A stretch of DNA of 64,000 nucleotides, taken from NCBI RefSeq assembly GCF_030345075.1, contig NZ_CP128361.1, positions 682,001 through 746,000 of the forward strand. The letters are read 5' to 3'. Positions 1-64,000 of this stretch are shown piece by piece. A program made the translations under genes and the position numbers. The stretch comes from Solwaraspora sp. WMMA2065 (GTDB taxonomy: Bacteria; Actinomycetota; Actinomycetes; Mycobacteriales; Micromonosporaceae). Under the pieces are notes generated by a model. It saw only the letters and a list, made by a program, of their open reading frames with translations. It made no database searches and was not told the DNA's origin. Each line of letters opens with the position of its first letter. Within the stretch, counting starts at the first letter, position 1.

Positions 1-83
1 CGGGCCACCTCCGTGAGCCCGGCGGTGAGCTCGGCGGCGGGCAGGTGACGGGGCGCCGTGGTGTGCGCCGTGGGCCGGTCCAT
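1..83 (-). CDS. 5' end of an unidentified gene (runs off the window)
   Basis: Reading leftward from an ATG at 81-83, the frame stays open to the window edge and gives about 27 residues beginning MDRPTAHTTAPRHLPAAELT. Almost every third codon position is G or C, as in real genes of this genome. The piece is too short to identify. The pattern LPAAELTAGL resembles the start of some actinobacterial MOSC-domain proteins, but that is a weak impression. No clear Shine-Dalgarno site precedes the ATG. Confidence 0.4.
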   Translation of the reverse strand, partial: MDRPTAHTTAPRHLPAAELTAGLTEVA

Positions 84-406
84 GCCCGTAGTGTGCCAGA
101 GCTTTTTCGCGTCGTCGCCTGCTGTCTGGCCGACCGCGTTCCCGCCGACTGAAGCTTCGTGATCGGTTCTGTTTCTTTGTGACCACCTTGCGCCGCCGCG
201 CAGGGCGGCCGGCTGCGGTTACTGGCACCACGATGCCAACCGGGACTACCTGAGGGCGCACCTGGCCCGTGCGGTGTGGTCGATTGTGATCGGACGCGAT
301 CGAGTCTGTTCATTCCTGTTATTGACTGGTGTCTTTCGATCGATTTACTGTCGCGAGACCAGCCGTGCATCGGACAGAAACATGCGGTCGGCAGAAGGAG
401 ACATTC
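84..406. other. Intergenic region upstream of the GH59 gene
   Basis: This 323-base gap lies between the divergent left-edge gene and the GH59 gene. At 211-280 a plus-strand stretch is coding-like (GCGYWHHDANRDYLRAHLAR) but has no start or identifiable family, so it may be a fragment of a lost gene. A TTGACT at 322-327 could be a -35 box for the GH59 gene, but no convincing -10 follows it. The ribosome binding site AGAAGGAG at 393-400 sets the start of the next gene. Confidence 0.35.
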
Positions 407-3400
407 ATGGGACGTGGATCGGCCGTCGCAGCCCTGCTCGTGCTCGGGATGATCGCGCCAGCTCAACTGGTCGGTGGTACGTCTACCGCTGCGGCTGCAC
501 CTGCGGCTGCGGCGACCGTCGACATCACCGTGGACGCGAGCCTCGTCGCGGCCGACAACGTCAACGGCCTGACCTTCAAGGGCTTCGGTGTGCTGAGCGC
601 GAACAGCACCAGCGCCGTGCTGATGGACTACAAGGCCCAGCACCCCGAGACCTACGCGCGGCTGCTGCGGGTTCTCTTCGGGGGCGACCGACCCGTCATG
701 AGCCACGTCAAGATCGAGATGGGCAACGACCGGAACAACTCGACCGGACCCGACCCGGCCACCATGCGCCGGGAGACCGAGCCGGCGAACGTGGCCCGGC
801 ACCCGGGCTTCCAACTGGCCGCCGACGCCAGGAAGGTCAACCCCGACGTCAAGGTCAGCATCCTGCGGTGGAACGCGCCGGCGTGGGCGAACACCAACGA
901 CAAGATCTACACCTGGTACAAGAACACCATCCTGGCGGCCTACCGCGAGTACGGCTTCATGGTCGACTACGTCAACCCCGGGGTGAACGAGCACACGGCC
1001 GATCTCACCTGGACCAAGCAGTACGCGAACCAGGTGCGCAGCGACACCACCGGCTACGTCAGCGACGATCCCGCACTGGCCGGCTTCCGTCCCGGCGAGG
1101 CGCAGCTCTACCACCAGATCCAGGTCGTCATCTCCGACGAGGTCGGCATCGGCAGCTTCGGCGGCGCGATGGTCGGCGACGCCGAGCTGCGCGACGCAGT
1201 CGCGGTGGCCGGCTACCACTACAACACGAACGACGACGGTCAGCAGAACTTCACCCGGCTTGCCGAGCAGTTCGACAAGGAAATCTGGAACAGCGAAGCG
1301 CAGGCCACCTTCAGCAACTCGTCCTTCCGACAGAACAACAACACGGCAGACCCGACCGTGCCGGGCACCGGCATCGGCGGCACGGGCAGCGCGCTGGAGA
1401 TGGCCAACACCATCGTCAAGGGCTTCGTGATGTCGCGGCGGACGCACTTCGTCTACCAACCCGCCATCGGCTCGTTCTTCGAAGGCGGTCAGTACTCCTT
1501 CAAGGAGCTCGTGTCCGCCCGCGACCCGTGGTCAGGGTGGATTCACTACGACGCGGGACTCGCCGTGCTGCAGCACTTCACCAGCTTCGCGCAGACCGGT
1601 TGGGAGAACGACTCCAACACCGCCGGGGTCTGGCGGGCTGTCCCGCAGGCCAGCGCCTCCACCGCCACCGGCACCAACCCGGTCGTCGGGCGCAACGGTC
1701 AGCCCAACTACCTCACCATGGCCGCGCCGGACCGGTCAAACTTCTCGACCGTGATCGTCAACGACTCCGAGTACGCACGGACCTATGAGATCACGCCGGT
1801 CGGCTTCGATCTAGGGGTCGACCCGAAACTCGCCGTCTGGCAGACCCGGGCTACCGGCGGCGGCGAGGCGTTCGACGCCAACTACAAGCGCCACGTCGCC
1901 GATGCGGTACCCGGCGTCACCGGCGGCTACCAGGTCAGCGTCGAACCATACTCCATCGTCACCGTCACCTCGCTCGACGTCACCGCAGATCCGGAGTGGG
2001 CCACGCCGCTTCCGGTCGAGGGCGAGCGCACGGTGCTCGACGCCGACCCGGAGCACGGCGTGCTGTGGGCCGACGACTTCGACTACGTCGGCCGGACCGT
2101 GCCGGTGATCGGTCCGGGTGGCGTCGTCACGAGCCAGACCGAGAGCTTCATCGACTCCCGTGGCGGCGACACGGGCGCCATCCCGCTGTACACCTGGGAC
2201 CGGAACGGTGCCTTCGAGACGGTGCGGACCGGCGACGGGAACAACGTGCTGCGCCAGCAGATCGACCGGGCGACGACCGGTGTCGGCGGTGCCTGGAACA
2301 GCGCCGATCCCGTCACCGGCGTCGGTGATCTGCGCTGGACCAACTACCAGGCGGGCGTCGACGTGCGGTTCGACCGGGGCCCGGCGTCGGACAACTACGC
2401 GGCCATCGGCGCGCGTTCGACCGGCGGCGGCAGCTCACACAGTCTGAGCGGCACACCCTATGCGTTGCTGCTGGCCTCCGACGGGACCTGGCAGTTCCGC
2501 CGTACCGGTAGGACGATCTCCGGCGGGACCGTCGCCGGATTCGACGCCACCGCCTGGCACCGGTTGGCGATCCGGGTCGCCGGTCACCAGATCACCGGCT
2601 TCGTCAACGGCGACCAGGTGTTCAGCTGGACCGACGACCTGCCGTACCTGTCCGGTCGCGTCGACCTCGCCAGCGGCTTCCACCACACCCGGTTCGACAA
2701 CCTGACGATCGAGCGGGTGCCGGGCCACCTGCCGTACTACCGCGAACTCCTCGACAACCTGGAGATGAACGACCTGGCCGACCCGCCGGCCGCCCGGCTC
2801 GCCTACAGCGGAGACTGGCGGCACGCCAACGGCGGCAGCATGTACGAGTATCATCGCTCGTCGTCGACCAGTCGGGGGCCCGGTGCCTCCCTCGCGTACA
2901 CGTTCACCGGTTCCGGGATCGACGTCATGGGAGTCAACGACGGCAGCGCCCGGCTCGACGTGCGGGTCGACGGCGAACTCGTCGCGACGAACCTGCCGAC
3001 CAGGTCCGTCACCAACTTCCAGCAGACCGTGGCCGTGCGAGGACTGCCGTGGGGTCGGCACACTGTGACCTTTGAGGTGATCGCCGGGACGCTGGTGGTC
3101 GACTCGGTCGGTGTCCTGGGGACGCCGGCAACCGAGCCGGCGTCGAGCGATGCTGTCAGCCAGGCGTTGGCGGTAGCCTCGCGGATCGAGCGGACCGAGG
3201 ACTTCACCGACCGGGACTGGGCGCTGCTGCAGTCCACCATCGCGATGGCCGGTCGTGCGGTGGCTGACCCGGCGGGTTATCGGCTCGACGGGGAGGGCGC
3301 CCGGCAGATCGTCTCCCGGCTTCAGGCGGCCAGCTACCCGCTGGCCAATCGGGTGGCCGCGCTGCCGCAGGTCTGGCGGGCGACCTTCCTCGGCCAGGTG

Positions 3401-4666
3401 CCGGGCGACCTGCCGGCGACGCTGCCCGCCGCGCTCACCGACGGCACCACCCGGGATCTCGCGGTGACCTGGGATCTCGACGGACTCGACGTCAGCCAGG
3501 CGTGGACGACGGTCGCCGTCCGGGGCAGCCACGGTGGTGCCACCACGACCGCCTGGGTCGAGGTCGTGCCGCCAGGGCTGAGGTACTTCGCGGACGTCAA
3601 CGGGACCGCAACCGGCACCCTGGGCTACAACTCGCCGGCCCACGCGGCGGTCGCCGAACTGCTGGGCGACGATCTGCGCAACGGCGCACCCGACCAGGTC
3701 CTCGAAGGCGATGCGACCTGGGGCCTCGGGGCGTACAACGCCGCCGGCGACCGTGACATCCGGTACAAGGGGATCGTCGCTGGTGACTACAGCAAGACGA
3801 CCACCACGGGGGTGTACACGGCCAACCAGGTGGGGGCGATCCTCAGCTACACCTTCACCCTGCCGGCGGGTCGCCACACGATCGTGGCGGGCAGCCACTC
3901 CTGGTGGCCCGGCAACAGTCGCGGCTACGACGTGTTCCTGGACTATGACGGTGCCGCGCACCAGGTCGGAGCGCAGGTCACCCTCGACACCGCCACGCCG
4001 TCGAGGGTGTTGAGCTACGACATCGACCTGGCCGCGGCCGGACCGGTGACCATCCGGCTGCGGGCGACCAACAACCAGTCGCCGATGCTGTCGTGGGCCG
4101 CTGCGGTCGAGGGGGTCTACTCCGTGTCGTACGACGTCAACGGCGGCATCGGCACGGCACCCGAGGCGCGCAATGGTTTGTTGCGGACCGATGCTGGTCT
4201 GGACGCGCCGGGCACCGGTCTGCGCAGGCCCGCGTTCGAGTTCGCCGGTTGGAACACTGCCGCCGACGGCAGCGGCACCACGGTGACCGCCGCGACCGAG
4301 GTGTCGGCCCTGGCCCAAACCGCGGCGACGCTGTACGCCCATTGGACGCCGGTGGTACCCACCTGGGAGCCGTCGCAGGTTTACACCGAGGGTGATCTCG
4401 TGTACCACGCCGGCCGTGCGTACCAGGCCCAGTGGTGGACGAGGAACCAGGTACCGGGTGCCACGCAGCGGGGTGCCTGGGCCGAGCTCGGTGCCTACCA
4501 GCACTGCGGCAGCGATTTCTACCCGGAGTGGACGTCGTCGTGGATCTACACCGGCGGCGAGACCGTCGAGCATGACGGGCAGCTGTGGACCGCACAGTGG
4601 TGGACGCGGGACCAGCAACCTGCCGCCTCCGGGTGGGGCCCCTGGAAACGGGTTGGTGCCTGCTGA
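407..4666 (+). CDS. Secreted modular GH59-type galactosidase with Ig-like, InlB-type and CBM5/12 modules
   Basis: A secreted glycosidase of about 1419 residues. The ATG at 407 follows AGAAGGAG and begins a signal peptide (MGRGSAVAALLVLG to the Ala-rich stretch near residue 36), so an upstream in-frame start at 329 is rejected. The catalytic half resembles GH59 galactocerebrosidases: E195 in VNPGVNEH fits the acid/base and E297 in WNSEAQ fits the nucleophile, followed by the family-like DPWSGW segment. After it come a concanavalin-like jelly-roll region (about 535-800), a linker and helical region, an Ig-like group 4 domain (about 980-1050), a carbohydrate-binding-like region, one InlB B-type repeat (about 1240-1315, FAGWNTAADG) and two C-terminal CBM5/12 modules, each with a QWWTR core. 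It probably releases galactose from a plant or glycolipid polymer. The domain order is read by eye; the GH59 call is fairly firm. Confidence 0.85.
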   Translation: MGRGSAVAALLVLGMIAPAQLVGGTSTAAAAPAAAATVDITVDASLVAADNVNGLTFKGFGVLSANSTSAVLMDYKAQHPETYARLLRVLFGGDRPVMSHVKIEMGNDRNNSTGPDPATMRRETEPANVARHPGFQLAADARKVNPDVKVSILRWNAPAWANTNDKIYTWYKNTILAAYREYGFMVDYVNPGVNEHTADLTWTKQYANQVRSDTTGYVSDDPALAGFRPGEAQLYHQIQVVISDEVGIGSFGGAMVGDAELRDAVAVAGYHYNTNDDGQQNFTRLAEQFDKEIWNSEAQATFSNSSFRQNNNTADPTVPGTGIGGTGSALEMANTIVKGFVMSRRTHFVYQPAIGSFFEGGQYSFKELVSARDPWSGWIHYDAGLAVLQHFTSFAQTGWENDSNTAGVWRAVPQASASTATGTNPVVGRNGQPNYLTMAAPDRSNFSTVIVNDSEYARTYEITPVGFDLGVDPKLAVWQTRATGGGEAFDANYKRHVADAVPGVTGGYQVSVEPYSIVTVTSLDVTADPEWATPLPVEGERTVLDADPEHGVLWADDFDYVGRTVPVIGPGGVVTSQTESFIDSRGGDTGAIPLYTWDRNGAFETVRTGDGNNVLRQQIDRATTGVGGAWNSADPVTGVGDLRWTNYQAGVDVRFDRGPASDNYAAIGARSTGGGSSHSLSGTPYALLLASDGTWQFRRTGRTISGGTVAGFDATAWHRLAIRVAGHQITGFVNGDQVFSWTDDLPYLSGRVDLASGFHHTRFDNLTIERVPGHLPYYRELLDNLEMNDLADPPAARLAYSGDWRHANGGSMYEYHRSSSTSRGPGASLAYTFTGSGIDVMGVNDGSARLDVRVDGELVATNLPTRSVTNFQQTVAVRGLPWGRHTVTFEVIAGTLVVDSVGVLGTPATEPASSDAVSQALAVASRIERTEDFTDRDWALLQSTIAMAGRAVADPAGYRLDGEGARQIVSRLQAASYPLANRVAALPQVWRATFLGQVPGDLPATLPAALTDGTTRDLAVTWDLDGLDVSQAWTTVAVRGSHGGATTTAWVEVVPPGLRYFADVNGTATGTLGYNSPAHAAVAELLGDDLRNGAPDQVLEGDATWGLGAYNAAGDRDIRYKGIVAGDYSKTTTTGVYTANQVGAILSYTFTLPAGRHTIVAGSHSWWPGNSRGYDVFLDYDGAAHQVGAQVTLDTATPSRVLSYDIDLAAAGPVTIRLRATNNQSPMLSWAAAVEGVYSVSYDVNGGIGTAPEARNGLLRTDAGLDAPGTGLRRPAFEFAGWNTAADGSGTTVTAATEVSALAQTAATLYAHWTPVVPTWEPSQVYTEGDLVYHAGRAYQAQWWTRNQVPGATQRGAWAELGAYQHCGSDFYPEWTSSWIYTGGETVEHDGQLWTAQWWTRDQQPAASGWGPWKRVGAC

Positions 4667-4699
4667 TCCCGCTCCGCCCGCCCGTCCCGCGCCGATCAT

Positions 4700-5012
4700 G
4701 TCTGCCGGCCCCGGCCAGCTCGTCGACGGCCGGTGTGAGCGCGGTCCGGGCGCGGCGCAGCACCGTACGGTCGTCGAGGGCGATCGCGGCCTGTGCGGTG
4801 AGGCACCACAACGCCTCGGCCAACGGGTCGCGCGCTGGGTCCGGGGTCTGCCGCAGCGCCGTCGCCGCGTCGGCCGGCCGGTCCCGCGTCAGCAGCAGGA
4901 CCGGGCGCGCCCAGGGCCGGTAGCGACCCCAGCCGGTGTCGTCGTCGAAGCGGATCGCCTCGCCGTGCCAGACCAGCAGGCACAGCAGCGCCAGTGGGAG
5001 CAGATCCCGTTC
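4700..5012 (-). pseudogene. Remnant of a deleted minus-strand gene (internal/C-terminal piece)
   Basis: Read leftward from about 5012, a single frame gives roughly 100 residues of normal-looking protein (for example LAEALWCLTAQAAIALDDRT) with strong third-position GC. It has no start: an in-frame TAG lies just upstream, where base composition also drops. It has no natural end: near 4700 the protein-like sequence stops and the frame runs on as nonsense opposite the GH59 gene. The helical, Ala/Leu-rich character resembles the C-terminal part of actinobacterial BTAD/TPR-type regulators or a similar protein, but I cannot name it. It looks like a gene truncated at both ends by deletions. Confidence 0.6.
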
Positions 5013-5279
5013 ACTCTATCGATGTTGCCAGTAGGTGGATCTGTTCGGCAAACGCGAGTATTCGCAGATGCCGGAGACGAGGTGAGGACGCCCTGGAATT
5101 GATCTTCGAATTCGGCGTCCCCTTCGTGAAGAATACTCTGATGGTCCAGGTCTCACCGCCGTTGTCGCGCGACCCGTCACGTCGCGCGTCACGCACTTCA
5201 CCGTAACGGCGGGTTTGAGCGGGCGGTCCTGGGGCAGATCAACCGACTGGACACCGTACGCGAGTGAGAGGAGCCGCAG
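5013..5279. other. Intergenic region before the DJ-1/PfpI gene
   Basis: This 267-base stretch is clearly less GC-rich than its surroundings (for example TTGATCTTCGAATTCGG near 5099). No open frame with coding-like third positions is visible. It begins at the breakpoint of the gene remnant to its left and ends with the GAGAGGAG ribosome binding site of the next gene at 5265-5272. I see no clear promoter boxes. Confidence 0.4.
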
Positions 5280-5828
5280 ATGGCGACGACACTGCAGGGC
5301 AAACGGGTCGCCTTTCTGGCCGCCGACGGGGTGGAGGAGGTCGAGTACACCCAGCCACGCGAAGCGGTCGAGGCGGCCGGTGCCGCCGTCGAACTGGTGT
5401 CGGTCCAGCCGGGCGAGATCCGGGCCTTCAACCACCTGGACAAGTCCCGGACGTACCCGGTGGACCTCACCGCGGACAAGGCGGATCCGGATGCCTACGA
5501 CGCGTTGGTGCTGCCCGGCGGGGTGGCGAACCCGGACCTTCTGCGTACCGACCCGGACGCGGTCGGCTTCGTCCGGGCGTTCTTCACCGCAGGCAAGCCG
5601 GTCGGGGCGATCTGCCATGCGCCGTGGACGATGATCGAGGCCGGGGTGGTGCGGGGCCGCACCATCACCTCCTGGCCGAGTCTGCGTACCGACCTGACCA
5701 ACGCCGGGGCGACCTGGGTGGACACCGAATGCCAGGTGGACAACGGTCTGGTCACCAGTCGCAAACCGGACGACCTGCCAGCGTTCAGCGCCAAGCTCGT
5801 CGAGGAGATCGCCGAAGGTGGGCACTGA
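5280..5828 (+). CDS. DJ-1/PfpI family protein (type 1 glutamine amidotransferase-like)
   Basis: A 182-residue cytoplasmic protein of the DJ-1/ThiJ/PfpI superfamily. The nucleophile elbow is AICHAPW with the reactive Cys at 112, and the DGVEEVEYTQP segment near the N terminus carries the Glu typical of the family. Its length is normal for PfpI-type members, which act as proteases, glyoxalases, deglycases or stress chaperones; the sequence alone does not separate these. The ATG at 5280 follows GAGAGGAG. It stands alone, with a strong bidirectional terminator after it, and converges on aceB. Confidence 0.88.
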   Translation: MATTLQGKRVAFLAADGVEEVEYTQPREAVEAAGAAVELVSVQPGEIRAFNHLDKSRTYPVDLTADKADPDAYDALVLPGGVANPDLLRTDPDAVGFVRAFFTAGKPVGAICHAPWTMIEAGVVRGRTITSWPSLRTDLTNAGATWVDTECQVDNGLVTSRKPDDLPAFSAKLVEEIAEGGH

Positions 5829-5855
5829 GCCTCCTCGGTGGCCATCAATGACCGA

Positions 5856-5899
5856 CGGCAGCCGGTACGGGCGCGTCGTTGAGCCCGTACCGGCTGCCG
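5856..5899. terminator. Bidirectional hairpin terminator between pfpI-like gene and aceB
   Basis: A perfect 17-base inverted repeat: CGGCAGCCGGTACGGGC at 5856-5872 pairs with 5883-5899 around a 10-base loop. It sits between the convergent pfpI-like and aceB genes and has no T tract, as is common in actinobacterial terminators. Confidence 0.8.
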
Positions 5900-5957
5900 G
5901 TCCGCCGCCGTGAGCCCGGCGGCGCGTCGGTGACCCGCGACGACCGCGGGGGTGGCG

Positions 5958-7558
5958 TCAGCGCCGGTCCACCGCGCCGGCGGGGGACAGGTGCCGGGCG
6001 TACGCCTCGGTGGTGAAGAACGCCGGCAGGTCCTCGCCGAGCGCCGTCTCCTCGACGATCCGGGCCGCCGCCTCGGCGCGGTCGCGGTCCGGACCGTCCC
6101 GCCCGTCGACCAGCGCAACCAGCTCCCCGGCCAGGACCGACCGGACTAGGTCCTCGGTGACGCATCCACCGTCGGCCAACGGGGTGCCGTGGTGCAGCCA
6201 CTGCCAGACCTGACAGCGGGCGATCTCGGCGGTCGCCGCGTCCTCCATCAGGTTCCACAGGGCCACTGCGCCGGCACCGCCCAGCCAGGCATCGACGTAC
6301 CGCAGCGCCACCGCGACGTTGGCGCGGACCCCGGCCGCCGTCACCTGGCCGGGCGTCTTGTCCACGGCCAGCAGGTCGGTCGCGGTCACCGCCACCTCCT
6401 CGCGCAACCGGTCGACCTGGTGCGGACGGTCGCCGAGCACCGCGTCGAAGACCTCCCGGCAGGTCGGCACCAGGCCCGGGTGGGCCACCCAGGAGCCGTC
6501 GAAGCCGTCGCCGGCCTCGCGTTGCTTGTCCGCCCGCACCTTGCCCAGCGCGGCCTCGTTGACCTGCGGGTCCCGGCTGGGGATGAAGGCGGCCATCCCG
6601 CCGACGGCATGCGCGCCGCGTCGGTGACAGGTCCGCACCAGCAGTTCGGTGTACGCCCGCATGAACGGCACCGTCATGGTCACCTCGGCGCGGTCCGGCA
6701 GCACGAAGTCCGGCCACTGCCCGAAGTTCTTGATGATGCTGAAGGTGTAGTCCCACCGGCCGGCGTTCAACCCGGCCGAGTGCTCCCGCAGCTCGTACAG
6801 GATCTCCTCCATCTCGAACGCGGCGGTGATCGTCTCGATCAGCGTGGTCGCCCGGATGGTGCCCTGCGGCAGGCCGAGCCGGCGCTGGGCGAGGACGAAC
6901 ACGTCGTTCCACAGCCGCGCCTCGCGGTGGCTCTCCAACTTCGGCAGGTAGAAGTACGGCCCGGCACCGGCGTCGAGCTGCCGGTGGGCGCAGTGGAAGA
7001 AGTACAGCCCGAAGTCGACCAGGCTTGCCGAGATCGGCCGCCCGTCCACCACGATGCCCTTCTCCACCAGGTGCCAGCCGCGTGGACGGACCACGATCGT
7101 GGCCGGCTCCTCGCCGAGGGCGTACCGCTTGCCGCGCTCGTCGGTGAAGTCGATCCGCCGGTCGAGGGCGTCCATCAGGTTCAGCTGCCCACCGATCACG
7201 TTGCGCCAGGTCGGGCTGGTGGCGTCCTCGAAGTCGGCCAGCCACACCTTCGCGCCCGAGTTCAGCGCGTTGACGGTCATCTTCCGGTCGGTCGGTCCGG
7301 TGATCTCCACCCGCCGGTCGACCAGCCCGGGTGCGGGCGGGGCGACCCGCCAGGTCGGGTCGGTGCGGATGTGTTCGGTCTCCGGCAGGAAGTCGGGCAG
7401 CTGGCCGGAGGCGTACCGGGCCCGCCGGGCGCGGCGGGTGTCCAGCAGCGCCACCCGCCGGGCGGCGAACTCGCCGTCCAGGGCGATCAGGAACTCCAGC
7501 GCCTCGGCGGAGAGCACCTCGTCGAACCGGTCGGCCATCGGACCGAGAATCTCGTACC

Positions 7559-7562
<4 letters not shown>
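5958..7562 (-). CDS. aceB: Malate synthase A
   Basis: Malate synthase joins glyoxylate and acetyl-CoA to malate, the second step of the glyoxylate shunt, in the cytoplasm. The 534 residues match the length of form A enzymes. Family landmarks are visible: the [10 protein letters not shown] motif with the acidic residue pair, the VRPRGWH motif with the catalytic Arg, [12 protein letters not shown], and [11 protein letters not shown]. The ATG at 7562 overlaps the aceA stop by four bases (ATGA), so the two are translationally coupled and form an aceA-aceB operon. Control by the divergent RamB-like regulator is expected. Confidence 0.97.
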
Positions 7563-8896
<1,334 letters not shown>

Positions 8897-8993
8897 CGTC
8901 GTCTCCTTCGGGTGGCGTGCGACCAACGGTCACACGACGCAGGCGACTGGTCGAGAGACGGAAGTAGCCAATTACTGAAAAGTCGTCGGCCCA

Positions 8994-9011
8994 TTTTGCC
9001 AACTTGCAAAA
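8994..9011. promoter_or_regulatory. Probable RamB-type operator in the aceA/ramB divergent promoter region
   Basis: TTTTGCCAACTTGCAAAA is an inverted repeat with perfect six-base arms (TTTTGC/GCAAAA) and a six-base centre. It lies in the 186-base gap between divergent aceA and the RamB-like gene. Known corynebacterial RamB boxes end in CTTTGCAAA, which the right half (ACTTGCAAAA) resembles. The flanking DNA is AT-rich for this genome. Binding is inferred from sequence and position. Confidence 0.6.
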
Positions 9012-9082
9012 GCATCTCTTCGCAGCCCTGCTAATGCTGGCCGGGCGCGTGTTAACGTTGGCGGATCGCAGCCGGGACGAGC

Positions 9083-10483
9083 GTGGAGGTGAGGGCGATC
9101 GCCAAGACCTTCGCCGGTGCCAGACTGCGCCGGATGCGTGAGGACCGGGGAATCAGTCAGACCGAGTTGGCCCGGCAGCTCAACATTTCACCGAGCTATC
9201 TCAACCAGATCGAGCACGATTCCCGGCCGTTGACCGTCGCGGTGCTGATGCGGATCACCGAGGTCTTCGGCGTCGACCCGACCAGCTTCGCCCCGCACGA
9301 CACCCCGCGACTCGTCGCCGGGCTGCGCGAGGCGCTCGGCTCCCGCACTGGCATCGGCGACCTGACCGAGTTCGCCTCCCGGCTGCCCGAGGTGGCCGAG
9401 GCGGTGCTCGACCTGCACCGTCGTTACCAGCAGGCCGACGAGCAGCTCTCCGAGCTCGTCGGTGACCGGGAGCGGGTCGGCCACAGCCCGCACGACCAGG
9501 TCACCGAGTTTTTCTACCGGCGGCAGAACTACGTCCCGGCGGTCGACGAGGCCGCCGAGCGGCTGTCCGACCAGATCGGCATCCGCCGGGGCGAGGCGCG
9601 GGCGGCGCTGCGGGACCGGCTGGCGCAGCGACACGGCGTACGGATCTCCCGCGACGACGCCGACTCCCTCGGCGGCGAGCTGCACCGCTACCGGCCGCAG
9701 ACCCGCACCCTGCACCTGTCCACCTCGCTGCGACCCGGACAGGAGGCGATCCGGATGGCCGCGCAGATCGCCCTGCTGGAGTACGCCGACGTGATCGACG
9801 AGATCATCGAGGAGGAGAGGTTCGATGACGTCCAGACCCAGATCCTCACCCGGGTCGGCCTGGCGAACTACTTCGCCGCCGCGCTGATCCTGCCGTACGA
9901 GCGGTTCCTCACCGCCGCCGAGACCCGTCGCTACGACATCGACCTGCTCGCCGAGCACTTCGCGATGGGCTGGGAAACGGTCTGCCACCGGCTGAGCACC
10001 CTGCAACGGCCCCGCTCGCGCGGGGTACCGTTCTCGTTCGTCCGGGTCGACCGGGCCGGCAACATGTCCAAGCGCCAGTCGGCGACCGGGTTCCCGTTCT
10101 CCCGTACCGGCGGCACCTGCCCACTGTGGAACGTCTACGAGGCGTTCGGCTCGCCGGGCCGGGTGGTCACCCAGGTCGCCGCGATGCCGGACGGCCAGCG
10201 CTACCTGTGGATCGCCCGGACCGTCATCCGCCACCACGGCGGCTACGGTCAACCCGGCAAGGTGTACGCGATCGGACTCGGCTGCGAGACCCGTCATGCC
10301 GGTCGGCTGGTCTACTCGGCCGGGATGGACCTGCACGCCGCCGACGCCGCCACCCCGATCGGCCCCGGCTGCAAGACCTGCGAACGGATGACCTGCCCGC
10401 AGCGGGCCGCCCCGCCGATCAGCCGGCGGCTCGACGTCGACGAGAACCGCAGCACCTTCATTCCGTACCCGCTGCGGGACTGA
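9083..10483 (+). CDS. ramB: RamB-like XRE regulator of acetate/glyoxylate metabolism
   Basis: A 466-residue DNA-binding regulator of the RamB type, a family that represses glyoxylate-shunt genes in corynebacteria. Residues about 8-65 are an XRE helix-turn-helix (RGISQTELARQLNISPSYL). The middle (about 180-330) is an ImmA/IrrE-like domain with LLAEHFAMGWETVCHRL. The C terminus has a Cys-rich motif (GPGCKTCERMTCPQR) that may bind a metal or acyl-CoA ligand. The start is GTG 9083 with a weak upstream purine run; GTG 9089 is possible. It is divergent from aceA-aceB and faces the palindrome at 8994-9011, consistent with control of both itself and aceA. Confidence 0.88.
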   Translation: MEVRAIAKTFAGARLRRMREDRGISQTELARQLNISPSYLNQIEHDSRPLTVAVLMRITEVFGVDPTSFAPHDTPRLVAGLREALGSRTGIGDLTEFASRLPEVAEAVLDLHRRYQQADEQLSELVGDRERVGHSPHDQVTEFFYRRQNYVPAVDEAAERLSDQIGIRRGEARAALRDRLAQRHGVRISRDDADSLGGELHRYRPQTRTLHLSTSLRPGQEAIRMAAQIALLEYADVIDEIIEEERFDDVQTQILTRVGLANYFAAALILPYERFLTAAETRRYDIDLLAEHFAMGWETVCHRLSTLQRPRSRGVPFSFVRVDRAGNMSKRQSATGFPFSRTGGTCPLWNVYEAFGSPGRVVTQVAAMPDGQRYLWIARTVIRHHGGYGQPGKVYAIGLGCETRHAGRLVYSAGMDLHAADAATPIGPGCKTCERMTCPQRAAPPISRRLDVDENRSTFIPYPLRD

Positions 10484-10496
10484 CCCGTACCGCCGG

Positions 10497-10530
10497 GGGA
10501 CCGGACGGCGTGACCGCGCCGTCCGGTCCC
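10497..10530. terminator. Hairpin terminator after the RamB-like gene
   Basis: GGGACCGGACGGCG at 10497-10510 pairs perfectly with 10517-10530 around a six-base loop. It lies between the convergent RamB-like and GH43 genes, so it can serve both directions. Confidence 0.8.
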
Positions 10531-10550
10531 GCAGCGGACACGGCGCAGAT

Positions 10551-12047
10551 TCAGGAGACCCCGATCCGCTGCCACTGCTGGTTGCCGCCGGTGCCGCAGG
10601 TGTACTGGATCACCCGGGCGCTGTCGGCGGTGGAGTACCCGGCGACGTCGAGACACTTGCCGCTGTGCCGGGCCACGATCCGCTGGTAGCCGGAGCCCGC
10701 GTCGACCAGTTGCCACTGCTGGTCGGTGCGGCCCGGCTGGCAGGCGTACTGGGCGACGGCGGCGTGGTCGGCGGTGGAGCCGTTCGACACCGTCAGGCAG
10801 CGGTCGCTGTGTCGGGCCACCAGCTGGTGGTAGCCGGTACCCAGGTCACGTAGTAGCCAGTGCTGGTTGCCGCCGTTGTGGCAGCCGTACTGGGCGACGC
10901 CGGCGCCGTCCGTAGTGGACTCGTTGAGCACGTCGAGGCACTTGCCGCTGTGCCGGGCCCGCAGCGTCTCGTAGGCGTACCCGCCGCCGACGCCAGTGAC
11001 CTGCCCGGTCGCGGTGTCGATACTGATCTGTGGATGCCAGGCCATGCTCAGCGACGTGTTCGACGGGAAGGTCAGCGGTAGCCAGACGTAGCGGGACTCG
11101 TTGACCCGGCCGCCCCAGGCGCTGGCCCAGCGGTCACCGAGGTACAGGTACGAGGTGGTGGCGGTGCCCTGCACCGGCAGGACGTAGGCCGGCTGCGAGC
11201 CGTAGGTGATGCTGTCACCGAACGTGGTCGGGGCGGTCCAGGTGCCGGTGATGCTGTAGGCGGTGGCGTACCGGGCCTGGTTGGGCTGCCAGCCGGTGGC
11301 GCCGGAGGTGACCAGGAAGTAGACGCCGTTACGTTTGAACATGGCCGGCGCCTCCCGGTAGTTGCCCGGCCACAGGGTCTGCACCAGGGCGGCGACGCCG
11401 GTGTAGTCGGGGGTCAGCCGGTAGATGTTCAGGTCCGCGTTGACCCGGGTCGAGGAGATCAGGTACGCGGTGCCGTCGTCGTCGCGGAACACGGTCATGT
11501 CCCGCGAGTCGTACCCGAGCGGCCGGAAACTGCCCAGGTACGTGTAGTCGCCGTCGACGGTGTCGGAGGTGGCCACCGCCACCCGGGCCTGGCCGTAGTC
11601 GACGCCGTTCTCCCAGTGCATCCAGAGCACGTACTTGCCGGTGGCCGGGTTGTAGAGGATCTTGGGGCGCTCGATGTTGGCGACGGCGAGCTCCGGGCTG
11701 CTGGACTGTCGCAGCACGTGGTTGCGCAACTCCCAGGTGCGCAGGTCGGTTGACCGGTAGACGGAGACGTACCGGAAGGTGTGGTCGTCGTGGCGGTTCT
11801 CACCGAACCAGTAGTAGTACCCGCCCACCTTGATCATGCCGCCGCCGTGGGCGTGGACGCCGGCGCCGGTGGTGTCGGTGAACTGGGTGGCATTGGTGAC
11901 GGTGACCGGTGCGGCGGCGGCCGGTGCGGCGGCGAGCGCGAGCGCGGCGACCAGCATGAGCGGGACGGACAGGGCGGCGCAGGCGGTGCGGACCAGGCGC
12001 CGCCGCCAACGGCGGGGGTGTTCCCCGGGGCGGGGTGCGGCAGGCAT
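10551..12047 (-). CDS. Secreted GH43 enzyme with ricin-B (CBM13) domain, probable exo-beta-1,3-galactanase
   Basis: A secreted glycosidase of 498 residues. The ATG at 12047 follows AAGGAGG and starts a signal peptide with a twin-Arg/Arg-rich n-region (RRWRRRLVRT) and cleavage near APAAAAP; a longer frame to 12299 is rejected. Residues about 45-355 are a five-bladed GH43 domain with the HAHGGGMIKVGGYYYWFGE opening seen in the galactan 1,3-beta-galactosidase branch. Residues about 360-498 are a ricin-B lectin with three ARHSGKCLD-type repeats and QHW/QQW motifs. It probably trims the beta-1,3-galactan backbone of arabinogalactan. It is a single gene between two converging or diverging neighbours. 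Confidence 0.85.
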   Translation of the reverse strand: MPAAPRPGEHPRRWRRRLVRTACAALSVPLMLVAALALAAAPAAAAPVTVTNATQFTDTTGAGVHAHGGGMIKVGGYYYWFGENRHDDHTFRYVSVYRSTDLRTWELRNHVLRQSSSPELAVANIERPKILYNPATGKYVLWMHWENGVDYGQARVAVATSDTVDGDYTYLGSFRPLGYDSRDMTVFRDDDGTAYLISSTRVNADLNIYRLTPDYTGVAALVQTLWPGNYREAPAMFKRNGVYFLVTSGATGWQPNQARYATAYSITGTWTAPTTFGDSITYGSQPAYVLPVQGTATTSYLYLGDRWASAWGGRVNESRYVWLPLTFPSNTSLSMAWHPQISIDTATGQVTGVGGGYAYETLRARHSGKCLDVLNESTTDGAGVAQYGCHNGGNQHWLLRDLGTGYHQLVARHSDRCLTVSNGSTADHAAVAQYACQPGRTDQQWQLVDAGSGYQRIVARHSGKCLDVAGYSTADSARVIQYTCGTGGNQQWQRIGVS

Positions 12048-12254
12048 CGGCTGCCTCCTTCGGGGTGGCCGGATGTGGCGTCGCGGACGTACGGCACCAC
12101 GTGTGTCGATCCAGACTAGGCGTAAAAGCGATATGAATCGATGGCATGGCTCGCTGGTCACCTGTGGATCGTCGTACGGTCGTACCGACCGCCGACCAAC
12201 CGACGCTCGATTCTCGACTCTCAACCTCGACCACGATCCTGACAGGAGCATCCG

Positions 12255-12857
12255 GTGTCCGACGCCCCGAAGACCGCGAACACGGCCGAGCCACTGCACC
12301 CGCTACTCGCCGACCGGTGGAGCCCGCGTGCCTTCGACCCCGAGCACCGGCTCACCGACCGGCAGCTGACCGCGCTGCTGGAAGCCGCCCGCTGGGCACC
12401 CAGCTGCGGAAACAGCCAACCCTGGCGGTTCGGCGTGGTCCGCCGTGGCGACGCCGCCCACGTCAGCCTGCTCGCCGCGCTCGACCCGGGAAACCGGGTT
12501 TGGGCGCACGCCGCCGCCGCGTTGATCGTGGTGGCCGCGCAGACCGTCGCCGACAGTGGCGCGAGCCGCCCGTGGGCCGCCTACGACACCGGACAGGCGG
12601 TCGCGCACCTGTCGATCCAGGCCCAGCACGAAGGGCTCGCCGTGCACCAGCTCGCCGGCTTCGACGCCGAACGGGTCGCGGCGCTGCTGCCCACGGCGGC
12701 GGTCACCCCGCTGGTCGTCGTCGCCGTCGGTCGCCGGGCCGCCACCATCGAGCTCGACGAGCCGCTCGCCACGAGGGAGCGCGCCGCCCGGCACCGGCTG
12801 CCCGTCGCCGACCTGCTGCTGTCGGTACGCCCGTCGTCGGTGCCCGACCCCGTGTGA
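12255..12857 (+). CDS. Nitroreductase family protein
   Basis: A 200-residue FMN-dependent nitroreductase-fold oxidoreductase. The FMN-binding start RWSPRAFDPEHRLTD and ARWAPSCGNSQPWRFGVV are typical of the family. The C-terminal phosphate-binding Arg region is less clear. It likely reduces quinones, nitro compounds or another NAD(P)H-linked substrate in the cytoplasm; the true substrate cannot be read. The GTG at 12255 follows ACAGGAGC with good spacing. It is divergent from the GH43 gene and followed by the SPFH pair. Confidence 0.88.
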   Translation: MSDAPKTANTAEPLHPLLADRWSPRAFDPEHRLTDRQLTALLEAARWAPSCGNSQPWRFGVVRRGDAAHVSLLAALDPGNRVWAHAAAALIVVAAQTVADSGASRPWAAYDTGQAVAHLSIQAQHEGLAVHQLAGFDAERVAALLPTAAVTPLVVVAVGRRAATIELDEPLATRERAARHRLPVADLLLSVRPSSVPDPV

Positions 12858-12954
12858 CCGTCACCCCGGTTGACCTGGGTGGCTAGCATTTCGCGGGACC
12901 GGTGCGCCGAGCCGGCCGAGTCGGGCGCCGACCGAGAGCTGCGGAAGGGGAACC

Positions 12955-14589
12955 GTGTCACGGGTCCAACAAGGTATACGCAACGCCGCCTATGCGATAG
13001 CCGAGGGTGGCGATCCACGTCAAATGGCCATGGCCGAGCTGCGCCGCCGTGGCAGTGCCGGCACCGGCGGGGCCGGCGGCGGTCAGCCGGTTGAGGACGG
13101 GATGGACCCGGTCGACTTCCCGGCGGCCCGTGACCTCGGTGGGAGCATCGACACCGTCATGGAACAGCGCCGGGTGCCGCTGGACGACGCGGGGGAGGTG
13201 CTCAACCGCAGCGAGCAGCGGCGCGGCGAGGGCGGGGCGGCGCACGTCATCTGCCCGATGGTGATTCCGCGCGGCCGTTCGCTGCTCACCATGCTGCCGG
13301 TGTCGCTGCTGCTGGTGCTCGGCGTACTCGGCTCCGCGGTGGTCTCGGTCGCCGGTGGCAACCTGTTACTCAACCCGTTGTTCGGGATCCACTACTGGGT
13401 GCTGTCGCTGTTCGCCGTCGGCTTCGTCTGGTGGCGCCAGGGCATGGTGATGGTGCCGGACGGCTGCGCCGCGTTGATCACCCGGTTCGGCAAGCTGGAG
13501 CAGGTCGTCGGCCCCGGCCGGGTGATCCTGCTGAACCCGTGGAAGCGGGTGTCGTACATCGTCAACACCACCCGCGAGTACCCGTTCAACGCACCGGTGC
13601 GTGAGGCCCCGACCAAGGGCGGCGTGAAGGCGTCCATCGACCTGTTCATCCAGTTCCGGATCAGTGACCCGGTGGAGTTCGTCTACACCCTCGGCGCGGT
13701 CCGCGGCTTCGAGGAGAAGCTCAGCAACGCGGTCAGCGAGACCATCCGCAGCCTGATCTACGAACAGCAGGCCGCCGACATCTACAACATGGTCGGCGAG
13801 GACACCGGCCGCCTGCTGGAGCAACTCAACCAGCAGTTCCTCCCGGCGGTCGAGCTGACCAACGCCAACATCACCCACGCCGAGCCGTCCGACCGGGAGT
13901 ACCGGATGGACCTCGCCGCGCCCGAGATGGTGCGGGTCGCCAAGGACGCCTACACCCACCAGTACGCGTTGCAGCTGCGCAAGGAGCAGGACGAGGGCGA
14001 CCTGACCAAGGAGCTGGCCACCCTGCACGAAACCCTGTCCGGCATCCAGGCCGAGATCGCCCAGTACCAGGCGCAGATGGACACCGCGGTCGAGCGGGAG
14101 ACCAACCGCGCCGAGGCGCTCGCCCGCCAGCGGTACGTGCTGGCCGAGTCCGAGGCACGGGCCAACGCCGCCCTGCTGGAGGCGCAGGCCCTGGACATCC
14201 GGGCGGTCACCGCCGCCGAAGCACCGGAGATCCTCGACTACCGCTACCAGCGGGAGGTGCTCGACACCCTGGAGGAGGTCGCCGACCACCTGCCCCGGCT
14301 GGTGCGCATCGGCGGCTCCACCGACCCGGACGGCGCGGTGGGCGTGGACCTGCTGAAACTGGCCCGCGAACTGGTCGGCGAACGAGGTGCCGAACTGTTC
14401 AGCGAGACCGACATGGCCACGATGCGCACCCGGCTGACCGAGGTCGCCGCCCGGATCGCCGAACGCGAGCCGGAGATCGCCGCACTGCGCGAGGCCGACC
14501 AACCGACCGTTCCGGGCACCGACGCCGGCGTTTCCCTGGCCCCCGGTGCGCCGGAGCCGACCGACGACGAGACGGAGGCACAGCGGTGA
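12955..14589 (+). CDS. SPFH/band 7 membrane protein (first of a coupled pair)
   Basis: A 544-residue stomatin/flotillin-like protein. The first 100 residues are polar, then come two membrane segments (about 107-130 and 144-160, ending WW), then an SPFH domain (about 165-340) with GCAALITRFGKLEQVVGPGRV and NAVSETIRSLIYEQQ. The region 340-430 is an Ala/Glu/Gln-rich coiled coil (KEQDEGDLTKELATLHETL), followed by a polar tail. Such proteins form large membrane-bound rings or scaffolds. The GTG at 12955 follows GGAAGGGG. Its stop overlaps the start of a second SPFH gene, so the two probably form a hetero-oligomer like HflK/HflC. Confidence 0.85.
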   Translation: MSRVQQGIRNAAYAIAEGGDPRQMAMAELRRRGSAGTGGAGGGQPVEDGMDPVDFPAARDLGGSIDTVMEQRRVPLDDAGEVLNRSEQRRGEGGAAHVICPMVIPRGRSLLTMLPVSLLLVLGVLGSAVVSVAGGNLLLNPLFGIHYWVLSLFAVGFVWWRQGMVMVPDGCAALITRFGKLEQVVGPGRVILLNPWKRVSYIVNTTREYPFNAPVREAPTKGGVKASIDLFIQFRISDPVEFVYTLGAVRGFEEKLSNAVSETIRSLIYEQQAADIYNMVGEDTGRLLEQLNQQFLPAVELTNANITHAEPSDREYRMDLAAPEMVRVAKDAYTHQYALQLRKEQDEGDLTKELATLHETLSGIQAEIAQYQAQMDTAVERETNRAEALARQRYVLAESEARANAALLEAQALDIRAVTAAEAPEILDYRYQREVLDTLEEVADHLPRLVRIGGSTDPDGAVGVDLLKLARELVGERGAELFSETDMATMRTRLTEVAARIAEREPEIAALREADQPTVPGTDAGVSLAPGAPEPTDDETEAQR

Positions 14590-15890
14590 TGAGCAAACTC
14601 AGCGGCGGCAGGTCGGTCATCTCCGAGGCGGTGGCACCGTGGAGCGAGCTCGCCCAGCTGCTGCGCGGCGGTGACGCGGGCAGCCTCGTACCGGTGGTGA
14701 TCCCCAAGCACCGGCGCCGGCTCGGCTGGATGGTGCCGCTCTGGCTCGGTCTGCTCGCCCTGCTGTCCGGCGTGATGTTCACCCTGAACGGGGCCGACGG
14801 GCTGGTCGGCGCCGCGTACGGCGCCCTCGCCACAGCCAGCTATCTCGCTGGCGTGGCGCTGCTGCTGCTCGGCGCGCTCTGGTGGTGGCGGTCGTCCATC
14901 GTGGAGATTGAACAGGGCACTCATGGGGTGCTGACCCGCTACGGTGCGGTCGTGCGCACCCTGGAACCGGGCCGGCACTACCTGTGGCATCCCTGGTCTC
15001 GGGTCGACTTCGTCGTCGACGTGGCCACCGAGATTCCGTACTCGGCGCCGGTGATGGCCTGCCCGACCCGGGAGAACGTGCCGCTGCGCTCGATCGAGTT
15101 CTTCATGAAGCTGCGGATCACCGACGCGGTGCTGTTCGTCCGGGCCATCGGCGCCGGCAACTTCGACCTGGTGCTGTCCAGCGCCGTGCAGGACGCCATC
15201 CGGCAGCGGGCCCGCCAGGTGCAGACCGAACGGGCGTACGACCTGCGTGGCTCCGACGTCGCCGACATGCAGGAGCTGCTCAACCGGCAGCTGTCCCGCT
15301 ACGGCGTGCGGATCACCGGCTGCAACATCCCCGACGTGCAGCTGCCCACCCAGTACCAGCAGCACCTGGCCACCCGGGAGCGGGTCGCCAAGGAGCACGC
15401 CGCGTACGAGCAGGAGTGGGGGCTGACCCGCAAGCGGCGCATCGACAGCCTGCAGATGGACATCGAGCGGGCCAAGAAGGTGCGTGACGCCCGGTTCGTC
15501 GAGGTCAAGGCGGCCCTGAACAAGGCCCGTGAGCAGGTCGCGCAGCTGTTGGAGGAGCAGGAGACCAACGCGCAGCGGGTCCGGTTCGAGATCGAGACCC
15601 GGGGCCGCAGTGGGCTGATCGCCGCCGAGAACGAGGCCAAGGCGCAACGCCGGCTGGCCCAGGCGTACCGGGACAACCGGGCGGTCCTGCAGTACGAGCT
15701 GGCGCTGCGCCGGCTGGAGGTGGGCGCTGCGCTCGCCGGCAAGGCCCCGCAGCCGGTGGTGGTACGCACCGACGGTACCGGCGGCGGGGACGTCTCGGCA
15801 CTGTCCACCCTGCTCACCGCGCAGTTGCTGCCGCGTACCGTTGCGTTGCCGGCCCGCGGCGCCGCCGCGAGCGCAGACGACGCCGACTGA
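14586..15890 (+). CDS. SPFH/band 7 membrane protein (second of a coupled pair)
   Basis: A 434-residue SPFH protein. Two hydrophobic segments (about 49-68 and 78-100, the latter ending WWWR) precede the SPFH domain (THGVLTRYGAVVRTLEPGRHYLWHPWSRVDFV) and a long Arg/Gln/Glu-rich coiled coil. The start is GTG 14586 (four-base overlap with the upstream stop) or ATG 14589. The two SPFH genes share topology but are clearly diverged, so they are old paralogues. The last 273 bases of this gene are repeated exactly at 25405-25677. A strong terminator follows. Confidence 0.85.
   Translation: MMSKLSGGRSVISEAVAPWSELAQLLRGGDAGSLVPVVIPKHRRRLGWMVPLWLGLLALLSGVMFTLNGADGLVGAAYGALATASYLAGVALLLLGALWWWRSSIVEIEQGTHGVLTRYGAVVRTLEPGRHYLWHPWSRVDFVVDVATEIPYSAPVMACPTRENVPLRSIEFFMKLRITDAVLFVRAIGAGNFDLVLSSAVQDAIRQRARQVQTERAYDLRGSDVADMQELLNRQLSRYGVRITGCNIPDVQLPTQYQQHLATRERVAKEHAAYEQEWGLTRKRRIDSLQMDIERAKKVRDARFVEVKAALNKAREQVAQLLEEQETNAQRVRFEIETRGRSGLIAAENEAKAQRRLAQAYRDNRAVLQYELALRRLEVGAALAGKAPQPVVVRTDGTGGGDVSALSTLLTAQLLPRTVALPARGAAASADDAD
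15618..15890 (+). repeat. 273-bp perfect direct repeat, copy 1 (3' end of the SPFH gene)
   Basis: Bases 15618-15890 are identical, with no mismatch, to 25405-25677. This copy is in its natural place and encodes the last 90 residues of the SPFH protein, ending exactly at its TGA. The flanking bases differ from those of copy 2 on both sides (G/T before, C/T after). The two copies are 9.8 kb apart in the same orientation. Confidence 0.98.
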
Positions 15891-15918
15891 CAGACCCGAT
15901 CGACTCGCGATCGGCGTG

Positions 15919-15956
15919 ACCGGGCGGTCGGACCGGAAACGGTCCGCCCGCCCGGT
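15919..15956. terminator. Bidirectional hairpin terminator after the SPFH pair
   Basis: ACCGGGCGGTCGGACCG at 15919-15935 pairs with 15940-15956 (17 base pairs, one mismatch) around a GAAA tetraloop. It lies between the convergent SPFH and metal-binding lipoprotein genes. Confidence 0.8.
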
Positions 15957-15965
15957 GGCTCGGGA

Positions 15966-16754
15966 TCAGGCGAGGGCGGCGCTGATGTTCTCCGCGTTGG
16001 TGCGGAACACCGTCAGCAGGTCCAGGTCGTCACCGGGGTAATTGATGATGTCGACCCTGGCGGCCCCTTCGACGTCTGGGTTGGCTCCGGGCAGGTGCGC
16101 GTTGGCCAGCACCACGGTCGGCTCTGCCGCAGTCAGTTCGGCCAGTTGGCTCGCGGTGACCGGCTGCGGGCCGTAGGTACCGGCGACCTGCAGACCGGCG
16201 AACTCCGCCCAGTACGCGATGAACAGCTGGGCCACCGCCGTTCCCGGCTCCGGCGCGGCCGTCTTGACCTGCTCGGACAGCTCCGCGTAGGTGCTGTCGA
16301 ACTCGGCGAGCCAGGCGGTGGCCGCGTCGGCGGTGCCGAACAGCGCACCGAGCCGGTTCACTTCGGCGGTGATCGCAGCGGGAGTGTTCTCCAACTGTAC
16401 GGCGATCAGCTCCGCGTCGCCGCCGGCAGCTTCGGTCAGCCGGTCGGCGAATCCGTCGAACTCGGCATACAGCACGTAGTCGGCGTCGGCGACGGCGGCC
16501 AGGTCACTGGGCTTCGGGTCGTAGTCCGGCGGATGCTGCACGTTGGCCGGGGCGATCACCGTGATGTCGGCGACCCCGGCGGCCCTGGCCAGCGCGCCGA
16601 CCCAGGTGGTGGAGGCGACGATCGCCGGCCCGCCGGCCGGGGGGCCGTCGGCGTCCGGCGCGGTCTGGCCGGCGTCAGTGCTGCCACACCCGGTCGCCGA
16701 CAGGGCGAGTGTGGTCGTCGCGGTCAACGCGACGACGGTTCGTGACCAGCGCAT
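15966..16754 (-). CDS. Metal-type ABC transporter substrate-binding lipoprotein
   Basis: A 262-residue lipoprotein with a signal peptide ending in the lipobox LSATGC, anchoring it outside the cytoplasmic membrane. The fold pattern (VASTTWVGALARAAG, HPPDYDPKPSDL, NAHLPGANPDVEGAARVDIINYPG) fits the cluster A-I/ZnuA-TroA family that binds Zn, Mn or other metals. The long His-rich loop of ZnuA is absent, so the ligand is uncertain. The ATG at 16754 follows AAGGAG and lies inside the end of the permease gene (80-base overlap). It is the last gene of the operon beginning at 21746. Confidence 0.85.
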   Translation of the reverse strand: MRWSRTVVALTATTTLALSATGCGSTDAGQTAPDADGPPAGGPAIVASTTWVGALARAAGVADITVIAPANVQHPPDYDPKPSDLAAVADADYVLYAEFDGFADRLTEAAGGDAELIAVQLENTPAAITAEVNRLGALFGTADAATAWLAEFDSTYAELSEQVKTAAPEPGTAVAQLFIAYWAEFAGLQVAGTYGPQPVTASQLAELTAAEPTVVLANAHLPGANPDVEGAARVDIINYPGDDLDLLTVFRTNAENISAALA

Positions 16755-17562
16755 GCAGTGCTCCTTCAGGGATGAGATAGGTGAGCAGGGTCAGGGTGCC
16801 GGCCACCAGGACCAGGACGGGGCCGGGTGGCTGGTCGAGCAGCAGCGCGGCGGTGAAGCCGACCGCGTTGCCGAGTACGCCGAAGGCGACCGCCCAGGCG
16901 GCCATCGAGGTCAGCGACCGACCGAGGTTGCGGGCGGCCAGGGCCGGCAGGATGGTCAGCGCGTCGACTAGCAGCGCGCCGGTGAGCCGGATGGAGGCTC
17001 CGATCGCGACCGCCACGACGATGAGCAGCGCGAGCATCAGGCCGCCGGCGGCCACACCGGAGCACAGCGCCAGTTCGCGGTCGAACAGCAGCAGTGCCAG
17101 CTGCCGCCGGTATCGCCAGAACAACAGGTGCACGGCGACGGCGAGGACCGTCAGCACGACCAGGTCGACGTCGCGGGTGGCCAGGATCGACCCCCACAGA
17201 AGCTCGAACGCACCGGTGGCGTTCACCCCGGACACCGACAGCACCAGCAGCGCGGTGGCGATCGCGAAGGTCATCAGCAGGCCCATCGCGCCGGGCAGCC
17301 CGGCCGGCCGGCGGGCCAGCGGGGCGACTCCGGCACCGGCCAACCCGCAGGCCACCAGCCCGCACAGCATCGGGTCGAGCCCGACGAGCAGACCGACGGC
17401 GATGCCGAGCAACGCCACGTGCATGATCGCGAACCGGACGGCGATGATGTCCAGACCGACGATGAACACCCCGACGATCGGCAACCCGACGGCGGCGACG
17501 GCCAACCCGATCGCCGACCGCTGGACCGCCGGCAGGGCCAGCAGCTCGAGGAAGTGCTCCAC
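16675..17562 (-). CDS. Metal-type ABC transporter permease (ZnuB/TroC-like)
   Basis: A 295-residue inner membrane permease with about eight hydrophobic segments and the family pattern LLLVDALTILPALAARNLGRSL near the C-terminal third. It would form the channel of a TroABC/ZnuABC-like importer. The GTG at 17562 (VEHFLELLALP) starts four bases after the ATPase stop; a longer frame reaching 18021 is only a shadow of the ATPase gene. The C-terminal 27 or so residues overlap the lipoprotein gene in another frame. Confidence 0.85.
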   Translation of the reverse strand: MEHFLELLALPAVQRSAIGLAVAAVGLPIVGVFIVGLDIIAVRFAIMHVALLGIAVGLLVGLDPMLCGLVACGLAGAGVAPLARRPAGLPGAMGLLMTFAIATALLVLSVSGVNATGAFELLWGSILATRDVDLVVLTVLAVAVHLLFWRYRRQLALLLFDRELALCSGVAAGGLMLALLIVVAVAIGASIRLTGALLVDALTILPALAARNLGRSLTSMAAWAVAFGVLGNAVGFTAALLLDQPPGPVLVLVAGTLTLLTYLIPEGALHALVTNRRRVDRDDHTRPVGDRVWQH

Positions 17563-17566
17563 CTGG

Positions 17567-18244
17567 TCAGACCACCCGTAACGTGCCGGCGGCCATCTCG
17601 GCGACCCGGTCGCAGGCACGGGACATCGCCCGGTCATGTGAGACGACGATGACGGTGACCGGCAGCCCGGCCAGCAGCCCGGCGACCTGTTCCTGACCGC
17701 CGAAGTCGAGCGCGGCGGTCGGTTCGTCGGCGAGCAGCGCACGGGCCCCAGCGGCGACCGCGCCGAAGGCCCGGGCCAGGAACACCCGCTGCAGTTGCCC
17801 GCCGGAGAGCGTGTGCAGTGGCCGGTCGTCGAGACCGCCGACACCGAGGGCGTCGGCCGCGTCGGCGGCGGCTGCCGGTGCGCCGCCGCTGGCCAGCAGT
17901 TCCTGGACCAGCAGCGGGAAATGCCCCGGGGTGAGCCGCTGCGGCACCCAGGCCACCTCGCGGCGTCGTCGTGCCCAGCCGTCGCGGCCGGCCGCGACCA
18001 CGCCGTCGACCGAGACGGCACCGGCGGCCAGCGGGTGCAGCCCGAGGACGGTGCGCAGCAGCGTCGTCTTGCCGGAGCCGTTCGCTCCGGTCAACGCCAC
18101 GTGCTCGCCGGCGTCGACGGCGAGGTCCACCGAGTGGACCACCGTGCGTCGGCCGTACCGGCAGGTCACGCCGCTGAAGGTGACGGGAGCACCGCCGGCC
18201 GGTCGCGCCACTGCCGAGGCGGCGGTGGCTGATGGTCGGGTCAT
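17567..18244 (-). CDS. Metal-type ABC transporter ATP-binding protein (ZnuC-like)
   Basis: A 225-residue ATPase. Walker A is GANGSGKTT, the signature LSGGQLQRVFLARAF, Walker B ALLADEPTAALD, and the switch His is in VVSHDRAM. RREVAWVPQRL contains the Q loop. It energises import by the neighbouring permease. The ATG at 18244 overlaps the stop of the upstream AMP-ligase gene (ATGA), so transporter translation is tied to that of the ligase, an unusual pairing. A start at 18280 is possible but lies inside the ligase gene. Confidence 0.88.
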   Translation of the reverse strand: MTRPSATAASAVARPAGGAPVTFSGVTCRYGRRTVVHSVDLAVDAGEHVALTGANGSGKTTLLRTVLGLHPLAAGAVSVDGVVAAGRDGWARRRREVAWVPQRLTPGHFPLLVQELLASGGAPAAAADAADALGVGGLDDRPLHTLSGGQLQRVFLARAFGAVAAGARALLADEPTAALDFGGQEQVAGLLAGLPVTVIVVSHDRAMSRACDRVAEMAAGTLRVV

Positions 18245-19866
18245 CGGGGCGATCCGGCGGTGAGCTGCTCCCGCAGCCACCGCTTGTCCACCTTGCCGGC
18301 CGGCGACAGGGGCAACGCGTCGAAGATCCGCAGGTGCTCCGGCAACTTGGCACGTTCCAGGCCGTGCGTCTCGGTCAGGTAGCTGGTGAGTTCGTCGAGG
18401 GTTGGTGCGGACGCCCCGTCGCGCAGTGCCAGGCAGGCTGCCATCCGTTCACCCATCAACCGGTCCGGTACTCCCACACAGGCGACCTGACGCACCGCCG
18501 GGTGCTGTGCCAGGAGCAGCTCCACCTCGACCGGTGAGAGGTTGCGCCCACCCCGGATGACGATCTCGTTGCGCCGGCCGACCACATGGAGGAAGCCGTC
18601 CGGGTCGATCCGACCGAGATCACCGGTGCGCACCCAGCCGCCGTCGGTGCGGTACCGGGCGTCGAACTCGGCGTCGACGTAGCAGTGCGGGCTCATCGGC
18701 CCGAGCCCCCAGATCTCGCCGACGGCGCCCGTTGTGACGTCGCGGCCGTCCTCGCCGACGATCCGGACCGCCGCGACCGCCGGGTTGGGCCGGCCGACCG
18801 CGTCGTGCACCGCGGCCGGTGAAGCGGCCGGGTCGGTGGTGCAGTTGACCCCGTCCGCCGAGCCGTAGCAGTTGACGTAGGCGCAGCCGAACCGGTCCCG
18901 GCAGGCGGCCACCGTCGCCGGGTCGACCCGGGAACCGCCAGCCACTACGGCCCGCAGCGTCGAGGTGTCCACGTCGGCTACGGCGGGATGGTCCAGCATC
19001 ATGGTGAACATCGTCGGCACCCCGAACACCAGGTGCGGGCCGTGCCGGTCGATCAGGTCGAGCGCCCCGGCGGCGTCGAACCGGGACTGCACCAGCAGGG
19101 TCCCGCCGAACCGTGCCACGGTCACCGCCGACCCGGACGACCCGAACGACGACGCCAGCGGCACCAGGAACAGGTTACGCATCGGACCGGGCCCGGTGTG
19201 CAGCGCGCCGATGAACGTGCCCCGGCCGCCGGCAAGGGCCTCGTGTGAATAGACGATCATCTTTGGGGCGGCCTCGGAGCCGGAGGAGACCAGGATCCGA
19301 GCGGGGGCGTCCGGCGCCACCGGCGGCCGGTGCGACAACGCGGTGCCGTCGACGGCCAGGCTTTCCAGACTGTCCGGGCCACCGGTCCCGGCCACCAGCA
19401 CGATGCGCAGGTCCGGCAGGTCATCGCGCAGCCCGGCGAGCACATCGGCGTACCCGACGTCGCCGAACTTGTGGGCCACCACGACGGCGGCGGCGCGGGA
19501 CCGGCGCAGCAGGGTCAGGGTGTCCCGGCGGCCCCGACCGATCGGGTACGGCAGCACGACCGCCCCGATCGCGGCTGCGGCGAGGTCCACTGCCACCGCC
19601 CGCCAGCTGTTGGGCAACTGGACGGCGATCACCTCGCCCGGCCGGACGCCGGCGGTGTGCAGCGCGCCGGCCAGTCGGTTCACCCGGTCGGCGAGCTCCG
19701 CGTACGAGTGGGTGCCGTCGTCGTCGATCACCGCTGCCCGATCCGGCGCGGCGGCGACCTGTCGGGTGAACAAGGTGTACAGGTCGGCGTCGGGGTAGTA
19801 GCCGGCATGGCGCCACCAGCGGCGCAGCTCGGCGGGGACCAGGTCGGTGGCGGTCAGCACGGTCAC
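18241..19866 (-). CDS. AMP-forming acyl/aryl-CoA ligase (ANL superfamily)
   Basis: A 541-residue adenylating enzyme that would activate a carboxylic acid with ATP. Motifs in order: the P-loop variant SSGSEAAPK (usual SSGTTGxPK), NCYGSADG for the A5 motif, TGDLGRIDPDGFLHVVGRRNEIVIRG hinge region, and the C-terminal PAGKVDKRWLR with the catalytic Lys. The start GWWRHAGYYPDADLYTLF-like region resembles aryl-acid (DhbE-type) and alicyclic acid ligases more than long-chain FadD. It overlaps the CoA-transferase upstream and the ABC ATPase downstream by four bases each. Substrate unknown. Confidence 0.88.
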   Translation of the reverse strand: MTVLTATDLVPAELRRWWRHAGYYPDADLYTLFTRQVAAAPDRAAVIDDDGTHSYAELADRVNRLAGALHTAGVRPGEVIAVQLPNSWRAVAVDLAAAAIGAVVLPYPIGRGRRDTLTLLRRSRAAAVVVAHKFGDVGYADVLAGLRDDLPDLRIVLVAGTGGPDSLESLAVDGTALSHRPPVAPDAPARILVSSGSEAAPKMIVYSHEALAGGRGTFIGALHTGPGPMRNLFLVPLASSFGSSGSAVTVARFGGTLLVQSRFDAAGALDLIDRHGPHLVFGVPTMFTMMLDHPAVADVDTSTLRAVVAGGSRVDPATVAACRDRFGCAYVNCYGSADGVNCTTDPAASPAAVHDAVGRPNPAVAAVRIVGEDGRDVTTGAVGEIWGLGPMSPHCYVDAEFDARYRTDGGWVRTGDLGRIDPDGFLHVVGRRNEIVIRGGRNLSPVEVELLLAQHPAVRQVACVGVPDRLMGERMAACLALRDGASAPTLDELTSYLTETHGLERAKLPEHLRIFDALPLSPAGKVDKRWLREQLTAGSPR

Positions 19867-21746
19867 CGGAAGAACCTCCAGGGGGGTGTGACGAAGGCGC
19901 AGCCGTCGATGTCGAGCAGCGCTGCCAAGGTGGGGTCGGCGGCGAGCAGGCCGGGCTCCGGGCAGACCGGCACCGCGGCGACGCCGCCGGCCCGCAGCTG
20001 CCCGACGGCGTCGGCGACCGGTAGCTCGGCCAACCGGTCGAGCGCACCGGCCAGGCCGGCCCCGCCGGTGATCCGGGCCAGCGACGTGGCCGTGGTGCCC
20101 TCGGGTACGGCGAGGTGCCCCCCGGCCGCCGGCAGCGGGCCGTCGAGCGGACCCCCGCGCGGGTGGGCCGGCTGCTCACCGCGCAGTACCGGTCCCTGCA
20201 GCACACCGGCGGCCGACAGCAGACTGCTGTCCACCCGTTGGCCCCGGCCGTCGCGGTGCCCGGCGACGAGTCCGGCGAGGACACCCTGGGCGGCGACCAG
20301 CCCACCGAGCACGTCCAGCATGGTCATCAGCGAACCTGCCGGAGGCTCACCGGCCGGCCGCAGCTGGGCGCCGAGCCCGGCGTACGCCTGCACCATGAAG
20401 TCGGTGCCCGGGGGCGGATCCGATCCGCGCGCGTCACCCCAGCCGGAGGCGTACGTGTACACCAGCCGTGGGTTGGCCGCCCACAGGTCACCGGCGTCCA
20501 GCCCCAGCCGCGCGGCCTTGCCCGGTGCCCAGTTGTGCAGGAACGCGTCGGCGGACGTGGCCAGCTCCCGGACCGTGGCCCGGCCGTCCGGGCTGCGCAG
20601 GTCGGCCTCGACGATCCGCTTGCCCCGGTTGAGCGCCAGAAACCGGGCCGAGCAGTCACCCACCATCGGCGGCATCCCCCGTAGCGGATCGCCGCCGGCC
20701 GGTTCGATCCGGATCACCTCGGCACCGAGCAGCCGCAGCACCTGCCCGGCGAGTGGCCCCTGGATCCGTCGACCTGCCTCGACCACGCGCAGGCCGGTCA
20801 ACGGTCCGCCCCCGGTGCCCCCGGCGGCACCGCCTGAGTCGACGCCGACGGCTCGGCGCTGCGGTCCAGCCGCGATCGTCCAGGGTGGTGTGTCGGCTCC
20901 CGGCAGGTAGTTGTCGCGGCTCCGGTCGGCATGGCCCCGTACCGGCTGGACCGCTACCCCGGCGGCTCCGGCCAACTCCTGCAACCGGGCCAACGGCACG
21001 GCGGCGACGGCGGCGTGCAGCTGCGCCGGCAGCGGAGCGGTCGCAGTCGCGTAGCGCAGCACGAAGGCCCGCCACGCGCGGGCCGCGACGGACGGCTCGA
21101 CACCGAGACCGGTCCACAACTGATGCCACGGTGCCGGATCGAGGGTCTCCAACTCCACCCACACCCCGTCGGCGCAGACGAACGGGGGCGGCGAGCCAGC
21201 CGCGGTCGGTGCCTCGACGTACTCCGGATCGTCGGCACTGCCGGCGGCAAGGTACTGCGACACGGTCAGCAGCGCCGCCCCGGCCACCGGCACCCGCACG
21301 CTCTCAGGCGCCGGGCCACCGCGCAACCCGGCCAGTAGCGCGGCCAGCACCCCCTGCCCGGCGACCACCGCGGCGGCGGTGCCGACGTAGTCCAGGCTGA
21401 TCCGTGCCGGCCCGCCCCGGGCCCGGCCGTGCACCGCCATCAGACCGTACCGGGCCTGAGCCGTCACCTCGTCCAACTCGGCCGGCCGCCCGGCGCCACC
21501 GGCCGGGTCCGCTGGCTCCGTCCAGTCCAGCTCGATCGGCAGCTGCGCCTCGTCCGGCCCAATCAGCCGCAGCGGCCCGGCGTCGCTGACCCGGTCGGCA
21601 CCGAGTTCGACGAGGTGACGGGCGAGTACCCGGTGCGCGGCGGTGCCCCCAGCGCCGGCCAGCCGGTGACCGGCCAGCGGACCGGCCGGAACTGGAACGC
21701 CCTGCGGTCCGACTACGGTACGGGTGCCTTCGGCATCAACTGTCAC
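19863..21746 (-). CDS. Two-domain CaiB/BaiF (family III) CoA-transferase
   Basis: A 627-residue protein with two CaiB/BaiF-like halves. The C-terminal half (from about 320, LTGLRVVEAGRRIQGPLAGQVLRLLGAEVIRIEP) is canonical and keeps the likely catalytic Asp in GTDFMVQA. The N-terminal half is diverged and its matching Asp is not evident. Fused double-domain members are known in which one half is catalytic. It would move CoA between carboxylic acids in the cytoplasm. The start is GTG 21746 with no obvious ribosome site. It begins the five-gene operon with ligase and metal-type ABC transporter. Confidence 0.85.
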   Translation of the reverse strand: MTVDAEGTRTVVGPQGVPVPAGPLAGHRLAGAGGTAAHRVLARHLVELGADRVSDAGPLRLIGPDEAQLPIELDWTEPADPAGGAGRPAELDEVTAQARYGLMAVHGRARGGPARISLDYVGTAAAVVAGQGVLAALLAGLRGGPAPESVRVPVAGAALLTVSQYLAAGSADDPEYVEAPTAAGSPPPFVCADGVWVELETLDPAPWHQLWTGLGVEPSVAARAWRAFVLRYATATAPLPAQLHAAVAAVPLARLQELAGAAGVAVQPVRGHADRSRDNYLPGADTPPWTIAAGPQRRAVGVDSGGAAGGTGGGPLTGLRVVEAGRRIQGPLAGQVLRLLGAEVIRIEPAGGDPLRGMPPMVGDCSARFLALNRGKRIVEADLRSPDGRATVRELATSADAFLHNWAPGKAARLGLDAGDLWAANPRLVYTYASGWGDARGSDPPPGTDFMVQAYAGLGAQLRPAGEPPAGSLMTMLDVLGGLVAAQGVLAGLVAGHRDGRGQRVDSSLLSAAGVLQGPVLRGEQPAHPRGGPLDGPLPAAGGHLAVPEGTTATSLARITGGAGLAGALDRLAELPVADAVGQLRAGGVAAVPVCPEPGLLAADPTLAALLDIDGCAFVTPPWRFFR

Positions 21747-21837
21747 GTCTGCTGTAGTCGCATGGGTCGTCTGTCCAGTTCCCGGGCGCTGCGATTTCCA
21801 GCTGTCCGATCACGATGGTGCGTTTGGGAGGTTCGCC

Positions 21838-23037
21838 GTGCATGTCCTTCAGCCTCAGGTGGCGGAGTTCGTCCGCAGCCAGGTGATTCCCGCCGAGGCC
21901 GCGCTCGCGGCCGGCGGTGAGCAGGGCCGGGCAGCGCTGGGCGCGCTGCAGCAGCGGGCCCGTGCCGCCGCGCTGTGGGCGATCCCGTTGCCGGTGGCAC
22001 TCGGCGGGCAGGGGCTGGGACTGACCGACTACGCGGGGATCGCCGAGGCCGAGGGGTACAGCGACTACGGCCCGGTGGCGCTCGGCTCCGATTCGCTTCT
22101 CGACGCCACGATGCTGGACACCTACGCGACGGCGGCGGTGCGTGACCGGTACCTGGGCCCGATGGTCGCCGGCAGATGCCCACCCAGCTTCGCGATGACC
22201 GAGCCGCAGGTGCCCGGGACCGACCCCGCGGCCCTGCGGACCAGTGCTGTCCGCGACGGCGACGACTGGGTGATCACCGGCCGGAAGTGGTTCACCAGTC
22301 GGGCCGCGGACGCCGGCTTCACCACCGTCGTTTGCCGAACCGGACCGGGGTCGGCCGACGACGACCCGACCGGTCGGAGCTCCCTCAGCCTGCTTCTGGT
22401 GCCGACCACCGCACCCGGCTACCGGATCGTCCGTCAGCTGCCGGTGCTCGGCGCCGGTGGGCAGTACGAGATCGCCTTGGACGGGGTCCGGGTGCCTGGC
22501 GACCACCTGATCGGCGCCGCCGGGGCCGGCCTGCGGATCGTCGCCGGCCGGCTGTCGCTCGGACGTACCCTGCGGTGCCTGCGGTGGCTCGGCCAGACCG
22601 CGCGAGCCTTCGACCTGATGTGCCGACGGCTGACCGGGCGCCAGGTCGGTACGGCGGTACTCGCGGACAAGCAGCTGCTGCACGGCTACGTCTTCGACAG
22701 CCACGCGGAGCTGGCCGCCGCCCGAGCTCTCACCCGGGCCGCCGTCGCGGCTCTCGCCGCCGGGGGCGACGCGCGGACCGCCACCGGCACCGCGAAGGTC
22801 GTCGCCGCCCGGGCGTTCCATGCCGTCGTCGACCGCGCCGTGCAGGCGTACGGGGCCGAGGGGCTCACCGACGACACCCCGCTGGCCATGCTGTTGCGCG
22901 CCGCCCGGGCGGCGCGGATCCTCGACGGCCCGGACGAGTTGCACGTCACCACCGTCGCCACCCGGCTGCTCGCCGACTACCAGGCGACCAACGGTGGCGT
23001 GGCGGACTGCGCGGCCAGCGCCGCGGCCAGGAAGTAA
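21838..23037 (+). CDS. Acyl-CoA dehydrogenase family protein
   Basis: A 399-residue flavoprotein that would introduce a double bond into an acyl-CoA. AMTEPQVPGTDPAALRT and VITGRKWFTSRAADAGF are the FAD-binding motifs, and DGPDELH near the C terminus holds the probable catalytic Glu, as in ACAD10/11-type members. The GTG at 21838 follows GGGAGG; a longer frame from 21724 reads through non-coding DNA. It diverges from the CoA-transferase/ligase operon, so it probably works in the same pathway. Its last 61 bases overlap the GH88 gene end on the other strand. Confidence 0.88.
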   Translation: MHVLQPQVAEFVRSQVIPAEAALAAGGEQGRAALGALQQRARAAALWAIPLPVALGGQGLGLTDYAGIAEAEGYSDYGPVALGSDSLLDATMLDTYATAAVRDRYLGPMVAGRCPPSFAMTEPQVPGTDPAALRTSAVRDGDDWVITGRKWFTSRAADAGFTTVVCRTGPGSADDDPTGRSSLSLLLVPTTAPGYRIVRQLPVLGAGGQYEIALDGVRVPGDHLIGAAGAGLRIVAGRLSLGRTLRCLRWLGQTARAFDLMCRRLTGRQVGTAVLADKQLLHGYVFDSHAELAAARALTRAAVAALAAGGDARTATGTAKVVAARAFHAVVDRAVQAYGAEGLTDDTPLAMLLRAARAARILDGPDELHVTTVATRLLADYQATNGGVADCAASAAARK

Positions 23038-24083
23038 CTGCCCCAGACGACCTCGTGCCGGGGCGCGACGGCCCTGTCCAGGTCGTAGCATCCGTCGCGT
23101 AACGTGCCGTCGGCGGCCAGGTGACCGGTGACGAGGGCAGCGGTCGTCGCGGTGGCGGCCGACCGGTAGCGGGCCGCCCACGGCGCGGGCCGTCCGCCGA
23201 GTGTCCACAGCGCGGCGGCGGCGATCGCCGCCGCCGAGGTGTCCGGCGGCGCACCGGCGCGACCGACCACCGCCGGCGGCACCCGGGACGCCGATCCGTT
23301 CTGCCCGGTGACCGCCAACCAGTGGTCGGCGGTGCGCCTCGCCACCTCGGTGAAGTCGCCGCCGAACCGGTCGGCGGCCACCGCGAAACCGAGCATCCCC
23401 CAGGCCTGCCCACGCGTCCACATCTCGCCGTCGGTCGACGGTGCACCCACGGCCGGTAGTTCGCGTTCGGCCAGCACCTGACCGTCGGCGGCCACCAGCA
23501 GGGTGGCGCAGCTCGCGGCGTGGCGTCGGGCCAGCTGCCGGGCTCCGCTCAGCGGCCCGTCGGCCCAGCACAGCAACGCCACCACGGCGGCCAGTGCGTC
23601 GATGCCGATCCGGGGCGTCGGTGGTCCACCGAACGCCGACCCGACCGGGAACACACCGGGACCGGCGTCGAACGACCCGGCGAGCGCACGAGCACCGGTC
23701 AGGGCGACCCGGGTCGCCGTCGTGTCCCGGCAGATCCGTCCGCCGACCGCGGCCGCCCCGTACCAGAACGTCATGGCCCGGGTCACGGTGTCGTCGCCGG
23801 CCCGTGCGGCGAGGCGTCCGGTCATCTCGGTCGCGGCGGCCCGGCAGGACGGGTCGCCGCGGACCGCGGTCCCCAACCAGTGGAGCCCGGCCCAGAAGCC
23901 GCCGGTCCAGGACCCGCGTCGGGTGCTCGTCCAGTCGCCGCTGGCCGGGTCGGCGTAGAGCGGGAACCGCTCGCCGACCACGGCACGGACGTGCGGCAGC
24001 CGGTCCAGCATCGCGTTCAGCGCGGTCCGGGGCTGCGGTGTGCCGACCCCGACCGGCGGCCGGGGTCCCGGCGGCGCGGTCAC
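22977..24083 (-). CDS. GH88-like unsaturated glucuronyl/rhamnogalacturonyl hydrolase
   Basis: A 368-residue intracellular glycoside hydrolase of the GH88/GH105 (alpha6/alpha6 barrel) type, which opens unsaturated sugars left by polysaccharide lyases. Landmarks are SWTGGFWAGLHWLG, RIGIDALAAVVALLCWA and EMWTRGQAWGMLGFA, with Asp residues in the expected general-acid regions. No signal peptide is seen. The GTG at 24083 overlaps the MFS stop by four bases (GTGA), so it is co-translated with a transporter that could bring in unsaturated oligosaccharides. The frame continuing upstream to 25238 is a shadow of the MFS gene. Confidence 0.82.
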   Translation of the reverse strand: MTAPPGPRPPVGVGTPQPRTALNAMLDRLPHVRAVVGERFPLYADPASGDWTSTRRGSWTGGFWAGLHWLGTAVRGDPSCRAAATEMTGRLAARAGDDTVTRAMTFWYGAAAVGGRICRDTTATRVALTGARALAGSFDAGPGVFPVGSAFGGPPTPRIGIDALAAVVALLCWADGPLSGARQLARRHAASCATLLVAADGQVLAERELPAVGAPSTDGEMWTRGQAWGMLGFAVAADRFGGDFTEVARRTADHWLAVTGQNGSASRVPPAVVGRAGAPPDTSAAAIAAAALWTLGGRPAPWAARYRSAATATTAALVTGHLAADGTLRDGCYDLDRAVAPRHEVVWGSYFLAAALAAQSATPPLVAW

Positions 24084-25249
24084 GCCGGCACCGGTTCGGC
24101 GGCGGTGCGGCTCCTCAGGCGCAGCCCGGCGAGCGCGGCGACGGCGAACACTACGGCGACCGCACCCCAGGCGAGCGGGTAGCCGCCATTGTCGGCGAGC
24201 AGACCGAAGCCGGTCGGCCCCACCACGAAGCCGCTGAAGAAGCCGGTCGAGACCAGCGCCGAGGCATGACCGGCCGGAGCCTTGCGGCGCACCACGGCGA
24301 GCATCGACACCGCGTTCGCGCCGGTGGCCGTCATCCCCACCCCGATCGCACCCAGCCACACCAGCGGCGTCCACTGCCCGGCCAGCAGCACCAGCGCGGC
24401 CGAGACCGCCGCCGCGGCCGACAGCAGTGGCAGTGCCGAAGTCACCACCGGAAGCCGGTCCGCCCAACGGGTCCACCACAGCCGTCCGAACACGCCGGCG
24501 GCGCCGAACACCGCCAACAGCGCGCCGGCCGACCAGCCGGCCAGTTGCAACTGCTGTACGCCGTACAGCGGCAGGTAGGTGTTGACCGCGGACAGGCCGG
24601 TGCCCAGCAGCAGCGAGTAGCCCATCAGACCGGCGACCTCCGCCGGTGGTCGTGACCACTGCCACCACGGTCCGGCCGGTGTGTCCCGTCGGGGTGGCCG
24701 GGGCACCTGCCACCACACCACCGCGAACAGCCCCACCGCGAGCAGGCCGGCCAGTCCCAGCGCCGTACGCCAGCCCGAGGCGGCCGCGACCGATGGCAGC
24801 GCCAGCCCGCAGATCACCGCGGCGAGCTGCACACCGGACTGTTTCACCCCGACAGCGGTGCCCCGCCGGGGTGCGGGTACCACTGTGGCCACCAGCACGT
24901 TGGTCGCGGGGTTCGCCAGCGCCATCCCCAGCCCGGCGACGGCGACCACCGCGACCAGCACCGGGTAGCTGCCGGTGACCGAGCCCGCCAGGAGCGCGGC
25001 CGCGACGACCGTCGCCAACCACAGCAGCCCCCGCCGGGGCCCGACCGCGTCGACCAGCCGTCCGGCCGACAACGACACCACCGCCGCCACCGCGAACGCG
25101 ACCGTCACCGGGACGCCTACCGCCGCTCGTGACACGCCCAGGTCCTCGGCCAGATACGGGCCGAGCGCACTGACCGCGTACAGCGGTAGCATCGACACCG
25201 CCATCGCCCATGTGGTTACCATCGTCGATGTCCGCCACCGCGTGGCCAT
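24080..25249 (-). CDS. MFS transporter coupled to the GH88 gene
   Basis: A 389-residue major facilitator with about 12 hydrophobic helices. The loop GRLVDAVGPRRGLLW between helices 2 and 3 is the family signature. The ATG at 25249 follows AGGGAGG. The four-base overlap with the GH88 gene suggests it imports or exports the sugar that GH88 acts on. The promoter lies in the 25250-25404 region, left of the duplicated SPFH fragment. Confidence 0.85.
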   Translation of the reverse strand: MATRWRTSTMVTTWAMAVSMLPLYAVSALGPYLAEDLGVSRAAVGVPVTVAFAVAAVVSLSAGRLVDAVGPRRGLLWLATVVAAALLAGSVTGSYPVLVAVVAVAGLGMALANPATNVLVATVVPAPRRGTAVGVKQSGVQLAAVICGLALPSVAAASGWRTALGLAGLLAVGLFAVVWWQVPRPPRRDTPAGPWWQWSRPPAEVAGLMGYSLLLGTGLSAVNTYLPLYGVQQLQLAGWSAGALLAVFGAAGVFGRLWWTRWADRLPVVTSALPLLSAAAAVSAALVLLAGQWTPLVWLGAIGVGMTATGANAVSMLAVVRRKAPAGHASALVSTGFFSGFVVGPTGFGLLADNGGYPLAWGAVAVVFAVAALAGLRLRSRTAAEPVPA

Positions 25250-25322
25250 CCGACGCCTCCCTTCATCGCCGCAACATCAGTCGGCCCGGCGAACCGTCGG
25301 GTTCCCGTTATCGTCGCCGGTC

Positions 25323-25339
25323 GTCGATCGATGATCGAC
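25323..25339. promoter_or_regulatory. Candidate operator upstream of the MFS-GH88 operon
   Basis: GTCGATC-GAT-GATCGAC is a perfect inverted repeat (seven-base arms, three-base centre), 74 bases upstream of the MFS start. Position suits an operator for a sugar-responsive regulator, but no regulator gene is adjacent. The remaining gap to 25404 holds a small hairpin (CGGCGAG/CTCGCCG near 25377-25394) and nothing else I can identify. Confidence 0.4.
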
Positions 25340-25404
25340 CGACACACCGCGCAGGGCAGACGACAACTGGCGCGTCCCGGCGAGCTGGCTCGCCGAGACG
25401 CGAT

Positions 25405-25677
25405 ATCGCCGCCGAGAACGAGGCCAAGGCGCAACGCCGGCTGGCCCAGGCGTACCGGGACAACCGGGCGGTCCTGCAGTACGAGCTGGCGCTGCGCCGG
25501 CTGGAGGTGGGCGCTGCGCTCGCCGGCAAGGCCCCGCAGCCGGTGGTGGTACGCACCGACGGTACCGGCGGCGGGGACGTCTCGGCACTGTCCACCCTGC
25601 TCACCGCGCAGTTGCTGCCGCGTACCGTTGCGTTGCCGGCCCGCGGCGCCGCCGCGAGCGCAGACGACGCCGACTGA
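25405..25677 (+). pseudogene. Duplicated 3' fragment of the SPFH gene (273-bp direct repeat, copy 2)
   Basis: This is an exact copy of 15618-15890: the last 90 codons of the second SPFH gene including its TGA, without start or promoter. No base has changed, including synonymous positions, so the duplication is very recent or kept identical by gene conversion (or is an assembly artefact). It lies between the MFS-GH88 operon and the GH43 gene. The TGA at its end is also the start of TGATCGACCGAC (25675-25686), a 12-base word that occurs just before the copy at 25332-25343, suggesting how it was inserted. Confidence 0.95.
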
Positions 25678-25747
25678 TCGACCGACCGAGGTCCGACCCC
25701 GGTCCGGGTACGGTGCATCCACCGCACACCGGACCGGGGAGGACGAC

Positions 25748-27268
25748 ATGACAATGGACGGATGGGTCGACGGTGGGTTCACCAACCCGGTGCTGCCCGG
25801 CTTCCACCCGGACCCGAGCGTCTGCCGGGTCGGCGACGACTACTACCTGGCCTGCTCCAGCTTCGAGTACTTTCCCGGCGTACCGATCCTCCACAGCCGC
25901 GACCTGGTCAACTGGACCCAGATCGGCAACGTGCTGGACCGCCCCGAGCAGCTGGCCATCCCCGCGTCGGCACCGTCGTCCGGCGGGATCTACGCACCCA
26001 CCCTGCGCCACCATGACGGCCGGTTCTGGCTGATCACCACCAACGTGGCGGACGGCGGCGGCAACCTGCTGGTCTCCGCCGCCGACCCGGCCGGTCCGTG
26101 GTCGGACCCGGTGCCGCTGCCCGGCGTGGCCGGCATCGACCCCGACCTGGCCTGGGACGACGACGGCAACTGCTGGTGCACGACCGCTGGCGTCGGGCAG
26201 GTCCGCATCGACCCGCGGACCGGTGCCGCGCTCGGACCGACCCGCCGGCTGTGGTCCGGCACCCCGGGAGCCCAGGCACCGGAAGCCCCGCACCTGTACC
26301 GGATCGGTGCCTACTGGTACCTGCTGATCGCCGAGGGTGGTACCGAACGCGGCCACGGTATCTCCGTCGCCCGGGGCCCGGCACCGGACGGCCCGTTCGA
26401 GCCGTGCCCGGCGAACCCGATCCTCACCCACCGCGGCACCGACCTGCCGATCCAGAACACCGGTCACGGCGACCTCATCCAGGCACCGGACGGCTCCTGG
26501 TGGCTGGTCCTGCTCGGCGCCCGACCGCGCGGCGGCACCCCCGGCTGGCACGTGCTCGGCCGGGAGACGTTCCTCGCCCCGGTCGACTGGGTCGACGACT
26601 GGCCGGTCGTCGGCGCGCTCACCGAGCGGATGACCGCCCCGCGCTGGCCGGCGGAGCCGGTGACACCGCCGCCGACCCGCGACGACTTCGACGGCGACCG
26701 GCTGCACCCACGGTGGCTGTCGGTGCGGTCCCGGCCCGCCGACGCCTGGTCGACGAGCCGGCCGCCCGGCTGGCTGACCCTGCACGCGCGCGGCGCGTCG
26801 CTCGACGCCCCGGACGTCACCTTCGTCGGCCGCCGTCAGCAGCACCTGTCCTGCCGGGTCCGGACCCTGATCGACCCGGGTGCCGGCCGGGGCGGCCTGG
26901 CGGTGCGGATGGACGAGAACCACCACTACGCGGTCGAGGCCGGCGGCGGCGGGGTGCACGTCGCGGCCCGGATCGGCCCGCTGCGGCCGGTGCTGGACGC
27001 CCGACCGGTGCCGCCCGGGCCGGTGGTGCTGCGGGTCGACGCCGTCCCGTCGCCGACCTGGCATCCTCGGCAGGGGCCGGACGTGCTGCGGCTCGGCCTC
27101 GAAACCGCCGACGGTGAGTTCACCGTCCTGGCCGAGCTCGACGGCCGTTACCTGTCGACCGAGGTCGCCGGAGGCTTCACCGGCCGGGTGATCGGCATGT
27201 ACGCCGCCACCGGCACGGTCCGCTTCGACTGGTTCGACTACCTCCCGGACCACGGCTGCCAGGTGTGA
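25748..27268 (+). CDS. Intracellular GH43 beta-xylosidase/alpha-arabinofuranosidase
   Basis: A 506-residue enzyme with no signal peptide. Residues about 8-310 are the GH43 propeller: NPVLPGFHPDPSVCRVGDDYYL holds the general-base Asp, GIDPDLAWDDDG the pKa-modulating Asp, and EAPHLYRIGAYWYLL the general-acid Glu. Residues about 320-506 are the concanavalin-like C-terminal domain of XynB-type enzymes. It would split xylo- or arabino-oligosaccharides inside the cell. The ATG at 25748 follows GGGGAGG; the longer frame from 25331 runs through the duplicated SPFH fragment out of frame and is rejected. Confidence 0.92.
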   Translation: MTMDGWVDGGFTNPVLPGFHPDPSVCRVGDDYYLACSSFEYFPGVPILHSRDLVNWTQIGNVLDRPEQLAIPASAPSSGGIYAPTLRHHDGRFWLITTNVADGGGNLLVSAADPAGPWSDPVPLPGVAGIDPDLAWDDDGNCWCTTAGVGQVRIDPRTGAALGPTRRLWSGTPGAQAPEAPHLYRIGAYWYLLIAEGGTERGHGISVARGPAPDGPFEPCPANPILTHRGTDLPIQNTGHGDLIQAPDGSWWLVLLGARPRGGTPGWHVLGRETFLAPVDWVDDWPVVGALTERMTAPRWPAEPVTPPPTRDDFDGDRLHPRWLSVRSRPADAWSTSRPPGWLTLHARGASLDAPDVTFVGRRQQHLSCRVRTLIDPGAGRGGLAVRMDENHHYAVEAGGGGVHVAARIGPLRPVLDARPVPPGPVVLRVDAVPSPTWHPRQGPDVLRLGLETADGEFTVLAELDGRYLSTEVAGGFTGRVIGMYAATGTVRFDWFDYLPDHGCQV

Positions 27269-27347
27269 CGGCTACCGCCATCGTCGCTGGTCACAGCCGG
27301 GGTGGCAGGTGTGACCGGCGTCCTTGGTGCCGATGATCACCGGTGGT

Positions 27348-27353
27348 TAGCGT
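27348..27353 (+). promoter_or_regulatory. -10 box of a probable leaderless transcript
   Basis: TAGCGT (fits TANNNT) lies six bases before the ATG at 27360, and no ribosome binding site is visible. This is the usual layout of leaderless genes in actinobacteria. Confidence 0.45.
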
Positions 27354-27359
27354 GACCGG

Positions 27360-28583
27360 ATGGTCTCACCCGGCACGGCCCGCGCCGACAGCCCGGCCGG
27401 TGTCCCACGGCCGCAGATCCCGCTGCTGCTCGGCGCGGTCTTCCTGGTCTTCCTCGGTCAGATGTCGATGAACCCGATCATCGCTCCGCTGGCCCGGGAG
27501 ATCGGCCTCGCCGAGTGGCAGGTCGGGGTGACGATCAGCATCTCCGCGTTGACGGTCGTGGCCACCAGCCAACTGTGGGGGCGCCGGTCCCAGTCATGGG
27601 GCCGCAAGCCGGTGCTGGTCGCGGCGTTCACCCTGGCCACCCTGACGATGGCGTTGTTCGCGCTGCTCGCCGACCTCGGCATGCGGGGCGTCGTGACCGG
27701 CAGCACGTTGTTCCTGCTCTTCGTGGCGTTCCGGGGCGTCGGGTTCGGAGCCGCGCTCGCCGCCGTGCCGCCGACCGCGCAGGCGTACATCGCCGACGTC
27801 ACCGACGACCAGTCCGCCCGGGTCAGGGGGATGGCCGGGATCGGGGCGGTGCAGGGCGTGGCGATGGTCGTCGGCGCGCTGGTGGGTGGGCTGCTCGCCG
27901 GGTTCGGGCTGATGGCTCCGCTGGTGGTGGTGCCGGTGCTGCTGGCCGCCGGGCTGGTCGTCGTCGCGGTGCGGCTACGCCGGGAGCACCGTACCGAGCT
28001 GATCGAGGAGCCGGTACGGGTCAGCGCGTGGGACGCCCGGGTGTGGCCGTACCTGCTCGCCGGGTTCGGCATGTTCACCGCGCTCGGCTTCATCCAGGTG
28101 GTCAGCGGATTCCTCGTCCAGGACCGGTTCGGACTGGATGCGGAGGCGACCGGGTTGATCGCCGGTACGGCGCTGCTCGCCGCCGGTGTCGGGATGGCGT
28201 TCGCGCAGACCGTCGTGGTGCCGCGTAGCGGCTGGCGGCCGGCGAGGCTGCTGCGGGTCGGCGGTGCTGTCGGGCTGGTCGGGTTCGCTCTGCTGGTGCC
28301 CGACACGCACATCGCGTTCCTGGTGGTCGCGATGGCCATGATCGGACTGGGTCTCGGTATCGCGATGCCCGGCTACGTCGCCGGTCCGACGCTGGCGGTT
28401 CGCCGCGAGGAACAGGGCGGGCTGGCCGGCCTGATCGGTGCCACCAATGGGCTCACCTTCGTGCTCGCACCGACCGCCAGTACGGCGTTGTACGCGGTCT
28501 GGGCGCCGCTGCCGGTACTGATCGGTGCTGTCGTGATGGCATGCATCACGGCCTTCGTCCTGATCCATCCCGCGTTCCGCTGA
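27360..28583 (+). CDS. MFS transporter
   Basis: A 407-residue major facilitator with about 12 hydrophobic helices, beginning GAVFLVFLGQMSMNPIIAPLAREIG. The loop GRRSQSWGRKPVL after helix 2 is the MFS signature and GIGAVQGVAMVVGALVGG fits helix 5. Drug exporters and small-molecule uptake systems share this pattern, so the cargo is open. It follows the GH43 gene after 91 bases with its own probable leaderless promoter. Confidence 0.85.
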   Translation: MVSPGTARADSPAGVPRPQIPLLLGAVFLVFLGQMSMNPIIAPLAREIGLAEWQVGVTISISALTVVATSQLWGRRSQSWGRKPVLVAAFTLATLTMALFALLADLGMRGVVTGSTLFLLFVAFRGVGFGAALAAVPPTAQAYIADVTDDQSARVRGMAGIGAVQGVAMVVGALVGGLLAGFGLMAPLVVVPVLLAAGLVVVAVRLRREHRTELIEEPVRVSAWDARVWPYLLAGFGMFTALGFIQVVSGFLVQDRFGLDAEATGLIAGTALLAAGVGMAFAQTVVVPRSGWRPARLLRVGGAVGLVGFALLVPDTHIAFLVVAMAMIGLGLGIAMPGYVAGPTLAVRREEQGGLAGLIGATNGLTFVLAPTASTALYAVWAPLPVLIGAVVMACITAFVLIHPAFR

Positions 28584-28704
28584 CGCGTCGCGGGCCTCGA
28601 TGATGCCCAAGGGATCAGCGCGGTCATCGTTGCGCGGCCCTATCCCCGGCGTCGACGAGCAGGGTCCCCCAGGTCGACCCGGCCGGGCAGCAGACTCCCG
28701 GTTG

Positions 28705-28732
28705 TTGACGTGATGACATCTATCAATATGAT
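28705..28732 (+). promoter_or_regulatory. Promoter of the pectate lyase gene
   Basis: TTGACG (28705-28710) and TATGAT (28727-28732) with a 16-base spacer make one of the best sigma-70-type promoters in the window. The surrounding DNA is AT-rich for this genome. The gap from 28584 to 28704 shows nothing else I can identify; from 28750 to 28925 it is a leader ending in the AGGAG ribosome site. Confidence 0.65.
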
Positions 28733-28737
28733 GTGTG

Positions 28738-28749
28738 GAAAGCGCTTTC
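28738..28749. promoter_or_regulatory. LacI-family-type operator over the pectate lyase start point
   Basis: GAAAGCGCTTTC is a perfect 12-base palindrome centred on CG, within TGGAAAGCGCTTTCA, the classic shape of LacI/CcpA-family sites. It begins six bases after the -10 box, so a bound repressor would sit on the transcription start. No lacI-type gene is in the window. Confidence 0.65.
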
Positions 28750-28925
28750 ACGCACCTCACCGCAGGCCACCGAGGTTTAGGAGGTGACTCGGCCGACCGG
28801 CCGGCACCGGCTGGTCGGCGGATGCCAACTGCTGTCTCATCGTCGAACCTCACCCACCAGTGGTCCCGGTCGTCAGTGGGCGTGCTGCCCGCCGGTAACC
28901 GCTGGATCGACCATCAGGAGAATCC

Positions 28926-30581
28926 ATGACTCGACACCTCCGACGGCCGGCGTGGCCGGTGGCGGCCGTGGCCACCGTGGCTCTCACCGCGGGGATGACC
29001 GCGGTGACCACCCTGTCGGCCAGCGCCGCCAGCGGCTGCCAGGTCACGTACACCGTCGCCGCGCAATGGCCGGGTGGCTTCGGTGCCAACCTCGCCGTGA
29101 CCAACCACGGTGCGCCGATCAACGGCTGGACGCTGAGTTGGACTTTCGCTGCCGGCCAGGCAATCACCCAGTCCTGGGGATTCACTGCCGACCCGGCCAG
29201 TGGCACCGTCGTCCTGCGAAATGTCAGCTACAACGCGTCGATCCCTACCGGCGGCACTGTGACCGGGGGATTCAACGGCACCTGGAACAACTCGTCGAAC
29301 CCAGTGCCGACGACCTTCACTCTCAACGGCACGGTCTGCAACGGACCCGTTCCCACCAGCCCGCCACCGACCACCGCGCCGCCACCGACCACCGCGCCGC
29401 CACCGACGACTGCGCCGCCACCGACGACTGCGCCGCCACCGACGACTGCGCCGCCACCGACGACTGCGCCACCGGTCAACACGCTTATCGTCGCGACCAA
29501 CGGAAACGACGCGAATCCTGGCACACTCGGGGCTCCACTGGCGACCCTGGCTCGGGCGGTGACCCTGGCTTCCCCCGGCACGACGATCGCCATGCGGGGC
29601 GGCACCTACCAGTTCAGCACCAACGTGCGAATCATGAAGGACGGCACATCAGCCAACCCGTACACGATCACCAGCTACAACCGGGAGCGGGTGGTTCTCG
29701 ACGGGGAGAACCTGCCGCACACCCCGGCCCCGGTCGGTGGCAGCATCCCCAACCTCGAGCGTGGCGTGCTGCACATGGAGGCCGACCACTGGCGGGTACG
29801 TGACCTGGAAATCATTCACGGGCCATACGCCATCTTCTGCCGCGACTGCAGCAACAACGTCTTCGAACGTCTCGTTACCCGCGACAACTACGAGTCCGGC
29901 CTGCAGATTCAGGGCGCCGCGAGCAACAACCAGGTGATCAACCTCGACTCGTACGGCAACCGGGATCCACGCAAGAACGGCGAGAGCGCCGACGGCCTGG
30001 CCATCAAGGAGGGCTCCGGCAACGGCAACGTGGTACGCGGAGCCCGGCTGTGGAACAACTCCGACGACGGTTTCGACGCCTGGGAGTTTGCCTCTCCGAT
30101 CCTCGTCGAGGACTCTGCGGCCTGGGGTAACGGCTTCAACCGATGGGGTCTGCCCAACTACAGCGGCGACGGCAACGGGTTCAAGATGGGCGGCGGTGAC
30201 CCCGACCCGGCAGCGAACCACACCATCCGTAACAGCTTCTCGTTCAGTAACGCGGTGAGCGGGTTCATCGACAACGGCAACCCGGGCACCATCACGGTGG
30301 ACCGCACCACGGCCTGGAACAACGGCGACAGCGGGTACAAGTTCGCGAACTCGACCTCGCGGTTGACCGCGAACCTCGCGGTCAGCAACGGGGCGGGGGT
30401 GTCGCTGGGCAACTCCACGGCGACCGGGAACTCGTGGAACATCAAAAGCTCCTGGAGCAACTCGGATCTGCTCAGCACGGATCCTTCGGTGCTGATCGGG
30501 CCGCGCGCCACGGACGGCGGGATTCGGAGCTCCGCCTTTCTGCAACCACGCAGTTACCCGAACCTCGGAGCACGTAGCTGA
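28926..30581 (+). CDS. Secreted pectate lyase, CBM2 plus PL9-type beta-helix
   Basis: A 551-residue secreted enzyme. A signal peptide (to about residue 35, ending LSASAAS) leads to a CBM2 cellulose-binding module (about 37-138, two Cys at its ends), a Pro/Thr linker of repeated PPPTTA, and a right-handed parallel beta-helix. The helix has PL9 features: ESADGLAIKEGSGNGN and NNSDDGFDAWEF supply Asp ligands for calcium, and GDGNGFKMGGGD supplies the likely catalytic Lys. It would cleave pectate by beta-elimination on plant cell walls, generating unsaturated ends for GH88-type enzymes. The ATG follows AGGAG. Confidence 0.88.
   Translation: MTRHLRRPAWPVAAVATVALTAGMTAVTTLSASAASGCQVTYTVAAQWPGGFGANLAVTNHGAPINGWTLSWTFAAGQAITQSWGFTADPASGTVVLRNVSYNASIPTGGTVTGGFNGTWNNSSNPVPTTFTLNGTVCNGPVPTSPPPTTAPPPTTAPPPTTAPPPTTAPPPTTAPPPTTAPPVNTLIVATNGNDANPGTLGAPLATLARAVTLASPGTTIAMRGGTYQFSTNVRIMKDGTSANPYTITSYNRERVVLDGENLPHTPAPVGGSIPNLERGVLHMEADHWRVRDLEIIHGPYAIFCRDCSNNVFERLVTRDNYESGLQIQGAASNNQVINLDSYGNRDPRKNGESADGLAIKEGSGNGNVVRGARLWNNSDDGFDAWEFASPILVEDSAAWGNGFNRWGLPNYSGDGNGFKMGGGDPDPAANHTIRNSFSFSNAVSGFIDNGNPGTITVDRTTAWNNGDSGYKFANSTSRLTANLAVSNGAGVSLGNSTATGNSWNIKSSWSNSDLLSTDPSVLIGPRATDGGIRSSAFLQPRSYPNLGARS
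29361..29468 (+). repeat. Six 18-bp tandem repeats encoding the Pro/Thr linker
   Basis: Six back-to-back 18-base units of CCGCCACCGACNACNGCG encode PPPTTA repeats. Units 1-2 and 3-6 form two near-identical sets, suggesting expansion by slippage. They join the CBM2 and beta-helix of the pectate lyase. Confidence 0.9.
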
Positions 30582-30627
30582 CGGACGGACGGGGAAATCA
30601 GCATTCTATAGCAAATGCACCAAATCA

Positions 30628-30666
30628 CCGTACGCCTGGCGGGTCCTGCACCCGCCGGGCGTACGG
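30628..30666. terminator. Hairpin terminator after the pectate lyase gene
   Basis: CCGTACGCCTGGCGGGT at 30628-30644 pairs with 30650-30666 over 17 bases (one G-U wobble in RNA) around a five-base loop. It separates the pectate lyase from the PadR gene. Confidence 0.85.
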
Positions 30667-30688
30667 CATGTTGTCGTCGACGGGTTGG

Positions 30689-30698
30689 CGATATATCG
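30689..30698. promoter_or_regulatory. Candidate PadR operator
   Basis: CGATATATCG is a perfect 10-base palindrome 34 bases before the padR-like start, followed by a second TATCG at 30705-30709. PadR repressors usually bind AT-rich dyads in their own promoters, so self-regulation is likely. Confidence 0.45.
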
Positions 30699-30732
30699 TC
30701 GGTGTATCGACAAAGCATCGTTGGAGGCAGCC

Positions 30733-31356
30733 ATGAAGTTCCACCACCGGTTCCACGGCGGACCGCAGGCATGGATGCGGGGCGGATTCGGATTCCCGCC
30801 GTTCGGTCCCGGTCCCGGCCCCGGCTTCGGTCCCGGTCCCGGTCCCGGTCCCGGCTTCGGCGCAGGGCCGGGCGGCGGCCCGTGGCGGGGCCGGGGCGGC
30901 GGCCGCGGCCGCCGCCGGCCGAACGTGCGTGCCGCCGTGCTCGCCCTGCTCGTCGAAGGACCAATGCACGGGTACGAGATGATCCGGGAACTCGACTCCC
31001 GCACCGGCGGTGCCTGGCGACCGAGCCCGGGATCGATCTACCCCACCCTGCAACTGCTCGAGGACGAAGGGCTGGTCGTCGGGACCGTGGACGCGGCCGG
31101 CGGCAGCCGCCGGCAGTACGCGTTGACCGACGCCGGCCGCCCCGAGGCCGAGCAGGCCGCCGAGCAGGCGCCGTGGACGCAGTTCGCCCCGGAAACCGTG
31201 GAGAGCTGGCACGACGTGCGCGAATCCGGTATGCAGACGTTGCACGCGCTGCGCCACGTGATGATGAACGGCACCGCCGAGCAGCGGGAGCGGGCCCTGG
31301 CCGTACTCGACGAGACTCGCCGCAAGCTGTACGCCATCCTGGCCGACTCCGAGTAG
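30733..31356 (+). CDS. PadR family transcriptional regulator
   Basis: A 207-residue repressor-type protein. The first 60 residues are a low-complexity Gly/Pro/Phe tract (repeated FGPGPGPG) and an Arg-rich stretch that may touch DNA. Residues about 65-140 are the PadR winged helix: AVLALLVEGPMHGYEMIRELD, PSPGSIYPTLQLLEDEGLV and YALTDAGR. The C-terminal helices would form the dimer. The ATG at 30733 follows TTGGAGG; the frame from 30685 is rejected. Its target is unknown; it may control itself through 30689-30698 and possibly the YCII-sigma pair downstream. Confidence 0.9.
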   Translation: MKFHHRFHGGPQAWMRGGFGFPPFGPGPGPGFGPGPGPGPGFGAGPGGGPWRGRGGGRGRRRPNVRAAVLALLVEGPMHGYEMIRELDSRTGGAWRPSPGSIYPTLQLLEDEGLVVGTVDAAGGSRRQYALTDAGRPEAEQAAEQAPWTQFAPETVESWHDVRESGMQTLHALRHVMMNGTAEQRERALAVLDETRRKLYAILADSE

Positions 31357-31459
31357 GTCGCCGGTCACCGCAGGATTCGTAGGGATCGGCTGTCGATCCG
31401 GCGGCCCGCCGATCGTCGTCATGGCGTACGGCAACGCCACTACCTGCGAGGAGCCCGAC

Positions 31460-31813
31460 ATGAAGTACATGCTGTTGTTCGTCAGCCCGCCGACCGACGG
31501 CCCGGACCAGGCCGGGGCGCAGTGCACGGTCGAGGACTGGATCGCCTACGACAAGCAGATGAAGGACGCCGGCATCTGGGTCAGCGGCAACGCCCTGGCG
31601 GACCTGACCACCTGCACTTCGGTCAAGGTCGACGCAGACGGTCAACGGATCGTCACCGACGGCCCGTTCGCTGAGAGCCGCGAGGTGCTCGGCGGCTACG
31701 ACATCATCGACGTACCGGACCTGGACGTCGCGCTGGACTGGGCGGCCCGCTCGCCCGGTGCCCGGGACGGGGGATCGGTGCAGGTGCGTCCGGTCGCCGA
31801 GTTCGGGATCTGA
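31460..31813 (+). CDS. YCII-related (DGPF domain) protein
   Basis: A 117-residue YciI-like protein starting MKYMLLFVSPP with the hallmark DGPFAESREVLGGY. Proteins of this kind are commonly found next to ECF sigma factors of the type that follows here, and are thought to take part in their control or to be small enzymes of the ferredoxin-like fold. The ATG at 31460 follows GAGGAG. The sigma gene starts seven bases after its stop, so the two form an operon. Confidence 0.88.
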   Translation: MKYMLLFVSPPTDGPDQAGAQCTVEDWIAYDKQMKDAGIWVSGNALADLTTCTSVKVDADGQRIVTDGPFAESREVLGGYDIIDVPDLDVALDWAARSPGARDGGSVQVRPVAEFGI

Positions 31814-31820
31814 TCCCCCG

Positions 31821-33182
31821 ATGGCCGGCGTCGAATCGCCCGACGACCCCGCCGCGCCCGCGAGGGGTGCCGATCCGGAAACGGCGAGGGGTGCCGATCC
31901 GGAAACGGTGCGGGGTGCCGATCCGGAAACGGTGCGGACCTCGGTGGCGGCCGTGTTCCGCGAGGAGCACGGCCGGCTGCTCGCCACCCTGGTCCGCCGC
32001 TTCGGTGACCTGCACCTGGCCGAGGAGGTGGCGGCCGAGGCCGTCGAGGCGGCTCTGACGCACTGGCCGGTCTCCGGCGTGCCGACCCGCCCCGGGGCGT
32101 GGCTGCTGACCACCGCCCGGCGTCGCGCGGTGGACCGGATCCGCCGTGACCGGACGCTGGCGCTGCGCCTGGCGGTGCTGCAGGCCGAGGCGGACCGGGC
32201 CGACCCGGCGCCGGCCGCCGACATCGACCCCGACCTGCCCGACGACCGGCTCGCGCTCTTCTTCACCTGCGCCCACCCGGCGTTGCCCGCGCCGGACCGG
32301 GTGGCGCTGACCCTGCGCCACCTCGGCGGGCTGACCACCGCCGAGGTGGCCCGGGCCTTCCTCGTGCCGGAGGCGACGATGGCCCAGCGGATCGTCCGGG
32401 CGAAACGCAAGATCCGCGACGCGCGCATTCCGTTCCGGGTGCCCGGTGTCGACGAGTTGCCGCAGCGACTCCCCGGCGTGCTGCAGGCGGTGTACTCGAT
32501 CTTCACCGAGGGCTACGCGGCGAGCTCCGGTCCGCACCTGCAGCGCCTCGACCTGGCCGAGGAGGCCGTCCGGCTGGCCCGCATCCTGCACCGGCTGCTC
32601 CCGACCCAACGGGAGACCGCCGGCCTGCTCGGGCTGCTGCTGCTGGTCCACGCCCGTCGGCACGCCCGGACCGGCCCGGACGGGGCGCTGGTGCTCCTCG
32701 ACGAGCAGGACCGGCGGCGGTGGGACCGACCGATGATCGCCGAAGGCTGCGGGCTGGCCCGTACGGCGTTGACCGGTGGCCCGCCCGGACCGTACGGGCT
32801 GCAGGCCGCGATCGCCGCGTTGCACGACGAGGCCGCCGACGTCGCCGGCACCGACTGGCCGCAGATCGTCGCCCTGTACGACGTACTGGCGCGGATCGCG
32901 CCCTCGCCGGTGGTCGACCTGAACCGGGCGGTGGCGGTGGCCATGCGCGACGGCCCGGCCGCCGGGCTGGCCATTCTCGACGAGCTGGCCGCCGACCCTC
33001 GGCTGCGCTCGCACCACCCGTTCCCGGCGGCCCGGGCCGAGCTGCTGCAGCGTCTCGGCCGGTACGCCGACGCGGCCGACGCCTACCGGCAGGCGCTGGA
33101 GCTGGCCGGCACCGAGCCGGACCGGGAGCACCTGCGGAGTCGGTTGGCTGCGGTACGGGCGGCGACCGCCGCGACGGACTGA
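31821..33182 (+). CDS. ECF-type RNA polymerase sigma factor with long C-terminal domain (YCII-associated)
   Basis: A 453-residue sigma factor of the YCII-associated ECF type, which carries a large TPR-like C-terminal domain in place of a separate anti-sigma factor. Region 2 is around VAAVFREEHGRLLATLVRRFGD to RRRAVDRIRRDR; region 4 is LTLRHLGGLTTAEVARAFLVPEATMAQRIVRAKRKIR. The C-terminal domain includes YSIFTEGYAASSG and VDLNRAVAVAMRDGP. The ATG at 31821 has a weak ribosome site and probably relies on coupling with the YCII gene. Residues about 14-38 are three copies of an eight-residue RGADPET repeat. Confidence 0.9.
   Translation: MAGVESPDDPAAPARGADPETARGADPETVRGADPETVRTSVAAVFREEHGRLLATLVRRFGDLHLAEEVAAEAVEAALTHWPVSGVPTRPGAWLLTTARRRAVDRIRRDRTLALRLAVLQAEADRADPAPAADIDPDLPDDRLALFFTCAHPALPAPDRVALTLRHLGGLTTAEVARAFLVPEATMAQRIVRAKRKIRDARIPFRVPGVDELPQRLPGVLQAVYSIFTEGYAASSGPHLQRLDLAEEAVRLARILHRLLPTQRETAGLLGLLLLVHARRHARTGPDGALVLLDEQDRRRWDRPMIAEGCGLARTALTGGPPGPYGLQAAIAALHDEAADVAGTDWPQIVALYDVLARIAPSPVVDLNRAVAVAMRDGPAAGLAILDELAADPRLRSHHPFPAARAELLQRLGRYADAADAYRQALELAGTEPDREHLRSRLAAVRAATAATD
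31860..31931 (+). repeat. Three 24-bp tandem repeats in the sigma factor gene
   Basis: Three adjacent 24-base units (core GGGGTGCCGATCCGGAAACG) at 31860, 31884 and 31908 encode repeated ARGADPET/VRGADPET. The unit is a multiple of three, so copy number can change without breaking the frame. Confidence 0.9.
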
Positions 33183-33299
33183 GCCGGTCCCGGCGCCCGG
33201 TCCCGTCACCTCCCGACGGTGTCGGTCCGTTCGCCGAGACTGACGGCAGACCTTTCTTCCTCGGCCGAGTAAGCAGCTGAATACGTGTTCGGTGGATCG

Positions 33300-33330
33300 T
33301 TGACACTCTGCGAAGAGATAAGTCAGACTT
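33300..33330 (+). promoter_or_regulatory. Promoter with GTCAGAC operator for the racemase-NMO operon
   Basis: A perfect -35 TTGACA (33300-33305), a 17-base spacer and TCAGACTTTTG at the -10 position. The perfect palindrome AAGTCAGACTT (33320-33330) covers the -10. The same TTGACA-17-TCAGACTTTTG layout occurs on the minus strand at 36635-36668. The GTCNGAC core matches the core of known FadR-family operators, suggesting control by the GntR protein at 45835-46617. Confidence 0.6.
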
Positions 33331-33346
33331 TTGCCGGGAGGTCGAC

Positions 33347-34171
33347 ATGAGCGAGCTGCGACGACTGGCGGTCATCAACTCCGACGCGAAACGGGCCCCG
33401 GTCCTGCCCGATCCACCTGGACTCGTCACCGAACTGCTCGACCCGCGCCTGCGGCGGTTCGCCCGTACCCCCTACGAACACCTGCTCACCGAGGTCGGCA
33501 CGGTCGACGTCGCCGAGGCGGCGATCGCCGCCGGCTGCGACGCCGTCTACATCGACACGTTCGGCGACTACGGCGTGGACCGGCTGCGGGCGGCCACCAC
33601 GGTGCCGATCGTCGGTGCCGGCGAGGCGACACTGGCCTGGGCCGCCGCACTCGGTCGGCGGTTCAGCATCGTCACCGTCTGGCCGGCCTCGATGGACTAC
33701 CTCTACGCGCAACGACTGGCCACCTGCCCCGGTGGCGAGCTCGCCGCCGGCGTGCACTACCTCTCCGACGAGACCGAGCTCGACCTGGTCGGCACCGACA
33801 GCGGGGTCAAGGCCCGGATGGGTCGGGGCGAGACCGACGTGGTCGCCGCCATCACCGAGGCGTGCCTGCGGGCCGCCGACGCCGATGGCACCGACCTGAT
33901 CTTCTTCGGCTGCACCTGCATGACCCCGGTCGTCGAGGAGGTCGGGCACCGGACCGGGATCGAGATCCTCGACCCGTCCGTCGTCGGCCTGCGGGCCGGG
34001 CACGCCGCCGCGCTCGCCGCCACCGGTGCGCCAGCGCGGACCGGCCGGCTCGGCGCGGTCACCGCCCTGGTAGACGCCTACCTGGGTGTGGACGCGACGG
34101 CCGGGGCCAGTTGTTCGGTCGACGCCGACGGCTGCGAGGTCTGCGCCGTCACCTCGGCCTCGGCGTCGTGA
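33347..34171 (+). CDS. Asp/Glu racemase-fold enzyme (hydantoin racemase/decarboxylase-like)
   Basis: A 274-residue member of the Asp/Glu/hydantoin racemase superfamily. The second active-site Cys motif is present (FFGCTCMTP, C189), but the first, normally CFGD, reads DTFGD with Thr at 71. Two-Cys racemases need both; one-Cys members of this fold include arylmalonate decarboxylase, which keeps the C-terminal Cys. The enzyme may therefore be a decarboxylase or isomerase, not a racemase. The ATG at 33347 follows GGGAGG. It overlaps the next gene by four bases. First gene of the catabolic cluster. Confidence 0.75.
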   Translation: MSELRRLAVINSDAKRAPVLPDPPGLVTELLDPRLRRFARTPYEHLLTEVGTVDVAEAAIAAGCDAVYIDTFGDYGVDRLRAATTVPIVGAGEATLAWAAALGRRFSIVTVWPASMDYLYAQRLATCPGGELAAGVHYLSDETELDLVGTDSGVKARMGRGETDVVAAITEACLRAADADGTDLIFFGCTCMTPVVEEVGHRTGIEILDPSVVGLRAGHAAALAATGAPARTGRLGAVTALVDAYLGVDATAGASCSVDADGCEVCAVTSASAS

Positions 34172-35319
34172 CGCCGCTGTGTCGGCGGGTCGGCATCGAC
34201 CTGCCGGTGATCGCTTTCAGCCACTGCCGGGACGTGGTGGCGGCGGTGAGCCGGGGTGGTGGACTCGGGGTGCTCGGCGCGGCCTCGATGTCCCCGGAGG
34301 ATCTCGAGCAGGATCTCGCCTGGCTCGACCGGGAGTGCGGGCGTACGCCGTACGGTGTCGATCTGCTCTTTCCCGCCACGACGGCCGGTGACGACCCGGC
34401 GGACCTGCTCGCCCAGATCCCGGCCGGGCATCAGGAGTTCGTCGCCGGGTTGCGGACCCGGCTGGGCATCCCGCAGCGGCGCAGCGCACCCGGGCGGACC
34501 CGGCTGGGTGGGATGCCGACCGAGATCGACCATCTGATGACCCACGCGAACGCGTACGCGTTGTGGGAGGTCGTCCAGGCCCACCCGGTCCGGCTGGTGG
34601 CCAGCGCCCTCGGGCCGCCGCCCGCCGCGGTGCGGGCCGTCGCGACCCGGCGCGACATGCTGGTCGCCGGCCTGGTCGGCGACCAGCGACACGTCCGTCA
34701 TCAGCTGGCCGCCGGCGTCGACGTGATCGTCGCCCAGGGCTACGAGGCGGCCGGACACACCGGCGAGACCACCACGATGGTGCTGGTGCCGCAGGTCGTG
34801 GCGGCCGCCGGTGAGGTGCCGGTGGTCGCCGCCGGCGGCATCGCCACCGGCCGTCAGGTGGTCGCCGCACTGGCACTGGGCGCGCAGGCGGTGTGGACCG
34901 GCTCCATCTGGCTCTCCACCGCCGAGAGCGATCTCGACCCGGTGGTCAAGGACAAGATCGTGACGGCGGCGGCGACCGACACCGCGAAGACCACGTCGTA
35001 CACCGGTAAGCCGACCCGACAGCTGACCACCGCGTGGACCCGGGCCTGGCAGCAGCCGCCGGCGCCGGCGCCGCTGGCCTCACCGGTGCAGCAGCTCCTC
35101 GCCCGTGACGCCGTCGTCAGCTCGTTCGAGCATCAGGTGACCCCGGTGATGGGTTCGGCGGCGGGCCAGGCGGTGGGCCTGGTCGACCGGGTGCGCTCCG
35201 TCGCCAGTGTGCTGGACGACCTGCGGACCGGCATGGCCGACGCGGTCGGCGACATCGCCGCCCTGGCCGATGACGACGCCAGTGACGTCGGTGACGCTGC
35301 CGCCCGCGACGGCGACTGA
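34168..35319 (+). CDS. Nitronate monooxygenase-like FMN enzyme
   Basis: A 383-residue TIM-barrel flavoprotein of the nitronate monooxygenase/2-nitropropane dioxygenase family. It starts at GTG 34168 (VTPLCRRVGIDLPVIAF), overlapping the previous stop by four bases. FMN-binding motifs are AQGYEAAGHTGE with the catalytic His, VVAAGGIATGRQV and AVWTGSIWL. Family members oxidise nitronates or act as NADH:quinone or enoyl reductases. A 40-residue polar tail (DDLRTGMADAVGD onward) ends inside a 24-base repeat array that includes its stop codon. The open frame continuing upstream to 33331 is a shadow of the racemase gene. Confidence 0.82.
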   Translation: MTPLCRRVGIDLPVIAFSHCRDVVAAVSRGGGLGVLGAASMSPEDLEQDLAWLDRECGRTPYGVDLLFPATTAGDDPADLLAQIPAGHQEFVAGLRTRLGIPQRRSAPGRTRLGGMPTEIDHLMTHANAYALWEVVQAHPVRLVASALGPPPAAVRAVATRRDMLVAGLVGDQRHVRHQLAAGVDVIVAQGYEAAGHTGETTTMVLVPQVVAAAGEVPVVAAGGIATGRQVVAALALGAQAVWTGSIWLSTAESDLDPVVKDKIVTAAATDTAKTTSYTGKPTRQLTTAWTRAWQQPPAPAPLASPVQQLLARDAVVSSFEHQVTPVMGSAAGQAVGLVDRVRSVASVLDDLRTGMADAVGDIAALADDDASDVGDAAARDGD

Positions 35320-35402
35320 CCCGGCGGGCGCGACGGCGACTGACCCGGCGGGCGCGACGGCGACTGACCCGGCGGGCGCGACGGCGACTGACCGGCGGCC
35401 GC
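35308..35402. repeat. 24-bp tandem repeats spanning the end of the NMO-like gene
   Basis: Three perfect copies and one partial copy of a 24-base unit (GACGGCGACTGACCCGGCGG + GCGC) start at 35308, 35332, 35356 and 35380. The first copy contains the TGA stop of the nitronate monooxygenase gene, so every unit repeats a stop. The array fills the gap between this gene and the convergent MFS gene. Confidence 0.9.
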
Positions 35403-35410
35403 GCGGCCCT

Positions 35411-36616
35411 TCACCGCCGACGGCGGCGGCGGGCGTCCAGGGCGGCGGCACCCAGCGTGTACGTGCTGAGCAGGGCGATGATCCCGGTCGCGACGGTCAG
35501 CACCGCTGACAGCGAGGTGCCGGTCAGCGCCGCGCCGCTGAGCAGTGCGCTGCCGCCGAGCGTGGTGAAGGCGGCCACCATCCACGCCGCGTAGATCTCC
35601 GCCCGCCGGTGCGTCGGTGCCGACTCGCCGATCAGTCGGGTGGCGCCGAGCAGCGTCAGCCCGCCCCCGAAGCCGACCAGCACCGCGCCGGTGACGGTGG
35701 CCGCCGGGTCCTGAAGATGCAGGGCCAGCGCGGTGGCCCCGGCGCCACCGGTGATCGCCACTACGCCCAGGCAGATCGACCGGGTCGAGTCGAGTCGGTT
35801 GAACAGCAACTGGGACAGCAGCGTCATACCGATCAGCAGGGTGAGCAGTCCGCCGGTGCCGCCGGCGGCGGTGACGCCGGCACCTTCGGCGAGGATCCGC
35901 GAGCCGAAGGTGCCGAACAGGGCCATGCACCCGTTGAGGGTCATCAGTGAGCAGGTGGCGACGCTGAACGGCAGCAGGATGGCGCGGGGGACCCGGACCG
36001 GCCGGACCAGCCGGATCCGTCGCGTCGTCCGACGGTCGGCCGGGGTGCGGACCAGCAGGATCAACGGCACCAGGGCGGCCACGCCGATGACGACGAACGG
36101 CAGCACCAGCGGGTAGCGGGTGTGGTCGGCCAGCAACCCGGACATCAGCGGTGCCAGGCCCATGCCGAGGGTGGTGCAGACCGAGTGGGTCAGGCTCCCC
36201 GCACGGGTGCCGCGAGGATGGAAGTCCAGCAGCGCGGCGGCGGTGGTGGCGCTGACCATCCCGGTCGCCATGCCCTGCACCACCCGCCCGGCGACCAGCG
36301 CCGGCAGCGACGCCGCGGTCGCGGTCACCAGGCACGCCGCCAGGACCAGCGCGACCCCGCCGAACATCACCGCCCGTCGACCGACCAGATCGGACAGACC
36401 GCCCAGTAGCGTCACGACCAGGATCACCCCGACGGGATAGCCGGCGAACGCGACGGCGACCTGCGCCGGCGTCAGCTGCCACCGGTCCGCGTAGATCGCG
36501 AACAGCGGGGTGGCGGCGAAACTGCCCAGCACGGCGACGAGGATCAGCGCGCCGGAGGCGGCAGCCATCCTCGCCGACGGACGTCGTGGGGTTTCCTCCA
36601 GCGCAGAGGTCGACAC
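35411..36616 (-). CDS. MFS transporter of the catabolic cluster
   Basis: A 401-residue major facilitator, about 12 helices, with the signature loop GLSDLVGRRAVMFGG and the motif-C-like GMGLAPLMSGLLADH. It most resembles the aromatic/drug exporter branch, so it may export a toxic intermediate or help import. The GTG at 36616 follows GGAAGG; TTG 36637 is a weaker alternative. It is the only minus-strand gene in the cluster, but its promoter carries the same TCAGACTTTTG element as the racemase promoter, which ties it to the regulon. Confidence 0.85.
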   Translation of the reverse strand: MSTSALEETPRRPSARMAAASGALILVAVLGSFAATPLFAIYADRWQLTPAQVAVAFAGYPVGVILVVTLLGGLSDLVGRRAVMFGGVALVLAACLVTATAASLPALVAGRVVQGMATGMVSATTAAALLDFHPRGTRAGSLTHSVCTTLGMGLAPLMSGLLADHTRYPLVLPFVVIGVAALVPLILLVRTPADRRTTRRIRLVRPVRVPRAILLPFSVATCSLMTLNGCMALFGTFGSRILAEGAGVTAAGGTGGLLTLLIGMTLLSQLLFNRLDSTRSICLGVVAITGGAGATALALHLQDPAATVTGAVLVGFGGGLTLLGATRLIGESAPTHRRAEIYAAWMVAAFTTLGGSALLSGAALTGTSLSAVLTVATGIIALLSTYTLGAAALDARRRRRR

Positions 36617-36639
36617 CGGCCACCGCCTTCCGGACAAAA

Positions 36640-36668
36640 GTCTGATGAATGAGGTCCGAGGCTGTCAA
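36640..36668 (-). promoter_or_regulatory. Promoter with ATCAGAC operator for the MFS gene
   Basis: On the minus strand, TTGACA (36663-36668) is followed after 17 bases by TCAGAC (36640-36645) and TTTTG, the same layout and nearly the same sequence as the racemase promoter at 33300-33332. The operator half-sites read ATCAGAC, one base off the perfect GTCAGAC. Confidence 0.55.
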
Positions 36669-36788
36669 GGTCTTGCCAGACGAGGGTTCCCACCTGCAGA
36701 GTGTGGCCTGGAACTGCTGCTTGCTCGGCGGGCGACGAGGTTACACGGCGGAAACAGTGTTGGCGTCAAGGACTGTTGTCCAGTGTCT

Positions 36789-36816
36789 TTACGCCTAACG
36801 TCAGACATATTAGGTT
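36789..36816 (+). promoter_or_regulatory. Promoter with GTCAGAC operator for the cupin-crotonase-ligase operon
   Basis: GTCAGAC at 36800-36806 lies between a possible -35 (TTACGC, 36789-36794) and -10 (TAGGTT, 36811-36816). The boxes are weak, but the operator is exact and the placement matches the promoter at 46714-46742, where the same word is also in the spacer. Confidence 0.5.
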
Positions 36817-36865
36817 GAGGCACTGGGCGTACTCGCCGCCAGTGGCGGGAGGTGGAGGTGCACCG

Positions 36866-37741
36866 ATGACAGTCACGATCGTCGACGCCGGGAACGTGCC
36901 GTGGGTCAACGGCGAGCAGGTCTACGACTCGATGGAGCCCGCCTTCCGCGACAACTTCGGCGGCGACCCCGACCAGGTGCGTGAACTGCTGTCCCGGTAC
37001 TGGATGCGGTCGCTGTGGCTGGACCGGGACACCACCCGCAGGATCGACCACATCCGGGCCGTCGCCGGCTACCGCGATCTCAGCGAGGCCTACCACGACA
37101 GCGTGGAGGAGGCGTACTTCCTCGACGGTGTGGTCGACCTCAGCGCCGAGGGACGGCTGATCGCCGGCGACTACTTCTGGCGTCCGCCGGGCTGGGTGCA
37201 CAAGGCCAGCAGCGACGAGGGCTTCACCGCGATCCTGTGCATGGAGGGCGCGGTCGCCACCGAGGGCAGTGACCGGGTGACCCGGGTGGTCTGCCCGGAC
37301 GACCAGGCCGGCGTGCGGGCCCGGGCAAACGGGGCAGCCGGGGCGGCCGACGACGTCGGCCCGCGCGGCTACCTGCGGCGGGTCGAGTCGCGGCAGCTGC
37401 CCTGGGCACCGTTGACCGCCCGGTGGTCGGGTGTCGACGCCGAGGTGGTCGGGCTGCCGTCGCCCGACACCGGACCGACACCGGTGGGCCGGCCGCTGAG
37501 CCGCAACGTGGTCACCGGGGCGTGCAGTGCGCTGGTCCGGCTGCCGGCCGGCTACACCGGTACGCCGCAGCCGGTCGACCGGGAACGGTTCCTCGTCACC
37601 ACCACGGGGACCCTGACGGTCGCGGGGCAGCCGCTGACCGCCTGCTCGCTGATACACCTGCCGGCCGGTGCCACGCCGCCGCCCATCGTCGCCGACACCG
37701 ACGTCGAGCTGTTCGTCAAGATCGGGGAGGCGACGGCGTGA
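36866..37741 (+). CDS. Cupin-fold protein with two cupin-like halves (function unknown)
   Basis: A 291-residue protein that reads as a bicupin. The first half has EEAYFLDGVVDLSAEGRLIAGDYFWRPPGWVH, a cupin motif 2 with PPG and His; the second half has VRLPAGYTG and ERFLVTTTGTLTV. The first cupin motif is degenerate, so metal binding is unsure. Similar ChrR/DUF4437-like proteins serve as sensors or small isomerases and dioxygenases. The ATG follows GGTGGAGGTG. First gene of a four-gene operon; overlaps the crotonase gene by four bases. Confidence 0.65.
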   Translation: MTVTIVDAGNVPWVNGEQVYDSMEPAFRDNFGGDPDQVRELLSRYWMRSLWLDRDTTRRIDHIRAVAGYRDLSEAYHDSVEEAYFLDGVVDLSAEGRLIAGDYFWRPPGWVHKASSDEGFTAILCMEGAVATEGSDRVTRVVCPDDQAGVRARANGAAGAADDVGPRGYLRRVESRQLPWAPLTARWSGVDAEVVGLPSPDTGPTPVGRPLSRNVVTGACSALVRLPAGYTGTPQPVDRERFLVTTTGTLTVAGQPLTACSLIHLPAGATPPPIVADTDVELFVKIGEATA

Positions 37742-38544
37742 CCGACGTACGGTTCGCCACCGACGACCAGGTGATGACGATCGTCCTCGACGGCCCGGAG
37801 ACGATGAACAGCCTGACGCCGGCGGCGATCGCCGGACTGGACGCCGCCCTGGCCGCCGCCGAGGTCGATCACACCCTGCGGGCCGTGGTGATCACCGGAG
37901 TGGGGGACCGGGCGTTCAGCGTCGGGATGGACATCGACTTCCTGGAATCCTGCTTCGACGACCCACAGCGGATCTTCCTGCCGTTCCTGCGCTCGTACCA
38001 TGCGGTACTGCGTCGCATCGAGCAGCTCGGCGTACCGGTCGTCGCCCGGGTCAACGGCCTCGCCCGCGCCGGTGGCTTCGAGCTGATCCTGGCCTGTGAT
38101 TTCGTGATCGCCGCCGACGAGGCGAAGGTCGGCGACATCCACCTGGAGTTCGGCATGCCGCCCGGTGCCGGCTCCAGCCAGCGTGCGCCGCGCAAGCTCG
38201 GCGACCAGCGGGCCAAGGCGCTGATGCTCACCCCGCTGTGGCTGCGCGGGCCGGAGCTGGTGCAGTGGGGTGTCGCGCTGGCCAGCGCACCCCGGGCGCA
38301 GCTGGACGACGAGGTCGGCAAGCTGCTGTCGTCGCTGCGCGGCCGGTCCCGCCCGGCGATGGCGATCACCAAGCGGCTGCTCAACTCGGTGCACACCATG
38401 ACGCTGGAGGAGGGCCTGCGCTACGAGCGCGAGATGTTCTCCCGGCTGCACGAGGAGGTGCCCGAGGTGGCCGAGGGCTACCGGGCGTTCGTCGACAAGC
38501 GCGAGCCGGTCTGGGGGGACGTCGATGTCCGCGGCCTTGCCTGA
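37738..38544 (+). CDS. Enoyl-CoA hydratase/isomerase family protein (crotonase)
   Basis: A 268-residue crotonase starting at GTG 37738. The oxyanion-hole regions DRAFSVGMDI and VNGLARAGGFELILACDF are present. Of the two hydratase Glu residues the first is kept (E115 in GGFE), while the second position reads His135 (GDIHLEFG). It may be an isomerase, a C-C hydrolase or a specialised hydratase. It acts after CoA activation by the ligase three genes downstream. It overlaps its neighbours on both sides. Confidence 0.85.
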   Translation: MTDVRFATDDQVMTIVLDGPETMNSLTPAAIAGLDAALAAAEVDHTLRAVVITGVGDRAFSVGMDIDFLESCFDDPQRIFLPFLRSYHAVLRRIEQLGVPVVARVNGLARAGGFELILACDFVIAADEAKVGDIHLEFGMPPGAGSSQRAPRKLGDQRAKALMLTPLWLRGPELVQWGVALASAPRAQLDDEVGKLLSSLRGRSRPAMAITKRLLNSVHTMTLEEGLRYEREMFSRLHEEVPEVAEGYRAFVDKREPVWGDVDVRGLA

Positions 38545-38974
38545 ACCGCCGGCCCCGCCCTCGCCGTCGGCGGATCCGCCGTCGGTCACCGTCACCGCGG
38601 AGCTGGTCGACACCCTGATCAGTCGGGGCGGCTACACCCATCCGCTGTTCAACCCGCCGGACCCGGGCAGTGGCGGTGGCCCGCCGCTGCCCGGCCAGGC
38701 GGTGCTGCTGCTGATGGGCGGCCTGGCCGAGCAGTCCGGCCAGCTCGACGACGCGATCGCGCTGCTGGAGCTGCGCCGGATGCGGTTCCATCAGCTGGTC
38801 CGGGCCGGCGCCACGCTGCGGGTGCGGATCGAGCGCCTCGCCAGCCGGAGCACCTCCAGCGGCAAGGTCGTGGCCGAGCTGCGGTGGACCGCCGTCGACG
38901 CCGACGGTGCGCCCGTGGCCGAGGCCGAAGCCGTCATGCTGATGAACGAATCGGGAAAGGCGGACCCAAGGTGA
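38525..38974 (+). CDS. MaoC/hotdog-like protein
   Basis: A 149-residue single-hotdog protein. SRGGYTHPLFNPP resembles the active-site start of MaoC-type hydratases (Asp replaced by Tyr-Thr-His-Pro context), and PPLPGQAVLLLMGGLAEQSG matches the hotdog helix. RRMRFHQLVRAGATLRVRIE fits the strand pattern. It could be a dehydratase or thioesterase on CoA esters. The ATG at 38525 lies 20 bases inside the crotonase gene and the stop overlaps the ligase start. Confidence 0.7.
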   Translation: MSAALPEPPAPPSPSADPPSVTVTAELVDTLISRGGYTHPLFNPPDPGSGGGPPLPGQAVLLLMGGLAEQSGQLDDAIALLELRRMRFHQLVRAGATLRVRIERLASRSTSSGKVVAELRWTAVDADGAPVAEAEAVMLMNESGKADPR

Positions 38975-40506
38975 CGGGTGTGCAGCTCAACATGGCGGCC
39001 GGGATCCGGGAGTTCGGCCGCGCCACGCCACGCCGGATCGCGGTGGTCGACGGCGACCGTGAGGTCACCTTCGGTGCCCTGCACCAGCGGTCGAGCCAGC
39101 TGGCCAGTGCGACCCTGGACCGGGGGTTGGCGCCCGGGGAGCGGATCGCGGTGCTGAGCAACAACCGGTACGAGTACTTCGAGATCTCCGCGGCGATGGC
39201 CAAGGCCGGTATCCCGACGGTGCCGCTGAACCCGCGCAACAACGTGACCGACAACGCGTACATCCTGGCCCACTCGGCCGTCCAGGGGATCATCGTCGCC
39301 GACGACCTCGCCGACCGGGTCGACGGGCTGCTCGACGGGCTACGGCTGGTGCTCAGCTTCGACGGCGGGGTGGGCGAGCACTACGGGACGTTCCTCGACG
39401 GTGGGCGGGCGGTCGACCCGCAGGTGCCGGTCGACGAGCTGGATCCGTTCTGTGTCACGTACACCTCCGGCACCACCGGGCGACCCAAGGGGGTGCTGCT
39501 CACCCACCGGGGCCGGGTGCTGACCGCGTTCGGGGTGGGGCTGGACTACGGGCTGGGCCCGAACCGCAGCACGATCGCGGTGGCGCCGATGTACCACGGC
39601 GCCGGCTTCGAGTTCGCGTACGCGGCACCGATGCTCGGCGGCTCCTGCACGGTACTGCCGAGCTGGGATCCGCAGCGGCTGCTCGACCTGATGGTGAGCA
39701 GCCGGGCGGAGACGGTCTTCCTGGTGCCCACCCACGCCCAGCACATCCGCCGGTTCTGTCCGGAGCCGGCGGCCCGCTACGACCTGTCGGCGCTGAAGAC
39801 CCTCTACTTCAACGCCGCCGCGTTGCCGGTCGCGCTCAAGGAGTGGGTGATCGAGGCGTTTCCCGGCGTGGAGGTGCACGAGCTCTACGGGTCGACGGAG
39901 TGCTCGATCGTGACCAACCTGCGGCCGGAGTTCGCGCTGGACCGGGCGGGCAGCGTGGGTCATCCGTGGTTCTGGAACGAGGTACGGCTGGTCGACGAGG
40001 ACGGGGCGCAGGTCGGCCCGGGTGAGCCCGGCGAGCTGTACGCGCGTTCGCCGCTGCTGCTGACCGGCTATCTCAACGACGAGGAGGCGACCCGGGCCGG
40101 GTACGACGCCGACGGCTTCTTCTCGGTCGGCGACATCGCGGTCCGTGACGAGGAAGGCTTCATCTCGATCGTCGACCGGAAGAAGGACATGATCATCGCG
40201 GGTGGGGTGAACATCTTCCCCCGCGAGATCGAGGAGGTCATCGCGCGGCACGGGCCGGTGGACGAGGTCGCGGTGGTCGGCGTTCCGGACGAGGTGTACG
40301 GCGAGCGGATCGCCGCGTTCGTGGTGAGCCGTGCCGGCCAGCAGATCGACGTCTCCACGCTGGATGGCTACGTACGGGAGCACGTGGCGCGGTACAAGGT
40401 TCCCCGGGAATGGCACGTGGTCGACCAGTTGCCGCGCAACCCGAGCGGGAAGATCCTCAAGCGGACGATCCGCGACGAGTACGTCAGTCAACCTGGTAAG
40501 GGTTGA
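38971..40506 (+). CDS. AMP-forming acyl-CoA ligase
   Basis: A 511-residue class I adenylating enzyme. The P-loop TYTSGTTGRPKGVLLTH is canonical, followed by YGSTECS, GDIAVRDEEGFISIVDRKKDMIIAGG and the C-terminal NPSGKILKRTIR with the catalytic Lys. It belongs to the fatty/aromatic acyl-CoA ligase branch and is the likely entry enzyme that charges the substrate with CoA. GTG 38971 overlaps the previous stop by four bases. Last gene of its operon; a 250-base gap follows. Confidence 0.93.
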   Translation: MTGVQLNMAAGIREFGRATPRRIAVVDGDREVTFGALHQRSSQLASATLDRGLAPGERIAVLSNNRYEYFEISAAMAKAGIPTVPLNPRNNVTDNAYILAHSAVQGIIVADDLADRVDGLLDGLRLVLSFDGGVGEHYGTFLDGGRAVDPQVPVDELDPFCVTYTSGTTGRPKGVLLTHRGRVLTAFGVGLDYGLGPNRSTIAVAPMYHGAGFEFAYAAPMLGGSCTVLPSWDPQRLLDLMVSSRAETVFLVPTHAQHIRRFCPEPAARYDLSALKTLYFNAAALPVALKEWVIEAFPGVEVHELYGSTECSIVTNLRPEFALDRAGSVGHPWFWNEVRLVDEDGAQVGPGEPGELYARSPLLLTGYLNDEEATRAGYDADGFFSVGDIAVRDEEGFISIVDRKKDMIIAGGVNIFPREIEEVIARHGPVDEVAVVGVPDEVYGERIAAFVVSRAGQQIDVSTLDGYVREHVARYKVPREWHVVDQLPRNPSGKILKRTIRDEYVSQPGKG

Positions 40507-40529
40507 TTGTAGGCGCCTTCTCTTCCAAT

Positions 40530-40671
40530 GTCTGACCAATGTGGGTGGGACGGTTTTCGTCGCTGTACCCGTATTGAAACGCGGCGCTGCCCGCTTGTTG
40601 CGCTGCTGCCAGCGGTGGAGATTGTGTCAGTACGGTAAAACTCTGACTTTTAGTGGACTGGCTGGTCAGAG
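40530..40671 (+). promoter_or_regulatory. Promoter region with three GTCWGAC-like sites before the ABC importer operon
   Basis: In the 250-base gap there are GTCTGAC at 40530-40536, a near-palindrome AAAACTCTGACTTTT at 40637-40651, and GTCAGAG at 40665-40671. CTGACT (40643-40648) and TCAGAG (40666-40671) are 17 bases apart, echoing the TTGACA-17-TCAGAC promoters of this cluster. The DNA here is AT-rich. Which site is used is not clear. Confidence 0.5.
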
Positions 40672-40756
40672 GCCGTTAGTGTCATCCGCACCAAGGTCCC
40701 GATGCGGCTCGCGGCTCACCTGTCGACCGCACGGACTTCGTGATCAGGAGGCCATC

Positions 40757-41791
40757 GTGTCCCACTTCAATAGTTCCGGTGTCGCCCTCTCCCGTCGCTC
40801 CGTGCTCGCCGGTCTCGGCGGCGCGTTCATGGGCGGCGTACTGCTGACCGCCTGCGGCAGCGACGACTCCGACTCCGGTTCCACCGGCGCCGCCGACGGC
40901 GACCTCACCACGATCCGACTCGCCGGACTACCGGCCTCGGCGCTCGCCGCGTTCAAGCTCGCCATGTCCGACGGTGCCTTCGAGGCCGCCGGCCTCGACA
41001 TCCAGTACGAGGAGTACGCCGAGGCGGCCGCCGTCTACACCGCGTACCGGGCCAACGAGGTCGACGGTGGCCTCGGCGGCATCCCGTCCACCGCCAACCT
41101 GGTCGCCACCGGCGTCGACCGCAAGGTCGTCTGCGCGCTGCAGCGCACCACCAACGGCATCCTGGTGCGCGCCGACAGCGACATCCAGTCCCTCGGTGAC
41201 CTGCGTGGGCGCAAGCTTGGTCTGTTCGGCAGTGCGATCGGTTCCTCCACCAACCAGTTCTTCGCACTCTGCCGCGAATACCACGGCTTCAACCCCACCA
41301 CCGACTGCGAGGTGCAGTACGGCGCCCCGAACCTGATGGCCGAACTGCTCGGCCAGGGCGACGTGGACATGGCACTGGTGATCGACCCGGCCGGTGCGGA
41401 CCGGGTGGTCAGCGGCGAGTACCGGTCGCTGGGCGACCTCGGCGTGCTGCTGGAGGAGGCCACCGGGCTGCAGGCGTTCACCGCCGGCTGGGACTTCGCC
41501 ACCGACTTCATCGACGCCAACCAGGAGGCCGTGCAGGCCTTCGTCGACGTGAACCTCGAGTACCAGACCCGGTTCAACGGCGACCAGTCGCTGTGGGACA
41601 GCGCCCTGCGGGAGTTGTACGAGATCGACGACCAGGCAGTGCTCGACGTCATCTGGGAGAACCAGCGCGGCCGGCTCGTCGAGCAGTGGGGCGAGCAGGA
41701 GAAGCAGCAGGCCGCCGAGCTGCTCACCTTCCTGAGCGACAACGGTGAGCCGGAGTTCCTGCCCGAGGTGCCCGACGGGCTGTTCGTCTGA
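40757..41791 (+). CDS. ABC transporter substrate-binding lipoprotein (nitrate/sulfonate/taurine type)
   Basis: A 344-residue periplasmic-type binding protein of the SsuA/TauA/NMT1-like fold. The N terminus has a twin-Arg-like SRRSVLAGLGG followed by the lipobox LLTACGS, so it is an exported lipoprotein, probably by Tat. IRLAGLPASALAAFKLAMSDG and LGDLRGRKLGLFGSAIGSSTNQF match the family. Ligands range from sulfonates to aromatic acids and pyrimidine precursors. GTG 40757 follows AGGAGG. It leads the seven-gene importer operon and probably delivers the pathway substrate. Confidence 0.88.
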   Translation: MSHFNSSGVALSRRSVLAGLGGAFMGGVLLTACGSDDSDSGSTGAADGDLTTIRLAGLPASALAAFKLAMSDGAFEAAGLDIQYEEYAEAAAVYTAYRANEVDGGLGGIPSTANLVATGVDRKVVCALQRTTNGILVRADSDIQSLGDLRGRKLGLFGSAIGSSTNQFFALCREYHGFNPTTDCEVQYGAPNLMAELLGQGDVDMALVIDPAGADRVVSGEYRSLGDLGVLLEEATGLQAFTAGWDFATDFIDANQEAVQAFVDVNLEYQTRFNGDQSLWDSALRELYEIDDQAVLDVIWENQRGRLVEQWGEQEKQQAAELLTFLSDNGEPEFLPEVPDGLFV

Positions 41792-41826
41792 CGTCGACCA
41801 CCCCCCGCCTCGCGAGGAGACGCACG

Positions 41827-42690
41827 ATGACCCTGTCCGAAACCACCCAGCCGGCGCAAGCGACGGCCGGAGCGGCGGATCGTGGCGCGGCGGGTGGCCG
41901 CGGTGGCGGTGGGCGCGGTGGTGCCCACCGCTTCCTGCGGCACGGCGTCTCGCTGCGGATCGCCTCCGTGTTCATGCTGATCGTCATCTGGTGGCTGGGT
42001 TCACTGGCCGTCGGTGAGCGGATCCTGCCGACCCCGTGGACCACCGCGTCGGCGTTGGTGACCAGCGTGCAGGAGACGGTCTTCTGGACCGACCTGCAGG
42101 TCACCATGGTCCGGATCCTGATCGGCTTCGCCGCCTCCATGGTGCTCGGTGTGCTGGTCGGTCTGGTGATGGGGCTGTCCCGGATCGCCGAAGGGCTGCT
42201 GGACATCTGGATCGCCGTCGGCCAGACCATCCCCAGCCTCTGCTGGGTGATCGTCGCGTTCATCATGTTCGGCCTCAACGACACCGCCACCGTCGTGGCG
42301 ATCACCCTGACGTCCTTTCCGATCATCGCGATCAACATGTGGTCCGGGGTCAAGGCGATCGACCCCCGGCTCGGCCAGATGGCCCGCACTCTCGGTGCGT
42401 CGCGGGGCCTGCGTACCCGGGAGGTGACCCTGCCCCAGGTGCTGCCGGCGGTGATGGCCTCGGCCCGGTTCGGGTTCGGCATCGTGTGGAAGGTCGTCGT
42501 CCTCGCCGAGCTGCTCGGCCGCACCGACGGCATCGGCTACCGGCTCAACTACTGGTTCCAGCTCTTCCGGATGGAACAGGTCTTCGCACTCACGCTGTTC
42601 TTCTCGATCCTGATGGTGGTGCTGGAGTTGGCGGTGTTCAAACCGATCGAGGCCAAGCTGTTCCGCTGGCGTCCGGAGGGGGCCCGATGA
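41827..42690 (+). CDS. ABC transporter permease (SsuC/TauC type)
   Basis: A 287-residue permease with about six helices after a Gly-rich cytoplasmic N terminus. The ATPase-coupling loop is MARTLGASRGLRTREVTLPQVLPAVMAS, with the EAA-like motif. The ATG at 41827 follows GAGGAGACG. It overlaps the ATPase gene by four bases. Together with the lipoprotein upstream it forms an importer typical for organic anions. Confidence 0.92.
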   Translation: MTLSETTQPAQATAGAADRGAAGGRGGGGRGGAHRFLRHGVSLRIASVFMLIVIWWLGSLAVGERILPTPWTTASALVTSVQETVFWTDLQVTMVRILIGFAASMVLGVLVGLVMGLSRIAEGLLDIWIAVGQTIPSLCWVIVAFIMFGLNDTATVVAITLTSFPIIAINMWSGVKAIDPRLGQMARTLGASRGLRTREVTLPQVLPAVMASARFGFGIVWKVVVLAELLGRTDGIGYRLNYWFQLFRMEQVFALTLFFSILMVVLELAVFKPIEAKLFRWRPEGAR

Positions 42691-43508
42691 GCGCCGACGC
42701 CCGGATCGTCATATCCGACCTGGTCAAGGGCTTCCACACCCGCAACGGCTTCATCACGGTCATCGAGCGGATGAACCTGGAGATTGCCGACGGCGAGTTC
42801 GTCGCGCTGGTCGGACCGTCCGGTTGTGGCAAGTCGACCGTGCTGAACATGCTCAGCGGGCTGGACACCGACTTCACCGGCACAGCCGAGATCCGCAGCG
42901 GGGCACCGGGGGTGCAGTTCAGCTACGTGTTCCAGGAGCCGCGGCTGCTGCCCTGGAAGACAGTCCGGCAGAACGTCGAGTTCGCCCTGAAGGCGACCGG
43001 GGTGGACCGGGCGCAGTGGTCCGACCGGGTGATGCCGGTGCTGCGTCGGGTCGGACTGGCCGGCTTCGAGAACCACTATCCGCACCAGATCTCCGGCGGC
43101 ATGCAGCAGCGCACCGCGCTAGCCCGGGCGTTCGTGCTGGACGCGCCGGTGATGCTGATGGACGAGCCGTTCAGCGGGCTGGACGAGTTCACCGCCCGCA
43201 GCCTGCGTCAGCTGCTGCTGGAACTGCGTACCCAGACGGCGGGCAAGGCGTTCGTCTTCGTCACCCACAACGTGTTCGAGGCCGCGGTGCTCTCCGACCG
43301 GGTGGTGCTGATGTCCAACCGGCCGTCGACCGTACGCCGGGTGGTCGACGTCGAGGTGCCGTTGCCGCGCAGCTACGACGATCCCCGGCTGTTCGACGTC
43401 AGCCGCGAACTCACCCACGAGATCATCTCGACGATGACCGCCACCGACGACGGTGGTCTCGTCGTCGACGAGGCACACACCCGACTCGCCGGGCCGGGTG
43501 CGTCGTGA
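42687..43508 (+). CDS. ABC transporter ATP-binding protein (SsuB/TauB type)
   Basis: A 273-residue ATPase. Walker A GPSGCGKST, Q loop YVFQEPRLLPWKT, signature ISGGMQQRTALARAF, Walker B VMLMDEPFSGLD and switch FVTHNVFEA are all present. The PRLLPW segment is typical of the nitrate/sulfonate/taurine family. It energises the preceding permease. The ATG at 42687 overlaps the permease stop, and its own stop overlaps the next gene. Confidence 0.95.
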   Translation: MSADARIVISDLVKGFHTRNGFITVIERMNLEIADGEFVALVGPSGCGKSTVLNMLSGLDTDFTGTAEIRSGAPGVQFSYVFQEPRLLPWKTVRQNVEFALKATGVDRAQWSDRVMPVLRRVGLAGFENHYPHQISGGMQQRTALARAFVLDAPVMLMDEPFSGLDEFTARSLRQLLLELRTQTAGKAFVFVTHNVFEAAVLSDRVVLMSNRPSTVRRVVDVEVPLPRSYDDPRLFDVSRELTHEIISTMTATDDGGLVVDEAHTRLAGPGAS

Positions 43509-44044
43509 CCGGCGCGCTGCGACCCCGGCTGCCGACCGCGTTCGCGGCCGGGGCGGTGCTGCTCACCCCGGCCCGGACGCTGACCGACGGAGACTTCGCC
43601 GCGATCGTCAACGTCTCCTGGGAGAACGGCCCGCTGCACACCGACGCCGAGTACATGCGCGGCACCGGGTTCGGCCGGCCGATCCTGGGCGGGCCGTGCC
43701 TGATCGCGCTCGCCGCCGGGCTCACCTCGACCACCATGTACGCCGCCTGGTACGCCGCCGGCCTGGACTGCCACGCCGCGCTCGGCATCGACGAGATCCG
43801 TTACACCGGGCCGGTGTCCGCCGGTGACACGCTACGCGTGCGTATCGAGGTGACGCGGTTGGAGCCGACCCCGGGCGGGCGGATGTACGTGGGCGTGGTG
43901 CACGACGACGTACGCAACCAGCGGGACGAGACCGTCCTGCGGATGACGCGTTCCTACCTGCTGCGCCCACTGCCCGAGCCCGAGCCGGAGTCCGAGTCCG
44001 ATTCTGCGCCGGGCGTCGGCGCGGCAAACCCGGAGCAGCCGTGA
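43505..44044 (+). CDS. MaoC-like hydratase/dehydratase
   Basis: A 179-residue hotdog-fold protein. VNVSWENGPLHTDAEYMRGTGFGRPILGGPCLIALAAGLTST fits the MaoC hydratase motif with the catalytic Asn/His region shifted to NGPLHTDAEY. GPVSAGDTLRVRIEV is the second family motif. It would hydrate an enoyl-CoA. The acidic C-terminal tail (PEPEPESESDS) is unusual. GTG 43505 overlaps the ATPase stop, and its stop overlaps the crotonase start. Confidence 0.8.
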   Translation: MTGALRPRLPTAFAAGAVLLTPARTLTDGDFAAIVNVSWENGPLHTDAEYMRGTGFGRPILGGPCLIALAAGLTSTTMYAAWYAAGLDCHAALGIDEIRYTGPVSAGDTLRVRIEVTRLEPTPGGRMYVGVVHDDVRNQRDETVLRMTRSYLLRPLPEPEPESESDSAPGVGAANPEQP

Positions 44045-44811
44045 AACCGCCGTCGACCAGCACCCTCACGCTGACCCGGCACGGGCGGGTGCTGCTGGTC
44101 ACCCTGGACCGGCCGCACCGGCTCAACGCCTACGACCGGGTGATGGTCGACGAACTGCGGCGTACCTGGCGCTGGTTCGGTGCCGACGACGGCCTGCACG
44201 TCGCCGTGCTGACCGGAGCCGGCGAGCGCGGCTTCTGCACCGGCTTCGACGTCGACGACACCCTCGACGCCGGGGTCACCAGTCCGTCGCTGGACCACGC
44301 CGGCCGGGTCGCGTTGACCGCCCGCGACCTGGGCGTCTACAAGCCGGTGGTGACGGCGGTCAACGGGCACTGCTGCGCCGGTGGTTGGCACTTCGTCAAC
44401 GACGCCGACGTGGTGCTCTGCACCGAGACGGCGACCTTCTTCGACACCCACCACGACGTGGGCCTGGCCAACCCGGTCGAGGCGGTCGGCGCGCTGGGGC
44501 GGCTGCCGCTCGGCGAGCTGATGCGGATGGTGCTGACCGGGCGCGCGTACCGCATCGACGCCCGCCGGGCGCTGGAGCTCGGTCTGGTGACCGAGGTGAC
44601 CGCTCCCGCCGATCTGGTGGACCGGGCGTTGGCCATCGCCACCGAGATCGCCCAGCATCCGCTCGACGTGCTGACCACCACGGTGGAGACGGTGTGGACG
44701 GCGGTGCAGGCGCAGCGGTCCGCGGCCGAGGCGTTCGGGTTGGCGATGCTGGCCCGCTCCGACGCCTCGACCGCCCGGCGCGGCGAGTCCATGCGGGAAT
44801 TCCGGCACTGA
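44041..44811 (+). CDS. Crotonase-fold protein lacking both hydratase glutamates
   Basis: A 256-residue enoyl-CoA hydratase/isomerase family member. VAVLTGAGERGFCTGFDVDD and VNGHCCAGGWHFVNDADVVLC give the oxyanion hole, but the two Glu positions read His117 (GGWH) and His138 (FDTHHDVGL). It therefore should not work as a standard hydratase; other crotonases with altered residues act as hydrolases, isomerases or decarboxylases. GTG 44041 overlaps the MaoC stop. Eight bases separate it from the LLM gene. Confidence 0.82.
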   Translation: MKPPSTSTLTLTRHGRVLLVTLDRPHRLNAYDRVMVDELRRTWRWFGADDGLHVAVLTGAGERGFCTGFDVDDTLDAGVTSPSLDHAGRVALTARDLGVYKPVVTAVNGHCCAGGWHFVNDADVVLCTETATFFDTHHDVGLANPVEAVGALGRLPLGELMRMVLTGRAYRIDARRALELGLVTEVTAPADLVDRALAIATEIAQHPLDVLTTTVETVWTAVQAQRSAAEAFGLAMLARSDASTARRGESMREFRH

Positions 44812-44819
44812 GGGGCACG

Positions 44820-45746
44820 ATGGACTACGGGATCTTCAGCCACATCGAACGGCTCGACGACCTCGAGCGTGACCTGCGGGCCGCCGACGCCGACGGGATC
44901 GCCAGCTACTGGCTGACGCAGGGCTTCGGGCACGACACGCTGACCGTGATCGGCGCGTACGGTCGGCAGCTGAGCCGGCTGCGGATCGGCACCGCCGTGG
45001 TGCCGGTCTACCCGCGTCACCCGATGGCCCTGGCCCAGCAGGCGCTCACCACCAACATGCTGCTCGGCGGCCGGTTGGTGCTCGGCGTCGGGCCGTCGCA
45101 CCCGCAGGTGGTCGAGCCCTGCTGGGGGATGTCCTACGAGCGGCCGGCGCGCTACATGCGCGAGTACCTGACCGCGCTGACCGGCGCGCTGACCCAGCGG
45201 GTCCGCTACACCGGTGAGGTGATCACCGCCCGGGGTGACCTGACGATCAGCGGCGACCCGCCGGCACCGGCGGTGATGGTCTCCGCGCTGGGCCCGAAGA
45301 TGCTGGAGCTGACCGGTGCCCTTGCCGCCGGCACGATCACCTGGATGGTCGGCCCGCGCACGCTGACCGAGCTGACCGTACCGGCGATCACCGCCGCCGC
45401 GCGGACGGCTGGTCGGCCGGCCCCCGAGATCGTGGTGACCGCCGCGGTCTGCGTCACCGACGACCCGACCCGGGCCCGCGCGGCGATCGACCCGGTGCTC
45501 GGCTGGTACGACGACAAGCCGTCCTACCGGGCGATGCTGGACCGCGAAGGTTTACAGCGGGCCAACCAGATGGCGATCGTCGGTGACGCAGACGAGGTGC
45601 GGGCCGAGATCGACCGCTATGCGCGGGCCGGGGCGAGCACCTTCGCGGCCCAGTTCTACGGCACCCCGGAGGAACGGGCGGCAACGCGGGCGCTGATCGG
45701 CGAGCTGGCCGGGACCACCCGTTCGACCGGGGATGGCCGACAGTGA
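44820..45746 (+). CDS. LLM-class flavin-dependent oxidoreductase
   Basis: A 308-residue luciferase-like monooxygenase or F420-dependent reductase. MDYGIFSHIERLDDL, IGTAVVPVYPRHPMALAQQALT and GRLVLGVGPSHPQVVEPCWGM are LLM landmarks; AIVGDADEVRAEIDRYARAGAST is the common C-terminal segment. It could use F420 or FMN. The ATG at 44820 follows GAGGGGC. Last enzyme gene of the importer operon, 88 bases before the GntR gene. Confidence 0.88.
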   Translation: MDYGIFSHIERLDDLERDLRAADADGIASYWLTQGFGHDTLTVIGAYGRQLSRLRIGTAVVPVYPRHPMALAQQALTTNMLLGGRLVLGVGPSHPQVVEPCWGMSYERPARYMREYLTALTGALTQRVRYTGEVITARGDLTISGDPPAPAVMVSALGPKMLELTGALAAGTITWMVGPRTLTELTVPAITAAARTAGRPAPEIVVTAAVCVTDDPTRARAAIDPVLGWYDDKPSYRAMLDREGLQRANQMAIVGDADEVRAEIDRYARAGASTFAAQFYGTPEERAATRALIGELAGTTRSTGDGRQ

Positions 45747-45834
45747 CGCGGATCGGCGTCCGCCATGCCCTACCGTGGTGGTTCGCGACGAATCCGCACT
45801 CCGGTGTGCGGGTCCGAAAGGATGCGGAGCCGAA

Positions 45835-46617
45835 GTGACCATGGCCAAGGACGTGACGCACGAGCCGGCGAGCCGGTCGGAAAAGGCGATCCCGGGGCAC
45901 CGCCGGGATCCTGGGGTGCTCGGGGTGACCCGGGTCCAACCCGCGTACCAGCAGGTCGCCGACCAGTTGCGGGAGCGGATCCTGGACGGGTCGCTGACCG
46001 CGGGGGACCGGTTGCCGACCGAGGTCGAGCTGTCGGAGATCTTCGGGGTCAGCCGTAGCACGGTACGGGAGGCGTTGCGGGTGCTGGCGTCCAAGGATCT
46101 GATCCGCACCACCCGGGGAACCACCGGCGGCACCTTCGTGGCCCGGGTGCAGTTCGACCAGGTGAGCGAGTATCTGGAGATGAGCTTCGGGCTGATGTCC
46201 GGGGCCCGGGACATCACGTTGGACAACCTGCTGGAGGCGCGGGAGTGCCTGGAGGTGCCGGCGGCCGGGCTGGCCGCGCTGCGCCGCGCCGACGAACATC
46301 TGGTGCTGATGCGTCAAGCGGTGGAGCGGGAGAAGTCGACCCGGGCCCGCGGCCGCAAGTTCCGTGAGCACCGGACCTTCCACGGGGTGCTGGTCGAGGC
46401 GACCGGTAACCAGCTGCTCGGGGTGATGGCCGAGCCGGTCTTCCGGGTGCTGCAGGCGCGGACCGCCGACCGCGACATGCCCGCGGAGTACTGGAGCCAG
46501 ATCGACGCCGAACACACCGAGATCTGCGGCTATGTCGAGGCCGGTGATGTCGAGGGTGCGCAGGCGGCGATGCGGGCCCACCTGGGTACCGTCCGCCGGG
46601 CGTACGACGGACACTGA
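45835..46617 (+). CDS. GntR regulator, FadR subfamily (probable cluster regulator)
   Basis: A 260-residue DNA-binding protein. The winged helix is QQVADQLRERILDGSLTAGDRLPTEVELSEIFGVSRSTVREALRVLASKDLI, split here only for reading; the C-terminal FCD domain has DNLLEARECLEVPAAGLAA, EHRTFHGVLVEATGN and DAEHTEICGYVEAGD, giving the Asp/His ligands typical of metal- and acid-binding FCD domains. The start is GTG 45835 after GGAG, or ATG 45841. FadR-subfamily proteins bind GTNNNAC-type dyads, which fits the GTCWGAC sites in this cluster, and their ligand is usually the pathway acid or CoA ester. Confidence 0.92.
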   Translation: MTMAKDVTHEPASRSEKAIPGHRRDPGVLGVTRVQPAYQQVADQLRERILDGSLTAGDRLPTEVELSEIFGVSRSTVREALRVLASKDLIRTTRGTTGGTFVARVQFDQVSEYLEMSFGLMSGARDITLDNLLEARECLEVPAAGLAALRRADEHLVLMRQAVEREKSTRARGRKFREHRTFHGVLVEATGNQLLGVMAEPVFRVLQARTADRDMPAEYWSQIDAEHTEICGYVEAGDVEGAQAAMRAHLGTVRRAYDGH

Positions 46618-46655
46618 AGACAAACTCACAACTAAATACCTGATGTTTCGGAACT

Positions 46656-46692
46656 ACGCCCTGCTGTCGTGCTGAGCAGGGCGTTTTCGTTG
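46656..46692 (+). terminator. Intrinsic terminator after the GntR gene
   Basis: ACGCCCTGCT (46656-46665) pairs perfectly with AGCAGGGCGT (46675-46684), followed by TTTTCGTT. This classic stem plus T-run ends the importer-GntR operon and isolates the large operon downstream. Confidence 0.9.
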
Positions 46693-46713
46693 GCCTGGTT
46701 GAGTTGCTGGCCC

Positions 46714-46742
46714 TTGACTCGTAAAAGTCAGACAAATAAGCT
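46714..46742 (+). promoter_or_regulatory. Promoter with GTCAGAC operator for the 14-gene operon
   Basis: TTGACT (46714-46719) and TAAGCT (46737-46742) are 17 bases apart, with GTCAGAC at 46727-46733 in the spacer (context AAAAGTCAGACAAAT). This is the best-placed operator in the cluster. It lies about 30 bases past the GntR terminator and 36 before the next start. Confidence 0.6.
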
Positions 46743-46777
46743 GGTGGCAGTTCACGGGCGGGCGAGAGGATCGGTCG

Positions 46778-47311
46778 ATGTCGGTACGGCAGGGGTGGAC
46801 CGGACGCTTCTTTGAAGACTTTGGCGTCGGCGACGTCTATCAGCATCCCCTCGGGCGCACCGTGTCCGAGGCGGACAACACCTGGTTCACCCTGTTGACG
46901 ATGAACACCAGCCAGATGCACTTCAACACCGAGTACGCCGCCCGGTCGGAGTTCGAGCGGCCACTGGTCGTCTCCACCCTGACCCTGGCCATCGCGGTCG
47001 GGCAGAGCGTCACCGACCTCACCCAGAACGCCTTTGCCAACCTCGGCTGGAACGAGATCGTCCTGCCGCACCCGGTGTTCGCCGGCGACACCCTCTACAG
47101 TGAATCGTTGGTACTCGACAAGCGTGAATCCGGGTCCCGCCCGTACGCCGGGATCGTGACGGTCCGCACCCGCACCCTCAACCAGGACGGCGCACAGGTC
47201 TGCGCCTTCAAACGCACCTTCTACGTCTACAAGCGTGGCGCCAAGCAGGTCGAGGGAATCTTCCCGGCCGCCGCCACCCCGCTGTCGCTGGAGAACGAGG
47301 CGACCGGATGA
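46778..47311 (+). CDS. MaoC-like acyl-CoA hydratase (mesaconyl-CoA hydratase-like)
   Basis: A 177-residue hotdog protein. GRFFEDFGVGDVYQHPLGRTVSEADN and NTSQMHFNTEYAARSEFERPLV resemble mesaconyl/itaconyl-CoA hydratases and other MaoC enzymes; ENEIVLPHPVFAGDTLYSES-like wording is seen as NEIVLPHPVFAGDTLY. It would hydrate a branched or dicarboxylic enoyl-CoA. The ATG at 46778 is first in a 14-gene operon in which the genes overlap or lie within 26 bases. Its stop overlaps the LLM start. Confidence 0.85.
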   Translation: MSVRQGWTGRFFEDFGVGDVYQHPLGRTVSEADNTWFTLLTMNTSQMHFNTEYAARSEFERPLVVSTLTLAIAVGQSVTDLTQNAFANLGWNEIVLPHPVFAGDTLYSESLVLDKRESGSRPYAGIVTVRTRTLNQDGAQVCAFKRTFYVYKRGAKQVEGIFPAAATPLSLENEATG

Positions 47312-48345
47312 GCCTGCGCCTGACCTACCAGCCCTGGGGAGAGACCCTCGCCGAACTCGCCGCCGCCGGCCGTCGCGCCGAGCAGGCCGGCGCCGAGGTG
47401 CTCTGGGTCTCCGAACTGCACCGTAGCGCAACCGGCACCGCCGCCGCGCTGGCCGGCACCACCACGACCGCCCGGATCGGCACCTCGATCGTGCTGGCCT
47501 TCACCCGCAGCCCGATGATCACCGCCTTGGAGGCGCTCGACCTCGACGAGCTCTCCGATGGACGGTTCATCCTCGGCCTCGGCTCCGGCGTCCGGCGACT
47601 CAACGAGGACTGGCACCACGTCGACTTCGGCAAACCCGTCGCCCACCTGCGGGAGACCGTCCGCAACATCCGGCACTTCTGGGCCAACTGCGCCACCGGC
47701 GAACCGATGATGCTCGACGGCGAGTACGAGCCGATGCGCATCCGCGGCTACGAACGCCCGTTCCCGGTGCCGCCGGCCGGCATCCCGGTCTACCTGGCCG
47801 CGATGGGGCCGCTGATGACCCGGCTGGCCGGGCAGATCGGCGATGGCTGGATCAGCCACGAACTCTGCTCTCCGGCGTACCTGGCCGGGCAGATCCTGCC
47901 CGACCTGACCGCCGGCATCGACCGGGCCGGCCGGACCCGCGCCGACCTCGACGTCGTCGTCTCCGCCTGCTGCTCGGTCGCCGACGACCGGGCGTTGGCC
48001 CGCCGCCGCGCCGCCGGCCTGGTCGGCTTCTACGCCACCGTGCGCACCTACGCCGACTTCTTCGCCTTCCACGGCCTCGCCGACGACCAGCAACAGGTGA
48101 TCGACGCGTTCCGGGCCGGCGCCGGCGCCGACCACCTCGCCGACTCCGTCAGCGACCGGATGGTCGACACGCTGACCCTGGCGGGTGACCGCGCCGAGGT
48201 TGCCGAGCGGATCGCCGGGTACGCGGGCATCGCCGACTCGGTCAAGTTGAGTCCACCCACCCACGGGCTGCCCGCCGCCGAGACCCGAGCCGCCCAGGAC
48301 GAGATCATCGCGCTGATCGCCGAGCTGACGGGAGCCGCAGCATGA
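47308..48345 (+). CDS. LLM-class flavin-dependent oxidoreductase
   Basis: A 345-residue LLM protein of the F420-dependent (methylene-H4MPT reductase-like) branch. AGAEVLWVSELHRSATGTAAALAG, ARIGTSIVLAFTRSPMITALEALDLDELSDGRF and GIPVYLAAMGPLMTRLAGQIGDGW are typical. It may reduce or oxidise a CoA-bound intermediate or hydroxylate the substrate. It is clearly different from the second LLM at 44820, so two steps are likely. It overlaps both neighbours by four bases. Confidence 0.88.
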   Translation: MSLRLTYQPWGETLAELAAAGRRAEQAGAEVLWVSELHRSATGTAAALAGTTTTARIGTSIVLAFTRSPMITALEALDLDELSDGRFILGLGSGVRRLNEDWHHVDFGKPVAHLRETVRNIRHFWANCATGEPMMLDGEYEPMRIRGYERPFPVPPAGIPVYLAAMGPLMTRLAGQIGDGWISHELCSPAYLAGQILPDLTAGIDRAGRTRADLDVVVSACCSVADDRALARRRAAGLVGFYATVRTYADFFAFHGLADDQQQVIDAFRAGAGADHLADSVSDRMVDTLTLAGDRAEVAERIAGYAGIADSVKLSPPTHGLPAAETRAAQDEIIALIAELTGAAA

Positions 48346-49589
48346 CGCCGCTGGCCGACATCCGGATCATCGCCGTGGAGCAGTACGGCGCCGGCCCGTT
48401 CGGCACCGTACACCTGGCCGACCTCGGCGCCGAAGTGATCAAGATCGAGGATCCACGGGCCGGCGGCGACGTCGGCCGCTACGTGCCGCCGTACGCCGAG
48501 GACGAGGACTCGCTGTTCTTCGAGACGTTCAACCGCAACAAACGCAGCCTGTCACTGGACCTGACCACCGACGCCGGCCGCGAGGTGTTCGAGAAGCTCG
48601 TCGCCGTCGCCGACGTCGTCTACTCCAACCTGCGTGGCGACGTGCCGGAGAAGATGCGAATTCGCTACGACGACCTCAAGCACATCAACCCGCGGATCGT
48701 CTGCGTCTCGCTGACCGGCTTCGGGATGACCGGCCCGCGTCGGGCCGAACCCGGCTACGACTACATCCTGCAGGGACTCGCCGGCTGGATGGAGCTCACC
48801 GGTGAACCCGACGGACCACCGACCAAGTCCGGACTGTCCCTGGTCGACTACTCCGGCGGGTTCGTCGCCGCCATCTCGCTGCTCGCCGGGGTGCACGCCG
48901 CCCGCCGCGACGGCGTCGGCATGGACTGCGACGTCAGTCTCTACGACACCGCGATCTCGATGCTCACCTACCCGGCCACCTGGCATCTCAACGCCGGCTT
49001 CCAGCCGGCCCGCACCCACCACTCGGCGCACCCGTCGCTGGTGCCGTTCCAGGTCTTCCAGGCCAAGGATGGCTGGATGGTGGTCGGCTGTGCCAAGGAG
49101 AAGTTCTGGACCCGGCTCGCCGACGTCGTCGGCCACCCCGAATGGGCCGCCGCCGGATCGCCGTACGGGACCTTCGGCACCCGCCGCGACAACCGCGACG
49201 AGCTGCTCGCCGAACTGGAGCAGATCTTCCGGCAGCGCACCGTCGAGGAGTGGCTGACCCAGCTGTACGCTGCCGCGATCCCCTGCGGGCCGATCAACGA
49301 CGTGCCGGCGGCGCTGGCCGAGGAGCACACCGCCGCCCGGGACCTCGTGGTCACCACCGAACACCCCCGGTTCGGCACCGTGGCGCAGCTCGCCAGCCCG
49401 GTGCGGGTCGGCGCCGAACCGCCCGCGTACCGCCGCGCGCCGCAACGCAACGAGGACTTCGCCACCGTCACCGGCGACATCCTCGGGCTCGACCCGCAGA
49501 CCCTGGCCGAGTTGACCGCCGCCGGCGCGTTCGGCACCCCCCGTAGCCCCGGCCCGGCCGCCGCCGGTTCCGAGGACACCGCCCGATGA
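48342..49589 (+). CDS. CaiB/BaiF (family III) CoA-transferase
   Basis: A 415-residue CoA-transferase. IIAVEQYGAGPFGTVHLADLGAEVIKIEDP, FETFNRNKRSLSLDL and EPGYDYILQGLAGWM with the likely catalytic Asp are canonical. It would move CoA from a donor such as succinyl-CoA to the pathway acid. Known partners of family III transferases in the same type of operon are MaoC hydratases and CitE lyases, both present here. Ten bases separate it from the PrpD gene. Confidence 0.93.
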   Translation: MTPLADIRIIAVEQYGAGPFGTVHLADLGAEVIKIEDPRAGGDVGRYVPPYAEDEDSLFFETFNRNKRSLSLDLTTDAGREVFEKLVAVADVVYSNLRGDVPEKMRIRYDDLKHINPRIVCVSLTGFGMTGPRRAEPGYDYILQGLAGWMELTGEPDGPPTKSGLSLVDYSGGFVAAISLLAGVHAARRDGVGMDCDVSLYDTAISMLTYPATWHLNAGFQPARTHHSAHPSLVPFQVFQAKDGWMVVGCAKEKFWTRLADVVGHPEWAAAGSPYGTFGTRRDNRDELLAELEQIFRQRTVEEWLTQLYAAAIPCGPINDVPAALAEEHTAARDLVVTTEHPRFGTVAQLASPVRVGAEPPAYRRAPQRNEDFATVTGDILGLDPQTLAELTAAGAFGTPRSPGPAAAGSEDTAR

Positions 49590-49599
49590 CCGGCCCGCC

Positions 49600-50958
49600 A
49601 TGATCGCCGCAGCGCTCGCCGACTGGGCGACCGGACCGCTCGACCCGCCGGCGGCGGTCCGGCGGGCCGCGCTACGGCACCTGCTCGACGGCCTTGGCAC
49701 CGCCCTGGCCGGCCGGCGCGGCGGCACCGTCGACCCGGCGCTGCACGTCGCCCGCGACCTCGGCGGCCCACCGGAAGCCACCCTGCTCGGTGGCCGGGAC
49801 ACGATCGGTGCCCCCGCCGCCGCGCTGGCCGCCGGCGCCATGGTGCACGCGCTCGACTTCGACGACACCCACGCCGCCGGCCTGGTGCACGCCACCGCCG
49901 TGGTGCTGCCCGCCGCCTTCGCCGTCGGCGAGCAGGTCGGCGCCAGCGGCCGCGACGTACTGCACGCCGCCATCGCCGGGTACGAGACGGTCTGCCGGGT
50001 CGCCGCCGCCGCCCCGCACGGCTTCCACGCCCGCGGCCTGCACGCCACCATGGTCGCCGGGGTCTTCTCCAGCGCGCTGGTCACCGCCCGGCTGCTGCGG
50101 CTGGACGCCGCCCGCGCCACCGACGCGCTCGGCATCGCCGGCAGCCAGGCCGGCGGGCTGCTCGCCTTCCTGCACACCGGGGCGGCCACCAAACAACTGC
50201 ACCCCGGCTTCGCCTCGCACGCCGGCATCCTCGCCGCCCGGCTCGCCGCCGCCGGCGCGGCCGGCCCGGCGAACGTCTTCGACGGCCCGCACGGCGTCTT
50301 CGACGCCCTGGCCGCCGGCCCCGTCGACCCGGCGTCGATCATCGCCGGCCTCGGCCAACGCTGGGAAACCCTCCGGATCGGCATCAAGCCCTACCCGGCC
50401 TGCCAGCTGTCGCACGCCGCGATCGACGCCGCCCGCGCCGCCCGCCGCCAGCCCGGTTTTCCCGCCGACCCGGCCGCGATCGCCCGGATCGACGTCGACG
50501 TGCACCCCGACTCGGCACCCACGGTCTGCGGGCCCGGCCGGGACCTGACCCGGCCGGCCACCCCGTACGCGGCGAAGTTCTCGCTGCCGTGGAGCGTCGC
50601 CGCGACACTGCTCGACGGCGACCTGACCACCGCCAGCTACCGGCCCGACGTCATCGACCGCGCCGACGTGACCGCCCTCGCGGCCCGGCTGCACTGGCGG
50701 ATCGTCGCCACCGGTGGGCACGCCGCCGACGCCCCCGGTGCCGTCGTGGTCACCCTGGCCGACGGCACGACCGTACGCGGCGCGGTGCCGCGCAGCGGCG
50801 GCGGCCCGGACACCCCGCTGACCGACGACGAACTGGCCGCCAAGTTCCTCGGCAACGCCGGCCCGGCCGGCGCGCCCGTCGTCGACCTGCTGCGCCGCCT
50901 CGACGACCTCGACGACCTCGACCCGATCATGGCGGCGCTGGCCGCCGCCGGTGACTGA
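49600..50958 (+). CDS. MmgE/PrpD family protein
   Basis: A 452-residue member of the 2-methylcitrate dehydratase/aconitate decarboxylase/iminodisuccinate epimerase superfamily. ALDFDDTHAAGLVHATAVVLPAAFA holds the active-site Asp/His cluster, and IKPYPACQLSHAAIDAA is the second conserved segment. Superfamily members dehydrate or decarboxylate branched tricarboxylic or dicarboxylic acids such as cis-aconitate (giving itaconate). The exact reaction cannot be read. ATG 49600. Next to CoA-transferase and RidA genes. Confidence 0.88.
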   Translation: MIAAALADWATGPLDPPAAVRRAALRHLLDGLGTALAGRRGGTVDPALHVARDLGGPPEATLLGGRDTIGAPAAALAAGAMVHALDFDDTHAAGLVHATAVVLPAAFAVGEQVGASGRDVLHAAIAGYETVCRVAAAAPHGFHARGLHATMVAGVFSSALVTARLLRLDAARATDALGIAGSQAGGLLAFLHTGAATKQLHPGFASHAGILAARLAAAGAAGPANVFDGPHGVFDALAAGPVDPASIIAGLGQRWETLRIGIKPYPACQLSHAAIDAARAARRQPGFPADPAAIARIDVDVHPDSAPTVCGPGRDLTRPATPYAAKFSLPWSVAATLLDGDLTTASYRPDVIDRADVTALAARLHWRIVATGGHAADAPGAVVVTLADGTTVRGAVPRSGGGPDTPLTDDELAAKFLGNAGPAGAPVVDLLRRLDDLDDLDPIMAALAAAGD

Positions 50959-50972
50959 CCAGGGAGACGCCC

Positions 50973-52250
50973 GTGCCGCCCGCCGCGATCCGACCCGCCG
51001 ACTTCCCCTGGTTCCCGTACGACGGGTTCACCTTCTGCCTCGGGCTGGCCGACGGCGACGCCGCCTGGACCTCCGGGCACACCGCCGCCGCGCTCGACAC
51101 CACGCTCGGCAAGATGACCGTCGGCGGTGACCTGGCCACCCAGACCGCCACCGCGTACCGCAAGGTGCTGACCATCCTGGAAGCCGCCGGCTACGGACCG
51201 GCCGACGTCACCCGGGTGACCGAGAACGTCACCGTGGCCGGCCTCGACGACTACGCCGCCGCGGCCGCCGTGCGCGCCGAGGTGTTCGGCGAGCACCAGC
51301 CGGTGGTCCGTACCGTCGTGGTCGAGCGGCTGGTCCGCCGGGCCGCGCTGATCGAGATCGAACTGCACGCCGTCGTCGGCGGCGGCCAGTTGCTTGTCGC
51401 CAGCGAACCGCGAGCCGCCGGCAGCTGGGTGCCCTCACCGGTGCGCGGCGGCCACGACGGTGCCGTCTACCTGCCGACCATGCTGCCGGTCGACGCCACC
51501 GGCGAGGTGGTCCACCCGGGCGACTTCGTCAGCCAGTACGCGTACTGCCTGGACCGGGCGCAGGACCTGCTCGTCGCCGCCGGTCTGTCGCTCGACGCCG
51601 CCGTCACCACCTACGACTACTCCACCCCGGCGACCCGAGAGGTGTACCGCAGAACCCACCGGGTCCGCGCCGAACGGCTCGGCGGTGCCGGCGTCTACCC
51701 GGGAGCCGGTGGCATCCTGATGAGCCGGCTGCACCATCCCGATGCGCTGGTCGCGATCGACGTCACCGCGTCGCGGCATCCGCTGGAACTGGTCAACCCC
51801 GGCTGGTCGCGGTACGACTCGCTGACCTACGCCCCCGGGGTGAAGGCCGGCCGGACCCTGTACATGTCCGGTTTCGCCGCCCTGGACATGCGGACCCAGC
51901 AGGCACTGCACCCCGACGACATCGGCGCGCAGGCCGAGGTTACCTACGGGGCGATCCGTGAACTGCTCGACCACGCCGGGCTCGGCCCGCAGGACCTGGT
52001 GGAGACCACCGAATTCTGCGTCGCCTCGGCGATCGGCGACTACCGGGCGGTCGCCGGGGTACGCGAGCGGCTGCTCAGCCCGCCCTGGCCGGCGTCGACC
52101 GGGGCGATCTGCGCGGCGCTGCTGCGCCCCGAGTTCCTGCTGGAGGTCTTCCCGACCGCCGTCTACCCCGAGCCCGCCGACGAACCGGCCGAGCTGGCCG
52201 TCGACCGGGTCGAGCCCGCCGACGGGCCGAGCACCGCTGGAGGTAGCTGA
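50973..52250 (+). CDS. Three-domain RidA/YjgF-family protein
   Basis: A 425-residue protein made of three RidA-like domains in a row (about 20-135, 145-265 and 275-400). Each has the pattern of a strand pair followed by DVTRVTENV-, DAAVTTYDY- or DLVETTEFC-type helix. Single-domain RidA proteins hydrolyse enamine/imine intermediates and act as trimers, so this could be a covalent pseudo-trimer. The conserved Arg seems to be kept in only some domains. GTG 50973 follows AGGGAG. It suggests an amine- or imine-bearing intermediate. Confidence 0.82.
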   Translation: MPPAAIRPADFPWFPYDGFTFCLGLADGDAAWTSGHTAAALDTTLGKMTVGGDLATQTATAYRKVLTILEAAGYGPADVTRVTENVTVAGLDDYAAAAAVRAEVFGEHQPVVRTVVVERLVRRAALIEIELHAVVGGGQLLVASEPRAAGSWVPSPVRGGHDGAVYLPTMLPVDATGEVVHPGDFVSQYAYCLDRAQDLLVAAGLSLDAAVTTYDYSTPATREVYRRTHRVRAERLGGAGVYPGAGGILMSRLHHPDALVAIDVTASRHPLELVNPGWSRYDSLTYAPGVKAGRTLYMSGFAALDMRTQQALHPDDIGAQAEVTYGAIRELLDHAGLGPQDLVETTEFCVASAIGDYRAVAGVRERLLSPPWPASTGAICAALLRPEFLLEVFPTAVYPEPADEPAELAVDRVEPADGPSTAGGS

Positions 52251-52753
52251 TGGGTCTGCTCACCGACGAGCTGCGGGCGCTGCTCGGCACCCGCAAGGTC
52301 TACACCGCGCCGGAGGCGCTCGGCGCCGCCGCCGGGCGCTACTTCGCGATGGCGGTCGGCGACGACAATCCGATCTACCGCGACGGCGACTACGCCCGGG
52401 CGCACGGCCTGCCCGGGGTGACCGCCCCACCGACGCTGATCTGCGAGACCGGCCAGTACACCGGGCTGCCGATGGCCTCCGACGGCTACGCCGGCCACTC
52501 CTGGCACCTGGACGTGCCCGGCACCCGGCAGGTACGCGGCGGCAACACGTACACCTTCCACCGGCGGGTCCGTCCCGACGACGTGATCACCGCGACCTGG
52601 GAGATCCACGACCTGACCGAGAAACGCACCCGGGGCGGCGGCGACATGCTGGTCGTCGGCTCCCGGGCCACCTACACCAACCAGCACGGCGAACTGCTGG
52701 CGGTCAACGAGGAAACCATCATCCTGGTCGCGATGGGCGGTGATCCGACGTGA
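52250..52753 (+). CDS. FAS1-like/MaoC N-terminal-type dehydratase subunit
   Basis: A 167-residue hotdog protein of the N-terminal MaoC (FAS1-like dehydratase) type, which pairs with a second hotdog subunit. AAGRYFAMAVGDDNPIYRDGDYARAHGLPGVTAPPTL has the Asp/Asn and Ala-Pro-Pro features. The next gene encodes the likely partner, and the two overlap by four bases, so they probably form a heterodimeric hydratase like HadAB. The ATG shares one base with the previous stop. Confidence 0.85.
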   Translation: MGLLTDELRALLGTRKVYTAPEALGAAAGRYFAMAVGDDNPIYRDGDYARAHGLPGVTAPPTLICETGQYTGLPMASDGYAGHSWHLDVPGTRQVRGGNTYTFHRRVRPDDVITATWEIHDLTEKRTRGGGDMLVVGSRATYTNQHGELLAVNEETIILVAMGGDPT

Positions 52754-53199
52754 TCGCGCAGGTCGGTGACACCCTGCCGGGGCTGGAACGCACCATCGCC
52801 CTGGCCGACATGGTCGCCTACGCCGGCGCCACCTGGGACTGGTACCGGCTGCACTACGACCCGGAGTTCGTGGCGGCCGCCAAGGTGCCCGGCCCGGTCG
52901 TCGACGGCCAGGTCTTCGGCGCGCTCTTCGTCGAACTGGTACAGGACGCCTTCGGGCCGTACTGCTTCGTGCGGCAGCTCTCCTTCACCTTCCGCAACCT
53001 GATGTTCGCCGGTGAGACGGTGCGTTGCACAGGCACGGTGGTCAAGGTCGACGGCGACCGGATCGAGGTCGAACTGGCCGCCGTCATCGCCGCCAGCGAC
53101 TACGGCCCCGAACGTCCGGCGGCCCGGCCGGCCCGGGCTGTCGTCCTGCTCGGCACCGCCGACGGACCAGGCGCGGGCACCGCCGACGGTGTGCCGTGA
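52750..53199 (+). CDS. MaoC-like dehydratase subunit (partner of the preceding gene)
   Basis: A 149-residue hotdog protein. RTIALADMVAYAGATWDWYRLHYDPEFVAAAKVPGPVVDGQVFGAL matches the MaoC active-site region with DYxxxH spacing (WDWYRLHYD). FRNLMFAGETVRCTGTV is the second motif. It likely supplies the catalytic Asp/His to the heterodimer. GTG 52750 overlaps the upstream stop; its stop overlaps the thiolase start. Confidence 0.85.
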   Translation: MIAQVGDTLPGLERTIALADMVAYAGATWDWYRLHYDPEFVAAAKVPGPVVDGQVFGALFVELVQDAFGPYCFVRQLSFTFRNLMFAGETVRCTGTVVKVDGDRIEVELAAVIAASDYGPERPAARPARAVVLLGTADGPGAGTADGVP

Positions 53200-54353
53200 C
53201 CGGGCGGGACCGGGCGGCGGTGGCGATCGTCGGGGCGGCCGAATCCGACCTCGGGGTCACCACCGCGTCGACGCTGACCCTGCAGACCCAGGCGGTCACC
53301 CGGGCGTTGGCCGACGCCGGGCTCACCCTCGCCGACGTCGACGGGCTGGCCACCACCGGCATCTCCCGCTTCTCGACCACCGCGCTCGCCGACCACCTCG
53401 GGCTGCGGCCCCGCTGGGTCGACGCCAGCTTCGTCGGCGGCAGCGCCGCCGAGATGATGGTGGCCCGCGCCGTGCAGGCCATCGACGCCGGCCAGGCCAG
53501 CGTCGTGGTGGTCAGCTTTGCCTCCAACCAGCGGTCGGCACGGTCGCGCAGCCTGGCCGGGGTGATCGAGGAGCACACCCCGGAGGCGCAGTTCGAGACG
53601 CCGTACGCGCCGCTGTTCCCGATCTCCTACTACGCGATGGCCGCCCAGGCGTACCTGCACCGCTACGGCGGCAGCCCGGAGCAGCTGGCCGAGATCGCCG
53701 TCGCCGCCCGCGAATGGGCCCGGCTCAACCCGGCCGCCTACCGCCACGGTGCGCCGCCGCTGACCGTCGACGAGGTGCGGGCCGCCCCGACGGTCTGCAC
53801 CCCGCTGACCGTCGCCGACTGCTGCCTGGTCACCGACGGCGGCGGCGCGATCGTCCTGACCAGCGCGGACCGGGCCCGTGACCTGCGCCGGGTCCCGGTC
53901 GCGGTGCTCGGCTACGGCGAACGCTCCACCAACACGTCGATGACCGCCGCCGACGACATCCTGGACACCGGGGCCCGCGAGGCCGGCGCGGAGGCGTTCG
54001 CCCGGGCCGGGATCACCGCCGCCGACGTCGACGTGCTGCAGGTGTACGACTCGTTCACCATCACCGCCGCGCTCAGCGTCGAAGCTCTCGGTTTCTGCGG
54101 CGAGGGCGAGGTGCTCGACTACATCGCCGGCGGCCGGATCCGCCCCGGCGGTGACCTGCCGCTGGACACCTCCGGCGGCGGGTTGTCGTACTGCCACCCC
54201 GGCCAGTTCGGGGTGCTGCTGCTGGTCGAGGCGGTCCGCCAGCTGCGCGGCGAGGCCAGTGCCCGGCAGGTGCCGGGCGCGCGGATCGCCGTCGCGCACG
54301 GCACCGGCGCGATCCTGTCCACCCACGCCACCGTCGTGCTGGGGGTGTCGTGA
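53196..54353 (+). CDS. Thiolase-fold protein without the usual nucleophilic Cys (aldolase/SCP2-like)
   Basis: A 385-residue thiolase superfamily protein. The position of the usual nucleophile reads VGGSAAEMM (Ser83/Ala), with no Cys, whereas the C-terminal GGLSYCHPGQFG keeps a Cys and the His. It starts at GTG 53196. Together with the DUF35 protein next door this matches Ltp2/ChsH2-type pairs, where a Cys-less thiolase fold does a retro-aldol cleavage of a hydroxyacyl-CoA. It is thus more likely an aldolase than a thiolase. Overlaps the DUF35 gene. Confidence 0.85.
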   Translation: MTGRDRAAVAIVGAAESDLGVTTASTLTLQTQAVTRALADAGLTLADVDGLATTGISRFSTTALADHLGLRPRWVDASFVGGSAAEMMVARAVQAIDAGQASVVVVSFASNQRSARSRSLAGVIEEHTPEAQFETPYAPLFPISYYAMAAQAYLHRYGGSPEQLAEIAVAAREWARLNPAAYRHGAPPLTVDEVRAAPTVCTPLTVADCCLVTDGGGAIVLTSADRARDLRRVPVAVLGYGERSTNTSMTAADDILDTGAREAGAEAFARAGITAADVDVLQVYDSFTITAALSVEALGFCGEGEVLDYIAGGRIRPGGDLPLDTSGGGLSYCHPGQFGVLLLVEAVRQLRGEASARQVPGARIAVAHGTGAILSTHATVVLGVS

Positions 54354-54817
54354 TGAACCCGCTGCCCGAGGTACCACCCGCCGACGACCTGACCGCCGAC
54401 TGGTGGCAGGCGACCTGTGAACACCGCCTCGTGCTGCAGACCTGCACCGGCTGCGGTCACCATCAGCATCCGCCCCGCGCGGTCTGCGTCCGCTGCGGCG
54501 ACACCACGCGGCTCGGCTTCACCGAAGCCAGCGGCGACGGCACCGTCGACACGTTCACCGTCGTGCACCGGGCGCCGCGCCGCGACCTGGCGGTGCCGTA
54601 CACCATCGCCCGGGTCCGGCTCGCCGAAGGCCCGCTGCTACTCACCCGCCTCGACGGCTTCAGCCCCGGCACCGGGCCGGACGATGACGCCGACGATGCC
54701 GGCTGGCGGATCGGCGACCCGGTCACCGTCGACTGGGTCGACCTGCCCGACGGCCGCGCCCTGCCGGTCTTCCGTCGACCCACGCCACGCCGACCCACGC
54801 CGGCCGATCCCCGCTGA
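54350..54817 (+). CDS. DUF35 zinc-ribbon/OB-fold protein (thiolase partner)
   Basis: A 155-residue protein with a rubredoxin-like zinc ribbon, CTGCGHHQHPPRAVCVRCG (four Cys), followed by an OB fold (GDGTVDTFTVVHR, YTIARVRLAEGPLLLTRLDG). DUF35 proteins bind thiolase-fold partners and shape their CoA site. The start is GTG 54350 or ATG 54353. It pairs with the Cys-less thiolase upstream. The C terminus is a basic Pro-rich tail. Confidence 0.9.
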   Translation: MMNPLPEVPPADDLTADWWQATCEHRLVLQTCTGCGHHQHPPRAVCVRCGDTTRLGFTEASGDGTVDTFTVVHRAPRRDLAVPYTIARVRLAEGPLLLTRLDGFSPGTGPDDDADDAGWRIGDPVTVDWVDLPDGRALPVFRRPTPRRPTPADPR

Positions 54818-54843
54818 GCCCGCCGACCACCCAGGAGACCCCG

Positions 54844-56001
54844 ATGGACTTCACCCTCACCGAGGAACAGCGCGAGTTCCAGCAGCTGCTGCGCTCCTTC
54901 GTGGACCGCGAGATAATCCCGGTGGCCCGGGAATGGGAGCAGACCGGCCGCTACCCGACGGAGATCGTCAAAGGCATGGCCGACATGGGCCTGTTCGGCG
55001 TCACCGTCCCCGAGTCCTACGGCGGCCTCGACCTCGATCCGGTGTCGTTCGCCCTGGTCTTCGAGGAGATCTCCCGGGGCTGGATGGGCATCGCCGGCAT
55101 CCTCGGCAGCCACTCGCTGGCCTGCCGCATGATCGCCATGCACGGCACCGAGGAGCAGAAGCAGGCGTACCTGCCCGCTCTGGCCACCGGTGAACGGCGC
55201 ACCGGCATCGGGCTGACCGAACCCGACGCCGGCACCGACCTGCAGGGCATCCGCACCACCGCCCGCCGCGACGGCGACCACTACGTGGTCAACGGCACCA
55301 AGATCTGGATCACCAATGCCCGGTACGCCGACCCGCTGCCGGTCCTGGTCAAGACCGACCCGCAGGCCAGCCCGGCACACAAGGGCATGAGCATCCTGCT
55401 GATCGACGCCGACCTGCCCGGCTTCACCGTCACCAAGGACATCCCCAAACTCGGCTACAAGGGCACCGAGTCCTGCGAGATCCTGCTCGACGACGTCCGG
55501 GTGCCCGCCGACCGGCTGCTCGGCGGCGTCGAAGGGATCGGTCTCAAGCAGGCGCTGTCCGCCCTGGAATGGGGCCGGGTCAACATCGCCGCCCGGTCGG
55601 TCGGCATCGCCCAGCGGGCCCACGAGGAGGCCCTCGGTTACGCCCGCCAACGTAAGGCGTTCGGCAAGCACATCGCCGAGTTCCAGGCCATCCAGCTCAA
55701 GCTCGCCACCATCGCGACCCAGGTGCAGGCGGCCCGGCTGATGGCGTACTGGTCGGCCGACGCGGTCCGCCAGGGTCGCGCCGACGCGCAGACCGGCATG
55801 GCGAAGATCTTCTGCTCGGAGGTCGCCCTGGAGGCCGCCATCGACGCGATGAAGATCCACGGAGGTTACGGCTACTCGACCGAGTTCGAAGTGGAGCGGC
55901 TGTACCGCGACGCGATCCTGATGAGCATCGGCGAAGGCACCAACGATGTGCTGCGTACCGTCGTGGCGAAGGCCCTCGTACGTGGCGAGGTGACCGTCTG
56001 A
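54844..56001 (+). CDS. Acyl-CoA dehydrogenase
   Basis: A 385-residue flavoenzyme that oxidises an acyl-CoA to the enoyl-CoA. GIGLTEPDAGTDLQGI and WITNARYADPL bind FAD; RQRKAFGKHIAEFQAIQ and HGGYGYSTEFEVERLYRDA are canonical. The catalytic Glu is E364 in SIGEGTNDV, the short/medium-chain position. The ATG at 54844 follows AGGAGACCC. It differs from the second ACAD of this operon at 58240 in the placement of its base, so the two probably act on different substrates. Confidence 0.94.
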   Translation: MDFTLTEEQREFQQLLRSFVDREIIPVAREWEQTGRYPTEIVKGMADMGLFGVTVPESYGGLDLDPVSFALVFEEISRGWMGIAGILGSHSLACRMIAMHGTEEQKQAYLPALATGERRTGIGLTEPDAGTDLQGIRTTARRDGDHYVVNGTKIWITNARYADPLPVLVKTDPQASPAHKGMSILLIDADLPGFTVTKDIPKLGYKGTESCEILLDDVRVPADRLLGGVEGIGLKQALSALEWGRVNIAARSVGIAQRAHEEALGYARQRKAFGKHIAEFQAIQLKLATIATQVQAARLMAYWSADAVRQGRADAQTGMAKIFCSEVALEAAIDAMKIHGGYGYSTEFEVERLYRDAILMSIGEGTNDVLRTVVAKALVRGEVTV

Positions 56002-56861
56002 TGGGCGACCCGGTGCCCCCCCGGTCCTACCTGTACGTGCCCGGCCACGCCGCCGACAAGCTGGCCAAGGCGGCGCGGCGCGGCGCCGACGCGCTGATCG
56101 TCGACCTGGAGGACGCGGTGCCGCTGGCCGGCAAGGCCGCCGCCCGCGAGGCCGTCGTCGGCTGGCTCACCGCCGGACCCGGCGACCTGCCGATCTGGGT
56201 ACGGGTCAACTCCGGCCCGCTGCGCGACACGGACCTACGGGCCGTCGCCGGCCAGCCGGGGCTCACCGGCGTGGTACTGGCCAAGGTCGGCACTGCCAGC
56301 GAGGTCGCTGCCGCCGCCCGGGTGCTCGCCGACGCCGCCGACCACGACACGCTGCTGATGCCGATGGTGGAGACCGCCGCCGCGCTGCTCGACATCGCGG
56401 CCATCGCCCGGCAGCCCCGGGTGTACCAGCTGCAGCTCGGTGAGGTCGACCTGGCCGGCGAACTCGGCCTGGAACCGGGCGCCGACGACGCCGAACTCGC
56501 CCCGACCCGCAGCCAGGTCGTGGTGGCCAGCGCCGCCGCCGGCATCCACCCGCCGGTCGGCCCGGTTTCCCGGATCACCGCCGACGAGGCGGCGCTGGAC
56601 GCCTCGACCCGCCGGCTGCGCCGGCAGGGCTTCGTCGGCCGGGCCTGCATCCACCCGAACCAGCTGCCGGTGGTGCATCACGTCTACACGCCGACGGCCG
56701 CCGAGATCCGGGCGGCCCGCGACACCATCGCCCTGCTCGAGGCGGCCACCGCCGACGGCACTGGCGTGATGCTGGACGCGGCCGGCCGGCTGGTCGACGC
56801 GGCGGTGCTGCGTGGCGCCCGCCGTACGCTGACCCTGGCCGAACGGGCGGGCCTGGGATGA
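56001..56861 (+). CDS. CitE-like HpcH/HpaI aldolase/lyase
   Basis: A 286-residue TIM-barrel lyase of the CitE/citramalyl-CoA lyase family. RSYLYVPGHAADKLAKAARRGADALIVDLEDAVP and VWVRVNSG-like IWVRVNS hold the substrate and Mg sites; QLQLGEVDLAGELG and GRACIHPNQLPVVHHVYTP are the other signatures. Members split citramalyl-CoA, malyl-CoA or HMG-CoA-like thioesters into acetyl-CoA plus a keto acid. With the CoA-transferase and MaoC hydratases in this operon it resembles the itaconate/mesaconate route. It overlaps both neighbours. Confidence 0.92.
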   Translation: MGDPVPPRSYLYVPGHAADKLAKAARRGADALIVDLEDAVPLAGKAAAREAVVGWLTAGPGDLPIWVRVNSGPLRDTDLRAVAGQPGLTGVVLAKVGTASEVAAAARVLADAADHDTLLMPMVETAAALLDIAAIARQPRVYQLQLGEVDLAGELGLEPGADDAELAPTRSQVVVASAAAGIHPPVGPVSRITADEAALDASTRRLRRQGFVGRACIHPNQLPVVHHVYTPTAAEIRAARDTIALLEAATADGTGVMLDAAGRLVDAAVLRGARRTLTLAERAGLG

Positions 56862-57448
56862 GCGGCGGCAACCGTGCCCCACGCGCTCCACGGCCGGAGC
56901 AGGTCGACCTGACCGCGGCGCGGCATCCGTGGCAGGAGGTGCCGATGCCCGGTGCCAACCTCGGTTTCCACCTCACCCGGCTGGCCTCCCGGTCGGGGGC
57001 GTTCGTCGTGCACGGCCACTTCCCGCCCGGTTTCTCCCGCGACGTCGCTGGCGGCTACCTTGTCGACGAGGAGTTCGTCGTGCTCGCCGGGGAGCTGCAC
57101 CTCGGTGACGCCACCTACCGGCGTGGCGACCTGACCTACATCCCGGCCGGCGCGGTCCGGACCCGGATGACGGCACCCGGCGGTGCCACCGTGCTCGCCT
57201 GGTTCGGCGGCCCGGCGGTGTTCCATCCCGCCGACGCGCTGCCCGCCGGTGCCGCGCCGGTCGCCGAAACCGTCCACCTCGGACCGGGAGCCGCACTGCC
57301 GGACCTGCCCGGTGCCACCTGGACGCCCGGCGATCAGATCCCCGGCGGGGCCACCGGGGACGTGGTCAGCGCCGACCTGTCCGGCTGGCGGCGACTCGGC
57401 ACCGGACCGGCACCACGGCCGGGCGACTACGTCCGAGTGGAGAAGTAG
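56858..57448 (+). CDS. Cupin-domain protein
   Basis: A 196-residue protein with one cupin: GYLVDEEFVVLAGELHLGDATYRRGDLTYIPAGAVR has motif 1-like Glu and motif 2 with the Pro. The His metal ligands are mostly absent (VDEEFVVL), so metal binding is doubtful. The C-terminal GPGAALPDLPGATW may be a second degenerate cupin. Its role is unknown; it could be an accessory isomerase or sensor. ATGA overlap with the CitE gene. Confidence 0.75.
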   Translation: MSGGNRAPRAPRPEQVDLTAARHPWQEVPMPGANLGFHLTRLASRSGAFVVHGHFPPGFSRDVAGGYLVDEEFVVLAGELHLGDATYRRGDLTYIPAGAVRTRMTAPGGATVLAWFGGPAVFHPADALPAGAAPVAETVHLGPGAALPDLPGATWTPGDQIPGGATGDVVSADLSGWRRLGTGPAPRPGDYVRVEK

Positions 57449-57452
57449 CCGG

Positions 57453-58250
57453 ATGGGCGCTCCGGTCTTCACCCAGCGGTGGCTCGGCATGCAGGGCATC
57501 TTCGGCGGCTTCGTCCTCGGCCGGGTCGTCGAGGCCGCCGACAGCGTCGACGGCTTCGCCCCGCAGGCCGTCACCATGCACTTCGTGGCCGGGGTGCGCC
57601 CCGGTCCGGTGGAGCTGATCACCGAGACGCTGCACCGGGGCCGGTCCACCGCCAGCCTGCGGATCACCCTGGCCCAGCAGGGCCGGGCCCGGGTGCATGC
57701 GCTGGCGTCCCTGGTGCCGGTCGGGCAGGAGTTCAGCTGGCGTCGTCGCGAGGATCCGGCACCGTGGGGCGACCCCGAGCAGTTGCCGGCGTACGCGCCC
57801 CGGCACCGGCCGCTGGCCTACAGCGCCCAACTGGACGTGCGGGCCGCCGGCCCGCCGAGCCTCACCGACGGCACCGCCGCCTGGGTCCGCATCTCGCCGC
57901 AGACCGATCTGGGTGAGACGCTCGGCCCGCACGCCGTCGCCTCGGTCTACCTCGACGCGCTGCCGCCGGGGCTGTTCGCCCTGGCCGAGCCGCCGCACTT
58001 CGTGCCCTCGGTGGACTTCACCATCCACTTCGCCCCCGACCTCGGTGACGTCGCCGGCCAATGGCACCACGTGACCAACCGGACGGTCTGGTCGACGGCC
58101 GGCTTCTGCGTCGACGAGTCGACACTGCACGACCGGGCCGGTAACCCGATCGCCCAGCTCCGTCAAGGTCGGGCGATCCAGTGGCGGGATCCGCGCCCCG
58201 ACCGGGTGCAGGCCGACGCCGCGTCGCCGGGAGCCGCCGATGGCCGGTGA
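57453..58250 (+). CDS. TesB-like double-hotdog acyl-CoA thioesterase family protein
   Basis: A 265-residue protein with two hotdog halves. FTQRWLGMQGIFGGFVLGRVVEAADSV opens the first half and ARPVPSVDFTIHF-like FVPSVDFTIHFAP the second, as in TesB/DUF4442-like thioesterases. The Asp-Gln-Thr/Asp triad of TesB cannot be checked fully by eye. It could free CoA from a dead-end intermediate. The ATG at 57453 is four bases after the cupin stop; its end overlaps the ACAD by 11 bases. Confidence 0.78.
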   Translation: MGAPVFTQRWLGMQGIFGGFVLGRVVEAADSVDGFAPQAVTMHFVAGVRPGPVELITETLHRGRSTASLRITLAQQGRARVHALASLVPVGQEFSWRRREDPAPWGDPEQLPAYAPRHRPLAYSAQLDVRAAGPPSLTDGTAAWVRISPQTDLGETLGPHAVASVYLDALPPGLFALAEPPHFVPSVDFTIHFAPDLGDVAGQWHHVTNRTVWSTAGFCVDESTLHDRAGNPIAQLRQGRAIQWRDPRPDRVQADAASPGAADGR

Positions 58251-59412
58251 CAACCGGATCCTCGCCGGCCTCGACCTGGACGCCACGTTTCTCGCGGAGG
58301 AGCATCGGGCGCTGCGCACCCTCACCCGCCAGGTGGTCACCCGCGACATCGTGCCCGCCGCGCCCGACTGGGAACGGCAACGGCGGGTGCCACCCGCAGC
58401 CTTCGCCCGCCTCGGTGAGCTCGGCCTGCTCGGGTTGTCGTTTCCGCCGGAGCTCGGCGGCGGGGGTGCCGGCGTCCGGGGCGCGGTGGTGTTCAACGAG
58501 GAACTGGCCCGGTCCACCTTCGGCGGGGTGGCCAGCTCGGTCGGTACCCACACCGACTTCTCGGCGCTGCACCTGGCGCGCGCCGGCACGGCCGGGCAGA
58601 TCGACCGTTGGCTGCCGGGGATCCTGGCCGGGCGTACCGTCGCCGCGCTCGCGGTGACCGAACCGGACGCGAGCTCCGACCTGACCCGGCTGGCGGTACG
58701 GGCCCGCCGCAACGGGGACAGCTATCAGCTCGACGGCACCAAGACGTTCATCACCAACGCCAACATCGCCGGGATCTTCCTCGTCGTGGCCCGCACCGGC
58801 GGACCCGGTCGGCACGGACTGTCGCTGTTCGCCGTCGAACGAGACACCCCCGGCCTGGCCAACGGGCGCACCTTCGACAAGTCCGGCTGGCACAGCTCCG
58901 ACACCGGCGAACTGGTCCTCACCGGCTGCCGGGTGCCGGCGTACGCCCGGATCGGCGCCGAAGGAGACGGCTTCGCGCTGATGATGGCCGGCCTCGACCA
59001 CGAGCGGCTCTGCCTGGCCGCGCAGGCGGTCGGGCTGGCCGAGGCGGCGTTGGCCGCGGTCCTGGCCTCGGTGCGGCTCCGACCCGCGTACGGCGGGGTG
59101 CTCTGGGACAAGCAGGCGATCCGGCACCGGGTCGCCGACCTCGTCGGCCGGCTCGCCGCCGGCAAGACGCTGCTGTACCACGCCGCCACGCAGGCCGACC
59201 GGGGTGCCGACACGCGGGCGTACGCCGCCGTGCTCAAGTCACAGCTGCCGGAGCTGGCCAACGAGATCGCGTACAGTGCGGTGCAGTTTCTCGGCGGTGC
59301 CGGGTTCGTGCAGGACGGACCGGTGGAGCGGATCGCCCGCGACGTGCGGTTCCTGGCCATCGGCGGCGGCTCCACCGAGGTGATGCGCGACGAGGTGGCC
59401 CGCCTGCTCTGA
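58240..59412 (+). CDS. Acyl-CoA dehydrogenase, isovaleryl-CoA/long-chain type base position
   Basis: A 390-residue ACAD. LAVTEPDASSDLTRLAVRARR, ITNANIAGIFLVVARTG and VQFLGGAGFVQDGPVERIARDVRFLAIGGGS are typical. The usual C-terminal catalytic Glu is Gly (GGGSTEV), but E255 in GLDHERLCLAAQ sits where isovaleryl-CoA and long-chain dehydrogenases carry their base. A branched acyl-CoA substrate fits. Last gene of the 14-gene operon, ending 92 bases before the IS66 element. Confidence 0.92.
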   Translation: MAGDNRILAGLDLDATFLAEEHRALRTLTRQVVTRDIVPAAPDWERQRRVPPAAFARLGELGLLGLSFPPELGGGGAGVRGAVVFNEELARSTFGGVASSVGTHTDFSALHLARAGTAGQIDRWLPGILAGRTVAALAVTEPDASSDLTRLAVRARRNGDSYQLDGTKTFITNANIAGIFLVVARTGGPGRHGLSLFAVERDTPGLANGRTFDKSGWHSSDTGELVLTGCRVPAYARIGAEGDGFALMMAGLDHERLCLAAQAVGLAEAALAAVLASVRLRPAYGGVLWDKQAIRHRVADLVGRLAAGKTLLYHAATQADRGADTRAYAAVLKSQLPELANEIAYSAVQFLGGAGFVQDGPVERIARDVRFLAIGGGSTEVMRDEVARLL

Positions 59413-59443
59413 CCAGGCACGCACAGTCCTCACTACCTGGCGA

Positions 59444-59496
59444 TCAGACTTCAGGCGCGTCAAGAAGGTCGCTGGATGCTGGCGGCATCCGAAGGA
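59444..59496 (-). pseudogene. Detached 3' end of the XRE gene cut off by IS66
   Basis: If the IS66 element and one target copy are removed, the frame of the XRE gene at 61088-61735 runs on from TTCACCAAG into this segment and ends at a TGA (59444-59446) after 17 more residues, ILRMPPASSDLLDAPEV. This is the original C terminus, now on the far side of the element. Confidence 0.85.
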
Positions 59497-59504
59497 TCTT
59501 GGTG
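59497..59504. repeat. Left 8-bp target site duplication of IS66
   Basis: TCTTGGTG, identical to 61129-61136 on the other side of the element. Eight bases is the normal duplication for IS66. Confidence 0.95.
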
Positions 59505-61128
59505 GTAAACATTCACCTCTTGTGAGGGCGCGGGGTCAGCCCTGGAGGATGTGGGCGGTCTGCGGCATCCAGGGGTTCCCTGTGACGGCGTCGCGGAGTG
59601 CGGTCATGGCGTTGACGCCGTGTTTGACCGCAGTGGATAGGTAGCTGCGGATGGTCAGCCGGTCGCGGGTGGCTTTCTCGCTGGTGAGCCGGCCGGAGAT
59701 CTTCTGCTGGGTCTTGTTCGGCCGTAGGTCACGCTCGGCGAGGTTGTTCGTCGGCGGAATGGTGGTGTCGTAGCAGAACCGCAGGACGTCGTCGTGGCGG
59801 TGGTGGAGATCCTCGAGTAGGTTGCGGCCGGGCGGCTGCCTGTCGCGGGGGCCGCCGACGCGGGGGACGTCCTTACGGCCGACGATCACGCCGTCGCGGA
59901 ACTCGCGGACCAGCGGGTCACGCACGGCGGGGTCGATCTCGGCCTGTCCGGCGGCGCGGGCGAGGTTCGCGGCGTGGATCAGGCCGCGTAGCGCCCGCTG
60001 GCACTGGACCGGCCAGACGTGGTCGGGGTAGGTCTCGGCCGCGTCTTCGAGATCGCGGAGCAGATGTGCGCAGCACAGTTGGTGCCGCACCCCGTCGGCG
60101 AAGTTGCCGGCCTGGTCGTAGACGGTGTACCGGTCGTGCACGGCGACCCCGGTGAACGCCGGCCCGATCCCGATGGTGCGGAACTGTTCGCCGCTGCGAC
60201 GCTCAGCCAGCGCGTACAGGGTGTACCGGCCGGTCGACGCGGACCATACGTACCCGTTGCGGCCCGCGGCACCCGCTCGGATCGTGGTCTCGTCGAAATG
60301 GACCACCTCGGCCAGGGTGATCAACGCCTTGATCATCGTGACGATGTCGGTCACCGCCGCCGCGACGGCGGCGAGGACCTTGTGGACGAACCCGGCCGAC
60401 ACGCGGGTGCCGGCCAGATCGGCGATCAGCCGCACGCACCGCTCGACCGGCACGTGCTGCACGATCAGCAGGTACACGGCGAGAGCGCGCAGGTTCGCCC
60501 CGTACACCCGGGTGTTACCCACCCCCGCCTGCTTCGGCGGGGCGGCGACGTGCTTCCGGCCGCAGCCGCACCGGACCCGGTACTGCCGGTACTCCACCGT
60601 CGACGCGGTGACCAGCGGCACGTCGGTGACCTGACTGGCCGACACCACCCCCTCGTCGACAGCCCCCGCCAGGTCCGTCCCGCACTCGCACGGCCCGCAC
60701 GGACGCTGGTCAACCACCCGGACGTCGGCCTCGTCCAACCAGGGCAGATACGATCCCGGCGCACCGGGCTGTCTACCTCGCCCCGGCTTCTTCCCGCCCG
60801 AGCGCCCACCGCCGGCGGGCTTGCTCCTACCCGACCGGCCAGGCAGATCATCGGTCGAGGGCGGCATCGAGGAGTTTCGGCTGTTCCGCGAGATCAACCG
60901 CTTGATCTGCTCCAACTCCGCACGTAGCCGTTCCACCTCGGCCGTCTGATCCGCCAACTGAGCGGCCTGATCACGGACCACCGCGATCAGCTCGTCCCGC
61001 GACAGCGCCTCCGGATCAACCACCCGGGCACAAGATCACGATCGGTCCGAGACGGCAACCACCCCCAGCTCGGCCCGGCGAGTCACGCTACCCAACAGCA
61101 AACCCGCCAGCAAGACGTGAATGTTTAC
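59505..61128 (-). mobile_element. Intact IS66-family insertion sequence
   Basis: The element is 1,624 bases long. Its ends start with GTAAACATTCAC (59505-59516 and, inverted, 61117-61128), a perfect 12-base terminal repeat that extends to GTAAACATTCACNTCTTG with one mismatch; IS66 ends begin GTAA. Perfect 8-base target duplications (TCTTGGTG) flank it. It carries only the large transposase gene, without the IS66 accessory orf1 and orf2. Both ends and the transposase look intact, so it may still move if the accessory functions are not needed. Confidence 0.95.
59536..61023 (-). CDS. IS66 family transposase
   Basis: A 495-residue transposase. The N terminus has a coiled-coil and the IS66 zinc-binding Cys cluster (CGPCECGTDL, RCGCGRKH); the DDE core shows VVHFDETTIR for the first Asp, YDQAGNFADGV region for the second, and NNLAERDLRPNKTQQKISG for the Glu. 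SRNSRNSSMPPSTD is the typical linker. ATG 61023. Full length and frame are intact. It is on the strand opposite the catabolic operon. Confidence 0.96.
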   Translation of the reverse strand: MVDPEALSRDELIAVVRDQAAQLADQTAEVERLRAELEQIKRLISRNSRNSSMPPSTDDLPGRSGRSKPAGGGRSGGKKPGRGRQPGAPGSYLPWLDEADVRVVDQRPCGPCECGTDLAGAVDEGVVSASQVTDVPLVTASTVEYRQYRVRCGCGRKHVAAPPKQAGVGNTRVYGANLRALAVYLLIVQHVPVERCVRLIADLAGTRVSAGFVHKVLAAVAAAVTDIVTMIKALITLAEVVHFDETTIRAGAAGRNGYVWSASTGRYTLYALAERRSGEQFRTIGIGPAFTGVAVHDRYTVYDQAGNFADGVRHQLCCAHLLRDLEDAAETYPDHVWPVQCQRALRGLIHAANLARAAGQAEIDPAVRDPLVREFRDGVIVGRKDVPRVGGPRDRQPPGRNLLEDLHHRHDDVLRFCYDTTIPPTNNLAERDLRPNKTQQKISGRLTSEKATRDRLTIRSYLSTAVKHGVNAMTALRDAVTGNPWMPQTAHILQG

Positions 61129-61735
61129 TCTTGGTGAAGCGGGTGCGGACATCCTGATCGGCGATCTTGAGTAGGTCGTCGAGAGCCGCCTGCATCGCCA
61201 GACTGGGCTGCGTGGGCTGCCTGTGGTCCTCCCACGCGGTGACGGTCGAAGTGGCGACGCGAATCCGTTCGGCGAACGCTTCGACGCTGAGCCGCAATGC
61301 CTCTCTCAACGCGAGAACTTCCTGCCTGCCCCATCGAGCGATCGTGAGCGCGCATTCACAGCCGGCTGAACTGGCCATCCATCCGTCAGCCGGATACGTC
61401 GGCGCGGCTGCCTGACGGCGTCGCAGTCTGTCCTGTTCGGCGGCCCACGTTCGATGTGCCCGGAGCGTGTTGACCAGGGTGTGGAGCTTGTCGAACGCAT
61501 CCACCAGCGTTCCTCCGGCGCCAAGTTCGCGATCGGCTCGTTCCCAGAAGCTACGGGGTATTGATTCTCGGCCGATCTCTACATTAGCTACTGCACTTCG
61601 GGAGTAGGCGGTCCGCTTGGCGAGGGCAGCCTGGGTCATGCCGGCTGCCTTGCGCCAGTGAGCTAGTCGACGACCCAACGATTTTTGCACCTCGCGAATC
61701 TGTTCAGAAGTAACCGTCCCGAGGGCCGAGTCCAT
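61088..61735 (-). CDS. XRE-family protein with two helix-turn-helix segments, 3' end replaced by IS66
   Basis: A 215-residue protein if started at ATG 61735 (MDSALGTVTSEQIREVQ); a longer frame to 61843 is possible. The first HTH is AGMTQAALAKRTAYSRSAVANVE, the second LSVEAFAERIRVATSTVTAWE. It resembles actinobacterial DNA-binding proteins that sit next to XRE/DUF397 pairs. Its original last 17 residues are replaced by 13 (SKHSRLAGGFAVG) from the IS66 end. The HTH parts are untouched, so function may survive. It is divergent from the next XRE gene. Confidence 0.85.
   Translation of the reverse strand: MDSALGTVTSEQIREVQKSLGRRLAHWRKAAGMTQAALAKRTAYSRSAVANVEIGRESIPRSFWERADRELGAGGTLVDAFDKLHTLVNTLRAHRTWAAEQDRLRRRQAAAPTYPADGWMASSAGCECALTIARWGRQEVLALREALRLSVEAFAERIRVATSTVTAWEDHRQPTQPSLAMQAALDDLLKIADQDVRTRFTKSKHSRLAGGFAVG
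61129..61136. repeat. Right 8-bp target site duplication of IS66
   Basis: TCTTGGTG, identical to 59497-59504. It lies in the coding sequence of the XRE gene (codons for FTK). Confidence 0.95.
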
Positions 61736-61901
61736 TTGATCACCTGTCTCGTCTGCCGAGAAATGCGTACGAGTGCGACCTGTCGCCGTTTTGCGTCGCG
61801 GCCTACTGTCCGATAGTGCGGCAGCATCGTACGATGTAGGCAAGTGTCAGGCCGCGATGCCTACGTGGACTCGCTGGTGGCGCATAAGGGAGGATCAACG
61901 C

Positions 61902-62759
61902 ATGGCCGGTTTCACTCCACCGACGCCTCGGTCTCGCCGTCTCGGCAGGGAGCTGCGGCGACTACGCGAGGCACGCAGTCTCACGCAGGGAGACGCGGCC
62001 AAGCTGCTCAAGTGCTCGCAGCAGCGGATCGCCCGTATCGAGTCCGGCGACATCAAGCCGCGTCCGCGCGATGTGCTGGAGATCCTCGTCGCCTACGGCG
62101 TCCCACACGACGAAGAGCACGGGCTGGCGCTCCGTAACATGGCCGAGCAGGTGCGGGAACAGGGCTGGTGGCAGCGGCTCAACACGCTGCCGGCCCGCTA
62201 CGCCACGTTCATCGCCTACGAGGCTGAGGCTACGGATCTTCGGCAGTTCCAGCCGACCCTCATCCCTGGGCTCATCCAGACCCGCGCGTACGCCGAATCG
62301 GTGATCCGCATCGGTCGGGAGACCGACCAAGAGGAGATCGTTCAGCGTGTCGAGGCGCGTCTCAAGCGTCAGGAGGTGCTGACGCTGCGCCAGCCGCCGC
62401 TTCGGCTGCAGGCGACCATCACGGAGCAGTCGTTGATGTTGGAGGTCGGCGACGTCAATCTTCGTCGCGAGCAACTGGACCACCTCATCAAGGTCTCCGC
62501 GCTACCCAACGTCACCGTGCAGGTCCTGACGCTCGCCGCCGGTGCCCACCTCGCCGTGCACGGTGGGTTCGAGGTCCTGACGTTCGTGGATGGTGATCCG
62601 CCTCTTGGCTACATTGAGACCCTGGCGGGAGAATTGTTCCTGGAGTCGCCAGAGGAGATTCGGCGGCTCACGGGCGTGTTCGATCACCTGCTCTCCCTGG
62701 CGCTGTCGCCCAGGGAGTCGATCCGATTGATTCAGGAGAAAAAGGATGGACTCGGTTAA
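61902..62759 (+). CDS. XRE-family regulator with DUF5753 sensor domain
   Basis: A 285-residue DNA-binding protein. The N-terminal HTH is ARSLTQGDAAKLLKCSQQRIARIESGDIKPR; the rest is the DUF5753 domain (FIAYEAEATDLRQFQPTLIPGLIQT, VQVLTLAAGAHLAVHGGFEVLTF). Such genes are nearly always followed by a DUF397 gene in actinobacteria, as here, and the pairs influence development and antibiotic production. The ATG at 61902 follows GGAGGATC. The frame from 61773 is rejected. Confidence 0.93.
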   Translation: MAGFTPPTPRSRRLGRELRRLREARSLTQGDAAKLLKCSQQRIARIESGDIKPRPRDVLEILVAYGVPHDEEHGLALRNMAEQVREQGWWQRLNTLPARYATFIAYEAEATDLRQFQPTLIPGLIQTRAYAESVIRIGRETDQEEIVQRVEARLKRQEVLTLRQPPLRLQATITEQSLMLEVGDVNLRREQLDHLIKVSALPNVTVQVLTLAAGAHLAVHGGFEVLTFVDGDPPLGYIETLAGELFLESPEEIRRLTGVFDHLLSLALSPRESIRLIQEKKDGLG

Positions 62760-62946
62760 GTGGTTCAAGTCCAGTCGATCCGGCAACAACGGGTCGTGTG
62801 TGGAGGTCGCTGACCTGGGCGGGAACGCTGTCGGGGTAAGGGACACCAAGGCCCGGGGGCAGGGGCCGATCCTGACGTTCACACAGGTTGAGTGGCAGGC
62901 GTTCATCGGTGGCGCGAAGCTCGGGGCGTTCGACTTGACCGACTGA
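62746..62946 (+). CDS. DUF397 protein (partner of the XRE regulator)
   Basis: A 66-residue DUF397 protein with the standard WFKSSRSGNNGSCVEVADLGG and VRDTKARGQGPILTFTQVEWQAFI. DUF397 proteins act with the XRE/DUF5753 regulator encoded just upstream, possibly as an antitoxin-like or ligand partner. The ATG lies 14 bases inside the XRE gene, so translation is coupled. Confidence 0.95.
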   Translation: MDSVKWFKSSRSGNNGSCVEVADLGGNAVGVRDTKARGQGPILTFTQVEWQAFIGGAKLGAFDLTD

Positions 62947-62947
62947 C

Positions 62948-63937
62948 TCAACCGCGACGCTCGTCGACGAGATGGCAGGCGGCCAGGTGACCGTCGCCGC
63001 GTACGGTCAGGGCCGGATCGTCGACGGCGCAGCGGTCGAACGCGGCCGGGCAGCGGGTCCGGAACCGGCAGCCGCTCGGCGGATCGGCGGGGGAGGGGAC
63101 AGCGCCCTGCAGGATGATCCGCTGGCGGGAGCGTTCGGCGACCGGGTCCGGCACCGGCACCGCCGACAACAGCGCCCGGGTGTACGGGTGGGCCGCCCGG
63201 GTGAACAGGGTGGCCCGGTCGGCGATCTCGACGATCCGACCCAGGTACATCACCGCGATCCGGTCGCTGAGGTGCCCGACGGCGGCCAGGTCGTGGGCGA
63301 CGAACAGGTACGCCAGCCCGAGCGAGTCGCGCAGGTCCTCCAGCAGGTTGATGATCTGCGCCTGGATCGACACGTCCAGGGCGGCGATCGGTTCGTCGGC
63401 GACGATCAGGTCCGGCTCCCCGGCCAGCGCACGGGCGATCCCGATGCGCTGGCGCTGCCCGCCGGAGAACTCGTGCGGATGCCGGTTGGCGTGGTCGGGG
63501 TCCAGGCCGACCAGTTCCAGCAGCTCACCGACCCGGTGCCGGCGGGCCGTCGCGCCCTTGTGCAGGCCGTGCACGTCCAACGGCTCGGCGATGATCGCAC
63601 CGACCGACATCCGTGGGTCGAGTGAGGCGTACGGATCCTGAAAGATCATCGTCAGGTGCCGGCGCATCGCCCGCATCCGGCGCAGACCGAGCGCGGTCAG
63701 CTCGACGTCGCCCAGGGTGACCGTGCCGAAGGTGGGCTCGACCAGCCGCAGCACCGCCAGCCCGGTGGTGCTCTTGCCGCAGCCGGACTCGCCGACCAGG
63801 CCGAGGGTCTCGCCGGCGGCGATGTCGAAACTGACCCCGTCGACGGCCCGAATCGGCTGGGCCGACCGGCCCATGCCGCGCTGCGGAAAGTGCACCTGCA
63901 GGTCGGTCACCCGCAGCAGCGGCCCATGCTCAGCCAT
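62948..63937 (-). CDS. Oligopeptide/dipeptide ABC transporter ATP-binding protein (DppF/OppF-like)
   Basis: A 329-residue ATPase. Walker [10 protein letters not shown], signature [15 protein letters not shown], Walker [13 protein letters not shown] and the oligopeptide-type C-terminal [15 protein letters not shown] (Cys cluster) are clear. The ATG at 63937 ([14 protein letters not shown]) overlaps the stop of the upstream ATPase gene by eight bases. It works with a second ATPase, two permeases and a binding protein that lie off the right edge. Confidence 0.94.
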
Positions 63938-64000
63938 CCTGGCCTGCCGGTACGTCGTAGAAGCAGGCCACCCGGTGCCCGCCGGCGGCAACGGTACGCA
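63930..64000 (-). CDS. C-terminal end of a DppD/OppD-like ATPase (runs off the window)
   Basis: The minus strand reads ...[21 protein letters not shown] and a TGA at 63930-63932. GHRVACFYD is the usual ending of DppD/OppD-type ATPases. It overlaps the next ATPase gene by eight bases, so both belong to one peptide-transporter operon. Confidence 0.75.

Follow-up and report, generated by a model that had tools for sequence, protein, structure and literature searches.

A FadR-subfamily GntR regulator and its predicted 15-bp operator at the five units of a 28-gene catabolic cluster

The window analyzed here, a stretch of 64 kb of DNA, contains a cluster of 28 catabolic frames with the gene for a GntR-family protein among them. 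This arrangement raises the question of whether one regulator governs the entire cluster, and through which DNA site. An earlier note on this DNA had found GTCWGAC or close variants before each transcription unit and proposed that a FadR-type protein controls all five units as one regulon. We propose that the GntR protein is very probably a local repressor of the 28 genes, acting through 15-bp dyads at all five units and released by an effector.

Results

The five units, drawn from gene order and not from transcripts, start at 33347 (+), 36637 or 36616 (-), 36866 (+), 40757 (+) and 46778 (+) (Table 1). At the level of Pfam families the cluster holds the set for itaconate/methylsuccinate: a CoA transferase, a hydratase, a CitE-like lyase, an acyl-CoA dehydrogenase and an MmgE/PrpD protein. 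The NCBIfam equivalog scan, which among the pathway enzymes covered the CoA transferase and the acyl-CoA dehydrogenase, stayed below the equivalog cut-offs for both (best 261 versus 700 bits and 342.8 versus 640 bits, respectively).

Table 1. Features of the cluster, its regulator and the predicted operators, in window coordinates
Feature	Position	Strand	Basis or remark
Catabolic cluster, 28 frames, five inferred units	33347..59412	.	Frames; Pfam on 27/28 (all but 38525-38974)
GntR regulator, FadR subfamily (GntR HTH + FCD)	45835..46617	+	Pfam, AlphaFold model
Predicted operator, racemase-NMO unit	33318..33332	+	Score 25.0
Weaker predicted operator, divergent MFS gene	36636..36650	-	Score 16.4; CAAAAGTCTGATGAAT conserved
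Predicted operator, cupin-to-AMP-ligase unit	36796..36810	+	Score 23.8; TAACGTCAGACATATTAG conserved (same-genus comparison)
Second predicted site upstream of SBP-to-GntR unit	40526..40540	+	Score 15.8
Predicted operator upstream of SBP-to-GntR unit	40637..40651	+	Score 20.5
Possible weak site right behind GntR	46634..46648	+	Score 10.1, alone not significant
Hairpin + TTTT after GntR	46656..46684	+	RNAfold -19.0 kcal/mol, 40 bases from 46656
Predicted operator, MaoC-to-acyl-CoA-dehydrogenase unit	46723..46737	+	Score 25.1, the window's best; kept in G060 and G079

The regulator matches PF00392 (GntR; 74.6 bits, cut-off 27) and PF07729 (FCD; 76.8 bits, cut-off 24.3), and its AlphaFold model (mean pLDDT 84.1) consists of a winged HTH followed by seven helices. 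The C-terminal domain of the FadR subfamily (FCD) is described as all-helical with six or seven helices (PMC4494728), a range that includes the seven of our model. The label FadR-type is apt for the subfamily, with its GntR HTH and FCD domain, but not for FadR itself: in the FadR equivalogs the protein reached 28.2 bits where 189 are required and 26.9 where 249.2 are, and we rejected it as an E. coli-type FadR.

All seven words of the earlier note are present, with exact GTCWGAC at 33322, 36800, 40530 and 46727 and single-mismatch variants at 36640 (GTCTGAT, read on the plus strand), 40641 (CTCTGAC) and 40665 (GTCAGAG). The heptamer is not enriched, either in the 64-kb window (7 exact copies versus 11.9 expected) or genome-wide (443 copies versus 394 for the reversed control). 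Exact copies outside promoters lie at 17566, which had been named as a chance match, and also at 9156 and 41786, which had not. Heptamer counting was uninformative and was set aside. The predicted operator unit is instead a 15-bp AT-flanked dyad, about AAAnGTCnGACnTTT, and not the bare GTCWGAC; significance rests on this dyad and on its placement.

Under a matrix derived from relatives alone (12 training sites from nine genera, three pairs of which share a genus, so that they are not fully independent), seven cluster promoter places rank highest in the entire window and cover all five units. A second matrix, built on five sites from beyond the window's family, returned the same seven places. 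With the other-genera matrix, six matches in the window score at least 15, all of them in cluster promoters, which bears out the earlier view that placement, not count, is the evidence; 100 shuffled windows gave 8 such matches in total, at most one per shuffle, the best scoring 19.3. The seventh and weakest of the top-ranked places has a weak score; matches of at least 10 occur 0.67 times on average in shuffled windows.

Matrix sites thus stand at all five units, as had been claimed, though the word at 40665 is no consensus site: as a candidate operator, 40661..40675 (+) has a matrix score of -20.0. It nevertheless lies in a possible promoter spacer (TGGACT-N17-TAGTGT). Promoter pairs were found around a dyad-like word at all five own units and in 11 of 14 relatives' regions, in a search that required overlap with such a word and hence shows compatibility only. 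The best site, at 46723, sits in the 17-bp spacer of TTGACT-N17-TAAGCT, and that at 36796 in the spacer of TTTACG-N17-TAGGTT, while the one at 33318 would overlap a poor -10, CAGACT. The site at 36636 touches the TTG of the longest MFS frame (36637), and MFS translation may in fact begin at the GTG at 36616.

Same-genus footprints drew on G060 and G079. Both retain GATAAGTCAGACTTTTG at 33318..33332 though the flanks diverge, and G079 preserves AATGTCTGACCA at 40526..40540 despite differing neighbor bases. Conservation extends over the whole leader from the 40637 site to the SBP-unit gene, and the footprint therefore does not set this site apart. Directly before the GntR gene there is no site (best matrix score -14.5), and autoregulation would therefore need read-through of the SBP unit. 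The hairpin behind GntR is probably the end of that unit; the terminator scan found none.

For the wider comparison we used 14 distant loci: seven from family genomes outside the genus, chosen by best matches or by cluster genes beside GntR, six from genomes of the class other than the window's own, and one from Homoserinimonas. According to the earlier note, the proposed regulon would be refuted if orthologous clusters conserved the regulator gene yet lacked the sites; the outcome favors the regulon. Twelve of the 14 loci, with regulators 50-85% identical, retain GTCnGAC directly behind the GntR gene, the exceptions being Homoserinimonas (L040) and G341 (L071). In the former the GntR-proximal place lacks a site and weaker sites lie nearby; the latter, with a 54% identical regulator, has no site of at least 11 in 19.9 kb. 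These GntR-proximal words lie mostly inside a TTGAC-N17/18-TAnnnT promoter. When 64 arms and spacers of 0-12 were tested, GTC-N1-GAC was the commonest palindrome there, in 12 of 14 regions, versus 7 for the next and a maximum of 8 in 15 shuffled sets. FadR-subfamily operators are palindromes in which two or three bases separate GT from AC and the arms are AT-rich, a form that GT-CnG-AC with its A/T arms takes in these 12 relatives and at the own units.

Outside the training set, the relatives' loci (316,427 bases) contain 20 sites scoring at least 15, whereas 12 shuffled sets together yielded 3. GntR is also preceded by a site in G002 (17.0) and Homoserinimonas (16.3), and in G064 a site precedes the ECH1-AMP ligase-GntR run (23.8). 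In G176 and G526 the GntR-proximal copy is the exact dyad and the promoter copy is GTCTGAG. In G488 the gene behind GntR is not a MaoC gene. Around 22 more distant GntR genes, no site of at least 15 was found in 143,949 bases. Controls included 18 short loci among the 92 family genomes with a regulator match; G037 and G106, which scored better than G002, were placed there because no cluster gene was found beside their regulator, whereas G002 has three. The control genes encode a nearly identical recognition helix, and most control loci span only about 3.7 kb.

In the own genome, all three matches to WAANGTCWGACNTTW with at most one mismatch lie inside the cluster. Allowing two mismatches gave no excess (13 places versus 24 for the reversed control); five of the 13 are in the cluster, and this loose pattern missed two cluster sites (36636 and 40526). 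Scores of the other eight places range from 3.9 to 15.4; three, including the one at 15.4, are not covered by a codon-biased frame. In 10 genomes that lack a regulator match, the strict pattern was still found 4 times.

Discussion

The sites, their conservation, the promoter fit and the protein family were computed directly. From them we infer that the GntR protein is the binder and represses the cluster, its own gene included. Control of the five units as one regulon, as first proposed, is supported at the sequence level by relatives' sites and matrices. A GntR dimer would bind the dyad before each unit, the unit of its own gene among them. At the MaoC and cupin promoters it would occupy the 17-bp spacer between -35 and -10, at those of the racemase and MFS genes it would cover part of the -10, and at the SBP unit it would use two sites further upstream. 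Once bound, the protein should block RNA polymerase. Its release should come from a pathway metabolite held in the FCD domain, either a small carboxylate or a CoA ester, so that uptake and breakdown would be switched on together; this inducer may be a C5 dicarboxylate with a branched chain, or the corresponding CoA ester.

It is unlikely that the GntR protein binds the dyads as an activator, or activates some units and represses others. Both SBP sites are upstream of possible promoter boxes, as an activator's might be, but at MaoC and cupin, as in most relatives, the dyad sits within the -35/-10 spacer, and a dimer bound there would be in the way of polymerase. We consider it very unlikely that the dyad belongs to another regulator, with a different role for the local GntR. 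Further GntR genes encode nearly the same recognition helix, making a second FCD GntR elsewhere conceivable, and the gene for an ECF-type sigma factor (31758-33182) adjoins the cluster in the window, G060 and G079. Yet across 14 loci with differing neighbors the site accompanies this GntR gene, and its dyad form is that of a FadR-subfamily operator. The sigma factor was considered as the dyad's reader and not adopted: its gene was not detected in the more distant loci, and the dyad sits in the spacer or on the -10 and is not itself a -35/-10 pair. That the words merely reflect chance in the AT-rich DNA of promoters is scarcely credible: although the window has fewer copies of the heptamer than expected, none of 2000 composition-matched shuffles reached the observed maximum in any of four promoter regions, and independent matrices and cross-species conservation also speak against chance.

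The proposed repression by the local GntR protein has parallels among FCD regulators. For AlkR, AnsR and LhgR, experiments have located sites built around a GTCWGAC core (PMC12042122, PMC9145765, PMC8206213). AlkR is likewise an FCD GntR repressor of a catabolic gene, and its footprinted site ATTGTCAGACAAT has the core and AT flanks seen in the window and overlaps -10 regions; its binding is affected by acyl-CoA esters. It differs in having one target promoter, a role in alkane metabolism and six C-terminal helices, compared with seven in our model (PMC12042122). AnsR of Corynebacterium glutamicum, also an actinobacterial FadR-subfamily repressor encoded in the operon it controls, binds ACCTGTCTGACAGCT, with the same core; it differs in that it acts as a roadblock at one site downstream of the transcription start of an asparagine operon, and AT-rich arms are absent (PMC9145765). 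LhgR (L-2-hydroxyglutarate regulator), of the GntR family, was footprinted at TTGTCTGACAA and TAGTCTGACAA in its target and own promoters, in a different pathway (PMC8206213). E. coli FadR shares the GntR HTH, and FadR-subfamily operators the GT and AC three bases apart, whereas the window's protein has an FCD domain and no FadR equivalog match at cut-off.

The itaconate/methylsuccinate degradation cluster of Pseudomonas and Cupriavidus comprises a CoA transferase, a hydratase, a citramalyl-CoA lyase, an acyl-CoA dehydrogenase and an MmgE/PrpD protein (PMC12290011). Proteins of these families are encoded in the window's last unit, and the cluster here also contains LLM oxidoreductases, a thiolase/OB pair, more MaoC proteins, an importer, an AMP ligase and others. 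The relatives' sites adjoin SBP_bac_5 or Peripla_BP_6 importers, while the window's importer is NMT1-type. We tentatively suggest, as a reading that may well prove wrong, that several actinomycete families, the window's among them, share an undescribed group of FCD GntR proteins dedicated to switching an uncharacterized pathway, which feeds a branched C5-dicarboxyl-CoA module (CoA transferase, hydratase, CitE-like lyase and acyl-CoA dehydrogenase), and that the operator of this group is by now placed next to at least three types of importer that are unrelated to one another. If so, the operator would offer a means of identifying the pathway's substrate and the systems that take it up.

This would be an ordinary kind of control, and GntR control is understood as before. 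The particular GntR-operator case looks undescribed; among the open-licence literature matches listed there was no paper on this regulator. What it offers is a specific, testable operator for an uncharacterized regulator, and 28 genes tied into one predicted regulon. Because its neighbors in relatives include differing importers and enzymes, the operator can reveal which genes are part of the pathway, and an inducer screen with the regulator could identify the substrate. Metal-binding FCD proteins use an Asp and three His residues as ligands. His183, His227 and His249 of the window's protein are invariant in 19 of 19 sequences, and the position of the Asp ligand is occupied by His179, with Gln in G075 and Asn in G002.

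A conserved palindrome beside the regulator

Searches with the FadR-subfamily GntR regulator of the catabolic cluster (gene at 45835-46617) matched 92 of 250 family genomes at 1e-40, 7 of 394 class genomes at 1e-65 (own genome counted) and four loci in a genome contig database. We read 14 distant loci, with regulator identities of 50-85%. Twelve carry GTCnGAC flanked by symmetrical A/T arms in the region that follows GntR, AAATGTCAGACATTT and AAACGTCTGACGTTT being two examples; the exceptions are the loci of genome G341 and Homoserinimonas. A census of all three-base palindromes with spacers of 0-12 placed GTC-N1-GAC first, at 12 of 14 loci, against 7 for the runner-up and a maximum of 8 in 15 shuffled sets.

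The 12 relatives' sites, none from the window's genus, yielded a symmetrical 15-bp matrix. When it was scanned over the window, the top seven places all fell within this cluster's promoter regions, and the eighth scored 5.8. Scores of at least 15 occurred eight times over 100 shuffled windows, never more than once in each, and 2000 shuffles of each of four promoter regions never reached the observed maximum. A second matrix, from five sites in other families, put the identical seven places on top. Since shuffled windows average 0.67 matches of at least 10, the site at 46634 is not significant alone. Outside the cluster, an intergenic-looking site in the same genome (907187-907201, score 15.4) is either chance or an extra target.

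Predicted operator sites (scores and ranks from the relatives' matrix) and units of the cluster
Feature	Start	Strand	Score	Rank or basis
MaoC site	46723		25.1	rank 1
racemase site	33318		25.0	rank 2
cupin site	36796		23.8	rank 3
SBP site	40637		20.5	rank 4
MFS site	36636		16.4	rank 5
SBP site	40526		15.8	rank 6
possible weak site after GntR	46634		10.1	rank 7; not significant alone
unit 1: racemase-NMO		+		gene order and gaps
unit 2: MFS		-		gene order and gaps
unit 3: cupin-ECH-(frame 38525)-AMP ligase		+		gene order and gaps
unit 4: SBP-permease-ATPase-MaoC-ECH-LLM-GntR		+		gene order and gaps
unit 5: MaoC through second acyl-CoA dehydrogenase		+		gene order and gaps

The earlier note had proposed seven GTCWGAC-like heptamers as operators. 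These words are indeed present, four exactly and three with one mismatch; the bare heptamer, however, is uninformative, with 7 copies seen across the window versus 11.9 expected, and the word at 40665 scores -20 with the relatives' matrix and is not supported as a consensus operator.

The same-genus genomes G060 and G079 encode the regulator at 100% and 99% identity. Their diverged promoter regions keep short word-holding islands (GATAAGTCAGACTTTTG, TAACGTCAGACATATTAG, CAAAAGTCTGATGAAT and CTCGTAAAAGTCAGACAAATAA), and at site 40526 AATGTCTGACCA is retained in G079 amid differing surroundings. The whole leader from ~40620 to the SBP gene is conserved, so this alignment is unable to single out 40637 or 40665. 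The regulator is patchily distributed within the genus, as four of six other genomes examined (G034, G093, G105 and G114) have no match at 1e-40.

Over a dyad-like word, -35 and -10 boxes separated by 17-18 bases could be drawn in 11 of 14 relatives' regions and at the five own units, which indicates compatibility only, because the search required this overlap. The dyad lies inside the spacer of the MaoC and cupin promoters and would overlap a poor -10 (CAGACT) in those of the racemase and MFS units; the SBP spacer holds only the unsupported 40665 word, the supported sites being upstream.

Sites elsewhere in relatives

Across 316,427 bases from 20 relatives' loci, 32 places score at least 15: the 12 training sites and 20 new ones. 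Twelve shuffled sets gave three in total. At least one new site falls within a stretch that matches a window gene. Six of 12 relatives have a second site of at least 15, along with the first, between GntR and the gene that follows it. In the surroundings of 22 more distant GntR genes (143,949 bases, 18 of the stretches being only ~3.7 kb), no place reached 15.

Some sites adjoin importers unrelated to the window's NMT1-type importer. In G095, G627 and G573 the neighbour is an SBP_bac_5 protein, accompanied in the first two by a divergent acyl-CoA dehydrogenase; in G526 the unrelated neighbours are a Peripla_BP_6 protein and a divergent amidase/MFS pair. A strict pattern, which fails to catch the window's own sites, found 15 places in 26 whole genomes versus 6 for a reversed control; 11 were in the 16 regulator-bearing genomes (8 within cluster loci), and the 10 genomes that lack a regulator match contributed 4.

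The regulator and its proposed action

The regulator comprises GntR HTH and FCD domains, and among solved structures 6az6 and 2di3 are closest to it in sequence. FadR proper is ruled out by FadR equivalog scores below cut-off. AlphaFold predicts a winged HTH followed by seven further helices, at a mean pLDDT of 84.1 with residues 1-31 unreliable. Foldseek listed GntR-type proteins whose TM-scores were modest, the top match reaching 0.57 by query length. His183, His227 and His249 are invariant in 19 of 19 sequences, and His179 occupies the place of the usual Asp.

We propose that the regulator would bind the dyads as a dimeric repressor, obstructing RNA polymerase until a small acid or CoA ester releases it, a scheme consistent with its family, the operator and the promoter geometry. 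Ligands of FCD regulators include small molecules such as carboxylic acids (PMC4494728, section 4). The smallest relative cluster, in G526, keeps a core of MaoC hydratase, CoA transferase, acyl-CoA dehydrogenase and CitE-like lyase. This core resembles the itaconate/methylsuccinate module of PMC12290011, from which we would guess that the inducer is a branched C5 dicarboxylate or the corresponding CoA ester.

Autoregulation is likely, since GntR is last in an operator-controlled unit with a hairpin 3' of the gene, and sites lie upstream of GntR or a GntR run in G002, Homoserinimonas and G064. The matrix scan placed no site directly 5' of the window's GntR gene, and a consensus terminator scan gave no terminator.

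Operators of the FadR subfamily are palindromic and rich in AT, three bases usually separating GT from AC (PMC4494728, sections 5 and 10), and the GTCWGAC core is common to experimentally found sites of AlkR (PMC12042122), AnsR (PMC9145765) and LhgR (PMC8206213). The predicted regulon is therefore new, while its manner of control is already known. Among the open-licence literature matches listed, no paper concerned this regulator.

The cluster and its surroundings

The genome is a single contig of 6.74 Mb. We counted 28 frames between 33347 and 59412, of which the Pfam scan took in 27, and the cluster is read as five units from gene order and gaps, not transcripts. An ECF-type sigma factor gene (31758-33182; Sigma70 regions 2 and 4, DUF6596, TPR) lies directly 5', as it also lies beside the cluster in G060 and G079, and an IS66-family transposase gene (59536-61023, minus strand) directly follows.

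Virgisporangium, of the same family, and G075 retain GntR, the first MaoC protein, acyl-CoA dehydrogenase and the operator; several other cluster enzymes match only piecewise (L039:8981-13525 and L047:5251-7712), and both clusters look partly deleted. The 425-aa protein at 50973-52250 has an unusual arrangement of three L-PSP (RidA-like) stretches, retained in many relatives' clusters. FAS1-like dehydratase, MaoC, thiolase and OB/zinc-ribbon proteins follow in a row (52250-54817). This arrangement resembles the hydratase-aldolase set that degrades steroid side chains and offers a lead to the cluster's substrate.
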